DNA from: Hydnum rufescens UP504
Lineage: Eukaryota; Basidiomycota; Agaricomycetes; Cantharellales; Hydnaceae
Reading direction: 5' to 3'
Length of the DNA: 64,000 nucleotides
Assembly (NCBI GenBank): GCA_014904985.1
Contig: MU128934.1
Span: 29,055-93,054 of the forward strand
Shown: in pieces, positions 1 through 64,000 of the stretch
Numbering within the stretch: position 1 is the first letter of the stretch
Layout: each line of letters opens with the position of its first letter
Program-made: the position numbers and the translations under genes
The notes under the pieces: model-generated
Seen by the model: the letters and a program-made list of their open reading frames with translations, nothing else
Databases searched by the model: none
Told to the model about the DNA's origin: nothing

Positions 1-454
1 CGGAGGGATGACTCGGTAATCAGAGGACAGGGGATGGAGACATTGTGTTACTTACATACGTAGGTTGCAGCTCATACACAAAAAAATTGGAAGGTGGGGG
101 GAGTTCATTGTCAGATGAAGAGCAACTAGATGTTAGTTTTGATGTAGATATAATGTCTAAGTCATGAAACTCTCAAATTCTCTAAGTTATTTTATGGGCA
201 AGTTTCGGCAACAGTAGACCAGCAATACAGTAGTAGGTGTACCTCTAAGTAATCCAAATGGCCCAAAAAGACCAGAAGTTGCCCAAAATTGCCTGAAATT
301 GCCCGAAATTGCCCGAAATAAGTGGACCCCTCTTATTCAAAACACACCTTCTGGCCATACAATGGCCGAAAGCCATAGGCCACTTATTAGGTACCATTTC
401 ATGCCCCAAACATGGTACCTAACTTAGGTAGGGTATATAACTGACCAGCCTGGT
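1..454. other. Left flank with short tandem repeat
   Basis: No gene is visible here. Around 255-320 a run of roughly 10-bp repeats based on GCCCGAAATT / GCCCAAAATT is seen. Reverse transcriptase, RNase H and integrase of the neighbouring retrotransposon would be expected on the minus strand in this direction, but no such coding sequence is present, so the element is truncated or internally deleted here. Confidence 0.5.
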
Positions 455-2700
455 TCATGCGTGGGTTGGGTTGGTGACGATGCATGCGTAGAGTGTCACG
501 CCATCGTCACTGGCTGCTTGAATGAAGTCTTCAGCTTCGTAGACTTCAATTGTGATGCTGTGAGCTGGAGGGCTCGTGGTTGTCGGTTCCGGGGTCAAGG
601 CGGTCATTGCGATGACGTCGATGCTTAATGGCGTCATTACAAGTTTCGAGTGGTGTGCCATGTGCTCAATCCACATTTCGGCCCATGAGATTTGTGGATT
701 GACCTGTCGCAACCAGGGGAGTCCCAGTACGACGGGAGTTGAGGAGTGGAGTTGTGATTCGATGAACTCGATTTTTTGTTGCAACAAGTTCGCGAAAGTG
801 ACTGGGAGTGTAACTATACACTCGAGGTTGTTCGCGATCGATCCATCGAATAATCGCAAGGGGTGTGGTGTCACCAAATGACGACAGTGCAGCATGGCGT
901 GTGAGTTCTGTACTTGCGACGCGTCAATGAAGTTTTCGGAGGCACCGCAGTTGATGAGTGCCGAGATGGGCTGTCCGAGAGGAGGGGGATTGAGACCATC
1001 GTGATGAATGATGATGGGGAGAGGGAAGAGATGGTGGCTCTTAAATGAGCGGTTCCATCAGGGGGGGATGATGGTGAGATCTCAGTGATGTGAGGTTCCT
1101 CTGTTGTGCTGGGACCTCCTGAGAAGGTGAGCATAGCACGAGCTACTGGGGTGCGCAATGTTGCTGTTGCGGTTGTGCTGCTGGTACTGGTGGACGTCGC
1201 AGCCGGTGTCATCGCAGTTCGCGGTACGTTGCGATGACTGGGGCAACTATCTACTGCATGGTTGCTATTCCCACAGTATGCGCAGAGCTTTTCGCGTCTT
1301 CGTCGCTCCTTTTCCTCTTCGGTGAGCGCACCATTAGACTTGTGAACTTTCAGGTTGCGTGGGGGGTTTGTTGACGATGAAGGGGGTGTCGACGATGAGG
1401 GGTTCGCGGTGTGGGGTTGTGTGCCGCGATCTGAGGTCCTCGTGGCTTTAAGTTCCTCTTGGCGTTCCCAATACCGGCCATCAAATCTTAGCGCGGCTTG
1501 GTACATGCCTTGGAGTTTCGCGGGCTTGCCGTCTCGTGAGATGTCATCTTGTAGATGGTTCAGTAAGCCTTGGTAGAACTGCGAGCGGAGTGCGTCGTTG
1601 TTCCATCTGGTGAGGCTCACTACTTCCTTGAACTGGTTGATGTAGCGGAGGATGTGGTGGATGTCGTTCATCTTGAGCACACATAGTTTTCGCTCTTGAG
1701 TCGCAACCTCGTCTGGGTCTCCGAAGTACGTGTGGAGCTCTTCCTCGAAGAGCATCCAGCTGGAGAGTGTGGGGGATTCCTCTGTCTCCATGATGAGGCG
1801 TTGGAACCATTGCCTTGCTGTATCCGTGAGATATGATCCGGCCCAGATGATGCGCGCGCTATCTAGTGTGAATTGCGACGGTTGCGATCGGAACGCCATT
1901 TTGCAGTGCGCAAGGAATCCATATAGTTTAGAGGGGTCATGTCCTGAGAACATCTCCGGTTCTTTGATTTTGGGTTCGTGAAGTGCATGTCCCGAGGGTG
2001 CGGAGGGTTGGGCGATTGTCGCTGTTTCACGGTATCGTGGAGTGGTGGGGAGGTGTTCGAGTTTGGTTCCTCAATGGTCCATGCCTGGAGTTGGGGCCCT
2101 GAATGCAGAGCCCAGGTGTGGGGGGGTGGAGTGCGCATCCTTGAACATTGCATGTCATGGAGTTGGTTGTGCGATGTTGCTAGGTGGTGCATACGTGACT
2201 GAATTGCCTCGCGGTGTGTTGTCGAGGTTTTGAGGTGAAAACTCATTGTTTTCCTCAGGGTAGGTTTGGGGCTCGAAGTGGGGGCTTCGAGTGAGGGTGC
2301 GAGGTGCGAATTGTGAGTTGTGCGCTGTGGGCGAGACTACTTGTCTCGGTCAAGTATTCGCATCAAGGATGGGCGACCGCGAATTGCGGTGCGCGACTTC
2401 ATTGCGCAGCTCTCAGTTTTCGTTCGCGAGTTCTTCGAGGCGAGCGTTCATCTGGGCATTGGTGCGCGCCATTTCTGCTTGTATCTGCGTGCTGTGTGCT
2501 AGGTCTGCCTGCATTTGTTGCAGCATGCGCAGGAGCATTGTCTTGGTGCTCGAAGTTGACATGGTGCTGGGAGGGTTTCCCATGTGCGGACCTTGTGTCG
2601 AGTTGGGTGGTGTTTGTATCATGGGATACGTTGTCCGAGGGGTGATTGGCACCTTGAGGACGATTGGAGAGGAGAGGGCGGAAGTGGATTCGACGGTGGC
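455..2700 (-). pseudogene. Decayed LTR-retrotransposon Gag-protease
   Basis: Reading leftward, the Gag N-terminus (about 2652-2413) is a methionine/glutamine-rich helical segment. The Gag core (about 1953-1500) contains the QWFQRL-type helix of retrotransposon Gag, and a CCHC zinc knuckle (CAYCGNSNHAVDSC) follows near 1280-1240. A retropepsin-like domain follows in another frame (about 960-455), ending with the VVLGLPWL motif. Several in-frame stops split Gag between 2415 and 1990, and a frameshift separates Gag from protease near 900-1000. The protease active site reads INCGASENFID where an Asp-Ser/Thr-Gly is expected, so the catalytic Asp is Asn. No RT or integrase follows. Ty3/gypsy-like affiliation is inferred from the Gag and protease style. 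Confidence 0.85.
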
Positions 2701-2805
2701 TGTGTCGTCGCGATAGTCGTTGGCGACTGGTTGTGGGTGTGGGTTTCATCAAGTGGCGGGCATATTGAGTCTTTCAAGGAAGTCAGTTATTTAGATCGAG
2801 AATAC

Positions 2806-3261
2806 TGTTAAGGGTTGTACTCGAGGCGAAAGATACAATGACGTAATCGAGACGAATACAAGGAAATGCCCTTAAGGCAATTGACGAGGGAGTCACGAAG
2901 TGGGGATTACGTAAGTCACGAAAGACGAGTATGTACGAGGAAGACCGGCTTCCTGAGACTTAATAGGTGAAGGTTTTAAGATGAGAGTCGCGAGCGATAA
3001 CTGAGATCGCGAGAGTGGAATTCAATCGGTTGACAATATATTCTTGATCTTCTAAAGAGCAAGTGTACATCAAGTAACTACTTATACTATTAGAGATCAA
3101 AAGGGTTTTATGGATAAAGGGGTGTTGAATAAAGGAAGGATGTATATAATAGGAATTGCTGAAAGAGGAAGGCACAATGGCAGCAAGGGTGAAGGTCACA
3201 TGATGGCGTGATTGGCTTGGTTATTCGTATGTAACCGAGGTTACGAGTACGACTTGTAACA
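2806..3261 (-). repeat. 5' LTR of the adjacent Gag-protease element
   Basis: On the minus strand this 456-bp segment starts TGTTACAAGTCG and ends CCCTTAACA, that is TG...CA with short inverted ends (TGTTA/TAACA). It lies directly upstream of the Gag start, as a 5' LTR should. No partner LTR is seen on the other side of the element, which fits its truncation. The boundaries are inferred from termini only, because there is no second copy in the window to compare. Confidence 0.6.
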
Positions 3262-3356
3262 GTGCGGGCCTTTGCAGTTTTGTTCCTGGTTTTTGTTTGT
3301 GTGGTCATGTGTGGTTTCGTTCCTGGTTTTCGTTCTGGGCATGTCATTCCAGCCCT

Positions 3357-3474
3357 TAGCTGTAGTATAGATATATCAAACATGGTATCATACCAGTGTT
3401 AATTAATATATGAGACCCACTAACTACCACAATGGTAACTACCATGCCTATATATCAGGATGTATCAGTACTGC
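3357..3474. repeat. Partial copy of the SINE-like/TATATCA repeat
   Basis: The motifs AGATATATCAAACATGG, TTAATTAATATAT and TATATATCAGG occur in the same order as in 12116-12215 and, inverted, in 9890-9985. This is a diverged third copy of that repeat, without the tRNA-like part. It ends where the solo LTR begins. Confidence 0.6.
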
Positions 3475-4016
3475 TGTAACAAAGTGCCTCCCAGTTCAGG
3501 AGGGCACCTGTTGTCATACTTGGACAAAGTGGAGTTGACAGGGGAGGGAGTAGGAATAGGGAGAAGAGGAGAAGGGGTAATCACACCACCCTTAGCACTG
3601 GCTTCAGGTGGGGGAGCTGCAAACAGGGCTAAGCACTGGCTTTGCCCTGGACACAGGAGAAAAGAGTGCGAGGGAGTGGGAGTCATGGTGAAAGATAGTA
3701 AAGTAGTGACTGGCCAAGTGGCACAGTCACTACCTAAGGAGAGAGAGGGGGTCAGTGAGAGGGGAGGGCTGTCCTACTCACTGCTTTCCCAGCTAGGGTC
3801 CAAAGGTGCAGTCCCAAAGCCAGGGAAAGGGCTAGTATTGATGGCTACTAGACAGGCCAACCAGCTAGGCAGATAGAAGCAGAGTAGAGACAGGTATTCA
3901 TGGTTTCTCACTAGGTGATGAAGATCCAGGCAAAGGTTAACTTGATTAATCTCGGCAACTGCCATATATACATGACTTTTGAGTCCTAACTTAATTACGT
4001 AATACACTATATTACA
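3475..4016. mobile_element. Solo LTR (family 1, copy A)
   Basis: A 542-bp unit starting TGTAACAAAG and ending CTATATTACA. It is nearly identical by eye to 25807-26349. The 5 bases before it (3470-3474, ACTGC) are repeated exactly after it (4017-4021), a 5-bp target site duplication. TG...CA ends plus a 5-bp duplication without internal coding sequence identify it as a solo LTR left by LTR-LTR recombination. Confidence 0.9.
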
Positions 4017-4021
4017 ACTGC

Positions 4022-4167
4022 AGTACCAGCCAAATAGGCTGCATTGCCATTTCATTGCTTGTCACTGCCCCTTTAAATATTATTACTATATTGGGAATTC
4101 CCATATTAGGATTTATTTATTATATTATCTAATATTCAATATTTACATTTAATATTTATATTTAATC
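4022..4167. other. AT-rich spacer
   Basis: Very AT-rich sequence between the solo LTR and the start of the cassette array, with many ATATTTA-like runs. No gene or repeat with a partner is seen. Confidence 0.4.
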
Positions 4168-4442
4168 CTGAAAATACTACATTAGCTGCATTCAAAAGAG
4201 GCCACATTGACTTACCCTATTATGAATGAACCATAATGCCTCGCCCAGGTATCATGCAGTACAGGTTTCAATCATGCAGGTGGGTGTTGATTGTGCGGGT
4301 ACAGGTTTTGATTGTGCAGGTACAGGGTTTTGTCACATGGGTATGGAATTTTGTCACATGGGTATGGGGTTTTGTCGCATGGGTATGGGGTTTCATCGCA
4401 CAGGTATGGGATGTCCTGACCTTCTGCGCCAGTAGAGGTAAT

Positions 4443-6145
4443 CTAGAGTAATAAGTGATGTGTGAGTTAGAAAGAAAGAAGAGCCAGCACCAAAAGAGCA
4501 GCCTTTGCTACTCTTTTGGTGCTGGTGGACTGAGACTAATTGATGACTCACCTGATATTACCACACCTGCTGCTGCAGGTGTGGTAACATCACATAGGGC
4601 TGGACCCTCAGAATTTTCAGCAGCTGCACACATAGGTACTACAGGGGGGCTTCATCCGTACTCTTGTTGGGCAGATTTTGGTGCAGGGGGGGACCTAGAA
4701 TAACTCATACGTTATGTTAGTAAAATCAAAGAGAAGCAGCACCAAAAGAGCAGCTGCAGCTGCTCTTTTGGTGCTGCTGCAAGGAGAAACTCACTAGATG
4801 GTACCACACACCCACTCTGGCGGGTGTGTGGTACCGTATTTCACCTGTCATTGCGTACAGTTGAGGGCAGGCTCTGATTGGGTCTTGAGTGGCTGTGCGC
4901 GTCCATAGTTCGTCCTGGGTCTCACAGGACCCCTGCAAGCACTGTTAGAGGTGAGATCCAAGGTTCCCAGATTTTGAGGGTGATTTTGAGATTATGCAAG
5001 GGGCAAATTCCCGGATCTGGAGCCAAAATTTGGTGTCGGCCAATGGTGAGGTGAGGGGTAGGTTCCTGGATTTGGCTCTTCAACCAAACTAGGCTAGATC
5101 TGAAATCCTGTCTCTAGGGGTGTGGTCTGGATGGTGTTATAGTAATGTGGGGTCCAAGTGCCTTTGGTACTATTATAGTAATGTTCTGTGTTCAACCCTG
5201 GGTAGGTGTGTTTCTTTTTGGCTTCTAAAATACCTACAGAATGTTACTTTATGGCTTCCTGCAGTACTTAACTACTCCAGGAAACTTGGTATGCACTATT
5301 GTGAAATTGAACAGCCTCACTTTAATGACTTATCCTGGTCAACCAAATTCCAAATGCCTGAATTGCTATTCTACCATCAGCACTGCCCAAGAGCTGGACA
5401 AGGAGAAAAAGGTGGAGGATGGAAGAGAAGTTTAGATGATAGTGGGGTTGAGTACACTTGCCTTGGACAACACTGGGGATGCCTGGAGTAGTTTGGGAAG
5501 GTCAGGGATTTTTTTGGGATTTTTGGAATTTTTTGAGAATTTTTTGAGGCTAGGGGCAAATTCCCAGTTTTTCATGGCCTGTGAAGAGCCTAGAGTCAAT
5601 TTCCCAGATTTGGTCTGGGATTTGCATCCAAATTTGTACTGGGAGTCAGGGTCCTTTGGGTCGCCTGCTGGATCTCACCTCTAACAGTGCTTGCAGGGGT
5701 CCTGGTCTCACCCACATTCTTGTCAGATTGGGTTTTGTGCAAGGAGGGACCTACAATAATAAATAACATGTTAGTAAAAAAAATAAAAGAAAGGTAGCAC
5801 CAAAAGAGCAGCTGGTGCTGCTCTTTTGGTGCTGTTGTACGGGCTAGGAGGAGAAACTCACTGGATAGTACCACACACCCGCTGCAGTGGGTGTGTGGTA
5901 CCATATTCTGCCTGTCGTCACATGGGTTTGGGGGCTGTGCATGTATGGTCTTGCATGGATTTCAGCCCTCATTAATTTTTGGGTGGCCCCTGGGTTTTGT
6001 ATCATTGTCATTTGGGTTGGGGGTGAGGGCCTTAGACCTAGAGTGGGGTGGTATGGTGTGTTAGTGAGAGTCTTAGAGAAGTGCAAAGAGGGCAGCTTTC
6101 ACTGCCCTTTTTACACAGGTGTATCTAGTAGGAGGGGGGACTCAC
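4443..6145 (-). repeat. Cassette block 1 (4 intron-like units, leftward)
   Basis: Intron-like units on the minus strand at 4443-4551, 4695-4794, 5751-5861 and 6038-6145, each with a GTGAGT donor, a P2 palindrome, a CTAAC/CTAAT branch-like motif and a TAG acceptor. P1 palindromes sit just upstream of the donors at about 4558-4587, 4801-4834 and 5869-5901; the fourth unit has lost P1 and has a variant P2 (GGGCAGC...GCTGCCC type). The exon-like segment at 4226-4451 after the last acceptor contains repeats of a 16-21 bp unit whose minus-strand translation is PHTHATK-like. No continuous reading frame joins the exon-like parts. Confidence 0.75.
4926..5703. mobile_element. MITE with 35-bp perfect terminal inverted repeats and 8-bp TSD
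   Basis: The ends AGGACCCCTGCAAGCACTGT... and its reverse complement form a perfect 35-bp terminal inverted repeat. The 8 bases GGTCTCAC are duplicated at 4918-4925 and 5704-5711. The paralogous site in the right arm (about 18700-18712, minus strand) has a single GGTCTCAC and no insert, an empty site that confirms the boundaries. 8-bp duplications are typical of hAT-type transposases. The 778-bp interior has no convincing gene, so the element is non-autonomous. Confidence 0.9.
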
Positions 6146-6248
6146 TTGTGTACTCATGGTGTGTGTGGTCCTGTTCTAGTTTTGTGGGGATCCTGTTGGT
6201 CGCATGTCCTATGTATGAGCGATGTGGATTAGGTAAGCATCAAAACAA

Positions 6249-6594
6249 ACACTGAATGCCAGGAGTTTCTGGGCTTGAATGAGCACCCAATTAGGGGCAG
6301 TACAAAGCTCATGGATAGATAGTAAATACCTAGATAGAAAATAAAGACTATATTTCATGGGCGACGAAACTAATGGGACAATTGAGCCAATTTTCAATTT
6401 CTCGCACCTTCAATTTCCTATTTAGGAAATTGAAGGTGCGAGAAATTGAAAATTGGCTCAATTGTCCCATTAGTTTCGTTGCCCATGAAATATAGTCTTT
6501 ATTTTCTATCTAGGTATTTACTATCTATCCATATGAGCTTTGTACTGCCCCTAATTGGGCACTCATTGGAGCCTGGAAACTCCTGGCATTCAGT
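6249..6594. repeat. Palindromic centre 1
   Basis: Arms 6249-6420 and 6423-6594 are near-perfect reverse complements with a 2-base centre (TTCCTA-TT-TAGGAA). Cassettes to the left run leftward and cassettes to the right run rightward, so this is the divergence point and possibly a bidirectional promoter or a replication/fold-back centre. The same centre recurs at 17821-18166. Confidence 0.85.
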
Positions 6595-7327
6595 AGCATC
6601 TTCAGATCTACTCATCAAAGGCACCCGAAACAAGCACAACACAGTGCCACACACCCCCCGGGGCAAGTGTGTGGCACTATTAGGTGAGTTTTTCCTTCAT
6701 GGGGTGTACCACGACACCAAAAGAGCAGTGCTAGCTGCTCTTTTGGCATTGCTTGAATTTTTTTTTTGTATTAACATCTTCTTATTCTAGGTCCATTCTC
6801 CCTCTGCGAAACCCCACCCGAAGAATGTACTGACAGGGCCCAGGGAATATGGGGGTTCACGCAGCCATTCAAGACCCCAATGGTCAACTATCTGCAACAT
6901 GCAACAAATCAAACATGGTGCCACACACCTGCTTTGGCAGGTGTGTGGCAATATTAGGTGAGTTTTTTCTTTACAGGGTGTACCACAATGCCAAAGAGCA
7001 CATTAGTTGCTCTTTTGACATCATCTTCAGTTTTTTTTTTCTTACTAATGTCTTATTATTCTAGGTACCTCCACTGTGCAATACCCCCACTGATGAGGTT
7101 CAAGATGAATACTAACCCACACAGCCACCCAGACCCCGATCCTCTGCGACAATGAACTAAATGCAGGACCACACACCTGCTCTGGTGGGTGTGTGGTAAT
7201 GGCTGGTACATTTCTCCCTGCGGCATGTACAACAGCACCCAAAGAGCAGCAGTAGCTGCTCTTTGGGTGCTGCTTCTGTTTTTTTTTTTGTTTTAAACTA
7301 ATGTATTATTTATTATTCTAGGTCTCC

Positions 7328-8174
7328 TGTCAGGATTAAATTGACATTTGCTTCTGCTTAAGGACTTACCCGTTGGAGTATCATTCTGGATCAACTCTAT
7401 CATATGGTGCCTACTTCCTCAAATGCTCTTGTCTCCTCTCTCCCTCCATTCACTAAGGGGGTTATTGTCATCCTTGCCATTATTGGCATTTCTCTTATTA
7501 TTATTGCCCCTGTTCTATTGGGCCTCAGCCAGCGGGCTATGGGCTGGGTAGTCAACCAGTGGCAGCATTGGTGCCCTTGTCAGCACCTGTCATTCCCTCA
7601 CTCCCCACATGAGTCCATGGAGTTGCCAATCCAGACTCCCCCTCCTCCTCCTCTGCCCCCAGTCCCTGAATCCACATCATCTGTCCCAATCCATACTCCA
7701 TCCACATCATTACAGTCCTTCGACACTTTGGACACCTTTGGAGTACCCAGGCGTACACTGCCTTGGAAGTACATATGCTAAGGGGGATACATATGGAAGT
7801 TGGGGCATAGCCATGTGGAGGTGCACACAGGATTCATAACACAGCTGCATCAGCTTAGTGAGGCTTAGTGATGGTGGTTGTGGAGGCTGACTGATGGGCT
7901 GTGGAGCTGGCACTCTAGGAGGATCTGGAAGGTTATGGAAGCTGGCAGAAGGCTCTGGAAGGTTGGAGGCTGTGTGCAGGAAATAGTATTTATAGCCCTT
8001 CGCAGTTGGGGGATCACCAGTTTCGATCTCTCAGGATTCCCACTGCGATAGGTGCGAGACTTGTTTGTCCCTTGCTGTGTGGTGTATACTCAGGATTCCC
8101 ACTGTGATAGCATGTGGTTAATTAATCTCTTTCCTCTTTCTGTTTGTGGCTTCGATGGCAGTGTCGCCCTGACA
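7328..8174. mobile_element. Solo LTR (family 2) inserted in the left arm
   Basis: An 847-bp unit beginning TGTCAGGATTA and ending GCCCTGACA (TG...CA with inverted TGTCAGG/CCTGACA ends). The 5-bp target TCTCC is duplicated at 7323-7327 and 8175-8179. The right arm (about 17357-17363, minus strand) holds the uninterrupted empty site, with acceptor CTAG followed directly by GTCTCCCCTTGATGC. The insertion therefore came after the two arms arose. Confidence 0.9.
7404..7781 (+). CDS. Hypothetical 125-aa membrane-type ORF inside the solo LTR
   Basis: The frame gives a short N-terminus, one strong hydrophobic helix (about residues 19-40, VIVILAIIGISLIIIAPVLL), a cysteine pair (CPC), then a proline/serine-rich tail (about residues 75-110) ending KYIC. 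It lies wholly within the LTR. I do not recognise a family. It may be a chance frame in C-rich DNA, but the segregation of hydrophobic and proline-rich parts is unlike its surroundings. Confidence 0.25.
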   Translation: MVPTSSNALVSSLPPFTKGVIVILAIIGISLIIIAPVLLGLSQRAMGWVVNQWQHWCPCQHLSFPHSPHESMELPIQTPPPPPLPPVPESTSSVPIHTPSTSLQSFDTLDTFGVPRRTLPWKYIC

Positions 8175-9754
8175 TCTCCCCTTGATGCATGAAACCCCAC
8201 CTGACAAGAACACAGGATGAAAAATGGATGTGCACAGCCACCCGGAACCTGATCCAAGAACCCAGTGCCTGAACACCCACAAGCTACATGATGATGGATG
8301 AAATACAGTACCACACACCCCTGCAGGGTGTGTGTGGTAATACTAGGTAAGTCCTCAATTACAGGATGTACAGCAGTGCCAAAAGAGCAGCAGAAGCTGC
8401 TCTTTTGGCACTGCTTGTGTTTTTTTTTCTGTTACTAATGTATCATTATTCTAGGTCTCTTCTCCCACTACAAAACCCCACCTGAAGCAAGCACAGATGA
8501 AACCCAGGGTGAAAACCGAGTGTGTGCAGTGACCCAAAGGCCCCACCCCCAAGCACCCATAATGTACACGACAACTTAAATATGGCACCACACACCCACT
8601 GCAGCAGGTGTGTGGTAAAATCCAGTGAGTCTTTAATTATGATGTGTACAACAGTGCCAAAAGAGCAGCAGAGGCCACTCTTTTGGCGCTGCCTCTTGTT
8701 TTTTTTTAAATTAATGTATCATTCCTTATTGTAGATTACCCCCACCCCCACAAAAGTCCACCCAATGAGAAGACCAACAAGGCCCCACACAAAACGATGC
8801 ACAGCCGCTGAACACCGCCCAAGCACCCAGCACCCCAATGCTCACAACCTATGCAATGAGAGGTCAAGCACGATACCACACACCCACTGCAGTGGGTGTG
8901 TGGTAATCTCTGGTAAGTTCTTCCTTATAGCATGTACAATGGCACCAAAAGAGGAGTACAAGCTTCTCTTTTGGTGCTACTTCTGGTTTTTTTTATTAAC
9001 ATATTATTTGTTACTCTAATCCCTCTCCTGCATGAAAACCCCTGCGAATGCCCAGCCACTGAAGACCACACCCACGGGCCCAGCCCTGAACACTGCAACC
9101 CACATGACAATGGACAAAGTACAGTACCACACCTGCTGTGGTGGGTGGGGTCATACCAGGTAAGTTTTAATTACAGTTTGTTCAATGGCACCAAAAGAGC
9201 AGCAGAAGCTGCTCTTTTGGCGCTGCCTCTGGTCTTTTTTTTACTAACCCACCATTCATTATTCTAGACTGTCCCCACACAAAAACCTGCCCAGCAAGAA
9301 CATGAAGAGGCCCTCAAAAATATGAATGCACAGCTGCCAAAGACTCGTGCAAGGGCCATGAGAACGAAACCTGAAACCCACATGAGCACAAAGACCTGTA
9401 CAAGCCTGGGCTCATGGACCTGTATGAATATCCGCCCAAGCCCCCCATAGTAGCAGTAATAAATAATAATAATAATAATGAACTTCAGCCTCCATGTACA
9501 TTAGTAATGAATAATAAAAGCTTGTGATCATCCTGATAAGCCAGCCCATATAGCCCACTGACCCATTTAGGGACATGCCAGGACCTATCTCAATACCCCC
9601 ATCCAAATATATCCATATGTGGATGCATTTGATCCCACATCAGTTGGTGACTGATGCAGTAACCCCATGTATTACCAATGATATCTGCAGGGATATGGCT
9701 GCCGATAGAAATCCTTCAAGTATATAGAGGAGTTCAAGACCCAAATAGTGTACA

Positions 9755-9985
9755 AGATGAGTTAACCTAGTTGGTTTGAGCACCTGGAGTTCCTCATGTA
9801 TTGGCACATTGTGGGTTCAAACCCTGTGAAGTGCATAATTCTGGGCTTGATTTTTGAAACCTTGTGCATGGGCTCCTGATATATCAGCCATGGCAAGTTA
9901 CCTGTGGTGACTACTGGGCTTGATATATTAATTAGACATGGTACCATACCATGTTTGATATATCAGCACTACAGCTAGTGGTGGG
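9755..9985 (+). repeat. tRNA-related SINE-like repeat (copy in left arm)
   Basis: The head has an A-box-like stretch (TAACCTAGTTGGTTTGAGC, about 9763-9781) and a B-box-like stretch (GGGTTCAAACCC, about 9811-9822) at tRNA-like spacing. It is followed by about 150 bp containing two TGATATATCAG motifs and an internal ACATGGTACC/GGTACCATGT-like palindrome. It does not fold as an intact tRNA gene (no proper acceptor stem seen). Copies: 12116-12350 inverted and 3357-3474 partial. Confidence 0.55.
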
Positions 9986-10055
9986 GTGTGTGGTACTGTC
10001 TTTGGGCCCTAGCCAGTTGGGCCTCCTCATTGGGCACCTGGGACAAAGCCATAAC

Positions 10056-10194
10056 CTAGAATAATGAAAGTTGTTAGCAAAGAAATTACAAATAGCACAA
10101 AAAGAGTAGCTTTTGCTACTCTTTTTGCACTGTTGTACCTACTAGAATAAAAACTCACCTTATGACCACACCTGCAGCAGCAGGGGTGTGGTCA
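10056..10194 (-). repeat. Cassette block 3 (1 unit, leftward)
   Basis: Intron-like unit 10056-10158 on the minus strand with P2 of the compensated form GAGTAGC...GCTACTC, and P1 at about 10164-10194 (ACCACACCTG...GGGGTGTGGT). Confidence 0.7.
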
Positions 10195-10237
10195 TTGTGT
10201 GGTCATTTCTGTTGTTGGGTGTGGCTGCATAGTTGTG

Positions 10238-10891
10238 AAATTCAACACTGGCAATTGCCGATACTCAAGAAGTGCCCAAGTGCTGGCACCACAAACACAG
10301 CACACATTAATAGCAAGCATGTATATGTGAAATAAATACTATATAATAAATATGAGCCCAAGAAAATCTGAAGAAGAAGATGATAATGAGTCAGAGCTCA
10401 ATAAGGCATGAGATGGCTAATTGTAAAGCGGATTGGGCCACTTCTATGCATTGGAATTGGCCCAAATTTAAATATAGTGATGTTATATATACAACCTATG
10501 TGGTCGATTGATTACCTTGGACGATTCTCGCATTTTTCAATTTTTCATGCCTTCAATTCCCTATTTATGGAATTGAAGGCATGAAAAATTGAAAAATGCG
10601 AGAATCATCCAAGGTAATCAATCGACCACATAGGTTGTATATATAACATCACTATATTTAAATTTGGGCCAATTCCGATGCGTAGAAGTGGCCCAATCTG
10701 CTTTGCAATTAGCCATCTCATGCCTTATTGAGCTCTGACTCATTATCATCTTCTTCTTCAGATTTTCTTGGGCTCATATTTATTATATAGTATTTATTTC
10801 ACATATACATGCTTGCTATTAATGTGTGCTGTGTTTGTGATGCCAGCACTTGGGCACTTCTTGAGTATCGGCAATTGCTGGTGTTGAATCT
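10238..10891. repeat. Palindromic centre 2
   Basis: Arms 10238-10560 and 10569-10891 are near-perfect inverted copies about 323 bp long around an 8-base loop. The innermost motif (TTCAATTCC...GGAATTGAA, then CATGAAAAATTGAAAA) is related to the centre at 6421, so the centres are one family. TATATA-like stretches occur in both arms. Confidence 0.85.
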
Positions 10892-10946
10892 ACATCTTGC
10901 TTCCATTTATGCAACCACAACAAGCTGCCCAAAAAGGCAAGCACAT

Positions 10947-12060
10947 GACCACACACCCACCGCTGCGGGTGTGTGGTCACAAGGTGAGTGTTTCTTTTTA
11001 GTAGATACAATGGCACAAAAAGAGCAGTGAAAGCTGCTCTTTTTGTGCTGCTTTGGAACTTTTTACTAATGTGCCTTTATTTATTTTAGATTGAGGCCAC
11101 ATCCAATGCATGACAAGAGCCCAAACACCAATGTGATGCACAGCAATGTGACATGGCAGCACAATGCAACACAGCAGCATGACACCCAGCAATGTGACAC
11201 ACAATGCACCAAATGGCAACATGCCAAACAGCAATGTGCCAAACAGTAACGCACCAAACGGCAACATGCCAAACGGCAATGTGCCAAACAAGGATGCAAC
11301 TGTGTCAAATGATGCCCCAGGAATCACACACCCATCACGGCAGGTGTGTGGTTCCATATCAGGTAAGTTCCTGTCCCCCCCCAGTAGCTAGAGCCACGCA
11401 AAAAGAGCAGCTTTTGCTGCTCTTTTTGTGTGGTGTTCTATTCTTAACTAATTTAAAACTATTATTTTGTAGGTATGACAATAACCTGCAAAACAATGAG
11501 AGCAATGCCACACACAGCAATGTGACATGGCAATGCGATACACAACACAGCAATGTGACATGCCAACAATGTGACATGTGGCACCACACCAAATGAGGAT
11601 GCAGCCCACAGCAATGCACCAAAGAAGGGCCTGGAATCACACACCTGCCACGGTGGGTGTGTGGTTCTATATATAAGGTAAGTCCCCCCTCCCCTCAGTA
11701 GCTACAGCCATGCAAAAAGAGCAGTGAAAGCTGCTCTTTTTGCATGGTTTTTAATTTCTAACTAACTTAAAAGTTTTGTCTTGTAGGTCTCCACATCCCC
11801 TGAAAATGAATACTGAGGCAAAACCCCTGTCCCCCCCTCCCTCATCAACACCTGAACGACAGGCACCCGTATGAACCCCTGCATGTATGAGTGAGAGTAC
11901 ACGGCCCCAGTACCCTACACCACTGCAGCAGGTGTGGGGTACTCCAAGGTATTTTATTTATTTTTATCTATTCCTTATTCTTGTGGTGCAAAAAGAGCAG
12001 CATAAGCTGCTCTTTTTGGGCTGCATTCATGTTTAACTAATTTGTTAACTACTTCTCTAG
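10947..12060 (+). repeat. Cassette block 4 (4 units, rightward)
   Basis: Intron-like units 10984-11089, 11363-11472, 11678-11786 and 11949-12060; P1 at about 10947-10979, 11322-11353, 11635-11666 and 11912-11941. The outer P2 stem here is of the GCAAAAAGAG/CTCTTTTTGC type. The exon-like spacers at 11105-11320 and 11480-11630 are made of short repeats around AACAGCAATGTGCCA; in one frame they read asparagine/proline-rich (NVPNSNAPNGNMPN). Confidence 0.7.
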
Positions 12061-12115
12061 ATATTGGAACAGAACCTGCATGAACCCCCGACCACAGACC
12101 CACTGAATGACCACC

Positions 12116-12350
12116 ACTAGCTGTAGTGCTGATATATCAAACATGGTATGGTACCATGTCTAATTAATATATCAAGCCCAGTAGTCACCATAGGTAACTT
12201 GCCATGGCTGATATATCAGGAGCCCATGCACAAGGTTTCAAAAATCAAACCCAGAATTATACACTTCACAGGATTTGAACCCATAATGTGTCAATACATG
12301 AGGAACTCCAGGTGCTCTAGCCAACCAGGTTAACTCATCTTGTACACTAT
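12116..12350 (-). repeat. tRNA-related SINE-like repeat (copy in right arm)
   Basis: Inverted counterpart of 9755-9985, with the same A-box-like and B-box-like stretches on the minus strand (B-box-like at about 12279-12291). It lies at the inner end of the right arm. Confidence 0.55.
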
Positions 12351-12827
12351 TTGAGTTTTGAACTCCTCTATATACTTAAAGGATTTCTATTGGCGGCCAT
12401 ATCCCCACAGATATCATCAGTAATACCAGTGCATGGGGTTACTGCATCAGTCACCAACTGATGCGGGATCAAATACATCCACATATGGATATATTTGGAT
12501 GGGGGTATCAAGATAGGTCCTGGCGTGTCCCTAAATGGGTCAGCAGGCTATAAGGGCTTATCAGGATAATCACAAGCTTTTATTATTCATCACCCAGAGG
12601 CTTCATTATTATTATTATTATTTATTACTGCTACTACATATGGCAGGGGGGCTCAGGTGGGTATTCATACAGGTCCACAAGCCCAGGCTTGTACAGGTCT
12701 TTGTACTCATGTGGGTTTTGGGTTTCATTCTCGTGGCCCTTGCATGTGTCTTTGGCAGCTGCACATTCATATTTTGTTCAAGGGCCTCTTTGTGTTCTTG
12801 CTGGGTGGGTTTTTGTGTGGGGACAGT

Positions 12828-14466
12828 CTAGAATAATGAATAGTGGGTTAGTAAAAAAAACCAGAGGCGGCGCCAAAAGAGCAGCTTCTGCTGCTCTTTT
12901 GGCACCATTGTACAAACTGTAATTAAAAACTTACCCAGTACTACCCCACCTAGGCTATTGCACAGGGTCCCCGCGGGGGAATTTAGGACATCCCGCCCTG
13001 TGGGGTTGAAAACCCGCCCCCGTGACTCACGGGGGTCGAAGCCGCGGGATACATGACGGGGTTGAAAAACCCAAGGAGAACCCGCGGGAAACCCACAGGA
13101 CAATATCCTCATCCTATTCTGTATATGGCCCATAGTAAGAGGGCCAGAAGATTATTTAACATTTATTTATTTATTTATTATAATTATATACAATATAAGT
13201 CAGATTTCATGTGGGGCCTTGGCCATGTTCTCATCGGGTGAGTATTCATGCAAGGAGGGGCAACAGGATGTGTGGCTCCAAGGATAGGGTGGCATTCACG
13301 TGGGTTTTGATTGGGTGTTCATATCGGGTTGCAGGTGGCTGCACAGGTCCGTGTTTCGCCTTGGACCTTGGCTCTGTTCTTGTCGTGGGGTTTCATAGAT
13401 CGAGAGGACACCTAGAATGATTAAGAATACATTAGTTTTAGAAAAAACAGAAGTAGTGCCCAAAGAGCAGCTACTGCTTCTCTTTGGGCGCCATTGAACT
13501 TACAACTATTACCACACACCCACCGCGGCGGGTGTGTGGTATGAGATTAAGTCCATCGTCATGTTCAAGACTCGGGGCTTGGGCAGCTGCGCATTGAATT
13601 TTGTGTTGAGGGCTCATGCATGTCGTTGTTGGGCGGGTTTTCACTTAGGGAAGGGACCTAGAACAACGATAAATAATATGAGTAAAAAAAAGAAAACAGA
13701 GGGGTGCCAAAAGAGCAGCTCCTGCTGCTCTTTTGGCACCGGTGGGATTAGACATACCTGATGTCACCACACACCCGCCGAAGCGGGTGTGTGGGTGCTG
13801 TATCTGATTTGTCGTCGTGTTATAGCTCGCTGATACTTGGGGGTTGGGGTCTGGGTGGCTGCGTGCTCCGTATTTTGCCATAGGCATTGTCTCTGCTTTG
13901 ATTGGGGCAGGGTTTTGGGGAGGGAGAAAGAGCCTAAAATAGTGGATACGTTAGCAAAAAAAATAATACAAGCAACGCCAAAAGAGCAGCTGGTGCTGCT
14001 CTTTTGGCATCGTGGTACACCCCATGAAGAAAATACTCACCTAATATTGCCACACACCTGCTTCAGCAGGTGTGTGGCACTGTATTTGAGGCCTCGTTTT
14101 ATTGGTGGCGGATAGTCGATCATTGGGGTCTTGCGTGGCTGCGCGCACTCGCGTATTTCGCCCTGGTAATCGTCATTGTCGGTTCTGGTGGGTGCTGGTG
14201 CGGGATTTGTGCAGGTCTGTTGATCAAGTGTGACCTAGAATAATAAATACATTAGTAAAGAATGAAAAAAAATACACTTACCTACACCCCCGCCGCAGCA
14301 GGTGTGTGGTGCCTCCTCTTTTCCGGTATCATCATTGTCGGTTCTGGGAGGTGCTGGTGGGGGGTTTGTGTGGGTCTGTCGATCGAGCGCGATGCGATGA
14401 CCTAGAATAATAAATACATTAGTAAAAAAAGAAAAAAGAAAAAAGAAAAAAGAAAAAAAAACATAC
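12828..14466 (-). repeat. Cassette block 5 (6 units, leftward)
   Basis: Intron-like units 12828-12934 (belongs to the right arm), and inside the hAT-like element 13412-13503, 13658-13757, 13934-14040, 14235-14281 and 14402-14466. P1 lies at about 13510-13541, 13765-13797, 14048-14080 and 14281-14312. The last two introns are only 47 and 65 bp and have no P2 palindrome, yet keep donor, branch motif (CTAAT) and TAG acceptor. Confidence 0.75.
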
Positions 14467-14473
14467 AGTAAGT

Positions 14474-14790
14474 TTACTGAGGCACCCAGGAATTTGGGCC
14501 CCACATGTGAATCCATGCCAATGGCATTGGAAGCCTCATCGATATTAGCACCCGTGGCTTCACAAATGGCCGAAAGTGCATTAATTGAGGAGATTCTCCA
14601 TTAGTGGAGAAGAAGAGGTTGCGACCGCGAGCTTGGCGGACAATGTCCTCCTGACCAGGCTCGTAGATAGGAATGTTGGAATCGGGTGAATTCCACGCAT
14701 CAATACGTGCCTGGTTGAAGTCAACTTTCCTCGGTCTTGATATCGGCATTTGCCGGCATCGAAAGTCGTTCTACAACCACCAAGGGATCG
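14474..14790 (-). pseudogene. Captured, internally deleted UDP-glucose 6-dehydrogenase fragment
   Basis: Two separate pieces of a UGDH are fused. The first (about 14740-14600, minus strand) reads VDFNQARIDAWNSPDSNIPI and on to YEPGQEDIVRQARGRNLFF, the region following the N-terminal Rossmann strand. The second (about 14598-14474) reads [20 protein letters not shown] and on to [14 protein letters not shown], from the central domain. About 150 residues of the normal protein are missing between them, and there is a frame change at the junction. No intron interrupts the pieces. It sits at the divergence point between leftward and rightward cassettes. It cannot encode an active enzyme. Confidence 0.85.
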
Positions 14791-14806
14791 AATGACAGAA
14801 AGCAGG

Positions 14807-15930
14807 ACCACATACCTGCTGTGGCGGGTGTGTGGTCATACGAGGTAAGTATTTATCCTTTACATACATCCACACAAAAAGAGCAGCAACAGCTGCTCTT
14901 TTTGCGTTGGTTTTAAATTTTTAACTGACATTATCCTAGGTCATCGCCTGAACCGGAACCGGCAAATGAACACCCCCCAAACAACAATCCACGGAACAAG
15001 AACACGCCAAATGGCGGTTTTCAAGACGATAACCCACCAAATGATGATCCGCTGAATGAGTACCACACACCCGCCGCGGCAGGTGTGTGGTAACATAGGT
15101 AACTTTTCGTTTGATTGCAATACCTACAGCGGCGCAAAAAGAGCAGCGAAAGCTGCTCTTTTGTGCCGTTATTATTATTATTCTTAACTAACATATTACT
15201 TTATGATAGGTCTCCCCATCATCCACACAAGCCCCGAGCAAACACCTGACCCAATGCCCACACTGCGGCACCCCACAAAACGTACACCCACCTGGTAAAT
15301 GAAAACCCCCCAAACAAAAAGGAATACCACACACCCACTGCGGTGGGTGTGCGGTACTATATAAGGTGAGTTCCCCCCCCTCGGTAGATACACCCGCACA
15401 AAAAGAGCGAAAGCAGTTCTTTTTGTGCCAGTTTTACGACTTAAGCAACTAACATTTTTCTTTTTAAACTGTAGATGTTCCTAATCTGCACGAGACCATG
15501 GTATCATCCCCCGCCCCCATGAATCGATTCGAACGAAACCCCATGCGACCCCCATACGAAAAAACCAGACATGAGCCCATACGGACCCCTCGATTGACAC
15601 GAGCAGCACAATATGAGTACCACACCCGCTAGAGCGGGTGTGGTACTACAAGGTTTTTTTTTTAAATTAATTCTGTATATGTAAGTGGCACAAATAGGGC
15701 AGCACAAGCTGCCCTTTTTGGGTCACTTTTGACTTATTCTAGATCATCCGACTGACACCACCTGCCGAACCCCCTGCACCTGCGAGACCCCCATACGAAA
15801 AACCGGGCACAAGCTCGTACAGACCCCACCATCGAAATAAAACGAGGTACCACACACCCACTGGGGCGGGTGTGTGGTACTAGAATGTATGTTTCATTTT
15901 TCAATCTGATGTATATATCTTTGATCCTAG
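14807..15930 (+). repeat. Cassette block 6 (5 units, rightward)
   Basis: Intron-like units 14845-14939, 15099-15209, 15366-15474, 15653-15742 and 15887-15930; P1 at about 14807-14838, 15060-15093, 15324-15357, 15618-15647 and 15847-15881. The last intron is only 44 bp and lacks P2. CpG dinucleotides are still frequent here, unlike the rest of the island. The exon-like piece 14940-15098 is open in one frame (proline/asparagine-rich) until a stop just before the donor; the next piece is closed in every frame near its end. Confidence 0.75.
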
Positions 15931-16244
15931 ATCATGTGACAGAGACCGCCAAGTCCTGAATGAACAACCAACCGAACCCTCAACAATGAAAACCCATACT
16001 AGAACCTCCCCCCCCTGAACAACCAACCACATCCTGAGCTCCCTGAGCCCCTACTGCTATACAATGTATATATAATAGTAAATAGTGATAAATAATGACA
16101 TAGTTATGGTAACAGTAAGTTACTGCACCAGAGGTAAAATATTAGCTAGTAACTTAGCAGTTCTGGTGCAATACAATTGCACCATACCATGTTAGATGAC
16201 TATCAATCTATGGCATGGACTGATTCAAACCCTTGGTACATATT
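15931..16244. other. Spacer inside the hAT-like element
   Basis: No cassette or gene is visible. A short inverted motif around AGTTACTGCACCAGA / TTCTGGTGCAATAC (about 16117-16172) is present. Confidence 0.4.
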
Positions 16245-16509
16245 GCCGGGGTTGGCGGGTTCTTGGTGGGTTTTAGCCATGGGTCCACATTGTTACTCCC
16301 ACCCCGCGGGGATCTCCCCCGCGGGGTCAAAACCCATGGGTTTCAAAACCCCATGCAATACCCTAACCCCACCTGCCACAGCAGGTGTGGTACCATGCTT
16401 TGTCCATCATCATGCCAGTTGCAGTGTTCAGGGGCTGGGCCCTCAGGCATAATCTTTGGCAGCTGGGTGTTCATATTTTGTGTGGGGGGTTTTTGTGCAA
16501 GGAGAGGGA

Positions 16510-17772
16510 CTAGAATAATGAATAATATGTTAGTAAAAAAAAAACCAGAAGTAGCACCAAAAGAGAAGCTTGTGCTCCTCTTTTGGTGCCATTGTACATG
16601 CTATAAGGAAGAACTTACCAGAAATTACCACACACCCACCACAGCGGGTGTGTGGTATTGTGCTTGACCTCTCATTGCATAGGTTGTGAGCATTGGGGTG
16701 CTGGGCACTTGGGGGGTGTTTGGTGGCTGTGCATTGTTTTGTGCAGGGGCCACATTGGTCTTCTGATCAGGCAGACTTTCATGTGGGTGGGGGTAATCTA
16801 CAATAAGGAATGATACATTAGTTTAAAAAAAACGAGAGGCAGCACCAAAAGAGCGGCCTCTGCTGCTCTTTTGGCACTGTTGTACACATCATAATTAAAA
16901 ACTCACTGGATTTTACCACACACCTGCCACAGTGGGTGTGTGGTGCTGTATTTAAGTCATCGTGTACATTATGGGTGCTCAGGGGCAGGGGGCGGGGCCT
17001 TTGGGTCACTGCCCATGCTTGGGTTTCACCCTGGGCTTCATATGTGCTGGCTTCAGGTGGGGTTTCATAGTTGAAGAAGAGACCTAGAATAGCGACACAT
17101 TAGTAACAGAAAAAGAAAACACAAGCAGTGCCAAAAGAGCAGCTTCTGCTGCTCTTTGGTGCTGCTGTATGTCCTGTAATTGAGGACTTACCCAGTATTA
17201 CCACACACACCCCGCAGGGGGCGTGTGGTACCGTATTTCATCCGTTGTGTAGCTTGTGGGTGTTCGGGCACTGGGTTCTTGGATTGGGTTCTGGGTGGCT
17301 GTGCACGTCCATTTTTCATCCTGTGTTCTTGTTGGGTGGGGTTTTGTGCATCAAGGGGAGACCTAGAATAATAAATAATACATTAGTTTAAAACAAAAAA
17401 ACACAAGCAGCACCCAAAGAGCAGCTACTGCTGCTCTTTGGGTGCTGTTGTCTGTTGTACATGCTCCAGGGAGAAACTTACCAACTATTACCACACACCC
17501 ACCAGAGTGGGTGTGTGGTCCTGCATTTAGTTTGTTTTCATGGAGGATTGGGGTCCAGGTGGCTGCGTGCATTCATATTTGTCTTGAACCTCATCAGTGG
17601 GGGTATCACGCAGTGGAGGTACCTAGAATAATAAGACATTAGTAAGAAGAAAAAAAACTGAAGATGATGTCAAAAGAGCAACTAATGTGCTCTTTTGGCA
17701 TTGTGGTATGCCCCATGAAGGAAAAACTCACCTAATAGTGCCACACACTCACCCCAGGGGGTGTGTGGCACC
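16510..17772 (-). repeat. Cassette block 7 (5 units, leftward)
   Basis: Intron-like units 16510-16618, 16798-16906, 17084-17191, 17363-17481 and 17633-17731; P1 at about 16371-16395, 16624-16656, 16914-16945, 17198-17231, 17489-17520 and 17738-17772. These are the right-arm counterparts of block 2. The 17633-17731 intron is a hybrid of two left-arm introns (see findings). Confidence 0.75.
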
Positions 17773-17820
17773 ATGTTGTGCTTGTTTCGGGTGCCTTTGA
17801 CAAGTAGATCTGAAGATGCT

Positions 17821-18166
17821 ACTGAATGCCAGGAGTTTCCAGGCTCAAATTAGTGCCCAATTAGGGGCAGTACAAAGCTCATATGGATAGATAGTAAATA
17901 CCTAGATAGAAAATAAAGACTATATTTCATGGGCAATGAAACTAATGGGATGATCAAGCCAATTTTCAATTTCTCACACCTTCAATTTCCTAAATAGGAA
18001 ATTGAAGGAGTGAGAAATTGAAAATTGGCTCGATCATCCCATTAGTTTCGTCACCCATGAAATATAGTCTTTATTTTCTATCTAGGTATTTACTATCTAT
18101 CCATATGAGCTTTGTACTGCCCCTAATTGGGCACTCATTTGAGCCTGGAAACTCCTGGCATTCAGT
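17821..18166. repeat. Palindromic centre 3
   Basis: Arms 17821-17992 and 17995-18166 around the centre TTCCTA-AA-TAGGAA. It is the right-arm copy of centre 1, with cassettes again diverging from it. Confidence 0.85.
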
Positions 18167-18271
18167 GTTTGTTTTGATGCTTACCTAATCCACATCATTC
18201 ATATATAGGACATGTGACCAACAGGATCCCTGTGAAACTAGAACAGGACCACATACACCATGAGTACACAA

Positions 18272-19191
18272 GTGAGTCCCCCCTCCTACTAGATACACCC
18301 ATGTAACAAGGGCAGCGAAAGCTGCCCTCTTTGCACTTCTCTAAGACTCTCAATAACACACCATACCACCCCACTCTAGGTCTAAGGCCCTCACCCCTGA
18401 CCCAAATGACAACAATACAAAACCCAGGGGCCACCCAAAAATTAACAAGGGCTGAAATCCATGCAAGACCATACATGCACAGCCCCCAAACCCATGCAAC
18501 AATGGGCAGAATATGGTACCACACACCCACTGCAGCAGGTGTGTGGTACTATCTGGTGATTTTCTCCTCCTAGCCTGTACAACAGCACCAAAAGAGCAGC
18601 ACCAGCTGCTCTTTTGGTGCTACCTTTCTTTTATTTTTTTTACTAACACATTATTTATTATTGTAGGTCCCTCCTTGCATGAAACCTGATCTGACAAGAA
18701 TGTGGGTGAGACCCAGGATGAACTACGGATGTGCACAGCCACTCAAGACCCAATCAGAGCCTGCCCTCAACTGTACACAATGACAGGTGAAATACAGTAC
18801 CACACACCCACCAGAGTGGGTGTGTGGTACCATCTAGTGAGTTTCTTCTTGCAGCAGCACCAAAAGAGCAGCTGCAGCTGCTCTTTTGGTGCTGCTTCTC
18901 TTTGATTTTACTAACATAACATATGAGTTGTTATTCTAGGTCCCCCCCTGTGCCAAAATCTGCCCAATGAGAGTATGGATGAAGCCCCCCTGTAGTGCCT
19001 ATGTGCGCAGCAGCCAAAAATTCCGAGGGTCCAGCCCTATGCAATGTTACCACACCCATGGCGGTGGGTGTGGTAATATCAGGTGAGTCATCAATTAGTC
19101 TCAGTCCACCAGCACCAAAAGAGCAGCAAAGGCTGCTCTTTTGGTCCTGGCTCTTCTTTCTTTCTAACTCACACATCACTTATTACTCTAG
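18272..19191 (+). repeat. Cassette block 8 (4 units, rightward)
   Basis: Intron-like units 18272-18379 (P2 variant GGGCAGC...GCTGCCC), 18556-18666, 18837-18939 and 19083-19191; P1 at about 18514-18548, 18797-18830 and 19049-19075. Right-arm counterpart of block 1. Splicing the first donor to the first acceptor gives one exon open in frame (about 18380-18555), but the following exon contains a stop. Confidence 0.75.
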
Positions 19192-19219
19192 ATTACCTCT
19201 ACTGGCATGGAAGGTCAGG

Positions 19220-19345
19220 ACATCCCACTCCAATGAAACCCATACCTGTGCAACAAAACCCCATACCCATGCAACAAAACCCCATACCCATGTGACAAAA
19301 TTCCATACCCATGTGACAAAACCCCATACCCACACAATCAACACC
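19220..19345 (+). repeat. Short tandem repeat in an exon-like segment
   Basis: About five tandem copies of a unit around CAAAACCCCATACCCATG, 19-21 bp long. One frame reads PHTHATK-like heptads. The inverted counterpart in the left arm is 4290-4415. Confidence 0.7.
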
Positions 19346-19439
19346 CACCCACATGATTGAAACCTGTACCACATGATACCTGGGCAAGGCATTATGGTTC
19401 ATTCATAATAGGGTGAGTCAATACATGGCCTCTTTTGAA

Positions 19440-20550
19440 TGCAGCTAATGTAGTATTTTTGGGAGTACGCTGCTCCTTTTGCATGGCTTTTCTTTTTTTT
19501 GTTACTAACATATTATTCATTATTTTAGTTTGTTATCTGGACCCAACACCCACAACCCCACCAAACGAACATGGGAGAACAATGATCCACCCACCAAACG
19601 AATCCCAAATGGCACCAAGTCGAAACCATGACACAAGCCCCAGATGAACCCCACACCTGCTTCAGCAGGTGTGTGGTAATTTTAAGGTGAGTACAACTGC
19701 ACAAAAGGAGCAGCATATGCTGCTCCTTTTGTGTGGCTTTTCTTTTCTTTTTTTTGTTACTAACATATTATTTATTATTCTAGTTTGTCATCTGGACCCA
19801 ACACCTGCGACCCTGCTGAACGAACATGGGAGAATGACAACCCACCCACAAAATGAATCCCGCAAGTGGCACTGAGTCAAAACCACTACACAAGCCCTGG
19901 ATGAACCCCACACCTGCTTCAGTGGGTGTGTGGTAATTTTAAGGTGAGTAAAACCATGCAAAAGGAGCAGCATACACTGCTCCTTTTGCATGGCTTTCTT
20001 TCTTTTTTTTTGTTACTAACATATTATTCATTATTCTAGTTTGTCATCTGGACCCAACACCTGCAACCCTGCCAAATGAACACAGGAGAACAACGACCCA
20101 CCTGCCAAACAAATCCCACAAATGGCACCGAGTTGAAACCATGATGCAAGCCCTGGACAAACCCCACACCCACTTTGGCGGGTGTGTGGTAATTTTAAGG
20201 TGAGTACAACCGCACAAAAGGAGCAGCGTACACTGCTCCTTTTGCATGGCTTTTCTTTTTCTTTTGTTACTAACATATTATTTATTATTCTAGTTTGTCA
20301 TCTGGACCCAACACCCACGACCCCGCTGAACGAACACAGGAGAATGATGACCCACCCATGAAATGAATCCCACAAATGGCAATGAGTCAAAACCCCAACA
20401 CAAACCTTGGATGAACCCCACACCTGCTGAAGCAGGTGTGGTAATTTTTGTAGCCCTCTAGAAGTACAACCGTGCAAAAGGAGCAGCATGGGCTGCTCCT
20501 TTTGCATGGTTTTTCTTTTTTTTTAACTAACTTATTATTTATTATCATAG
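19440..20550 (+). repeat. Four-copy tandem array of a 255-bp cassette subtype
   Basis: Starts with half an intron (P2 to acceptor, ending 19528), then repeats at about 255-bp period: introns 19687-19783, 19944-20039, 20200-20293 and a damaged one ending 20550. P1 lies at about 19647-19676, 19906-19934, 20162-20190 and 20417-20443. This subtype has P2 of the form AAAAGGAGCAGC...GCTGCTCCTTTT. Exon-like parts all start TTTGTYATCTGGACCCAACA. The copies are very similar, so this is a recent local amplification. Confidence 0.8.
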
Positions 20551-20687
20551 GGTATTCTTCTGAACCCACACCCCCCAACTGAAGCCATGGCCCCACTGAG
20601 TGAAACCACACAACCATGGGGGAGGGAGAACCCCAACAGCAACCTGTAACCAATGCCCAATGGTGAAGCATGAAGTGATGTCCCCAG

Positions 20688-20860
20688 TACCACACACCCG
20701 CCTAAGTGGGTGTGTGGTGCTGCTAGATAGTATTTTTTTAATTTTTTAATTTTTATAGACAGTACCACACCTGCCCAGGCAGGTGTGGTACTATTAGATA
20801 GTTTTTTTTTTTAAATTTCTATGGATGGTACTACACACCTGCCCAAGCAGGTGTGTGGTA
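20688..20860. repeat. Three P1 palindromes in tandem without introns
   Basis: P1-type palindromes at about 20690-20720, 20761-20793 and 20829-20859, separated by about 40 bp of T-rich DNA containing TAGATAGT or similar, with no P2, donor or acceptor between them. This marks the right end of the array. Confidence 0.75.
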
Positions 20861-20878
20861 TGTTTTTTGTGAATTTTT

Positions 20879-20906
20879 AAATAAATAAATAAATAAATAA
20901 ATAAAC
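20879..20906. repeat. (AAAT)n microsatellite
   Basis: Seven copies of a tetranucleotide AAAT directly after the last P1 palindrome. Confidence 0.9.
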
Positions 20907-21063
20907 AAGTCAATAAGAACAAAGCATGGGACTGTGGAGTGAAACCCCACTGACAATAATTAACATTATCCCTGATGAGCCAGTATGGCCCACTGTTCTG
21001 CAAGTCTGAGAATCTCTAAGTCCCAGTCTAAGGTGAGAGAGGCCCCCAGGGGCCCCTAGGGGC

Positions 21064-21200
21064 TCCATGGGGCCCCTTGTCTCATGCTGTGAAATCACCC
21101 AGTGGGCCCCAGGGGCCCCCACCTAAAAACCCGCTCTTAGACTAGATAAAAGCAAGGCAAAAGGGCCTAACTAGATATACAATTATGGCTGACTGGTTTG
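21064..21200. repeat. Dispersed repeat, copy 1
   Basis: About 137 bp, GGGGCCCCTTGTCTCATG to AATTATGGCTGACTGGTTTG, repeated in the same orientation at 29724-29861 with scattered mismatches. No target duplication or terminal inverted repeat could be defined. Confidence 0.8.
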
Positions 21201-21839
21201 ACTTTCACTAGGTATGTGTTATTGTCTTTCAAGTATACTACCTGCACCCGCAGGGAGTGGATATAGTGGATATTCTACTAGCTGTTGATACCATAATTGT
21301 AATAATTAAAATTAAATGCAGATCAGTGCCTCAGTAGTGTGGAAACTATGAAGGGGTTCATTTTGGAGCCACATTGGGGTCCCATGGCACCACATTGGGG
21401 TATATGGGCCCAATTGGGGCCCCATTTGGGCTGATTCTCTGATATTGAATTATCAATTGGCCATATGGCACCCCATCACAATTGGACCTACTTAGGTACC
21501 AAAAAGTGTTGCAAATTTGATACCTATCATAGGTATCAAATATGGCTGACCAGTCTGAGTTTGTACATGCAATAGTGCAAATAAAGCTGCAGTCCAGCTT
21601 GTCCAGTATGGCCTTTTCCCATCCGCCCTGCTACATCCTACACTTGCTGTCAATATTGGCATGCTTGAGTTTGTGGCAGGGTTGTTTGTGTACTTGGCTC
21701 CAAATGAGCAGGCATGGACCAATACCCTTTCATGTTTTTTGAAGAAGTGACAGTACTGGCTCCACACCTCCATACATATAGTATTCTACACTGTATTTAT
21801 TGTACTTCTCTCACTTTATACCTCTATTTCTAGGATTCC
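21201..21839. other. Repeat-island spacer
   Basis: No gene recognised. A few short internal repeats around CACATTGGGG (21370-21420) are present. The KDZ coding remnant becomes recognisable from about 21840 onward. Confidence 0.35.
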
Positions 21840-24551
21840 TTGCATCAACATTTTGCAAATGCATTGAGCCATTATCAGGTCCTGGTTCATTTAGCCAGCA
21901 CTATAGTGTCACACTCTGTCAAGGCCATCCAAACTGCCATGCTTTAATTTCCATCATCAGAACCCCCTCTCAATGATACCATTCCATCCCTTCTGGACAG
22001 ACTTCCTCCACTAGACAGTCAAATACCAATTTTCAAATGTGATTTTCTGAATGCCCAAGGCTCCATTGGGCATGCACCAGAGCAGAAAGCTGGGGAGCCA
22101 TATGAATGCCCTAGTGCATATCTATGCTCAAGGTGCACCACATGCTTCAGAGGTACTGGCCATCCACAACCTATTGGTGATGAAAGGTTAGTGCACACAT
22201 AATGGGAATGTTTTCATTGCTAAGCACTTTTTCATTCTCTGTAGGCTGGACCTCATGGTCTGTATCAATGCAAATTTTCAGCAGAAATGAAATGCAGACC
22301 ATGACTGCTGTGCAGACCATAAAGGTGGGGAAGGAGCATGTGATCCACCAATATGTTCACCTAAGACAATCCAGCTCTCAATTGAATTCTTGAAGGAGTG
22401 GGAAGCAAAGGTGTCAACAATATTCACTCCACTAGAGGCATGGGTACAGGTGCCAAATGTTCACAGACAAATGTCCATTTGGAGGATGATGACAAGTGTG
22501 AGAATGGTCTCAATATTCCCAATTCTGCTTTGCAACTGTGTGGAGAATCATTTGTTGCTGCTGATGAGAATCATCTCAAGGCATCATGAACCCATTTCTT
22601 GGATACTGGGTTGATGGCACTACTGTGCCATCATGACCATGCTCTCTTCATTTCCAACATGTGGACTGCCAGTGAAAAGCAACTTTATGCCCTTGCCTTG
22701 ATCAACACCTTGATGAAAGAAGTACCCAGTCACTGGCAGGTGGGACTTCTCTATGACATCACTTGTCAGCTGCACTGTGCTCTACTTAAGTGGTCTTACT
22801 TCAATTCCTGGTTGCCATGACTTCACTTTGGTACTTCCATGTTCTATGCCTATGGACATCAGTGGGTGTGCCAGCTGTGGTACCACCCATGAAAGGGTCA
22901 AATTTGGGGTTTATTGGATGGGGAAGGATGTGAATGTCTTTGGGCATACCTTAGGAAGTTAATCCCCTGTCTTCAGGTGACCAGGGTAAGTAATAGATCC
23001 CTCACTGTGATTTGATGCTTACAATTATGTTAAGTATCATAGGAGACCATTTATCCTGGACCTTCAAATCAAACAGTGTGATGCTGAAGAGGCAATCTCT
23101 CTTAGCAAACAATTATGGCAGCACATTCACAAAACTGAGGCCTGACTCAAGGCCACTCTGGCTGCCTTCAATGCTTTGGGTACACCCAGGAATACCTTCA
23201 AAGCCAGTTTGAACAGCAATGTGCATACCAGAGCTGGCTGATTCAAAGTTGGCACCCTTCAGTTTATTGTGCAAACTACATGATGATCTGTATTCTCCAC
23301 CAGGACAATCTCAAAACAAAGGCTTCATCCCTGTCAATTGGATTGTCCAGCTTACAAATGAGGTTGAGGCTCTTAAGGACCAGAAAGAAGAACTTGCCCA
23401 TGAGATCAAAAACATACATGAGGATGATTCAGATATGGCAGCCACTCATGTTCTCAGGTTTGATCTCATCCTTGCCTTGGAAGTTAAAGAGGTGGTGATC
23501 TCTCACCTTGAGTCCCCGATTAAACACAAGACCAATGAACTGAATATAGGTGATCCAGTGACAGCTGCAAGGCTGGAAAAGATGAAGAACAACAACTGGT
23601 TTAGTATTCAACTTAACATGTGTGCACTGAGGGACCGAATAGTTGCAAAAATATGGGAGCACAAGTTTGAAGTCACAAATCTGGACTGTGCTGTCCATAC
23701 ACAGGCAATGGGTGAGCTCAAATATGGTGAACACATCTTCCTTAATTTGTTTGGGTTCCATAGATCATGCTACACAGGAACATGCCAAAAAGGCCATTAC
23801 ATGCTTCAGCCCCACCATCACCAAACTTATCTCACAATTCAACAAGCTCCAGAAGAAGCTCACTATGTGGAAGAAGCCAACCCCACATGTGATCATTCCA
23901 CCACCCATTGACTCTAAGGGCTCACACAAGCTGGATGTTGATGCCAACATCTGGCTTGATTTAAATGTGGATGAAGAGACTGTTGCTGAATTTGGTGGGT
24001 GTGTTCCCCCTTGGCTTGGGGATGAGGCAGTCCGCAAAGGCATTCGATTTATGCAGGATGTGGTCAACTGTCATGAGGAGCTAGCATGGTGTCAACAAGA
24101 ATTAATCTCAATCCAAATGTGGTTTACTGATGAATATACCACTTACTGGTATGTGGTTGCATACACCTGCAGTAACTCCAGTGTCTCATCTGATGAACTA
24201 TTGCTAACTGGCCTTTATCAAGACCCATATTTAAAGTATGCCATCAAAGTTAAGTTCATGCAACTACAAGAATTGGGAGTCATATGGCAGACTGCCATGG
24301 CTTCCTTATCATCCAAATATGTGCAATCATGAATCCAACTTCCAAGCCCTCCCTCACTTCATTGCTGTCATTGAACTCCAATTCCACTCTCAGAGACCAA
24401 CCAATTTGAAGATGATGAAGGTATATTAGCTGCAGAGAGTTCCAACAATGATTCTGTGGATAGTTTTGCTGGTGAATTAGATCGTATTATGGAGGTTGAC
24501 TTGATAGTTGGAGAGGCACTTGACCGTGATGCACTACAGAGTGGGGAGTAA
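21840..24551 (+). pseudogene. Decayed KDZ-type DNA transposase
   Basis: Scattered frames carry the signature of Kyakuja-Dileera-Zisupton transposases: an upstream cysteine-rich part (about 22020-22200), the core LMALLCHHDHALFISNM (about 22610-22660), then EKQLYALALINTLMKEVPSH and GLLYDITCQLHCALLKW (about 22670-22790). A coiled-coil C-terminal section follows (about 23220-23910) and then an acidic tail ending about 24551. Frames shift repeatedly and several stops occur, so it is inactive. Terminal repeats of the element were not found. Confidence 0.8.
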
Positions 24552-25076
24552 TGGATTCTCACCTGTAACATAGACATACTCTCAAAAATATCACAAGTTT
24601 GCCAGGATATCCCAGGAGTTCCCAGGAGTGACTGATTATTGACTGTTCCTGCTGTCCCTGGTGTGTTTATATTGCTCAGGATCTCCCAGGAGCTCCCAGT
24701 GTACCCCATGTTCATAATAATATTTTTGTTACTATGGACAGGATTTACTGAGGATATCCCCTTATGGCAGGCCCCAGAGGCCCTATATACACAATGGCAG
24801 GTCCCACCACCTTTGATAGGCAAATTTGACTGACTAGGCTGGGTGGTGATTAGGAGTATACTCCACCATGAGATGCCATGGCTGATATAAGATGTAATAC
24901 CAAGCCCCCACAAGTCCATTTAGTACTAGTGATATTTTCCAGGTCTGCAGTAAGTACTGGATGGCCTATAACTAGGCTATAACTGCTGCAATATGTTATA
25001 AGAGCCTTAAACTAGAATATTTCTGTGTTAGCTGTTGTACCACCCATAAGAGAGCTATTATGTCATACTACATCAG

Positions 25077-25196
25077 GAAAATCATTTAGTCTCCAAAGAG
25101 GGGATGTATCTCTGAAGGAGGTGAAGACTCTGAAGCTGTAGAGGAGGATATAGTTAGAATGGGCTGAAGAGAACCACAATCCCTATCACTAATCAA
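25077..25196. repeat. Dispersed repeat, 120 bp, copy 1
   Basis: GGAAAATCATTTAGTCTC to CACTAATCAA is repeated in the same orientation at 28098-28217 with about ten differences. Confidence 0.85.
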
Positions 25197-25317
25197 AACA
25201 TCCCACAACTGAGATTCAAAATTGCACACCTTCAGAGGCACATATATACCTCAAGGTTGGCTCAACAAAATCCCCTATATTGCCTATCAGAGCTTATGTA
25301 ACATTTCTCTATTAGAT

Positions 25318-25475
25318 CCTTATGTAATAGCTTATATAGGACTGATTATGTAGTATTACCCTATATGGCTAATTATGTAATATTGCTATATAAGGCTAAT
25401 TATGTAACACTACTATATATGGATGATTATGTAATGTTTCTATATATGGCTGATTGTGTAATACTACTATGGCAA
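25318..25475. repeat. Minisatellite
   Basis: About five imperfect copies of a 30-36 bp unit built around GGCTAATTATGTAATA and CTATATA. Confidence 0.75.
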
Positions 25476-25806
25476 TTAATCATCCAGTACTTCCAGTACT
25501 TGTGAAGGTTGGAAGAAGGCTCTCCACAGACTTCTGAAGGACTTACTATTGGGCACTTCCTGCCTTCAGAGTCTTTGAAGCACCTTTTGATTTTCCTGAT
25601 GACTAGTGATGGTAGCTAGGTCTGTATTAGGCACCAGGTGCCCCATAACTGCTGCAACACTGTTATAAGACCCCCTATAATTGTTAAATTGGAATATCAT
25701 ATCCTTAGCTAGTGGACTACACATAAGGGAGATATCAGGCCATAAGATGCTGGATCAAGGTATATGGCACCATAAGTTCTGTATACTCTGTGATGGCCAG
25801 GGTAGC

Positions 25807-26349
25807 TGTAACAAAGTGCCTCCCAGTTCAGGAGGACACCTGTTGTCGTGCTTGGACAAAGTGGAGTTGACTGGGGAGGGAGTAGGAATAGGGAGAATAG
25901 GAGAAGGGGTAATCACACCACCCTTAGCACTGGCTTCAGGTGGGGGAGCTGAAAACAGGGCTAAGCACTGGCTTTGCCCTGGACACAGGAGAAAAGGATG
26001 CAAAGGAAGGGAAGTCATGATGAAAGGCATAAAGTAGTGACTGGCCAAGTGGCACAGTCACTAACTAAAGAGAGAGTGGGGGGTCAGTGAGAGGAAAGGG
26101 CTATCCTACTCACTGCTTTCCCAGCTAGGGTCCAAAGGTGCAGTCCCAAAGCCAGGGAAAGGGCTAGTATTGATGGCTACTAGACAGGCCAACCAGCTAG
26201 GCAGATAGAAGCAGAGTAGAGACAGATATTCACAGTTTCTCACTAGGTGACGAAGATCCAGGCAAAGGTTAACTTATTGATTCCGTGGAATCTGCCATAT
26301 ATACATGACTTTTGAGTCCTAACTTAATTACGTAATACACTATATTACA
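25807..26349. mobile_element. Solo LTR (family 1, copy B)
   Basis: A 543-bp second copy of the 3475-4016 element, in the same orientation, with TGTAAC and ATTACA ends. It has its own 5-bp target duplication, GTAGC, at 25802-25806 and 26350-26354. It is therefore an independent insertion and not the partner LTR of one large element. Confidence 0.9.
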
Positions 26350-26354
26350 GTAGC

Positions 26355-27006
26355 CCATCCATTGCATCATTATATAATCCCCAAAAATGCCTATGATAGT
26401 TTATAAATACATGATTTTCAGACTCCTTTGCCAGTCTGTCTTCACACATCAAGCCCAATATGACAAGCTTGTTTCAGCAGCACAATGGGGATTACAGGTT
26501 GTTGGAGAACCTATTTGGGCAAGTTGGTGTAACTCAGCTGAGTCAGCTCCTGGATGGCTTCTGCTGTCTGGTCAGCTCTGGCTGAAGTCCATTCAGCAGC
26601 TTCTGGGGGCTGGAAACAGCAACACTGTCCGAAAGGTCCCCCTGGGCCAAAGCCCCAGGGGAGGAGGTATACTTTTCATGCCAGTAATGCTTGTTGCCTT
26701 TTAAGTGCTGTATGCTTAACTCTCAGAGTATAGCCATTACAACCCTCATGAAAACTATATTGAAAACAACCATTATAGCCATTATAGCACTTATGGCTGT
26801 TACTCTGTCAACTTTCAGATTATGCTAAGTTATAGCAAGAAAAAAATTACAGTGATATATCATCTCATATCAAGCTATATCTCAAATTTGATTTCTCAGA
26901 CAGATGACATCAATTAGTAGCTTAAAGACTATAGACTAGTTTCAGTGATGGTCCATACTTTATGCAGACCCAGTGCAGTTCTTGTATGGTTGGAGTAGAA
27001 GGAAAA
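26355..27006. other. Repeat-island DNA without recognised genes
   Basis: Nothing assignable is seen; a few short inverted motifs such as CCCCTGGGCCAAAGCCCCAGGGG-like sequence at about 26638-26660. Confidence 0.35.
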
Positions 27007-27550
27007 TCATATAATTGATAACTGCACATGGTACTCCATGTCTAGATTTCTGCTCAGATAATGATAACCATCAAAACTTACCCTGCCTAGATTTCCTTCC
27101 AGGACCACAAAGTCATATAATGCATGCACTGGACTTATTGAACATCCATGCCTTGTTTGTGCAGAGATGTGGCCAGAATGACATAAAGAGGTAAGAATTC
27201 TGAGATTAAGAGCAAAGGTGGCAAATATGGAGGGGTGGAGTCTATTAGTGCCCAAGTTCCTGGTGGAAGATGACACTCAGGATCATTGATGTATGTTTGC
27301 AAACAGGTGTAGGCACTGTGTGCATGATAGAGGAGAATTTGATTATTCTTTGAATGGTGGAATACAGTGATTTTCCCATCTGAGAGACATCAAATGAGTG
27401 CATAAATAAGAAGGAAAGAATTGCCTGATTTGAAAAAACTGGGTAGTTCCATATATGGAAGGACAAGGACCCACCTATCCCAGGTTGCCTCATGATGGCT
27501 ATGCCTCTTTGTAGTGTGATTTGACTATGGTCTTTCAGGACCTCAAACAA
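27007..27550 (-). pseudogene. Degenerate, unidentified ORF remnant
   Basis: Two overlapping minus-strand frames (27550-27245 and 27276-27007) read as a plausible continuous protein with one frame change near 27260. I do not recognise the family; the location between transposon remnants suggests a mobile-element origin, which is inference. Confidence 0.3.
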
Positions 27551-28097
27551 TCCTCTCTTATCATCAACTGGCCATGCTGGACTGATGGCAGGATTGCAGG
27601 AGGAAGATGGAGGATTGATGCATCATCAAATTCACCCCTGTGCTCATCTAGCTCATCCAACTCATTAGGTGTATGTGGATGCTGCCAATAGGATGTCTGA
27701 GTATGTGTCACCTCTGGCTGGAGAGGTTTATTCCAGAATAGCTTATGAAGGAGTATATAATCTTTGTATGTGTTTTTTGGACATCATCATGAGGCACCAA
27801 ATGGTCTCCAAGATTTTGGGAAACATCAGTTTGATATGTTCATGGCCAGGAGGACAACAAAAATGGCAAAACAGGATGGAATTGATCCTGTTTGATTAGT
27901 TCACTGTAAGAGTCACTACCCATCACAGTCCCAGGATCCTCCATTGATGCAGAATCCTGAAGGGATTACCTGGGGTGCCAGGCTAATCCTGCACAAACAT
28001 GAGAACATGCACATTATCCTTAGTACTTGAGCTGTCTACATCTGCTCTCACACATCTGACAAAAGTATTCAAAATGTTCTTCCTTCTGCTTTGCATG

Positions 28098-28217
28098 AGG
28101 AAAATCATTTAGTCTCTGAAGAGGGGATGTATCTCTGAAGGAGGTGAAGACTCTCAAGCTGTAGAAGAGGATGTAGTTAGAATAGGCTGAAGAGAACCAC
28201 ACTCCTTATCACTAATC
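28098..28217. repeat. Dispersed repeat, 120 bp, copy 2
   Basis: Direct repeat of 25077-25196. Confidence 0.85.
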
Positions 28218-28279
28218 AGGGCTAAACTTAAAAGAAAGAGAGGTACAGGATTCTTTAAATTCATTATATATATGGATGC

Positions 28280-28910
28280 TGTGGTTCAGGTTTAAACCTG
28301 TGGAACCTGAGTTTAAACCTGAACCTGACCTGGGTCAGGTTTCATTTCATTTTCTTCAGGTCAGGTTCAGGTTTTGCCCTTGCCCTGAATCCAAAAACTG
28401 GTCTCAAACCAGGTTTAAACCTGAACCTGAAAGGTAGGGTGTAGGCTCCATTCCATGTACATTGACCATTATTCTGCCACCAAATCTGGCAATTTACAGA
28501 TGTGACTATAATTCTGGTGTCAGAAGTCACATGACTCAGCAATCAAATGAGGTAATCGGTGTAGGTCACAAGTCCCATGACAGAATATATTGACTAAATA
28601 CCATCTCCAGAAGATGTGTGAGCAATAAATTGAAGTGAAAGGGGGCTAGGAGGGAGATGTGGATCTAAAGCAGGATCTAAAGGGAGTGGCAGAGGCAGAG
28701 ACTTGAGCAGAGGGTCTATATATTCTGTAGTACCCCCTGAAGATGTTGGCTTCCCCCATACCTCAGGTTTCAGGTTTAAACCAGAACCTGACCTGAATGG
28801 AACTGAACCTCAGGTCAGGTTCAGGTTTTGCCCTCATGGGTGATTTTGGAACCTGGTCAGGTTTAGGTTTTGCCCAAATTGGGCAAAACCTGACCAAAAC
28901 CTGACCATGG
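28280..28910. repeat. Clusters of AACCTGACC / GGTTTAAACC palindromic motifs
   Basis: Two dense clusters (about 28280-28432 and 28762-28910) of CAGGTTTAAACCTG, AACCTGACCTG and CAGGTCAGGTTCAGG in both orientations, separated by about 330 bp of ordinary sequence. The clusters are largely inverted copies of each other, like the ends of a small fold-back element. Confidence 0.65.
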
Positions 28911-28929
28911 CAACCATACCCATGTATCA

Positions 28930-29508
28930 CTTGTGCTGGTGCTGCATGGCAAGTCAAAGCATCACAATGTATCTTCAAAGTCCTCAAAGGGAAAAGGAAA
29001 GGCTCACACTATATCAGTACCTAAAAATGATGAGTCTAGTGATTCTGAGTCCAATGCAGAAGCCATGCCCAGCATCCTTCACCCTGGAAACTTCAACTCC
29101 AATCCTGTGAGTACAAGTAGACATGCTATGTCTTCATCACATCCCAATTTTGGCACTGTGTCTGATGCTAATATTGATGCTGGACCCTCAAGTTCATCTG
29201 CCTTTGTCCACCTGAACACAGGAAGTACAAGTTGGCATGCTGCCCCTCCACTGCAGCCCAATTTTGCCACAGGATCCAATGGCAATTCATGCTTCAAGTT
29301 CCTCAGCCTTCAACCCTCATGATTTCTTTGTATCTGATCCAGATGTCACTGCAATGGGTTCACATTTGGACAATGCCACTCTGCAGTTGAACATTGAATG
29401 TTCCCCTCTGGCATCAACAATTTTGATACTTCAGCTATAGGCCTTGGGGACCTGTATGACCTGAATGGATTCCAATTAGGAAGTGCCTGGGACTCTTATC
29501 TTCAATAA
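28930..29508 (+). pseudogene. Remnant of an unidentified Ser/Asn-rich protein
   Basis: A serine-rich frame (28933-29322) with an internal duplication (STSRHAMSSSHPNFGT against STSWHAAPPLQPNFAT), then continuing in another frame through DLYDLNGFQLGSAWDSYLQ to a stop near 29508. The frame break indicates decay. Possibly the C-terminal part of a transposon-encoded protein; family not recognised. Confidence 0.35.
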
Positions 29509-29723
29509 TTCTCTACAATAATTAGTCCCATTTGACAATCCCTTCCTTTTGTCATTCCAAACCCCCCTTTTGTGTACTTCCAATTTTACACATAATATAA
29601 TGTTGTAATTAGGTCCAATCAATATTGATTGAAGGTACCTATTCTGACTGGTCTTATACAAGGCCTTGAACCTCTTGGTCTCATACATGGGCTGATGCCC
29701 AAAGGCAAGTTCAGAGCAAGAGG

Positions 29724-29861
29724 CCCATGGGGCCCCTTGTCTCATGCCATGAAACCACCCAGTGGACCCCAGGGGCCCCACCTAAAAACCTGCTCTTAGA
29801 TTGAATAAAAGAAAGGAAAAAGGGCCTAACTAGATACACAATTATGGCTGACTGGTTTGTA
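29724..29861. repeat. Dispersed repeat, copy 2
   Basis: Direct repeat of 21064-21200, 8.66 kb apart. Confidence 0.8.
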
Positions 29862-30701
29862 TTAATGGCAATTATGCTCAGCCCCTCTTATATCTGATGA
29901 AGGGTACACCTAGGGTGACCAGTTCCACCATTCCCCAAGGGATTCTTCTAAGTAGGAGAGGAGAAATAGTCTGGTTAAGCCATATTTCCCTATTCTGACT
30001 TGATTTTTGAATATCTCCTTCAGTTTTGAAGCTTTTGACTTCATTCCTTTTTCATCATTTTTACCTTAATCTCACCTTTCCACTAGTTGCTTTATTGTTC
30101 TTCTGAAATGTATACTAAGTACAGGAAGTGTGAATTTTGATTGTCTTCCCCCTCCCCAGTTTTGATACACTGAAGTATTGCTGCTGGTTCTTGAGAGATC
30201 TCCACTGAGACTATACATTTTGTCTAGGACCTCAAGAGGACAGCCTCAGGGTGTGGTATTGTGACAGAATCTATTCTTTGTTCTATTGCTTGGGCAAGTG
30301 TTGCTTACAGCATTATATTTCTATCCTAAAAGACCTACATTCCTTTGAGCCTGAACATTCAAATTGATCCAGTGGTCCCCTCCTTTCATTCTCAATTCCA
30401 CATCACAGACTGTGGCAGAGTTGCTCAGTAGATTCCTGCTTATGGCATCATTCCTTGCTAGAGAATATTGCCCATTGAAAGATTGTTCCCAAAATTTCAT
30501 GCCCTGAAACAATGGAGTCACTGATTTCAGATACATGAAGATAGAAGGGCCTCCACAATGCTGCTTTCAACTGAGTTCAATCAAGTTCACAGCAACTTGG
30601 TTGATGAGCAGCTGAGTTAAAACCTGTCTATCCTGAGCAGAAAATGTGCCTGGAGCCTCCCTTAACATCTAAGTACACATTCCAATCTGCCTAGTATAGC
30701 A
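29862..30701. other. Repeat-island edge without recognised gene
   Basis: No coding sequence that I can support. The CpG-poor, AT-richer composition ends at about 31 kb. Confidence 0.35.
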
Positions 30702-32771
30702 TTAACCATCAATATCATCAAGATAAAGAGTATACAGTGAAAGCCTGTCTTTCCAAACTGCTGGAACATGGCATTCCAACATATTCCCAGATGGTATCAC
30801 AAAAACAAATTTCCATGGTCCTGTGATCTGGCTTCCAGCAACAAACCTCCCCAGTTCTTCCAGACCAGAACCCTGTACATCATGTACAGGAGCTACTGTG
30901 GCTTGAAATACATACAATGTAGTTCCATCCACAGCAAAGGAGCTGAAAGTGGGATGGTTACTGTATCCAGGTATGTAGAAGCCTGCATTATCGAGAGGAG
31001 GGAGGTCCTGGACACTCTCATACTTGTGAAGGTTCCGATATGTTCCACGGAATGATTCTGTAACTGCTTGGGGTGAATCATCCATAGAGTACGACCATTC
31101 GAGTCGTTGAGCGGATTTACAGTAGGTAGTGCCCCCTTCCAGCATAGGAGTAATCGCGAATGGTTTGGGATCGTGATTGATCCGAGCGAGAACAAGATGA
31201 CTGCATTTTTCGAAGAGAATTCCTATGCATGTGGACACCGGCGATAGGGCACGGAAACTGTGATATAGACGTTCGGCGATATCGGGAATCGATTGATGGA
31301 AGTGTTCAAGGATGATATCCATGAGGTAGGGTGATTGTACATCATGTGCATAAACTTGCGGGGTTTGGGGGTCCTTCCGTCTCAGAACATATAGCCAGCG
31401 CGAGATGGTTTCCAAGGGCCGATTGTCACTAAACTTACCATCAGTGTAAGCAAGGTGGTTGATATCTGTCAATGACAGCCACTTCATGGCAAATCTCAGA
31501 CCATGCTCATGCCGATCAATGCGCTCCGGATCTCGTGCCAGTGCATAAATCAGGCCAGGAGAGGGGCCATACTTCATGAAGAGCATGTGCAATTGCTGTG
31601 CTGTGGAAGCACCCGAATGAAATCCCTGGAGTTCAGAGCTGTGCAGGAGATTCAGCATTCCACACGGATAAAGACAAGTGACAACTTGCCATGCCCACAC
31701 TTCCATCCAAGACCAAGGATTCATATAATATATATCTTCACACTTGGCATCTGTATCCCAGATGTCTGGAGATGCATCCGGGGATCCCCCATGAACAGTG
31801 TAAAAGGGGCTGGTCTCGCAAGTAAATGTGAAGGTGCATGCTTTGGAAGGAAGTCATCCACTAGCACCCAAGTTCCCTGAGGAACCACCTCCAAGTGCAA
31901 GGGCCATGAGTACCTACGGACACCATCCCCATAGAAAAGGTATGTTAAATGGTAGTCTGCGTCATAAAATGCAGTCGGCTGCTGTTCGGATAGGCGGCGA
32001 ATGAGAGCGTAGAAGATAAAATGGATTTCCCTGATGGAAGAAAAACTGAGATGATTCTGGAACAATGTTCATGTCCTTACCAATCCCTTGGTGCCCCGTA
32101 AACTTTGTGCCGGTAGCTGGCGACGCTCACAGTGCAGTGAGATTCTTTCATATAGTGCCTCATATTCCTTCCTGATCATCAGTTGACCCTGGACTCCCCC
32201 AAAAAGCGAGGGATGTGGAGGATTTTGACGACCCGTGATTCAACTTCATCATTGCACACCCGATTGCCAAACCTGGAAACTTGAGGCCAGATGGATCAAC
32301 ATCTCTCAGCTCCGGCTGTAGGGGCTTTCCCCAGAACATAGTGTGAAGCTGTAACATCTTTGGATCAACAAACGGTCCGGGCGTGGCTTTGCCAAATCCA
32401 TGTGGTTTAGAGTTAGGTTGTTGAACATATAAAGAAATAAAAATAAAACATACCGTGATGGGGTGGGATTTGTGGTCAAGCCTAGCCCTTGATTCAAGAT
32501 TAGAGGCATCAGAGGCCTCTGCCTATAGGGAGGATGCACACATGATATGAGGCGGCTCCGCATGGGTGCAGAAGCAGGACCGCAATACCTTCTTTGTCCC
32601 GAACGCATTCTTGAATGCTCTCGCCCACCTTATGAGCATGGGTGGTGCCATCAAGGTTAGGATGAGGGTTGTCTGAGAGTAACGGATGGCAATATAATAT
32701 CCGCGCGGAGAAACCAGCCGCAACTCAACGCCACGCTTAAGTTGTAGGTATTTACGTGCCAAAATATGCAT
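30702..32771 (-). pseudogene. Broken member of an uncharacterised basidiomycete protein family
   Basis: Recognisable pieces in order: MLQLHTMFWGKPLQPELRD... (about 32357-32165), YERISLHCERRQLPAQS (about 32150-32090), IREIHFIFYALIRRL to WVLVDDFLPKHAP (about 32030-31830), then a 340-residue C-terminal frame (31724-30702) with MNPWSWMEVWAWQVV near its start and WKFVFVIPSG near its end. I recall such proteins as an expanded agaricomycete family of unknown function. Single-base frame breaks occur near 32162, near 32050-32090 and near 31830, so the copy is probably non-functional, or the sequence has indel errors. The N-terminal limit is uncertain. Confidence 0.55.
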
Positions 32772-33274
32772 AAATAGAGCATTTGACAGGTCTGAGTGGC
32801 TTTGGAGATGATTCTCAGGAATTCCACAAAAGAAAATTTTAGGATTCTCGTGTGCGCTACTGTATAAAGGGGGTGGGGTGGTTTGGGTTTAACCTCCATC
32901 TAAACTAAACAAGGTGTGAAACACCACGAATGTCTTGCACGTCCCATGCGGGAATACCAGACGGGGCCTAATTCAAGAATTTAACGAAACTTTGACTTGA
33001 GCAGAGTTGAACCAGGGGGATGGTCCTGTAATCTACCTTTGCTATCCCCTCCACTGTGCCACAGATATAACTAGACACAATTCCTACATCTAAGGTCTAT
33101 TTTCTGATGCAGCACAAAGTCCAAAATGCTTGTTCACCATTCTCGGACCACGACGTGGACCTGGATGGTGGGAATAGCGGAAATTTGATTGCCAATGGTT
33201 TAGGGTCGACTTCAAACCTAGACTAGAACTATCATACACACAAACCGTGACATAACGTCGCATTCCTCATATAA
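32772..33274. other. Intergenic
   Basis: No gene supported between the broken family member and the 3' end of the alginate-lyase paralog. Confidence 0.4.
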
Positions 33275-35152
33275 GAAGAGTCAGTATGACATACACCCCG
33301 GCCAAAGATGCTATCCGGAATGCGATCGAAGACGAGAATGATTTTCTCTCGCCTCCAATAGAGGGTACAGCTACAAGTTTCACCTTTCCTTCCCTGCCAA
33401 GAAATAAATGTCAGCGAAAAAAAAAGGTTCTACTGTAGTGGACTACTATTATTTGAGCAACGTTATCTCACCCGCCGAGTTGGTACCAGAAGAAGAACGG
33501 TTCGGTCATCCAGGCCCTGGCGAAAAATTAGCAAGGGGAAAAAATAGACTTGCCAAATATACCACACTGTTGAAGAAATTCCCTGTATTTTCCGTCGGGA
33601 TCCCCGTATACAGCGGAAATGGCGCCCACTACCTGGAAGAGTTGCTCCACTTCTTAGCCTCTCCAGTCGACGATGCATTCAGCGACATCACGTAATCCGC
33701 CGCCTTTTGGATCGAGCCGCCTTTGTTCGTGGTGAGATTCCAGGCGTCGAAGCCTACATATTGACCTATCTTCGCGTTCGTCTAGACACACGTTTCAGAT
33801 ATGGAGGGGTGAGAACTAGTGCACTGTGCTCACAATCATAGCAATGAGATTAAATATTCTGTAATGATAGGGCTATGAACGCAATCTCATTACGGTCCCA
33901 TCCGAGGATCAGCAAGGAAGTTGCCAACGCCACGCTTACAGTGCGCGAGAGGCCTCCATTGGCTACGAGGAAGATGAAGGTAGGAAAGGAAGAAACCACT
34001 TGAGAAAGGACGCACCTGTTCTCCGTCAGCCTCTATCTGGTCCATGTAAAGAACGGAGAAATACTCCTCAATGGCCTTCCTGGCACTAAGTGTATCGTTA
34101 ACTATAAGATATAGAGACGCGAGCTGGGAGTAGAAAAAGGATCCATGATTGCTAGAAGGGTAATAATTAACAATCCAATCATTGGCTATTCTATCACAAG
34201 CGGTGCACAAAAATAATTCGGAGTACGAACTTTGGGGCATTTCTCTCATGATGGGCGAGACTACTATTCGTCATCCATGGTATATAAGCATTGACCATTT
34301 AGTGAGACCTTGGTCTATGTCGGGCGTCCACTCAGAGCTCCCACCCATACGAAGAGTGAGGACAGCGGTGGCGATCTTGGCCATAGCTCTAAGATCCAGA
34401 ATTCCGATGTATTGGCCCACTTGCTTCCCGGGACCACGAAGGAGCTGAGCGTAGTTCACTATGGGGGGGAAATGATGGATTCATAAATTCGTCAAGCAGA
34501 CAGGAGAGAAGCCCACTATTGGGATTCATGGACGTGGCTGGATCGATAAACCACGTATTAATGAAGTTTACAGCGGCAGTAGAAAAATTGTTAGATCCCG
34601 TGAGGCGCCAAGCGATAGCATTATAGAATACAGCGTCGGACATCGCATAAAAAGCCCAGTATCATTGACGAGATGGTGATCGGGATTGAACTGTCCGTCT
34701 CTGGTAACTGTGGATTATGTTAGAGAGGGAACACGCTCGGAATGCAAGGCCCTGTAGACCTGATATTCACCATATCTGCATTGCACCCATATTTGCTCGG
34801 GGGTAAGTTCGGTCGTATTGCCAGCTTGGCTGCAATCCGGCCATGCATAAGGAGCCCAACTCAGGTAATCCTTTGGGTCATTCGAGGGCGCGAGTATAGT
34901 CTTATTCATAACGCCTACGAGTATTCTTCAGAATATATCACGACAACACCAAAAAAAGATGAACATACTCCATGGCCCCAAGGTAGCAACAAATGCTGCG
35001 CCCTTTACGATATTGGCGCGTGAAAGTGGTGTTTGATCAGACCAGGATGAAGAATTAACGAGGAAACGGGGATCTATGAATTCGTTGGCGTAGTTTGGGA
35101 AGATTGCACAGACGGTAGTGGATACAGCGAGTAAAACGAAAAGGGCGTGCAT
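33275..35152 (-). pseudogene. Alginate-lyase-fold secreted protein, paralog B (frameshifted)
   Basis: Starts with a signal peptide (MHALFVLLAVSTTVCA) followed by YANEFIDPRFLVNSSSW, the family's N-terminal motif. Later exons give NKTILAPSNDPKDYLSWAPY, DAVFYNAIAWRLTGSNN, NYAQLLRGPGKQVGQ, NHGSFFYSQLASLYLIVND (the conserved Asn-His-Gly region) and KIGQYVGFDAWNLTT. Exon order and intron positions match paralog A at 35683-37659. A one-base frameshift near 33640-33650 (after LNASSTGEA) breaks the frame; the next section (VEQLFQVVGAISAVYGDP) and EPFFFWYQLGG are intact in other frames. The 3' end is estimated. Family PF05426 by recognition; substrate unknown. Confidence 0.75.
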
Positions 35153-35682
35153 GATGGTATCGTAGAGAATGTGTGGGCGTACAAACACGAGGATGTATAG
35201 GATATAGAAGCGAAAAGAGTGTGGTGGACCGAGAGACGCGAAAACGCGCCGGGTTGTTTATGCACTGCTACACACCAGTTTCGCGCTGGACAGTGAAAAT
35301 ATATCGACAAGTTGCCTTCTTGACGGTGCTAGGGAACAACTTCCCAATGATACTGGCCTTTGGCCAAGGTACAGAGCTATTTGTTCCTGGCAGTTGGTAC
35401 AGTATTCCCAGAAGGTGACGATCGGTCGTTGCCGTGCGCGCGCGTACTAAAGCGGGGCCAATTGCAACATGTTCATGGCGCTTCGCCCCATAGATAGACC
35501 CAGAGTACAATCCTTGAACCAATCATCAAGAACAGAAACTTGTTGGTTGGCAACAATCTCGAATGAGTAGATAACCCCTATATAGCTATAGTATAACAAA
35601 TGCACGAAAGAGGGTAGTGTATACGATGGCATGGGATGTGATGGGATGTAATGGAATCTCTAGTCTGTCCATGTATATATCA
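35153..35682. other. Intergenic between the tandem paralogs
   Basis: 530 bp serving as promoter region of paralog B and 3' flank of paralog A. No other feature seen. Confidence 0.5.
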
Positions 35683-37659
35683 CTAAAACTCGGATGGATG
35701 CCTTACACAAAGTGAGTCAGCACAGCATACATAGCCGCCAAATAGGCGATCCTGCAAAGGGTTACACGGCCAAGAAATCAATCTCCCTCCTCCGCTAGTA
35801 GAGGAATTGGGTACTGGTGTCGATACAGGCAGCTGGCAATTGCTCCGAATTCCCTTCCCTGTCATACAATAAAAGTTCATCTCAGCACAATGAATACAAC
35901 GACCCCAGCCGAGTCTGACACGGCCAATCTTACCCCCAAGTTGGTACCAAAAGAAGAACGGTTCGTACGAGGACGCGCTAACAGACGCACAGGGTAAAGA
36001 AGATCATCATCAGAAGGAAGACTGGCCAAGTGACCATGACGCACTTCTCGAGGTATTGCTTGTATTTCCCACTAGGATCTCCATAGATAGCCGCAACGGC
36101 AGCCACGACTGGGAAGAGCTCCGGAGCGGCCCCAGGCTCTCCAGACGTCGATGCGTTTTTGGTCATCGCGTAGTCAGTGGCTTTCTGGATCGTGCCGCCC
36201 TGCTTGGTGGTGAGGTTCCACGCATTGAACCCGACGTATTGCCCTATCTTTGCACTGGTCTGGTAATAAGCGATTGTTAGGATAGGCATGCTAAAGTGTG
36301 GGGAGTGGAGTGGGCGTACGATTACAGCGGCGAGATTATAGGCTCTGTAATGAAAGGGCTGTGAAGGCGAAGCCAGGCTCATTCAGATCACGTCCCACCA
36401 AGATGAAGTTCACTAGTGAATGCCAACTCACTGCGTGCGAGACGCTTCAAACGGCTAGATGAAATGGAGAAGGTAGGAACGGGAAAATGCGTGGAAATGG
36501 CAGAACATTTACCTGTTCTCCGTTGGCGTCTATCTGGTTCTGGTAGAGACCAGAGAAGAACTCTTGCACCGTATTCCTGGCATTTGTCGTGTCATTAACA
36601 ATGAGATACAAGGAAGCAAGCTGGTTGTAGAAGAAGCTGCCGTGATTACTGCGAAGCACCCCATGCAACGAAAGTCAGGAAACCCATCACGTCGGAAGGC
36701 GTTCCTATGAATTAGTCGCGGTACGCACTTCACACTAGTCCTCTCTTGATATGCAAGAGTGCTGTTCGTCATCCACACAATGTATTGGCTGACCCATTGA
36801 GTGAAGCCTTGGTCTATCTGAGTGGTCCACTCAGGACTTGCGCCAAGTCGGAGGGTAAGCACGGCGGAGGCAATCTTGGTCATGCATTTGAGGTCGAGTA
36901 CCCCTGTATGCTGGCCGACCTGCACTCCTGGCCCTCGGAGGAGCTGGGCATAGTTCACTACACGGACCAGAACACGATAGAGACATTCAGGAAGGTCAGA
37001 GGCGGGTAGTCCCCGACACGCACAAAACCACACGCACAGTTTGGATTCATGGAGGTGGCTGGGTCGACGAACCACGTGTTGATAAGACGGGCCGCACTGG
37101 CAGAATAATTTGAAAAGCCTGTGAGGCGCCAGGCGATAGTGTTGTAGAAGATGGCGTCAGACATCGCATAGAAGGCCCCAGTATTATTAACGAGATGTTG
37201 GTCGGGGTTGAACTGTCCGTCTCTGGTGACTATACGACATCGTTGGGAGGGAAGAACAAATATAAGGGACGCATTGCGCACCATATATGCACCGTACCCA
37301 TATTTCCTGGTCTGTGAGTACTGTGGTGTTCCCAGCTTTGCTGCAGTCTGGCCACGCATAAGGGGGCCAACTGAGATAGTCTTTCAAGTCCTTGGAAGGT
37401 GGGAGGATGGTCTTGTTCGTGACAGCTGTACGCGTCTTAAGCCACAGGCAGATAGATAGGGGGAAAGAAACGCACCCCATGGACCCTGAGATGCCAGGAA
37501 GTCCGCGCCTGGCGGGATACTCTCACGGGCATTGGGTGTCTGAGCGGTCCAAGCAGAAGAATTAAGGAGGAATTGAGGATCAATGAATTCATTTGCGTAG
37601 TTTGTGATAGCGGAGACGGTAGCGATATATGTTGTGATTAGGAGCAAAAGAGTGGTCAT
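35683..37659 (-). CDS. Alginate-lyase-fold secreted protein, paralog A
   Basis: Begins MTTLLLLITTYIATVSA, a typical secretion signal, then ITNYANEFIDPQFLLNSSAW. Further exons: NKTILPPSKDLKDYLSWPPY with a WPDC motif; TRDGQFNPDQHLVNNTGAF; DAIFYNTIAWRLTGFSNY; LLRGPGVQVGQHTGVLDLKC; NHGSFFYNQLASLYLIVND; FHYRAYNLAAVI; KIGQYVGFNAWNLTT; and EPFFFWYQLGG. About eight or more short introns interrupt it. The order matches the fungal alginate lyase domain family (PF05426), secreted proteins of uncertain polysaccharide substrate. The last exon (35880-35683) adds about 60 residues with several cysteines that I do not recognise. Transcribed in the same direction as, and upstream of, the broken paralog B, a tandem duplication. 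Confidence 0.85.
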
Positions 37660-38823
37660 GGTGGGGCAATAGAGAGGGTGTGAAGGACAGAGAGCTGGTG
37701 TAGGTAAACGAGTTGAAGCAGTGCACCTTTAGGTACATCGTGGCGCCATACAGTCAGAATTCCCAAATTAAGTCAGCTTCAAATTCCAGTTGCAATTCCA
37801 GCGTTGAGGCCCGAATCAACTTGGAATCATGATTTCAGCATCAAGAACATCGCTCAGGATATCTTCCGTGTAAAATAGACCCCCAGGCACACCAGAGGCA
37901 AGCAGGCCCATTTTACCTTGATTCCAAGCAGATTCTCCAGGCAAATTAGCCTTACAGTACGTAATCCCCCAATTTGAGAACACGGCCGGTCTCGACAACC
38001 GCAGCTGCTCAGTTGAAAACTATTTGCCAAACTAGTCCGAGGCACGAGCAACTCGTTTAAAAAGACCAGATAAGTGCAAATAAAGCGGACTGAGTGAGAT
38101 GAATAATTATGTAATAGGTTCACGTACGCTGCATTCATTAACTTGCTTCCCTCTCCTTGCAAGCTTGCTTGTACACGCACTGTATGGCCAAGCAACACGT
38201 CAATTCTCACCCACCCACCTTCCCTTTTGTTGACCAAAACACTGCGCCCAGTTTGGGTGGCATAGTCTTGCCTCTCAGTTTCTCGTGCGCTCCGAAGTTG
38301 CCTTAGCAGTTCCCAGAGTAAGGGGCTGCAGCTGCCTGCTAGCTCCCTTTCTCCATTCCATGCTCTCGCCGCCTGGAATGCGATTGATCACGTAATCTCA
38401 GACCGCTTCGGCAACTTCCTCCCACTACGAGACCTAACACTGGTTAAGTCTTGCGGTATCGAACGTGAATCCCAGCACAGATTGCCTAATCCCAATCACT
38501 AACCCCTATCAAGCTGGAATTCCAGTGTGCACATATTTAGCTTATCTTATCTTATCTGGCTATTGTAAATGGATCCACCATGCATTTTCCTTGCTTTCAA
38601 TTTCTACAACAGTCGTCTAGTAAACACATTGACGCATGCGTGAGTGAAAATGTCCATCCACCCTGTGCATCCGGGACAAATGGGGAATTAATAATTAGTT
38701 GGAATGTGAGAGCGAGAGTGTGAAGGGAGTGTGAATCCTGCGTGTGTGCCATAGATGGGTGAATAATGATGGCGATTGATACGCCATGAGTGGAACAGTC
38801 TTAACGGACACGCGTGAGGGTCA
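37660..38823. other. Intergenic
   Basis: 1.16 kb with no supported gene; promoter of the alginate-lyase paralog A on its left side. Confidence 0.45.
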
Positions 38824-40450
38824 TCATGTGGGCAGAAAGGTTGCTGCCTCGGCGAACATCTGGTCCTGAGTCCGCTACACAACGACCGCACCCACGGGAC
38901 GCAAGTAAGACGTCCACAACGCGCAACCATAGTGGAGAAACGGAAACTGACCTTGAGTGTGGCGATGCCAATGAGCAAAAAGCCAACGAATATCGCGCAC
39001 GACCATAGTATCCAGCCTATCGCCCAGTCTAATCCGATAACATCCAGCATCAGTATCACGAAAAGATTTGTAAAGCGCCGTCATCTGAGGAGTAGGAGAT
39101 TCAGAGGGACAAGCGCTTACGATGCGGTTTCGTCTTCGGGTACAGAAGCGAGAATTGTGTACAATCTGAGTCATTCTGTTTCTTAAAGTATCGATCATCT
39201 AAAAAGTCCCCTGTACCGGGGCGAGCATGATGACAATAAGCCTAAAGAGCTTAAAAGCAGGAACAATAATGCGAACATAACGCGTAGAATACGCTGAGCA
39301 GTCAAATGGGCGATGAGAAGCATAAAAGACTCCTCAAAATATAAGACGTACTTCATGATGCCTATACGAAAACGGTCATAAGACTAACAGAAGAGGTGGA
39401 TTAGAAGGAAAACACACCTACGAAGAGAGCATACCACCGCAGTGCTGACCTATCCGACATCCAGGGCACATGAGCCCCCTTTACGCCACATAGTTAGAAA
39501 AGAGGAAGGGCGAGAGAACGCACGCATGATCTATGAACCAGAACCCAATCAACAGGCACTCGTATATCACAGTCAATATGATTGTTCTGGAACATACAAC
39601 AAATTCGTTAGTAGTTGAGGAGAAGAACCAGAAGCGCACAAGCAAAAACAAGTTTGCTCACATCTTGTCCCGGACAAGAACCAATGGGGCAGCCAAGGCC
39701 ACCGCGATGACGAAGCTGACAATCTTGGCGGCGAGGATGTCCCATCCACCAAGCATGAGTCCTGCGCCGAAGAGGGTGGAACCCAAGTATCCTGCGGCGA
39801 GTATGGTCGGCGGGTGACCCCCCTTCACATATGTGCACCCTCCGAGATCAGGGTCTATTGTGACGCTGTTACGAGGGCCGTTTCAACATACGAGGGAGGG
39901 TGCGAATGATGAGACGGCCCAACTCACCTGAGAATGTGGCCGCCTGTCATCAAGGCCTGAATTGGATAGAGGATAGCAAGTGAGGTGAACATTACAATAC
40001 CATCAATAGAATTTGGGGTGATCGGTTTCTCACAACAAAGACGTGGCAAAGCTCATGCCTATGAACGTCCACAAGTATATAAGAACGTGAGCCGAGGTCT
40101 CAGCCGCAATATTGAGACAGAGGAGAGCGTACCAGCCAATTGTGAGTAGTTTAAACGGATTTATGATGACACGAGCCCCAGGTAGGTGCCAAAGCGCAAC
40201 GTCGAGTACGAGGAAGATGACGGCGACGTACAAGACGGGTATCTATGTACAATTGGGTGAGAAACGCCAGGAGAGAACGAAGGAGACATACTTGGAAGCT
40301 AGTAGGGCTCAGCGGGGGAGTAGGGGAAGGTAGGATAGCGGGAGGTGCGACGGGCGGGCGGGCGAGGGCGGCGTCAAGCCACATAGCCCCGAGGAGGGCA
40401 AAGGAGGATGCAATGGCACGTGAGAGCTTGGTGATGACACCGATTGCCAT
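38824..40450 (-). CDS. Peptidase_M50B-like integral membrane protein
   Basis: Reconstructed exons give MAIGVITKLSRAIASSF..., SPTSFQ joined to IPVLYVAVIFLVLDVALW (a membrane helix), then FKLLTIGW joined to HELCHVFVV. The HELCH (40043-40057) is the HExxH zinc-protease signature, and lies in a tiny exon. Next come VTIDPDLGGCTYVKGG and AAGYLGSTLFGAGLM, both hallmarks of the fungal Peptidase_M50B family (PF13398), further helices, LRWYALFVG, DDRYFKKQNDSDCTQFS, and a C-terminus VIGLDWAIGWILW ... ATFLPT. Site-2-type proteases cut within membranes; the substrate is unknown. Start is the first ATG (40450). Divergent from histone H2A. At least seven introns are needed, so exact exon borders remain tentative. 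Confidence 0.8.
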
Positions 40451-40616
40451 GAGGCCAGGAAAGAACACGAGGCACGTGCCCCTGTTTGTTTACTCTCCGC
40501 CGGAAGCAAACCGCGTTACTCCTATAAAGTCTTGTCGCGTACCATCTTACACCTCCCCTCAACCACCACATTCTCGTCTCCAACCACACTACTATTATCA
40601 CTACTACTGCAATAAC
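40451..40616. promoter_or_regulatory. Shared divergent promoter, M50B-like gene / histone H2A
   Basis: Only 166 bp separate the two start codons. A TATAAA lies at 40523-40528, about 90 bp before the H2A ATG, followed by a pyrimidine-rich stretch typical of highly expressed fungal genes. Confidence 0.6.
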
Positions 40617-41281
40617 ATGTCTGGTGAGTGTCTGTCCGTCCCGATTCTTCGAGGATGATACTCAGCCCGAGGTGCTCAGGCAAAGGAAAATCAGGAAAAG
40701 TTGGTGGGAAGAGCGGAAAGACCGGCGGCGACGCAGATGGCAAGGGGAGTTCCCGCTCCTCCAAGGCTGGTCGTACGTGTTCATCATCCCCGTAACTGAT
40801 CGCAATTTTCTATCCTGACTACCCTGTATTTTCGCATAGTCCAATTCCCCGTGGGGCGTATCCACCGTCTGCTGAAGAAGGGCAACTACGCACAGCGTGT
40901 TGGTGCCGGGGCGCCTGTCTATCTCGCTGCCGTCCTTGAGTACCTTGCTGCCGAAATCCTCGAGCTTGCTGGGAATGCCGCCCGCGATAACAAGAAGGCC
41001 CGTATCGTGCCTCGTCACTTGCAATTAGCCATCAAGAACGATGAAGAGTGCGCACTACAAACCTTATCCATCGACCGGGGTGTACTGATCTCCCTGAATA
41101 GACTCAACAAACTGCTCGGCTCTGTGATTATCTCCCAAGGCGGTGTTGTACCTCACATCGAGCCCCATCTCTTGCCGTCCAAAACCAAGGCAAGTCTGGC
41201 TTTGCTTTGCTTCCCTGCGTTGTATCTGATCCCCTTTTCCGCATATCTTAGAAAGGTGGAGCGGAGAGTCAGGACATGTAA
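40617..41281 (+). CDS. Histone H2A (canonical)
   Basis: Exons 40617-40623, 40680-40772, 40840-41047, 41102-41189 and 41252-41281 join to 141 residues. The protein reads [15 protein letters not shown]..., a lysine/glycine-rich tail, then [60 protein letters not shown] and the C-terminus SQDM. The histone fold and acidic patch match canonical H2A, not H2A.Z. The SQ-D-M end fits the SQ(E/D)-hydrophobic motif phosphorylated after DNA damage. Introns 1-3 are GT-AG; the fourth (41190-41251) is GC-AG (GCAAGT donor), and only that choice restores the SQDM ending. It forms the nucleosome core. No H2B gene is adjacent; the neighbour across the promoter is the M50B-like gene. Confidence 0.95.
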
Positions 41282-41682
41282 ACGCTCCCTCGTTTGCGCT
41301 TGGGCTGTTGGGGGTGTCTTGTTTACTTATTTGTTTCTCTTTTTACGTCCTGTTATTTCTGTAAGTCTCCACGTACATTAGCTTGAACATGTTCAATCTG
41401 TCCCGGTATTATGAACCCCTCTTTATTGAGCGCTCAACCTGGATTTGGCGAGTTCGATTTGGTGGTGCGGGACAGGCAGAGATATATTTTCCATCCTGTG
41501 TGGCTGGCTATTGTACAACAGCTGGGGGACTCGTGCGAACCCATGCTAAAGCCCCTTGTAAGGCCCGATAAGACAAAGGATCGTCCATATGCAATGCATC
41601 GCAACTGAAACGAAATAAACTCCAGGCAAAGGGGTAGGGTACGTGTAGGATAAGTAGAGACTAGTAGCAGGCAGGATGGTCC

Positions 41683-42589
41683 TCACTTCCTCGCGCGCCG
41701 GATGATGGCAGCGAGGACGAGTGTGCCGATCGCTGCTGCGCCGCCCGCGAGCGCCATACCGATGTAGCCCTCTGTACAAATGAGAGAAAATACAAGAGTG
41801 GGCGGGAATTAGAATAGAATGGGTTTATAATTGAATGAGGATTTTGGAAAATCGAGATGAGTGTAGGAATCGTTGAGGGGAGGGACGACAGGAAGACGCA
41901 CCTTTGGCTACGCTCTCACTGATGAGGGCATTGAGGCTTTGTGCCTGGAGATTTGTTGGCTCCTTTTCGAGGAGAAGCGCTGCAAGCGCCCAAGGCACAC
42001 ATAGGGGAGCAGAGCAAAGAGCGCATAAGACAGAGACAGAGGGGTGTGGTAAGGAGGAAAGGTAGTTTGTTAGTAAGAGCATCTTCGGGTCACAGCTTTT
42101 GAAAGTCGTAATGGAAGGGAGGAACATACCGTTGAATTTACGTGCATCTTCGTAGTTGCCCATCTTGTAGTGTCCAAGCGCAAGGTAGTATAAGCATTCT
42201 CGTCTTCGTGTTGGTTCTGAGCGATATATGTCTGTCTCGGGAGACAGCAAAATAGGGGGGTGGTTTGTCAGTTCTACTACTATCTAACTAGCCAGATTCA
42301 AGCGCACCTTGGAACAACCGCACGCCCTCGACTTGATGCTCCCGCTTTGGGCTCTTCACTAGCCCCCAGGCAAAGTTGAATTTCGTTTGCATGGAGATAT
42401 GGGCCTGAGTCACCTCCTTTTCATACTGGAGTCGCAGCACCTACACTTTTTGTCGTCAGAGGTTATTTACGTGAGGTCTCACACATCTCCCCGGAGGAGA
42501 TGCGAGTAGGGTATAGTGTATGTTACCTCCAGTTCGTCGTATGTGAGTGATATCTCTGCATCTGCAGCGTATGGCACTTCGGTCGGCAT
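41683..42589 (-). CDS. FIS1: Mitochondrial fission protein Fis1
   Basis: First exon 42527-42589 reads [20 protein letters not shown], the next [20 protein letters not shown], a TPR-like helix that matches the Fis1 cytosolic domain, then [32 protein letters not shown] and [17 protein letters not shown]. The C-terminus is a single membrane helix ([20 protein letters not shown]) with a short basic tail IIRRARK, the tail anchor for the outer mitochondrial membrane. Five introns or so. Role: recruits the fission machinery to mitochondria and peroxisomes. It converges with H2A and is followed upstream by the mitoferrin gene in the same direction. Confidence 0.92.
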
Positions 42590-42795
42590 CTTGGTGGAGC
42601 TGAGACTGGCTTACGTAGAAGCACGTGCAGCGCAGCCACTGTCAGGCTCTCAGCAACCTTTCAGGCTTGCGATAATTATTGGGTACTACTTATAGGGTAT
42701 TATTACGGAAAGCAGTGTATGAAGTCCGGGGAAGGCGTGTAGCTGGGACAATCCAAATCAAACCTACCGCTCTGGCACACGATCGTAACTGCCCA

Positions 42796-44077
42796 TCACT
42801 TTTTCTGTGCAAGACGCAAAGAACCCATCTCATGAGGACCACGACAAAAGAGAGGATAAAGCGAGGACACTCACTGAAAAACTCGTAAGAAAGCCAGCAG
42901 AGCGCATTGCTTGGCATAAACGTCACTACCCGCGGGGTCACGCCCCTGAAGAAACCCCATACACCATTCCGCCCCCAAATAATCCTGCATGCATCCATGA
43001 CACCCCGCGCCCCGCGGATCTGACGATCTTCCGAGGTGCCCTTCGTCTGCAGTAATGTTTTCGCGACATCCAATGGTGTCGTCACTGCCGCTGCGACCCC
43101 ACCCGCAAGGCCCCCTGCGACGACGTGCGTCACGGGCGAATAATGCCCCGAGGGGTTGAACGTTTCCTTGAGGTACTCGTACGATGTGAATTGTACCGCA
43201 GTGAACGGCACGGTCATCATTAGGGTCGTCGGGTATGACACATAGAATGCACCCAGCCCTTCCCCGCGATACACCGTCTTCGCGCATGTCCACCCCGAGC
43301 GGAATTTTGAGCCGTGCACCTGCATGCGCTGCTTGATGACTAGGTACAAACACCAAAAAAATTTAGGTGGTCGCTTGTCTTGTTAGTGATCCTCATTTTC
43401 ATTTGGGATATTCAGCAGGAAGGGGCGCACCGTCAAATGGGTTCATTAACGCATCGCTAGTGATCGTAGCGGCAGCACCAGCCACAGCTTAATACGGTAG
43501 TTAGCAGTCGGCGACAGTACTCTTGCCCGGGGAAAGACAGGGTGCCAAGTATTGCCCACTTACACGTAGCGGTAAACTGATGCCCAGGACGATTCCCCCC
43601 CGCAAGATCCTTGACGAGCTCGTACGTCCCAAAGTATACTGCGTGTGCGGGTCCTGCACCTGCGATAACGGATGCGACGCCGCGCCACAATACACGCGCT
43701 CCCTCCGTTGCCGATATCCGTGTGAACGCGTTCCCAATGCTCGAGTACACTGCTGCGGGGGAGGCAGAGAAGACTTGCATTCGGGTCTAAATCATTGAAT
43801 TAGCATCGGTCTTGTAGGGGCGAGACGGTACGATGGATCCCGATGTTTTGCAACGTACTTTTATACTGTCGACCGGAAACATGACAGTGTGCTCAGAGAT
43901 GCCAGCCTAGTCGGGGAATGGACATGTCGTTAGCAGAGACGCCGGATTTCCGGTTTTTGCATCCCAAAAACACAGTTGAACTCTAGGACGCACCAGGGCT
44001 CCAGCCGCCATGTTGATACCTAGACCCGTCCCAATGGGTAGTGCTTCGTAGTCGGGCTCCACTGGTTCTGGAATCAT
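42796..44077 (-). CDS. Mitochondrial carrier, mitoferrin (Mrs3/Mrs4) type
   Basis: Starts MIPEPVEPDYEALPIGTGLG. The three repeats of the carrier family are visible: FPVDSIKTRMQV (about 43830-43770), NPFDVIKQRMQVHGSKF (around 43440 and 43340) and TPLDVAKTLLQTKG (about 43070), each with the P-x-D-x-x-K/R signature. IWGRNGVWGFFRGVTPR and VTFMPSNALCWLSYEFF close the protein, with an inferred last exon ending at 42796 (YEFFKK). The sequence style and the MPSNA... motif fit the iron-importing Mrs3/Mrs4 subfamily of the inner membrane. Upstream intergenic DNA is short (206 bp) to Fis1. Confidence 0.88.
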
Positions 44078-45250
44078 TTAAAAATAGCAAAATGCGAGGG
44101 TGCGCACGGGGAAATTATATTTTTCGAAGACGAAAACGCGGCGCCTTGGGTGACAATGCTTAGAAAGCCTTCCGTTTCGTTCTTTTGTGCGGTCGTTGAG
44201 GACGAAACGCTAGGGCGGGGAATATATAAGAAGGAAGAGCACCAAACGTAGTGGTGTCTCCGGATGAAGGTTGGTGGTTTGATTCGCACGGGTGCGAGTT
44301 ATGAGAGATCTGACCAAGTTTGCGGTGACTGGAACCCAAGCGTCGCGGCCCTCTCCAATTATTCTATTACTGTACACAGCCTATAAACTACTCGCAATCC
44401 ACCAACACCTAAGTGCTGTGCCGGGAAGACAGAACCGCCAAGGCACTTGAATGTGGTACTGTGTATTGTGGCGGGTCGTTATCAGATAACGACTTCCGAG
44501 CAATAGTTCATCCATACGTTGAGCAGGCTGTTCAATCAATATCTCCCAGGTAGCCATACGGGGTTGTCCGTTGCGGATCTAGTCTCTAGGTAGGGACGGG
44601 ACTACATGGAAGTGAATTGCACTACAGTATGCATGGGGGCTGGGGCCCCTGTCGGGTGCTGGAATTCGAGACGCCCTTGAAAATGGGTTTCGAGTTGTGC
44701 TACACTACTGGGACCATTCTCGGTAGGGGAGACTTCGCTGAATTGGTTACTCGTGTCCAAAGGTCTGTACATGTGGTTCTGTGAAACCCATGAAAGATTG
44801 AGGCGTACGAAAGTGAGGCGCTTGTTATATCGAGAAGGGCCGAGATTGAGGACCCGTGGCGGTGTGGCCTACACCGGCCCTACAGACACGACGACCGTTC
44901 TAAACAATATTTGCAAGAGCCAGAGCATTGTTACTCGAGGGTTTTGCCCATGATCAGCCGCCCAAGCGCATCTTGGAAGAGTCCGTCAGCCTAATGCTTT
45001 CTTCCCTCGTATCAGATTGTAATTGTTCATCTGCCGTTCCTAGCGGTATCTCAGCTTGCAATGTAGCACACCGTATCTCCTCGATACGGCGAACAACCGT
45101 AGCGAACGGACGCGCATAGCCGGGGTCTTGGATGTTGCGGCAAAAATGTCATTATGTTACTCTCCTCACATTTCGCCTATAGATAGAGAGGTCTGCCGAG
45201 TCTAAATCTACCAACGCGCTCACGGGCGTTGCCGGGGGTTCACTCCAAAA
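44078..45250. other. Intergenic
   Basis: 1.17 kb between divergent mitoferrin and Rrg7 genes, with no supported coding or RNA gene. Confidence 0.5.
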
Positions 45251-46054
45251 ATGTCTGGAGCAGCTTTGCTGAAATCTACCGTACACAGGGGGACAGCATT
45301 CGAGAAGCGCTCACTGTCCGTCCTTGGAAAATATCTCTCCATGTCTCTCTGCCGTGTTGGTGGCAAGTCGGATGGTGGTGTGGATTTGCAGGGATGGTGG
45401 TGGCTGCCAGCTGTTTCTCTCTCGCGTCATTCCTCAGCTTCCTTGTCTTCTTCGTCCTTGGCTTCTTCAGAGGTCTTGGTACCGTATTCCTCGGTGGATA
45501 GTGAGATGATTCCGAGGAGAAGAATTCGCGTCCTCGCGCAATGTAAAGCGACGAAGCAAAAAATGGGACCAAACATTGTGCGCGAGATGGAGGGCGTGCT
45601 GTTTCAGTATTCTGAGAATCCTCTACTGGATTCTTCCCCTTCAAATGAAGTACATCCCGGGGACTCAACTAGTGCTGTTGCAGAAGCCGTCGCTGGTGGG
45701 GTAGAGAAAAATAGGCGTGGCCACATCCCAACAGTCGCGTTGCTGGTCTCGCAATCGCCGTTCACCCGAGCCACAATCTTGCGCGCCATATCCTCCTCGG
45801 TGCCGTTCTTCCTCCTACACCTCCCGGAACTTATTTCGGAGCCGCGGGCTGATGAGATTGAAGGGAACGACGGGGAAACAGGTTCCATAGGTGCTGCGAT
45901 ATGGAACAAAGCATTGCATGGGAAGGATGGCCTCCTCGGCGATCAGATCGAAGCGCGCTGGGAGCGCAATCCGGATGGAAATGGTGGAAGACCCGGATTG
46001 TGGTGGGATGGTCGACCGATGAAGAATTGGGTCCCATCCAGCACAACGCTTTAG
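45251..46054 (+). CDS. RRG7: Rrg7 homolog (required for respiratory growth 7, DUF2034)
   Basis: A 267-residue single-exon frame. The motif order STVHRGTAFEKRSLSVLGKY, RVGGKSDGGVDLQGWWWLP, RIRVLAQCKATKQKMGPNIV, then REMEGVLF, VALLVSQSPFTRATILRAIS, VPFFLLHLPE and PGLWWDGRPMKNW is that of the fungal mitochondrial Rrg7 family (PF10356), which resembles restriction-endonuclease-like folds (the GxDLQG and AQCK parts would be the D...QxK core). The start at MSGAALLKS gives a short, basic, hydroxylated N-terminus plausible as a mitochondrial presequence. The insertion of serine-rich sequence (about residues 58-85) is probably a disordered loop. Confidence 0.9.
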   Translation: MSGAALLKSTVHRGTAFEKRSLSVLGKYLSMSLCRVGGKSDGGVDLQGWWWLPAVSLSRHSSASLSSSSLASSEVLVPYSSVDSEMIPRRRIRVLAQCKATKQKMGPNIVREMEGVLFQYSENPLLDSSPSNEVHPGDSTSAVAEAVAGGVEKNRRGHIPTVALLVSQSPFTRATILRAISSSVPFFLLHLPELISEPRADEIEGNDGETGSIGAAIWNKALHGKDGLLGDQIEARWERNPDGNGGRPGLWWDGRPMKNWVPSSTTL

Positions 46055-47877
46055 ATCCTCGTCTGGTGAAGAGGATTGTGCTAGAGCCGTTTTGAGTCCA
46101 ATTTGGGACTACGAGAGATTGTAGGTTATTTTTTTAACATGCGCATTGTTGTGGCGCCAGTTCACAAATAAATATCTTTGATACCTAGGTGACTGCTGTA
46201 CCGCGGGGGTGGAACAATAATTTGGCCCCGATGGGATCCGCCTTAAGCAGCAACACCGCTAGGTTCTGTTGCACTACGTCGCGATGGTCACGAACCCTCT
46301 TGCTCTTGTAGCCTTGTCTCCATCCTGCTAGCAACACCCTCTCAGGGGGTGACTCCGAGTAATGGGAGGTCAATTGCCACCCCGTTCCCTCTATAATCCC
46401 CTACAGGATAGAGATCTTTCCTGGAGACGTGTAAAGACTGATTGGAGCTCTCCCATATGCCTTTATGGCATTAACTCCCACCTTGCTCTGTGCGCACGAC
46501 TGATTATCTCAGGCGCTTGATCTCATGTCCCACTTAGTTACCGCTATTCAAGTCGCAAACCTATATTTCTCCCTACCGAGGGATAGAAGTTCTACACGCC
46601 TGGCTCCCTCTACTTGAATATGATGAAGTCAACGCGGTCCTTCTAGCACCTGCGGCCTAATACAAGAGCCCAGTGCGTTCCTCGATGCCAAAGCTCAGCC
46701 CAAATTTTAATAAAATCCTGGCTCCGTACTCTCAATGGATTGCGGCGAAACCATCGTGGGTCGATTTTGGCCCACATTAGACGAGATTAATATCCCTCTT
46801 GCCAGCACTCCCGAAAACGGGAGACCGTCCATGGCAGGACCCCGATCCCAGCGTTTGACGAAATTAGGCACATCCAGCCGCCTTTAATAGGCCCCGTAGG
46901 GCGCATTATTGAAAGTGTGACAATAAACCCCCTGGAAGATTACCTGCTTCAAATATATTCTATCCATGTCTTAAGGTGGCTGGTGTTCGCTTCAGAGGGG
47001 ACCACACCACTTCCGAACTTTGAGGAGCCAGACACTTCAACGTTTCACAGACGCGGACCTTGGTCCATACTTACGGATCCAGTATACCTGGACCGGGTGA
47101 GGTTCACGAATTCATTCATTGTCCAAAACATGTAATCACAGTAGGTCTAGGAAGTGATCATTCAATATACTCGAAGGTCGGGGTGGTCAATCTCGATGAG
47201 GTCGTCTCTACTGTGTTTGGTGCATATATGGGATGATTAACATAAGGAATCGAGAACCGCAAGAACGAATAATCGATTCGATGCGCTTAGCAGCGGTTTT
47301 TGCGCGCCGCTGTTTGAATTCCTGATTAATTCAATGCCCAGCGCCGTCTGATAAGTCATAACGGATCAGAGTCGCTTCCTATTTGTCGATTTAGCCCTTG
47401 CTCCAAAGACAACCACCGACCTGGTAGGGAATGGGCCAGGCTCGGAAAGAGCAGTGTCCAAAGGAGTGTGGCAAGCATACCTTGTTAGGTCGCTATTCAT
47501 CGAGACGTCCAGGCCATGAGTTTATGAGTGCCTTAAAAGTCATGGTCGTGGCAGGGCATACTTGAGAGGTGGAATCGTTGGGGGTGCAATTTTTTTTACC
47601 AGAAGGCAAAACGATAGTCCCCTTCAGCCGCAGATTGGGAAGGGCCATTATTATCTGGAATCAGGCCACTGCAGCGCGCTCATTGACCGGCCTCCAAGTG
47701 AGGAAGTTTATTGATACAGATTTGACCAACGCCACCCCTCACAGGTGGGCGTGACTGCTTAGGTAATATCGTATTGTCTGAGAAGTTTTGCGCTCACACC
47801 TCGTACGTCCGACAGTAATCACCCGCCGCTACAAGCCACACAGAAGAGAGCGAGTGTTTGCGATAAAAACAGCAGTA
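46055..47877. other. Intergenic
   Basis: 1.8 kb with no frame I can support; the longest frame (46917-47135, 72 codons) has no recognisable features. Confidence 0.45.
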
Positions 47878-49744
47878 ATGTCGCCAAAGCCAGAAGAGCG
47901 TAACCACCCGCCTGCGGTAGTGGGAAACAGGACGGATGCTGATGGAGCTCAAGTCGCATCCGGCCAGCCAGCAGTTGCAGCCTCCGAACAAGAGCAGGCG
48001 CTTGTACAGGCGCTCATCCAACAAAGCCATCATCAGTACCCGTCTCACCAACATCTCCCATTCTTGACTGTCGCGGACGGCTCTGAACAACAACTTCAAC
48101 ATATTCCACATCATGATCCGTCGTTCCTCCCTTCAAATGTAGGCCCTGCCCCTGCGAAAAGCAAAAAGAACAGGCCCCCTGAAGAGGATGGTAAGCCAAA
48201 GACAAAACGAATATTCCAAGCTTGCAGCAAGTGTCGCGATAGGAAAGCAAAGGTTTGTGAGACATTTACCATCTTGCGAGAGCTCGCTCGCTAATGATCC
48301 TTTCTCTCTTCCAGTGCGATGGAACCCGTCCATCATGCACTAGTTGTATCACTCGAGGCCTAGAGTGTGAATATTCTGCTGAAAGGAAGATGAGGGGTCC
48401 CAGCAAAAAACGCCTCCGCGAAGATGGCGCTCCTCTTCCTCCAAAGAGACGTCGCGCTCAGGGTCCTGGTGCCTTCAACGAACAACATGATGCCCAGCCA
48501 GGAGATCCATACATGCACGATCCCAACGCGCCTCCAGGTTATGTGATTGGTCCAGGTGGTTACGGAGAACACGGCGCCCACTATGGCTTCCAAGCTCCTT
48601 ACCCCGGGCACCCCTACCCGCCTCCTCCCGGACCAGATGGCCAGCCTCCCATGGGATACCCTATGCCACCGCCGCACGATGGACCTCCCCCTGAAGGCTT
48701 GGATATGCATGGTGCTCCGTATCCACCTCATCAATACGACCCCGCAGTATACGGTCACCCGCCGCCAGGATATCCGCCTCACTATCAACCGCCATATGGA
48801 TATCACCCCCCGCATCCTATCCAACCATTCCAACAACCTATGCAACCTGTCCGCGCCAATGGGTCTCGCGAACCATCTCCTGATCAGCCTGCCGCCCCTG
48901 CACCTGTCGGTCCCCCTGGTGTAAACCCGAATTACATCTCCCGCGAAGATTTTGCGATAATCATGGATCGATACCTCAACTCGCTCTCTCGCAAGAATCG
49001 TGAAAAGGCTTTGCTCACTCAGGCGACGTACAATGACATTCTCAAGTTACTTCTCGCTGGGCAGGCGCACGAAGAACAAGCTCAAGGGTCTACTGCAGAT
49101 CCGGACGCGAACCGCTCGATTCCTGGCGATGTGGATATCGATCCTTCCCTCGACACGCCTCAATTCCGCTTTTGGGTTCGTAAAATGTTTACAGTTCAGA
49201 AAATCGGCGATGTGGACGTTGTTGCCCATAACGACAAGCCTGTTGCCGTTCAGGAGCAGTTGTATGACATCCTTATCCATTGTCACGCGCAAACAAGCCA
49301 TGGAGGGCGGGATAAGACTTCGGCCATGGTCAATGAACATTATGTCTGTGTTTTAGGTTCTGCTATACTTCGTTTATTAACCCTACATCGTAGAGCTGGA
49401 TCCCGAAGGTCTTCATTGACACCTTTGTCAAGGCGTGTCCGGGGTGCCCCCGAAAGATATCGGCGGCCCGTCGTGCTGGGGGTGGTGGAGGCGGCGAAGG
49501 TGATGGTCCTGGTGCTGCTGGCGAAGATGGCGCGCATAGCGGCTCTTCGCCTCTGGCCGATGACCACACAACGTCCCCTGCTGAAGCGTCTGCTACAGAC
49601 CAAGGTGTGCGAAGAGATGATGAGGCTGAAGAAGATGAAGCAGAAACTGAAGTGCCGCTCAATTATCCTGCGCCTCCAGGTGGAAATTCGAGAGAAGACG
49701 ACGAGAAAGACGAGTCCAAGGATATCCGCGGCGAGACCAAGTGA
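47878..49744 (+). CDS. Zn2Cys6 transcription factor with an additional H2C2-like zinc motif
   Basis: Exons 47878-48252, 48315-49343 and 49394-49744 give 584 residues without a break. The Zn2Cys6 cluster spans the first intron: CSKCRDRKAK joined to CDGTRPSCTSC and GLECEY (residues about 115-145), preceded by basic KPKTKRIF. A long proline/glycine/tyrosine-rich region follows (about 165-300). Then a helical domain (about 320-410) leads into LYDILIHCHAQTSHGGRDKT, MVNEHY joined to SWIPKVFIDTFVKACPGC, an H-x-H...C-x2-C arrangement like the H2C2 zinc-binding domain of integrases. The tail is acidic. Likely a nuclear DNA-binding regulator; target genes unknown. Confidence 0.88.
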
Positions 49745-50513
49745 TTAACACCCAAGTTCTATTCTTTGTTTCATCTCTACTTTTTACTCTGGCGTTTAAC
49801 TCAATTGCGCCCTCTCCCTCTGATACCTCCGAGTTCGTCTACGTTTGGCCATAATTCCTCGCTTTCCCTCAGATGTGTTATTCCTCCGTGCGTTATCCCC
49901 TTGACATCGTCCTCTGTATCTATTGTAGTCCTCCCACTAAGGATGACCGATAATCCTCTTCTCTTTGTCACCATGTAATGCTACCTTACCCTAAACAACC
50001 TCTGTACCTTGTGTGGTACACGTGATGTTACGCGAACAACTCACGCCGCTTATTTCCGGAGGAGAGGTCTCGAGGGAACACTGTTTCTGTGTACATCGCT
50101 GGGGCTACGCTGGTCTCCTCTACATTCCCTTAATTTGGAGTCGACTCGGACTACGTAGGACCGGTGGACTTGGACTACTCATGACGTTATTGGATAAGAA
50201 CGTCCCAAAACACTAACACGGTATAGGACTGGCCTCAACGCGGACTCCATCTTTCGTTCTTATTAATTTCATCTTATCAAAGTGAGGGCAGATTCATACA
50301 CTACTTCGACACGCCTGGACCGCGTTGTTTACATGGGTGTGTACCGCAGATCAAGGGCATGCCCAGGCGAACTACAGACTCTGAAGAGAGAGATACAAAC
50401 ACTGTGTGTATCACGAAAATATCACTGTGTTCCCCGTTCATTTTTATGTACTGTAGGAGGTCTTGACCCAACGTAAAGGACAGCGTCCTCAATCTCAACA
50501 TACGCAGACGACC
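49745..50513. other. Intergenic
   Basis: 3' flank of the regulator and promoter of the next gene; no other feature seen. Confidence 0.5.
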
Positions 50514-53500
50514 ATGGCGATGGATCTCGCTACTTTCCACCCTCTCCCGTCTGCACCTGGGATTGATGGGAAAATTAGCAGCACAGCCAAGAAGCGGTCA
50601 CGCAACAACACGATGGCCGCATCCGATCCTAATTTCAATTCCGATTCCAATTCCAAGCCTCGCAAAGCAACAACTCGTCCCCCACCGGCTCTCAGCCCCG
50701 ATCCTGAAGCCGCATCCAACGCCAGAACTCAGCCGCGCGGAAAAATTCGCTCTAAGCTCCCCATCCCATTGACATCTAAGTCCTTTAAAGGGAAGCATGA
50801 GCTCAGCAACTTGATTGACGATACCAAGACGTCAGATGCGGCGTCGATGACTGCGGGAACCGATTCACCCAATCCTCGTGCGCGCAAAGTCCAACGTCTT
50901 AGTGCCGAGCCTCCCATTTCGTCGATTGACTTTACTTCTCAGCGGAAGAAATCCTCACGCCCCTCAAAAAGTAAAAGCAGCGCTGCCACATCAGTATTCA
51001 TGAACTTGGGCGGCAGAAGACTTTCCACCCCTCTTTACATGTCCCCTCCAAATGTTGATCTTACAGCTTCCCCTCGTCCCGCCAGTCCCGGCGATGATCC
51101 AATCTTGCTAGTTGGGTCTGAATTGGAGCATGCACGGCGGAGTTCTCGAAACAAATCAAGCCGTCGGACTGGTGTTCCCAGGTATCCGAGGCCATCGTCT
51201 TCGAAGCTGGGGGAAGACGAGGATTCAACTATGGTCTCGCATGAAGATTCGAGCACTGCGGCCGTCAAAGTCGAGGACGACGTTGTGTCTTCAGAGATGA
51301 ACGCATTTCCATCTAGTCGAGGTCCGGTAGAGTCCGTCCCCAAGGAAGGACTCGTATCTCCCGTTCGACCATCTGTCCCTCCGCCAGCATTCCATACCAA
51401 CAGTCCGCCGAGGGACAACCCTGGCACCTCAATCAATTCCAGCTTTGCGATGCCGGACGAGGACACAACAGACGACTCCTATTCAGCTGATGACCTAGGC
51501 TTCATTGGACCCGAATTCACTATTCCAATACGCCAAGGCTCACCGAGCCCTCCAACCCTCCATCGCCGCAGTTTCACGAAACTTGGGCAGCGGAAGCCGA
51601 CGCCGAGAAGATTGGTGCTCGATGGAGAGGGGGATGTTTCGATGATGGCCAAGACCATCTACTATGAGCATGGAGAAGACCAGGTGGAGCCTCCATCACC
51701 GAGTCCCATGTCGAGAAGAAGGGTCAGAAAGGCCAATCTTGTCGATGAAGAGGGACCTGTTGATGAGTTTGGGGAGGATGGCACTGGGTTAAGATCACCA
51801 TCACCGTATCCTCGAATTCTTGATGGGCTAGATACGAGCCGGGAAGAAGAGAGCGTTCAAGCGGACACGTCCGGCGACATGGGTCTGGATGAAAAAGGAT
51901 TCGTCGAAGACTTGGAATCGGATGCCTCTGGTTACGTCCACGATCCCACAGGGTTTGAAGTCCTTAGAGAATTCTCCCTGGATCCTCCTCCAGAGGATGT
52001 CGATCTACCACCTGCGATCACAACCGAAAAAAATGGCCCGTCTTTTGTGTTTGAAGAACAGTCTTTCGAAGATAGCATCCAGGGAGTCCATCAAGTTCCA
52101 GAGTTCCCTGATCCATCAACTGCAAGTCATGTCCCTGCTCCTAGGGCATCCACACATGCGAGTCCTTCCGAAAATAATCGATGTTCTGAATCCCCGCCTC
52201 CCGCCCAAGATTCAGTACCGGTGGGCAGTCCTGTTAGGAAATCCCCGTCTCAGGAGTCGGATGATGAATGCAACGGCAATGGAGGACACAAGGAAGCTCC
52301 TTCGCAAGCTACTACCCAACGATCAACCATCCCCTCTCAGAAGGTGCATCAGGATTTTAGGGACGGCGAGGACACGGGGGACGAAGACCATTCGAGCTAT
52401 GATTTCAATGACGATTCCCCAGTCGTGGAGGTCTCTAGCACCAATCCTAGAGCAGCTGCCCGAGCCGCAGTCATTCTGAGAATGGTACGACCATGCTACG
52501 CGTACTGGATGATTTGCCAGCTACTAAGATTATCTTTGTTAAATTGAAAGCATCACTCATATATCGTTGAGGATGACGACCAACTTATTCCTGAAGGCGG
52601 CCCCAGGAGGTCACGATCTCGTCATAGGTCCAACGCCCGAGATGGTTCTCGATCCTCACGGTCGTGCTGTGTCCCGTTCTCGCTCTCGGGATGCTGGCAT
52701 CGGAAACATATCCACAGTCTCTCTGCCAGATCTTCTGCAAGAAGCCGAGCAAGAAGTTCTGAGCAACAGCTTCATTATCCACCCTCCCACACCCAGCAAA
52801 CCATCAGAATCCCTTCCACAATCCTCGTCTCTGGAAACGCACGCTTCTGAGGCATCCTTCCCTTCTTCAGAACCTAGGCGCAATCAACAGCTCGGCATTC
52901 CAGCAGCATGGTCTAAAGAAGATTGGAAGAATTTAGAACGCTGTTTCATCAAGGAGCGGAAGCTGTATGCTCAGCGGTCCGGTGTAGCGTCAAGTAACGA
53001 CGTCGACCCCAATGACGTGGATCTCGAAGCTGTTGTGGATCGTTTCCAAGCTTTTCTGGGCAAGTCCACTTCCTTGAACCTTGGCCCAGAGTGGGAACGG
53101 TACGCTCTAGATTTGTATTTGAGAATCCTGGCTCATGATTTCTGTAGAGACAACCTTGTGCTTCGTGCGATGGCTTTACAAAAACGTTTGCTTAAAGTCA
53201 TTGCCAGCAAGCGATTTACTACTCCTGCGTCCGACAATCGTCCCCCGCCTCCGGAAACCCCTTCCACCTTTGGTGATGACTATGAATACGATCGTTCCTC
53301 CCGTCAAAGCTCAATGGGAAGGTCGTCCTCCGCACAATCCCTCCCTCTTTCGCTTCATGCGCCACAATACGCCCATCTCCTCGAGGAAGCGAGGTCAATA
53401 ACTTCCTCTAGGATTCGCAATCCACAACTTTTTGATCGGAGGCGCGATTCCCCGTATTCCACCGGTCCATCTTCTTCAATGAGGGCTCCTGATGCATACG

Positions 53501-54183
53501 GTGATCCTGGGAGGCAGGGGTATGAACAAACATCCTCATCTGGTCATTCGACTCACCACCCGGAGACGTCGTTTAAAGTTCCCGAAATGACTCAGATGCG
53601 CCACGATAGACCGCTGTCTATAGTCGCTCCGTTGCGTCGAGCGTCGTCAGCGCCTATGCGGGATCCAGAAGTCAGCCTCTCCCGCGAATACGAAGAATTG
53701 CCCGACCTGCGCCACCTTGAGACCCCCCCACGTAGTCTACCTCCACCTACCTCAATTCTGCTTCCTCCCCTTAATCATGTGAGCACGCGTAGCAGTACCG
53801 TGCCAATATCTATTCCGAGCAGCAGGCTTCGCAAGGTCAGCTCGAATAGTTCAGTCAAAGACCTTGTGCGAAGCTTTGAGGGCTTGACTGAGGAGATCGA
53901 GCGGGAGGCGGTGCGCAGTACACCGAGATCGCAAAGTCAAGGGGCGGAGGTTTCAATATCTCGTAAACGCGCAGAATCGGGGTCCTCTTCGTTTTGGTTT
54001 AGGCGAGATCACGAAATTAAACGCGACGATGACAATGATGAGGATGTTGGTAATGATACCTTTCGCGAGATAGAGCGCCGCGCGTCACCCTCTTCGTCCT
54101 CCTCAACCCTTCCCAAGCAACGAGCTATCCCACCTTCCGCTCCCCCCAAGAAGCGTATGTCATTCCTTAACTGGCGTTGGTGA
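50514..54183 (+). CDS. Large, mostly disordered protein of unknown function
   Basis: Start chosen at ATG 50514 (context ACCATGGCG). The first exon runs to about 52501 and is joined, after a short intron (52502-52550, or to 52571), to the frame ending at 54183, giving about 1,200 residues. It is rich in Ser, Pro, Arg and acidic residues, with basic clusters that could be nuclear signals (KKRSR, PRARKVQRL). One ordered part is visible in exon 2: IPAAWSKEDWKNLERCFIKE, VDLEAVVDRFQAFLG, EWERYALDLYLRILAHDFCR and LRAMALQKRLLKVIA (about 52900-53210), which looks like a small helical domain with a tryptophan pattern faintly like SANT repeats. I do not recognise a named family. Confidence 0.75.
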
Positions 54184-55376
54184 TCTTACTGTGCATTGAT
54201 GGATATATTTCCTTACGTTCGTTACCGGAGTTGTTTTTTTGTGAGAGTTGGGCCTACTAATCTATAGTCTTTTGTGAGCAATCAGGATAAAAATCCATGT
54301 AATTACTTTACCAAGCCTGTAATATGATTCATGTCAAACCTGCCTTGCTGTCAGAGTGTTCCACTGGTAATTGAAGAACTAGCCCATATATCCTCCGGTG
54401 AAGTCAGCCCATGGTGTGCGTCTCGTTTCGTGGGCGATCCCAGCCGGTGTGCTGAGGCTGCAGGTGGTCACATTGCTCCTTATCAGTGATGACCCCAGGT
54501 GTCCGTCGCAGTGCATGCAAGCTGCAGAATTGAACTGACGGGACAGAATCGAGATGTCAGGCCTTTTTTGGCCGTATGTTATAATTTTCCGTGGAAATTA
54601 CAAAAAATTAGGGGCGAGATGGGTCTAGACCCGGATGTGGCATCAGCTGGAGGGATAGTCAACGTAGTTATGTCGTAGTACGGGCCACTTTCTATGCCGC
54701 AGTTTGTCAAGTTGACGAAGTTTGGGCATGACTGGATTCAGTCTCACCCACGCAGCGGCCGCCCCAGAGCAGGCGCGACGCTTTTAGAGTGGCCGAGCTG
54801 CAAAGTTGTCAAATACTGCTCACACGAGTGACAGGTATGGTTGGGTTAATTCCCTTGGAAGCCGCGCCCGAGGAATTAGAAATATAATGACAAAATGCAA
54901 TGCAAGGTGGCATAGATTTTCGAGGGGAATGGAGGATCCGATGGACAGCCTCTTAGTACATATATTCAACAATCTGTCGTCTAGGAAGGTCTACACCGTG
55001 CTTGGAGCTCCGGAGCATATCTGGATACTTCACACCACCTTAATTTTGAGCTCGCCGTGGAGGTTACAGGTGTAATTATTGAGTGGGCGGAGACATCCAG
55101 AGAACGGAAGCAAGATCCTTTTCACCTCAGGTCTCGGCCAAAGGATTAGAAAACTTGGTGCTTGAATCTCTCCGCGTCTTATCCCAAGCCGGGATAGTAA
55201 AAAAATCCGGTCCTCGCTGCCCATCTTTTTCCGACCTCCCTGCGATTTTCTCTGTGTTTTTCGTGGCTCCGCAACGTCTGGATCCTGAACGCTCACGACA
55301 CCTCGTTCGCCTCACACATCTATTATTCCCCGTCTCGCTTAGAACCTTCGACATTTCGTTTCCAGCTTTTAGTGCA
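54184..55376. other. Intergenic
   Basis: 1.2 kb. A 89-codon frame at 54806-55075 resembles an F-box-like start (PMDSLLVHIFNNLSSRKV, HIWILHTTL) but is too short to support as a gene. Confidence 0.35.
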
Positions 55377-57904
55377 ATGGCTTCTCAGTCTGTTGCTACT
55401 TTGCCTTCTCTTTCCTACGCAGAACGCGCCCGGAAGGGCAGAAATACGGCCCCTATACCCGGGTCTGAGCAGGGCTCGCTGCCCTCGACAGGGCCTTTCG
55501 CAACTTCCCAATTCGAAAGAGCTATACCTAGGAGTGTTCTAGAAACCCCTAACAGCGGTCTCTCGACACCGGAAGCGTTCCCGAATGATCCAGCGGCTCA
55601 CGCGACTGTGCCCTCGGCTAATGTGTGGATAACCCGAACGCAGCAACATCGCTCGTCTCCACCGTCAGAGACCCCTTCCACAACAATATCGACATTGAGC
55701 GCTTCGCAGACCCCCCTCTCTATCTCGCGATCGTCATCGCGCAAGTCTAGGTCTCGAACGGATCATCCCCATCTGAATGACGCGAACGCCTGGCCAGAAG
55801 TGGGTGAAGCTACTGTCCCTGTTCCTTCTCGTAGTGAGAAAGACACTCCAGAAGGCTCGACAAGCGCGTCGTCACAAAGAAAAGGTGATGTCTCTTCTCT
55901 CTGTCACCTTCATAGAGAGATCCCGGAGACTCACCCTCTTTTAAATGAAATATTTAGAGAAAACTAAATGGGTACATGTACCCCCATCCGAACTTCAAGC
56001 AGCTCTTGATGCCAACAGAACCCATCGCCCCGTTCTCATCTGAAATCGCATACACAAAGCCAGTCTCAGTCCCAATCCCGGTCCCACTCCAGCCCATCAC
56101 AATCATTGAACCATTCCGTTCGCTCCAGCCCCCATCTAAATGCTCGGTCACGACCCCTGCCCGAGGAAAACCCAAATCACGACCCTAATTTCACGTATCA
56201 TCTCCCTCAGGCTCCCCTCACATCCTCCACATCTCTTCCACATCCCCCGGATACTCCCAGGCCCTCATTTGATCCCCAACTGCATCGTCGTCGCCCCTCG
56301 CCTTCAAAATCACAACCTGTAGGTGGCTGGACCTTTGGCTTTCAGAGACAAAGCTCAGCCTTCAAGCCATTATTTGGCTCCTTCGACAATTGCCTGACTG
56401 TCAACTCTACCCCCAAAATTGGAAATGGTAACTTGGAGTTGGATGCTAACAAAGAACAGACTCCACCTGCGGACGTTGAAAGAGTTACCAAACAGCGTGG
56501 AAAATTTGGAATTGGTATCGAGCAACCCGATGACCAATCTGACGGACATTCAACCATTGGCCGTGATCAAGACGGCTGGTTCGTTGTTGATATGGACGCA
56601 GGCCGAAAGGCCAAGTTACCCCGTGATCAGCCGGGGATAGAATTTGGACAATTTGGACGTTCTAGCACGCCACGCTGGACGGGAAGAATAGCTCCAAAAA
56701 TATTAATGGCGCAAATCAGACTGGCGTATATACTGGAAACCGGCGAGCATCGTTAGGAGAAGTAATCGGCAATGGTGTGGGTGGTGTTCCCGGATATCGA
56801 TATGGCGGCTATTCTCACGGCAGTAATGGCGGCCGTCGAGGCGGTCGTGGAGGTCCCCGAGGCACGTACAACGGCAACCGATCCAATGGGTATCCCCGAT
56901 CGTCGATATCATCATCGTATCGCTCTTTACCTCCTCCCTTAGTCCAATCTGGCTATCTCCCACCCTTCGATGTCATAGACCCTTTCGCGCCACCTCTTGG
57001 AAATGAAGCTTATCATCCATATTATCTTTCTCCGACCTCTCCGTCATATCCATCATCTCTACCCTACGGAGCTCCATACGTACCCTACGGGCCATACCCT
57101 CCGCCAATGGGTGCACCTGGAGGGGTCTATGGCCCTGCGATACCTAACGGTTCCGTTGTCCCACCTCCTATACCAATGCCTGTTACGCAGCCGAGTTTCC
57201 CGTTGGACGCACTGCGGTTTTACTTGCTTGGCCAGGTTCGCCAGCGAGATTTGAGTGCCATTTAACGGCCAATATTAATCCACTCATCATTCTAGGTTGA
57301 GTATTACTTCAGTGTTCAGAATCTTGCAGCCGACCTCTTTCTCCGACGGCAGGTGGGTTGAGTATCGTAACATTAATGGCGACCGTATCCTGATGGGACA
57401 TTTTAGATGGACGCCGAGGGATGGATCGATATCACAATCATCGCATCATTCAACCGCGTACAGCGCCTTACCCCAGACATCAATCTTGTTCGAGACACCA
57501 TGGCCCTCTCTTCTCTGTTGGAAGTCAGTGGGGACAAGGTTCGACTCGCAAATCACCGTTGGGAAGACTTTGTGCTTCCCGCCAATCTGCCCAGTTCCAT
57601 CGAGCAGAGAATTAACCCTATCGCCCCACGACCTTTCTCCACGGCATCCGGCTCGACGCTGACTAGTGATGACGCAGCGACGATCCAAGCCAAAGTAACT
57701 GCTGCTGTCCTCGGAAACAAGTCTTCAATGTTTCAAATCGCTGAAGTCAATGGGATAGCAGAGGGAACGGAAAAGTACGACAGGCCATTGAACGTCCCCG
57801 TAGGCAGCTTGACCGCTTCGGATGCCGCTCCAATTTTAGACGCAGGCTCTCTCCCAAGTTCTCTGGGTGGCAACGAGGAAACGGAGAAGCAACTCACTGC
57901 CTAG
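55377..57904 (+). pseudogene. LARP1/Slf1-type La-motif RNA-binding protein (frame broken twice)
   Basis: Begins MASQSVATLPSLSYAERARK, with an exon to 55884, then WVHVPPSELQAALDANRTH. A serine-rich and a glycine/arginine-rich (GGRRGGRGGPRG) region follows, then the La motif across two introns (57236-57295 and 57353-57406): FPLDALRFYLLGQ joined to VEYYFSVQNLAADLFLRRQ joined to MDAEGWIDITIIASFNRVQR, LSSLLEVSGDKVRLANHRWE. This is the helix-turn-helix La domain of cytoplasmic LARP1/Slf1/Sro9 proteins that bind mRNA and ribosomes. Two frame changes, near 56020 and near 56690, each need one extra base. As the La motif and splice sites are intact, either recent decay or sequencing deletions could explain them. 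Confidence 0.8.
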
Positions 57905-59009
57905 AAGATGTTTAACCTAACCTTTGATTGGATATGAATATGCCAAGACCTAGCCCAGGGTCGCGCTCCCGTTAGCACCATTACGACTGTTTGGAATTCA
58001 CCCGCCAACAAACGGTATTTATTCACCAGCAACCAGGTATCCTTTGTACACACGCGTCTCGAGGATGGTGATGATTCATAAACACGATCCACGTCAACAT
58101 AGACGCCTTTAATTTCTAAATGTACTGGTTTTTTTTTTCCCTCTCCTTTAAACAATCTTTCGTGTGCAAAGTCTTACCGATTGTCGCTGGGCCGTTCCTT
58201 GCTGTTCCTTTCATTTTCTTATCCTCCCTCTTGCTCTGTGACATCCGCCTCATACTCATTGCATACACATCATTCACGCATTCTCCTCGCAATGAATACC
58301 TGCTGCCTTCTTCGTGACTTGAGCGCTATGGAGAATCGGGTAGCGGCGACGAGCGCCAATCCTCGACTCTTAAGCCGGTTGTCATGTGGTTATTTTTGAT
58401 AAACTACAGTAAGGTAAAGTGCCTGTGCTCAATTCAACTCATGAGGGATTTCATGGAGGACATATATTAAGATGTATGCATTATTTCCATGTAGTGTTTG
58501 AAGTGTACTTGTGTTTTCACCCAGTAATCCATCATAAGATAGTCATCATGCATACTCATCAACATCATGTGACTATTTTCACTCTCAATTTGAACAGCTT
58601 ATTAGACTCCACCATGTCAATACAAGGACAGTGTAATACCATAGAAAGGTAGCTAAGAGACATAGCTACAGTTCTATGGTAACTGAATTTCAATAAATGT
58701 CTTGAGTCATGAGCAATAATAGAAACACCCAACCCCCCAAAGTCCAATAATGAAAGTTGTTTAGAATCACATTGTGGTGAGAGGTGATTTTTTAGGCCAA
58801 AAATTTCAGCACTCAGGAACAGGCATTATATTGCATCTGGAAATTGCCGGAATACATTTGGCAGCTGCCAGAATAGACTTTGCAGGGGGCCAAAGAGTTT
58901 GCTGCCTAGAGAACACACCAATTTGTGCCCTATGGGATGCAAGTGCAAAGCCAACATAGCCCGGACATCAAACTTTGGGCTGTATTCCAAGAAAAAGGCC
59001 CTTTTATAG
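57905..59009. other. Intergenic and start of second repeat locus
   Basis: No gene supported. From about 58.4 kb the composition becomes AT-rich and CpG-poor like the main repeat island. Confidence 0.4.
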
Positions 59010-59311
59010 TACCACACACCCACTGCACCCACCGCAGCGGATGTGTGGTTCCTGGGGGGCACTCATTGGGCATGTTGCCGTTTGGCAGCTTCTCATTGTG
59101 CCTTGTATTTCGTCTGGTGGCCAGGTTTTCATTCAGCGGGTTGTTGGCTGGTGGGTGGTTGCTCAGGGCTTGTGCGGGTTCCGATCATGCATGACCTACA
59201 ATATTAAAAGATACATTAGCATGAAAATTTGCAGCAGCGCAAAAGAGCAGCTTCTGCTGCTCTTTTTGCACTGTTGTATGTACTACAATGAAAAGTAAAA
59301 ATAAAAAGTAC
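59010..59311 (-). repeat. Second cassette locus, leftward unit
   Basis: One intron-like unit on the minus strand at 59196-59311 with GTAC donor, P2 (GAGCAGC...GCTGCTC) and GTAG acceptor. P1 palindromes at about 59316-59345 (next to the donor) and 59010-59051. Same architecture as the array at 4-20 kb. Confidence 0.7.
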
Positions 59312-59716
59312 CTTGTGACCACACCCACATTGGCGGATGTGTGCTCGGGTGCTTGCCTTTCTAGGCGGCTGCTGGGTGTGGTCATGTAGTTACGAAGAGA
59401 GAACTCAATGCCGGAAATTGCCAGAATCCAAAAAGTGTTCAATTCCTGCCGGTGCCCAAAGCACAATATAGATTAATAGCAAGTGTTCAGACATGTAATA
59501 AGTACTATATAAATATCTATCCAAAAACACGAGGACTACCACAATAATAAGTTGGAGCTCAATAAGGCATGATTGTGCTTCTGGTGCTGGGACTTGGGCG
59601 CTTTTTGGATTCCGGCAATTTCCAGCATTGAGTTCTCTCTTCACTACCACACCCAGCAGCCGCCTAGAAAGGCAAGCACCCGACCACACACCCGCCGATG
59701 CAGGTGTGGTCACAAG
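59312..59716. repeat. Degraded palindromic centre of the second locus
   Basis: 59312-59430 and 59610-59716 are inverted copies (CTTGTGACCACACCC..., AGGCGGCTGCTGGGTGTGG). The middle (59430-59600) retains sequence related to centre 2 at 10.24-10.89 kb, such as ATTAATAGCAAG and GCTCAATAAGGCATGA, but is no longer palindromic. Confidence 0.7.
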
Positions 59717-60650
59717 GTACTTTTTATTTTATTTTTTTCATTGTAGTACATACAACAGCACAAAAAGAGCAGCGGAAGCTGCTCTTTTGCGCTGCTGTGA
59801 ATTTTCATGCTAATGTATCTTTTAATATTGTAGGTCATGCATGATCGGAACCCGCACAAGCCCCAAGCAACCACCCACCTGCCAACAACCCACTGAATGA
59901 AAACCTGGCCGCTGGACAAAATACAAGGCACAATGAGAAGCTTCCAAACGGCAACATGCCCAACAAGTGCCCCCCAGGAACCACACACCCGCTGTGGCAG
60001 GTGCAGCAGGTGTGTGGTACTATAAAAGGTGAGTATTCCCTCCAGTATACACAGCTGTGCAAAGGTTTTGGTATTTACTAATGTATTTTTTTTTAAACTC
60101 CAGGTGCGCATATCAACACTGAACTGAAGCCCATATGACCCCCTGTATGAAAAACTGGGCACAAGCCCACATTGACCTCGCTGTCCACATCAACGCCAAA
60201 CCATGAGGTGCCATACACCCGCTGGAGCGGGTGTGTGGTACCAAAAGGTATGATTTTTCTTTTCTATTTTCTATGTGTATGTGGCGCAAAAAGGGCAGTG
60301 CAAGCTGCCCTTCTAACATGTATTTGTCTTATTCTAGATCGTGTGACAGTTATCACCCAAGCCTGAACAAACCACCAGCCCCCGGCGACAAGAACCCCTG
60401 CACCCGCGTATCAACACTGAACCAAAGCCCATGCAACCCCCTGTATGGAAAACCGGGCACGAGCCCATATTGACCCCACCGTCCACATCAACACCAAACT
60501 GTGAGGTACCACACACCCACTGGAGCGGGTGTGGCACTAAAAGGCATGATTTTCCTTTTTTAAATCTAATTTTCTATGCGTGTGGTGCAAAAAGGGCAGC
60601 ACAAGCTGCCCTTTTTGCATCACTTCTAATGTATATTTGTTTTATTCTAG
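59717..60650 (+). repeat. Second cassette locus, four rightward units
   Basis: Intron-like units 59717-59833, 60029-60103 (P2 mostly lost), 60248-60337 and 60544-60650. P1 lies at about 59680-59712, 59980-60021, 60207-60243 and 60501-60538. The third and fourth have P2 of the GGGCAGY...GCTGCCC form. The fourth has a GC donor (GCATGA) where its sister has GTATGA. Confidence 0.75.
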
Positions 60651-60839
60651 ATCATGCAACAGATGCCCATTCTAAAATGGCTGTCAGTCTTCATCCCAGT
60701 CACTTCCATCTCCCTCAGACCTATTCTCATAAATCATGTGATTTATTTGGTGCCTTACAGCTGATAAAATATATGTAGAGCACTTATAAATTTTTCTCCT
60801 TCAGATAGTTCTGACCCAACTCTATTGTGGTTTTGATGC

Positions 60840-61291
60840 CACAGCTGTCACGTCTCAGACTCAGCCGGGGTCCCAATGTTCTGGCCCTCCATTGCGAGGG
60901 CAATGATAGGAGAAAGTGCATGTTTTTGGCCTCAAGATGCCTATCTCACTTGCCTCTGAAACTATACAATGCCTAATAGGCTGTACTACAGCACTCTCCA
61001 ACAAAGGACCTCTGTCACCCTCATCTTTGATTTGAGAGATGTGGGAGTTGTGGAAGGCTGTGGCTGTCAAAGCTGCAATGGAGTTGGTGGAGCTATCTGA
61101 ATGAAAATAATTATTGCTATTTGCAGTTCAGATGACACCAGGCCAAAAAACACAGATATTTCGCGGAAACAGTATTTTGAGGATACCTCATCCAATATGG
61201 AAACCATCTCAGCTTGATTGTCCACACCTGCAGGTGCCACTAGATCCTCAGAATTCACAGATTTCATGCTTGAACCACTCAGCTGTTTCAT
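60840..61291 (-). CDS. Hypothetical short protein
   Basis: Two minus-strand frames (61291-61067 and 61070-60861) could be joined by a short intron to a protein starting MKQLSGSSMKSVNSEDLVAP and ending near CPRNGGPEHWDPG. No family recognised; it may be a remnant of a mobile element. Confidence 0.2.
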
Positions 61292-61504
61292 TTTGTGTTT
61301 TTCAGAAAAAACTACACTGAATCAAGCCCCCCAAATATTATATTCTTGGAGTACTTGTCAGTACCTACCTGCTTGCAAAAAAATCAGCGTTCTTTGTAGA
61401 AACGTGGATCGAGTTTTTAAATGGACCAAATAAAGGATGTATTTTGCTGGGTGGAAAATAAATAACGTTGTTGGTGAATTCAAAAGTTCTATTTAAAAAA
61501 GCGG

Positions 61505-63595
61505 AAACTGCTAGTCTTCATATTTATATCAATCAATTAGTTTTAAAAACATTCTACAGTGAGTGCTTCTCCGGTTCTCTTCCTAACCCAGAAAAAAAAG
61601 AACTTTTGGGGAGAGGGACCTCGGTCCAAAAAATTGGAGCGGCATCCGAAAAAAAGCCGGTCAGGGCTGCTACGGGGCCGGTCAATGGCCTTGGTCGTTC
61701 CTTTCCGTTTCCCTCTGCTTATCCCATTTGAAAACTTCAAAGCCCGATTTGAAACATTGAAAGACTTTTGTTTTCCGAGGGAAACAGCAAGCCAGTTACT
61801 TTGGGGGCTGGGAAATCGTCGCTGGCCGTTATCACTAGTCCAGCGTCGACGATGTGAGAAAGCTGGGGCGATAAGGGTTTAATTCCTCTGCTCGAATGGA
61901 ACCTGGGCCAGAATTGGGCGGGAACAAACAAAGTTTTTTCTTTTTCCCAACGGTGGGATTTTGCGAAGTTTCCGAAACCTTGGTCCCCTACTGACTTTCA
62001 AACAAAGAAGAAAGAGAGGGGCATGTGGTTTTTTCGAACAAGAAAATGATGTCTGGGGTAAGGCGCTGTACGCGGTTTTGGAATGATGATGATTGTATAT
62101 GATCAATCCTGCGTCATCCCAAAACTAAAATGTATCAGATAGGTCGCATTATGTTACGATATCAACCACCTGCCGTCCGGAGAAAGGAGGTCGTCAGATT
62201 TCTGAAAGTGAAGTAATACTGCAACCTAGAATGATGAGTGGAATTAATATTGCCGTTTTAAATGCTTCAAATCTCGGCTGGCGAGCTCCAAGTAGGTAAA
62301 ACCGCATCGTCGCAGCGGAATCTCGGCTTTGCGTAACAGGCATTGGTAAAGGAGTGGGACAACGGAACGTTAGGTATCGCAGGGCATAGAATCCAGGTGG
62401 CACGCCTTGTGGGGCGGAAGGGTATGGCCGTAGGTACGTTATGGAGCTCGTAGGGTAAGGATGACGGGATATAGGGAAAGGTCGAGAAAGATAATTGATG
62501 ATAAAGCTTCATCTTCGCAAGAGGGTGCGCGAAAGGGTCTTTATGAGCATCGAAAGGGTGGGAGATAGCCGATTGGATAAGGGAGGAGGTTAAAGAGCGA
62601 TACGATTGGAATTGGATTAATCGACGATGCGGGGGAACCCATTTGGATCGGTTGGGGGCCGTTGTACGTGCCTCGGGACCTGCCAACGACCGCCTGCGAA
62701 CGGCGCGCGCATACTGCCGTGAGAATAGCCGGCCATATGCGATATCCGGGAAGCAGCCACCCACACCTTGCCGATTACTTCTGCCTAACCCGGATGCCTC
62801 GCCGGTTTTTGCCAGTATATGAGCGCAGTGTGATTTTGAATGCGATGTTAATATCTTTTTGGAGGGGCTATTCTTCCCGTCCAGGGCGTGGCGTGCCTAG
62901 GAACGTGCCAAAATGGTCGCCAAATTGGTACCCCGCGGCTGATACGGGTCCTTGCCTTTCGGCCCCTGCGTCCATTATCACCCAACGAACCCGGCAGCCG
63001 TCTTGATCCGCGGCCAATGGTTTGAATGTACGCCCTCCAGATTGGTCTCGGGTTGCCTCGTAGCCATTCCCAAATTTTCGCACGCTGCTTTTGGTACGTC
63101 TTTCAACCATCCGGGCAGGTGGAAGTCTGTTTTCTTTGTTAGGGGCATCCCAAAGCTCCAAGTTACCGCGATCTTCAATTTTGGGGTAGAGTTGACAGTC
63201 AGGCAAATTGTCCGAACGGACGCCAAATAATGGTCTTGAAGGCTTGAATTTGTTCTCTGAAGAGCCAAAGGCGTCCCAGCGCACGCTACAGGCTTTGGAT
63301 TTTTGAAGGCGAGGGGCCGACCGACGAAATTCGGTTGGGGAGGCAAATGAGGGCCCGCTGGAAGTATGGGGGATGGGAAGAGATTGTGGAGGATCGTGAG
63401 GAGCGCTGGAGGGAAGATGATAGGCGTGAAATGAGGGTCGTCGATTTGGGTTTTCGCCTCGGGGCAGCGGGTCCTGACCGAGGCCGTGTTAGCATGGGGG
63501 GGCTGGAGAGAACGGAATGGTTTAACACTGATTTGTGATGGGCTGGAGTTGGGAGGCCGGATCGGACTGAACTGCTTTGTGTAATGGCGATTTTC
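61505..63595 (-). pseudogene. Error-rich inverted copy of the LARP1-type gene
   Basis: Reverse complement of about 56045-57945 with dozens of one- to few-base insertions and deletions, many in homopolymers (for instance runs of T or G longer than in the 56-58 kb copy). Landmarks: 62225 with 57290 (intron before the La motif), 62870-62900 with 56670-56700, 63520 with 56112. No frame is open for more than a few dozen codons. It ends in the N gap. It may be an uncorrected chimeric read rather than a true pseudogene. Confidence 0.85.
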
Positions 63596-63620
63596 NNNNN
63601 NNNNNNNNNNNNNNNNNNNN
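63596..63620. other. Assembly gap (25 N)
   Basis: A run of 25 N directly at the end of the noisy inverted LARP copy. Confidence 1.
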
Positions 63621-64000
63621 GTTACCTTCCAGAACATGATCCAATGATGTCCTCCAGGAATGGATCGACAATGAGTGTGCATCTGTAATACTGGATGACA
63701 TTTCCTATAGCTTGCCAAGACCCGGGAGGAGTACGTCCGTGGGGTCTGAGGGGATCCTGCAGAAGCACTCCGGGAGACAACCTCTTCTTGAAACCCGAGA
63801 AAGTGTGAGTTCTTCCGTGATCTTGGATTGAGTATCTAGAGGATCGTGTCACCCCGGATCATGGTGAGATGACCCTATCAAGGTTGCAGGTTAATGGAAT
63901 ATGCCAGAACCCAAGAACCTGAAGGAGACGCAAGTCATTCCTGGATTCATCAACTCTACCGCTTTGGTTCATCCAGGATTCGCTAAGCGTTGCCAGACCT
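63621..64000. other. Sequence beyond the gap
   Basis: 380 bp with no recognised gene; its physical linkage to the rest is only as good as the gap join. Confidence 0.4.

Follow-up and report, generated by a model that had tools for sequence, protein, structure and literature searches.

Transposons are regarded as carriers of genes or of hardly anything more. Among the described systems closest to the locus studied here, foldback elements have mirror-image arms of tandem repeats, and Pack-type elements (Pack-MULE and kin) capture cellular gene fragments. Introner elements of Micromonas and others comprise numerous similar introns within a single genome, their splice signals being retained; in the part of the source available to us, they are described within introns of genes, reaching nearly to the splice sites (PMC3488318). 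KDZ transposons (Kyakuja, Dileera, and Zisupton) are known from Agaricomycotina. According to the available sections of their description, Kyakuja elements in Laccaria have CA...TG ends and a 7-bp target duplication, two Laccaria Kyakuja families have no inverted repeats, and a duplication of 8 bp is given for Zisupton; those sections do not mention intron arrays (PMC12730594).

Analysis of a 64-kb stretch of Hydnum rufescens UP504 DNA (the window) and of loci fetched from the same genome revealed transposons that share features with each of these systems. The mirror-image tandem-repeat arms are like those of foldback elements, but they contain the signals of spliceosomal introns and an intron hairpin that covaries. 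As in Pack-type elements, one element (C) holds a multicopy cellular gene fragment between inverted ends, whereas the bulk of the body consists of intron cassettes. Family A has the CA...TG ends and the 7-bp duplication of Kyakuja, and family B has CA...TG ends with the 8-bp duplication of Zisupton; unlike the two Laccaria families in the available sections of that source, A has inverted terminal repeats of about 105 bp (PMC12730594). Like hAT elements, element C has short inverted ends (TAGGSTATTGCA) and is flanked by an 8-bp duplication, but its interior is made up of cassettes and the captured gene fragment and contains no open frame of ≥150 aa. Unlike introners, exon and intron move together in a larger transposon. 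A limited literature search, in which sources were available in part, found no counterpart element, and we know of no described counterpart for cassette-filled transposons.

Intron-like cassettes in the window and in the genome

The cassette recurs on both strands with the layout given in the initial annotation of this DNA: a P1 palindrome, about 8 bp, a GTRAGT-like donor, about 25 bp, a P2 palindrome, a T-rich tract, CTAAY, and TTATTCTAG. A profile, the building of which had been proposed there, was seeded with 21 hand-picked modules and iterated with nhmmer. It detected 41 non-overlapping cassettes in the window, 35 of them nearly full length: 37 at 4443-20550 (14 on the minus and 23 on the plus strand) and 4 at 59196-60640, where a partial fifth copy lies at 59980-60063. 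The initial annotation had given counts of about 38 and five. The window gave no Rfam match at gathering score. The 63.2-Mb assembly was searched with the strict pattern GAGCAGCN{2,8}GCTGCTCN{25,55}ACTAAY, with the reversed pattern as the control. The strict pattern yielded 1,320 + 1,403 = 2,723 matches and the control 0 + 0, which indicates that the repetition is not due to chance.

Statistics were collected from 292 distinct cassettes of the window and the fetched loci. The best donor was GTAAGT or GTGAGT in 191 of the 292, the full GTRAGT being absent from about one-third. Among the 268 cassettes with a readable tail, CTAAY was present in 222 and YAG at the expected end in 202; acceptors were lost in some, e.g., in two cassettes of L039. 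The claim that every module keeps donor, branch motif, and acceptor therefore did not hold for each copy, while the signals are conserved overall. The spacing had been given there as mostly 95 to 119 bp; the predicted introns vary little in length, with a median of 108 nt (quartiles, 101 to 110; n = 198; near-identical copies included).

A nest of transposons

The region at 4443-20550 is a nest of transposons and not the free single array it had been taken for. It is made up of a first A copy (A1), a B-like fragment, a second A copy, element C, and a tandem array (Table 1). A1 was enlarged by later insertions and is homologous to a complete 4,802-bp copy in L040. The second A copy is split by element C.

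Table 1. Features of the window (positions in the 64-kb stretch)
Feature	Position	Strand	Details
Transposon A1	3350..9983	+	Termini CAGCCCTTAGCTG...GCTAGTGGTG; minus cassettes in left arm, central palindrome, plus cassettes in right arm
A1 left arm	4443..6147	-	Cassettes 4443-4583, 4696-4832, 5751-5899, and degenerate 6061-6147 (nhmmer)
A1 central palindrome	6251..6594	.	About 94% self-complementary; core TTCAATTTCCTATTTAGGAAATTGAA
A1 right arm	6647..9267	+	Cassettes 6647-6790, 6921-7064, 7168-7321, 8310-8454, 8587-8734, 8875-9018, 9128-9267
B-like fragment between the two A copies	~9984..12111	.	Cassette 10056-10192 (-); palindrome 10074-11069
B-like fragment, plus cassettes	10948-11089, 11325-11465, 11638-11777, 11913-12060	+
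Second A copy, terminal part	12112..12950	-	Inverted relative to A1; cassette 12828-12949; 93.5% to L040; end at 12112
Transposon C (3,415 bp)	12951..16365	.	Termini TAGGCTATTGCA...TGCAATACCCTA; 8-bp target duplication ACCCCACC
Transposon C, minus cassettes	13412-13540, 13658-13794, 13936-14077	-
Captured UDP-glucose dehydrogenase fragment	14470..14800	-	Two coding pieces joined, centre of element C
Transposon C, plus cassettes	14807-14934, 15062-15202, 15326-15466, 15621-15740	+
Second A copy, remainder	16366..19467	-	Five minus cassettes 16510-17768; palindrome 17821-18166; 91% to L040
Second A copy, plus cassettes	18270-19191	+	Four; first (18270-18349) degenerate
Tandem array of 256-bp exon-plus-intron units	19466..20573	+	TRF, 4.2 copies; partial first unit
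Tandem-array cassettes	19648-19783, 19905-20039, 20161-20293, 20415-20550	+
Second small divergent cluster	59196..60640	.	59196-59343 (-); 59683-59833, 60211-60323, 60508-60640 (+)

The cassettes make up the interior of apparently non-autonomous DNA transposons, which have inverted ends and fall into at least three terminus families (A, B, and C). Unenlarged copies read to both ends (L039, L040, L042, L043, L045, and element C of the window) hold 7 to 14 cassettes each and measure about 3.4 to 5 kb. The intron-plus-exon units are amplified together, as had been proposed, and the mobile unit is the transposon, which has inverted ends and target duplications of its own, instead of a self-amplifying cassette. 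The B copies in L039, L042, L043, L044, and L015 are 92 to 95% identical in long aligned pieces; the same right end is seen in all five, and the same left end in the three for which it was compared. The left end of A is common to L040, L041, and L045 and the right end to L040, L045, and L046. The sharp ends of A and B recur in different flanks, and C was read as a single copy. The inverted terminal repeats of A are 81% identical, those of B (about 60 bp, judged by eye) are imperfect, and those of C (12 bp) have one mismatch. Target duplications were found in four of the seven elements with both ends read (ATCATTGT, 8 bp; CAGTTGG, 7 bp; GTATAAT, 7 bp; and ACCCCACC, 8 bp), and none was seen at the ends of A1, L042, and L043. 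Of 24 loci retrieved solely through a terminus, 22 contained cassettes, although several of them repeat elements already found; among the 9 on contigs that the cassette search had not yielded, 8 hold cassettes. The genome-wide counts of both searches are lower bounds. Intron units in their thousands, with no clear coding sense, thus form the bodies of transposons that belong to three or more terminus families.

Inspection by eye of the open frames of ≥60 aa, in a single copy of A and a single copy of B, revealed no recognisable transposase, and no complete autonomous element was found. Transposases of KDZ or hAT type, working in trans on the termini, probably move the elements, the link to KDZ being suggested by the similar ends and duplication lengths. 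KDZ genes are abundant in the genome (154 matches from 150 scored of 584 candidates), and 90 hAT-domain matches were obtained elsewhere in it. Two hAT-domain matches near cassette clusters (C1:908807 and C2:647021) were considered as partners and set aside, as neither was shown inside a cassette-bearing element in L071 and L072. In L073, an element end separates a KDZ gene from the cassette arm downstream of it, so the arrangement probably reflects nesting. An end about 300 bp beyond this gene has 11 of its first 12 bases as in B and then differs.

Outward orientation around a central palindrome

The cassettes point away from the element centre. In the fetched loci, this holds for 88 of 97 cassettes around eight centres. 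On contigs C1 to C3, it holds for 36 of 41 around eight centres among the matches listed, a count from which 19 matches taken for reverse-read donors were omitted; 3 of these are found no more than 2.6 kb from a listed centre, and the count becomes 38 of 46 when they are included. Of the omitted matches, 17 end in CCTAAT, one in GCTAAT (C3:35565), and one in ACTAAT (C2:298244), and one CCTAAT match (C2:156766) was kept. Those exceptions to the orientation that were traced are part of a neighbouring element or doubtful matches. A palindromic pattern gave 306 + 300 matches, corresponding to about 303 sites. The core of the A1 centre, TTCAATTTCCTATTTAGGAAATTGAA, contains what we take to be a CArG-type box, and the centre core CCTATTTAGG presumably resembles a MADS-box site.

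We favour, with modest confidence, the reading that the cassettes are exon-intron units filling transposons and that each half of an element is a non-coding, multiply spliced transcription unit directed outward. Judged from the arrangement of sequence signals, the central palindrome would serve as a two-way promoter with the core CCTATTTAGG, and transcription of each half would run from there outward to the element end, with polyadenylation at the AATAAA-rich stretches near the ends. The transcripts would be spliced many times at the cassette introns. Introns have a role in expression in fungi. Our leading idea, a speculative one, is that an intron-rich RNA might make the element resemble a host gene and so counter silencing and decay.

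Conservation of splice signals and pairing of the hairpins

Conservation was determined in 78 non-redundant cassettes (<85% alike), which remained after 69 of the 292 had been dropped as not full length and 145 as ≥85% alike. The spliceosomal signals stand in the expected order of donor, branch point, and acceptor. Most of their positions are 82 to 100% conserved versus 44 to 76% in the filler (columns 46 to 60). The donor reads G (82%), T (97%), a purine at +3, and then A (83%), G (93%), and T (95%); the branch motif A-C-T-A-A is conserved at 90/88/98/87/98% and the acceptor T-A-G at 98/100/100% of the rows reaching it (gaps, 25 to 43%). The splice signals in the cassettes are under selection.

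Pairing in P2 was kept in 94% of 1,365 cells, and 119 cells were altered on both sides, across 13 of the 18 pairs. For P1 and P2 in 38 window modules, the covariation score was reached by 0 of 500 shuffles, and slid structures scored far lower; one measure of the same test, further pair types, was reached by 33 of 500 shuffles. Paired changes in a palindrome can arise without selection through template switching. Tree-inferred changes of P2 from a standard pair led to G-U in 63 cases versus A-C in 32 (p 0.002), a preference that points to an RNA-level signal. Unpaired columns were free of strand bias, with T replacing consensus C in 92/426 and A replacing consensus G in 121/554. The G-U excess lies mostly in the five outer pairs (96 versus 30 cells; 16 versus 9 in the 13 inner pairs). 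In a spliced transcript, P2 would probably shorten the path from donor to branch point.

The foremost rival reading, which we consider unlikely, takes the cassettes as DNA-level repeats, such as transposase binding sites or cruciforms, with splice signals that have no present role after the chance duplication of one intron-bearing unit. It would account for mirror-image arms of the foldback type (self-match of B, 1,166 bp at 83%; L071, 3.1 kb at 93%) and for two features of P1, namely, a nearly invariant outer stem that resembles a protein site and an apex without RNA-type preference (29 changes to G-U versus 42 to A-C). A role purely as DNA, however, predicts neither that donor, branch, and acceptor are kept while the filler is not nor the G-U excess in P2.

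The P1 dyad lies a median distance of 23 nt upstream of the donor (5 to 95%, 20.7 to 25; 48 of 78 cassettes scored), and a source available in part places the exon junction complex (EJC) 20 to 24 nt before the donor (PMC4509934). A Mago nashi domain is present in the genome. Under the favoured outward transcription, one might speculate that the P1 hairpin keeps the EJC off and that the non-coding RNA is thereby spared nonsense-mediated decay; the apex, however, lacks an RNA-type preference, which weakens the EJC idea and leaves room for a function of P1 at the DNA level. Only tentatively do we suggest a class of transposons that would act as decoy genes, with two non-coding, intron-packed units running outward from one palindromic promoter, in which constant splicing would shield the element from silencing and junction hairpins would block the EJC and so protect the RNA against decay. 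Such a body might be shared by unrelated families, as others share a TET/JBP gene. If the cassettes are spliced, they would show that a mobile element can select for introns themselves as cargo, and they would allow one to ask in a natural setting whether fungal mobile DNA is shielded from silencing by splicing. The more than 2,700 strict matches, as related introns with a covarying hairpin, form a resource on RNA structure aiding splicing.

A captured dehydrogenase fragment

The fragment at the centre of element C matched PF00984 (E 1.5e-6; 28.7 bits; cut-off, 25.4), PF03721 (E 6e-6; 26.3 bits, just below the cut-off of 27), and a UDP-glucose dehydrogenase in the PDB (E 8e-12). It occurs in 11 copies, its own included, at 96 to 100% over all 331 bp. 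The statement that the cassettes are not tied to a recognisable host gene thus holds generally, with element C as the exception. The fragment is 93 to 94% identical to two pieces at C35:71243-72062. In another rival reading, the palindrome gives rise to a long RNA, hairpin or antisense, that feeds or counters RNA interference; the introns would only shape this RNA, and element C could target the host gene. The near-perfect central palindromes, the inverted arms, the eight Piwi-domain matches present, and the identity of the captured fragment to the two pieces are consistent with such a role. We nevertheless regard it as improbable, because it leaves the outward splice signals with their conserved branch and acceptor unexplained and because the dehydrogenase fragment is the only kind of cargo recognised in the elements read.

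Coding tests and public gene models

The lengths of 144 exons modulo 3 were distributed 50/36/58, so that no single phase is kept, and the open-frame fraction was 0.47 versus 0.39 +/- 0.036 in shuffles, about two standard deviations higher (near-identical copies included in both). Exon bodies aligned hardly beyond composition (0.757 versus 0.733 shuffled); they consist of 33% A, 35% C, and 13% T, with CpG depleted (0.58) and TpG+CpA raised (1.32). The exons carry no clear coding signal, in line with the non-coding appearance noted in the initial annotation, and a protein-coding array was rejected on exon phase, near-chance open frames, and lacking exon alignment. That the arms are decayed protein-coding genes of repeated exons, in which C-to-T decay introduced stop codons, is very improbable on the same phase and alignment results, although the dinucleotide values, the slight open-frame excess, and proteins predicted in the public annotation would fit. 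A translated cassette piece gave eight protein matches, all of them BS47DRAFT entries of Hydnum rufescens UP504, and a protein search with a second piece gave no matches.

One public gene model, P0010 (BS47DRAFT_1357275), sits on L071 by exact peptide matches. It uses four cassette acceptors and two cassette donors, and two of its six array introns are exactly cassette introns. The other four deviate from the cassette signals, with donors inside P1 and cryptic sites. These deviations look like the work of an ORF-seeking predictor, and the model therefore lends weak support to splicing. The cassettes are a hazard for annotation and already occur in public gene models.

Introner-like elements, that is, single transposing introns piled up here, would explain thousands of similar hairpin introns in one genome, but this reading is hardly tenable and was set aside because of the clustering and the limits of the mobile unit: the intron is accompanied by P1 and exon sequence, the unit boundaries are transposon ends, the cassettes are clustered inside inverted-end elements in the part of the genome's cassettes viewed in context, and 5 of 292 had no neighbour within 1.5 kb in the fetched sequence, the one examined (L036) being an element remnant and not in a gene. 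As far as seen, the cassettes are thus distinct from introners placed in host genes, as the initial annotation had maintained.

A solo LTR, a small hAT-like element, and the dehydrogenase gene fragment also lie among the cassettes of the window.

Cassette abundance in the window and the genome

The assembly containing the window comprises 539 contigs (63.2 Mb) of Hydnum rufescens, an ectomycorrhizal hedgehog mushroom according to an excerpt of PMC7550596. A profile built from 21 modules identified 37 cassettes in the main array (23 on the plus strand, 14 on the minus strand) and four at a second site. A strict pattern (hairpin plus ACTAAY) matched 2,723 sites across the genome, against none for the reversed control. 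The recurring module described in the initial annotation (exon-like stretch, P1 palindrome, GTRAGT-like donor, P2 palindrome, T-rich tract, CTAAY branch motif, acceptor) is therefore real, and it ranks among the major repeats of the genome. The window and the fetched loci (L0xx) together contain 292 distinct cassettes, spread over 32 contigs.

Transposons carrying the cassettes

Comparison of dispersed copies revealed sharp element ends. Three terminus families were distinguished: A, B, and C. Element B, 5,005 bp long in L039, aligns with L042, L043, L044, and L015 at 92 to 95% over its long pieces; its left end is consistent among three compared copies and its right end among five. Element A is 4,802 bp long in L040, with further copies in L041, L045, and L046 and two in the window. 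In the second window copy, the A sequence breaks off and picks up again on the other side of element C (3,415 bp), which is flanked on either side by the 8-bp ACCCCACC. Among seven elements read to both ends, target duplications were present in four (7, 7, 8, and 8 bp) and absent from A1 (the first window copy of A), L042, and L043. The number of cassettes ranges from 7 to 14 in the unexpanded copies whose two ends were both read (L039, L040, L042, L043, L045, and C). Cassettes were present in 22 of 24 loci retrieved solely through an A or B terminus, several of these being elements already found; for terminus-fetched loci on contigs absent from the earlier cassette search, the count was 8 of 9.

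In ends and target duplications, A and B are like KDZ elements and C is like hAT elements. No transposase was recognized when open frames of one A and one B copy were read by eye, and C has no open frame of 150 aa or more. The three are therefore classed as putative non-autonomous transposons with inverted ends, and none is assigned to the KDZ or hAT superfamily. KDZ transposase domains are very numerous in the genome: the 150 candidates scored, out of 584, already gave 154 matches. Some of them have long open frames. What is new is the intron-array body, common to the three terminus families; a narrow search of the open-access literature found no description of such a transposon body. For the cassettes seen in their sequence context, classification as introners was rejected.

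Two insertions lie in the A1 region: a hAT-like element and a solo LTR located directly behind a cassette acceptor, in which a short frame, combining a hydrophobic stretch with a proline-rich tail, was read by eye. Near the left edge of the window, a terminus resembles one located about 300 bp past a KDZ transposase gene in L073, and its inner palindrome recurs.

Locations and ends of the elements and associated features (window coordinates unless a locus or contig is named)
Feature	Location	Strand	Ends or sequence	Remark
Terminus like that in L073	387-452		ACTGACCAGCCTG; inner palindrome TTAGGTACC...GGTACCTAA	
Element A, copy A1	3350-9983		CAGCCCTAGCTG...GCTAGTGGTG	
Main cassette array	4443-20550	both		
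hAT-like element	4926-5703		perfect 35-bp inverted AGGACCCCTGCAAGC...	778 bp; 8-bp target duplication GGTCTCAC
Solo LTR	7328-8174		TGTCAGG...CCTGACA	847 bp; duplication TCTCC
Element A, second copy	12112-12950 and 16366-19467			interrupted by C
Element C	12951-16365		TAGGCTATTGCA...TGCAATACCCTA	
Element B	L039		CAGCCTGGTCAGCCA...TGGCTGACTGAGTTG	
P1-like hairpins	20685-20860			three, consecutive
Further cassettes	59196-60640			
Putative decayed gene copy	62267-63718	-		run of N inside
Palindrome of cassettes	L071:1689-4807			3.1 kb
Probable dehydrogenase parent	C35:71243-72062			

Internal order of the elements

Most cassettes to the left of the central palindrome are on the minus strand and most to its right are on the plus strand, so that they point outward. 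Within 2.6 kb of each center, outward orientation was found for 36 of 41 cassettes around eight centers taken from genome lists, a count that omits three rows (38/46 with them), and for 88 of 97 around eight centers in fetched sequence. The exceptions that were traced are cassettes of a neighboring element inside the 2.6 kb or doubtful matches. The A and B centers differ, yet the dyad TTCAATTYCCTATTTAGGRAATTGAA is common to both and has about 303 genome sites at up to two mismatches (none for the control). Its CCTATTTAGG core resembles a MADS-box (Mcm1/SRF-type) site. Some other clusters diverge around other palindromes: that in L071 is built of cassettes (five minus, six plus) with arms 93% alike, and no A or B terminus was matched within this locus; L073 has a different palindrome at the arm start. 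AATAAA-rich stretches were read near arm ends.

Splice signals and hairpins

The best donor is GTAAGT or GTGAGT in 191 of the 292 distinct cassettes, and CTAAY is present in 222 of 268 with a readable tail. For the analysis of selection, the 292 cassettes were reduced to 223 of full length and then to 78 by dropping those at least 85% alike. In this set, donor, branch, and acceptor positions are 82 to 100% conserved, the third donor base being a purine of either kind, and the filler separating the donor from P2 is 44 to 76% conserved. Median lengths are 108 nt for introns (n = 198) and 167 nt for exons (n = 144); these and the phase and composition statistics take in near-identical copies.

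P2 is paired in 94% of cells; 13 of its 18 pairs show double changes, 119 in total. In the window's own 38 modules, the P1+P2 covariation score was reached by 0 of 500 shuffles, the count of doubly changed pairs by 1, and the number of further pair types by 33; slid structures scored far lower. For 40 tested hairpins, mean RNA folding energies were -19.6 (P1) and -28.3 (P2) kcal/mol, lower than those of shuffles by 6 and 9 standard deviations, respectively.

Covariation in a palindrome can alternatively result from DNA repair. In a sense-strand RNA, a G-U pair is stable and an A-C pair is not. Inferred P2 changes led to G-U in 63 cases versus A-C in 32 (p 0.002), and unpaired columns mutated alike on the two strands, which together argue against DNA repair alone. 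The excess comes mostly from the five outer P2 pairs (96 versus 30 cells), the 13 inner pairs giving 16 versus 9. P1 may be kept as DNA, since its apex gives 29 G-U versus 42 A-C and its outer stem 9 versus 3. Three P1-like hairpins in the window lack any accompanying donor, P2, or acceptor; P1 may be able to spread or survive independently of the intron.

Exons

The exons show no clear sign of coding. Their lengths modulo 3 are 50/36/58, the fraction with an open frame is in small excess (0.47 versus 0.39 ± 0.036 in dinucleotide shuffles), and the alignment of exon bodies is barely better than that of shuffled sequences (0.757 versus 0.733). They are high in A and C, low in T, depleted of CpG, and enriched in TpG/CpA. 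CpG depletion with TpG/CpA excess is expected under cytosine methylation. Public annotation contains proteins built across cassette exons, and all eight predicted proteins matched by a cassette-derived query belong to Hydnum rufescens UP504. One gene model, BS47DRAFT_1357275, placed on L071 via exact peptide matches, draws on cassette sites for four acceptors and two donors; of the six introns it places in the array, two coincide exactly with cassette introns, and the rest use P1-internal or cryptic sites. As a prediction, this model shows that gene callers see cassette introns, which does not itself demonstrate splicing.

Proposed mechanism

Each arm would be a non-coding transcription unit that starts at the center and is spliced, with P2 shortening the donor-to-branch distance. 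Introns can aid expression in fungi, and the intron-rich body might be counted as host-like; the genome hosting these transposons has Piwi-domain matches and CpG depletion. The P1 dyad lies a median of 23 nt upstream of the donor (48 of 78 scored), and a Mago nashi domain was found in the genome. An excerpt of PMC4509934 places deposition of the exon junction complex 20 to 24 nt before the junction. A hairpin at this site could keep the complex off, and we guess that P1 does so; this step is weakened by the P1 apex, which carries no RNA signature.

Captured dehydrogenase gene

The center of element C holds two joined pieces of a UDP-glucose dehydrogenase gene. The full 331 bp of the joined fragment occur at 11 loci, the window included, with 96 to 100% identity, and two additional loci have fragment positions 1 to 319 at 95%. 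Both pieces are present on contig C35, separated by 572 bp, in what is likely the parent. Element C thus acquired the fragment and may subsequently have multiplied with it. The ten places beyond the window with 96 to 98% identity include C163, C102, C111, C26:5392, C148, C19, and C333. Four genome places carry a 73 to 75% identical form, which suggests either an earlier capture or another lineage.

Near the right edge of the window, open frames read by eye look like parts of the gene located at 56106-57265 (e.g., LTVNSTPK), perhaps representing a decayed inverted copy of it.
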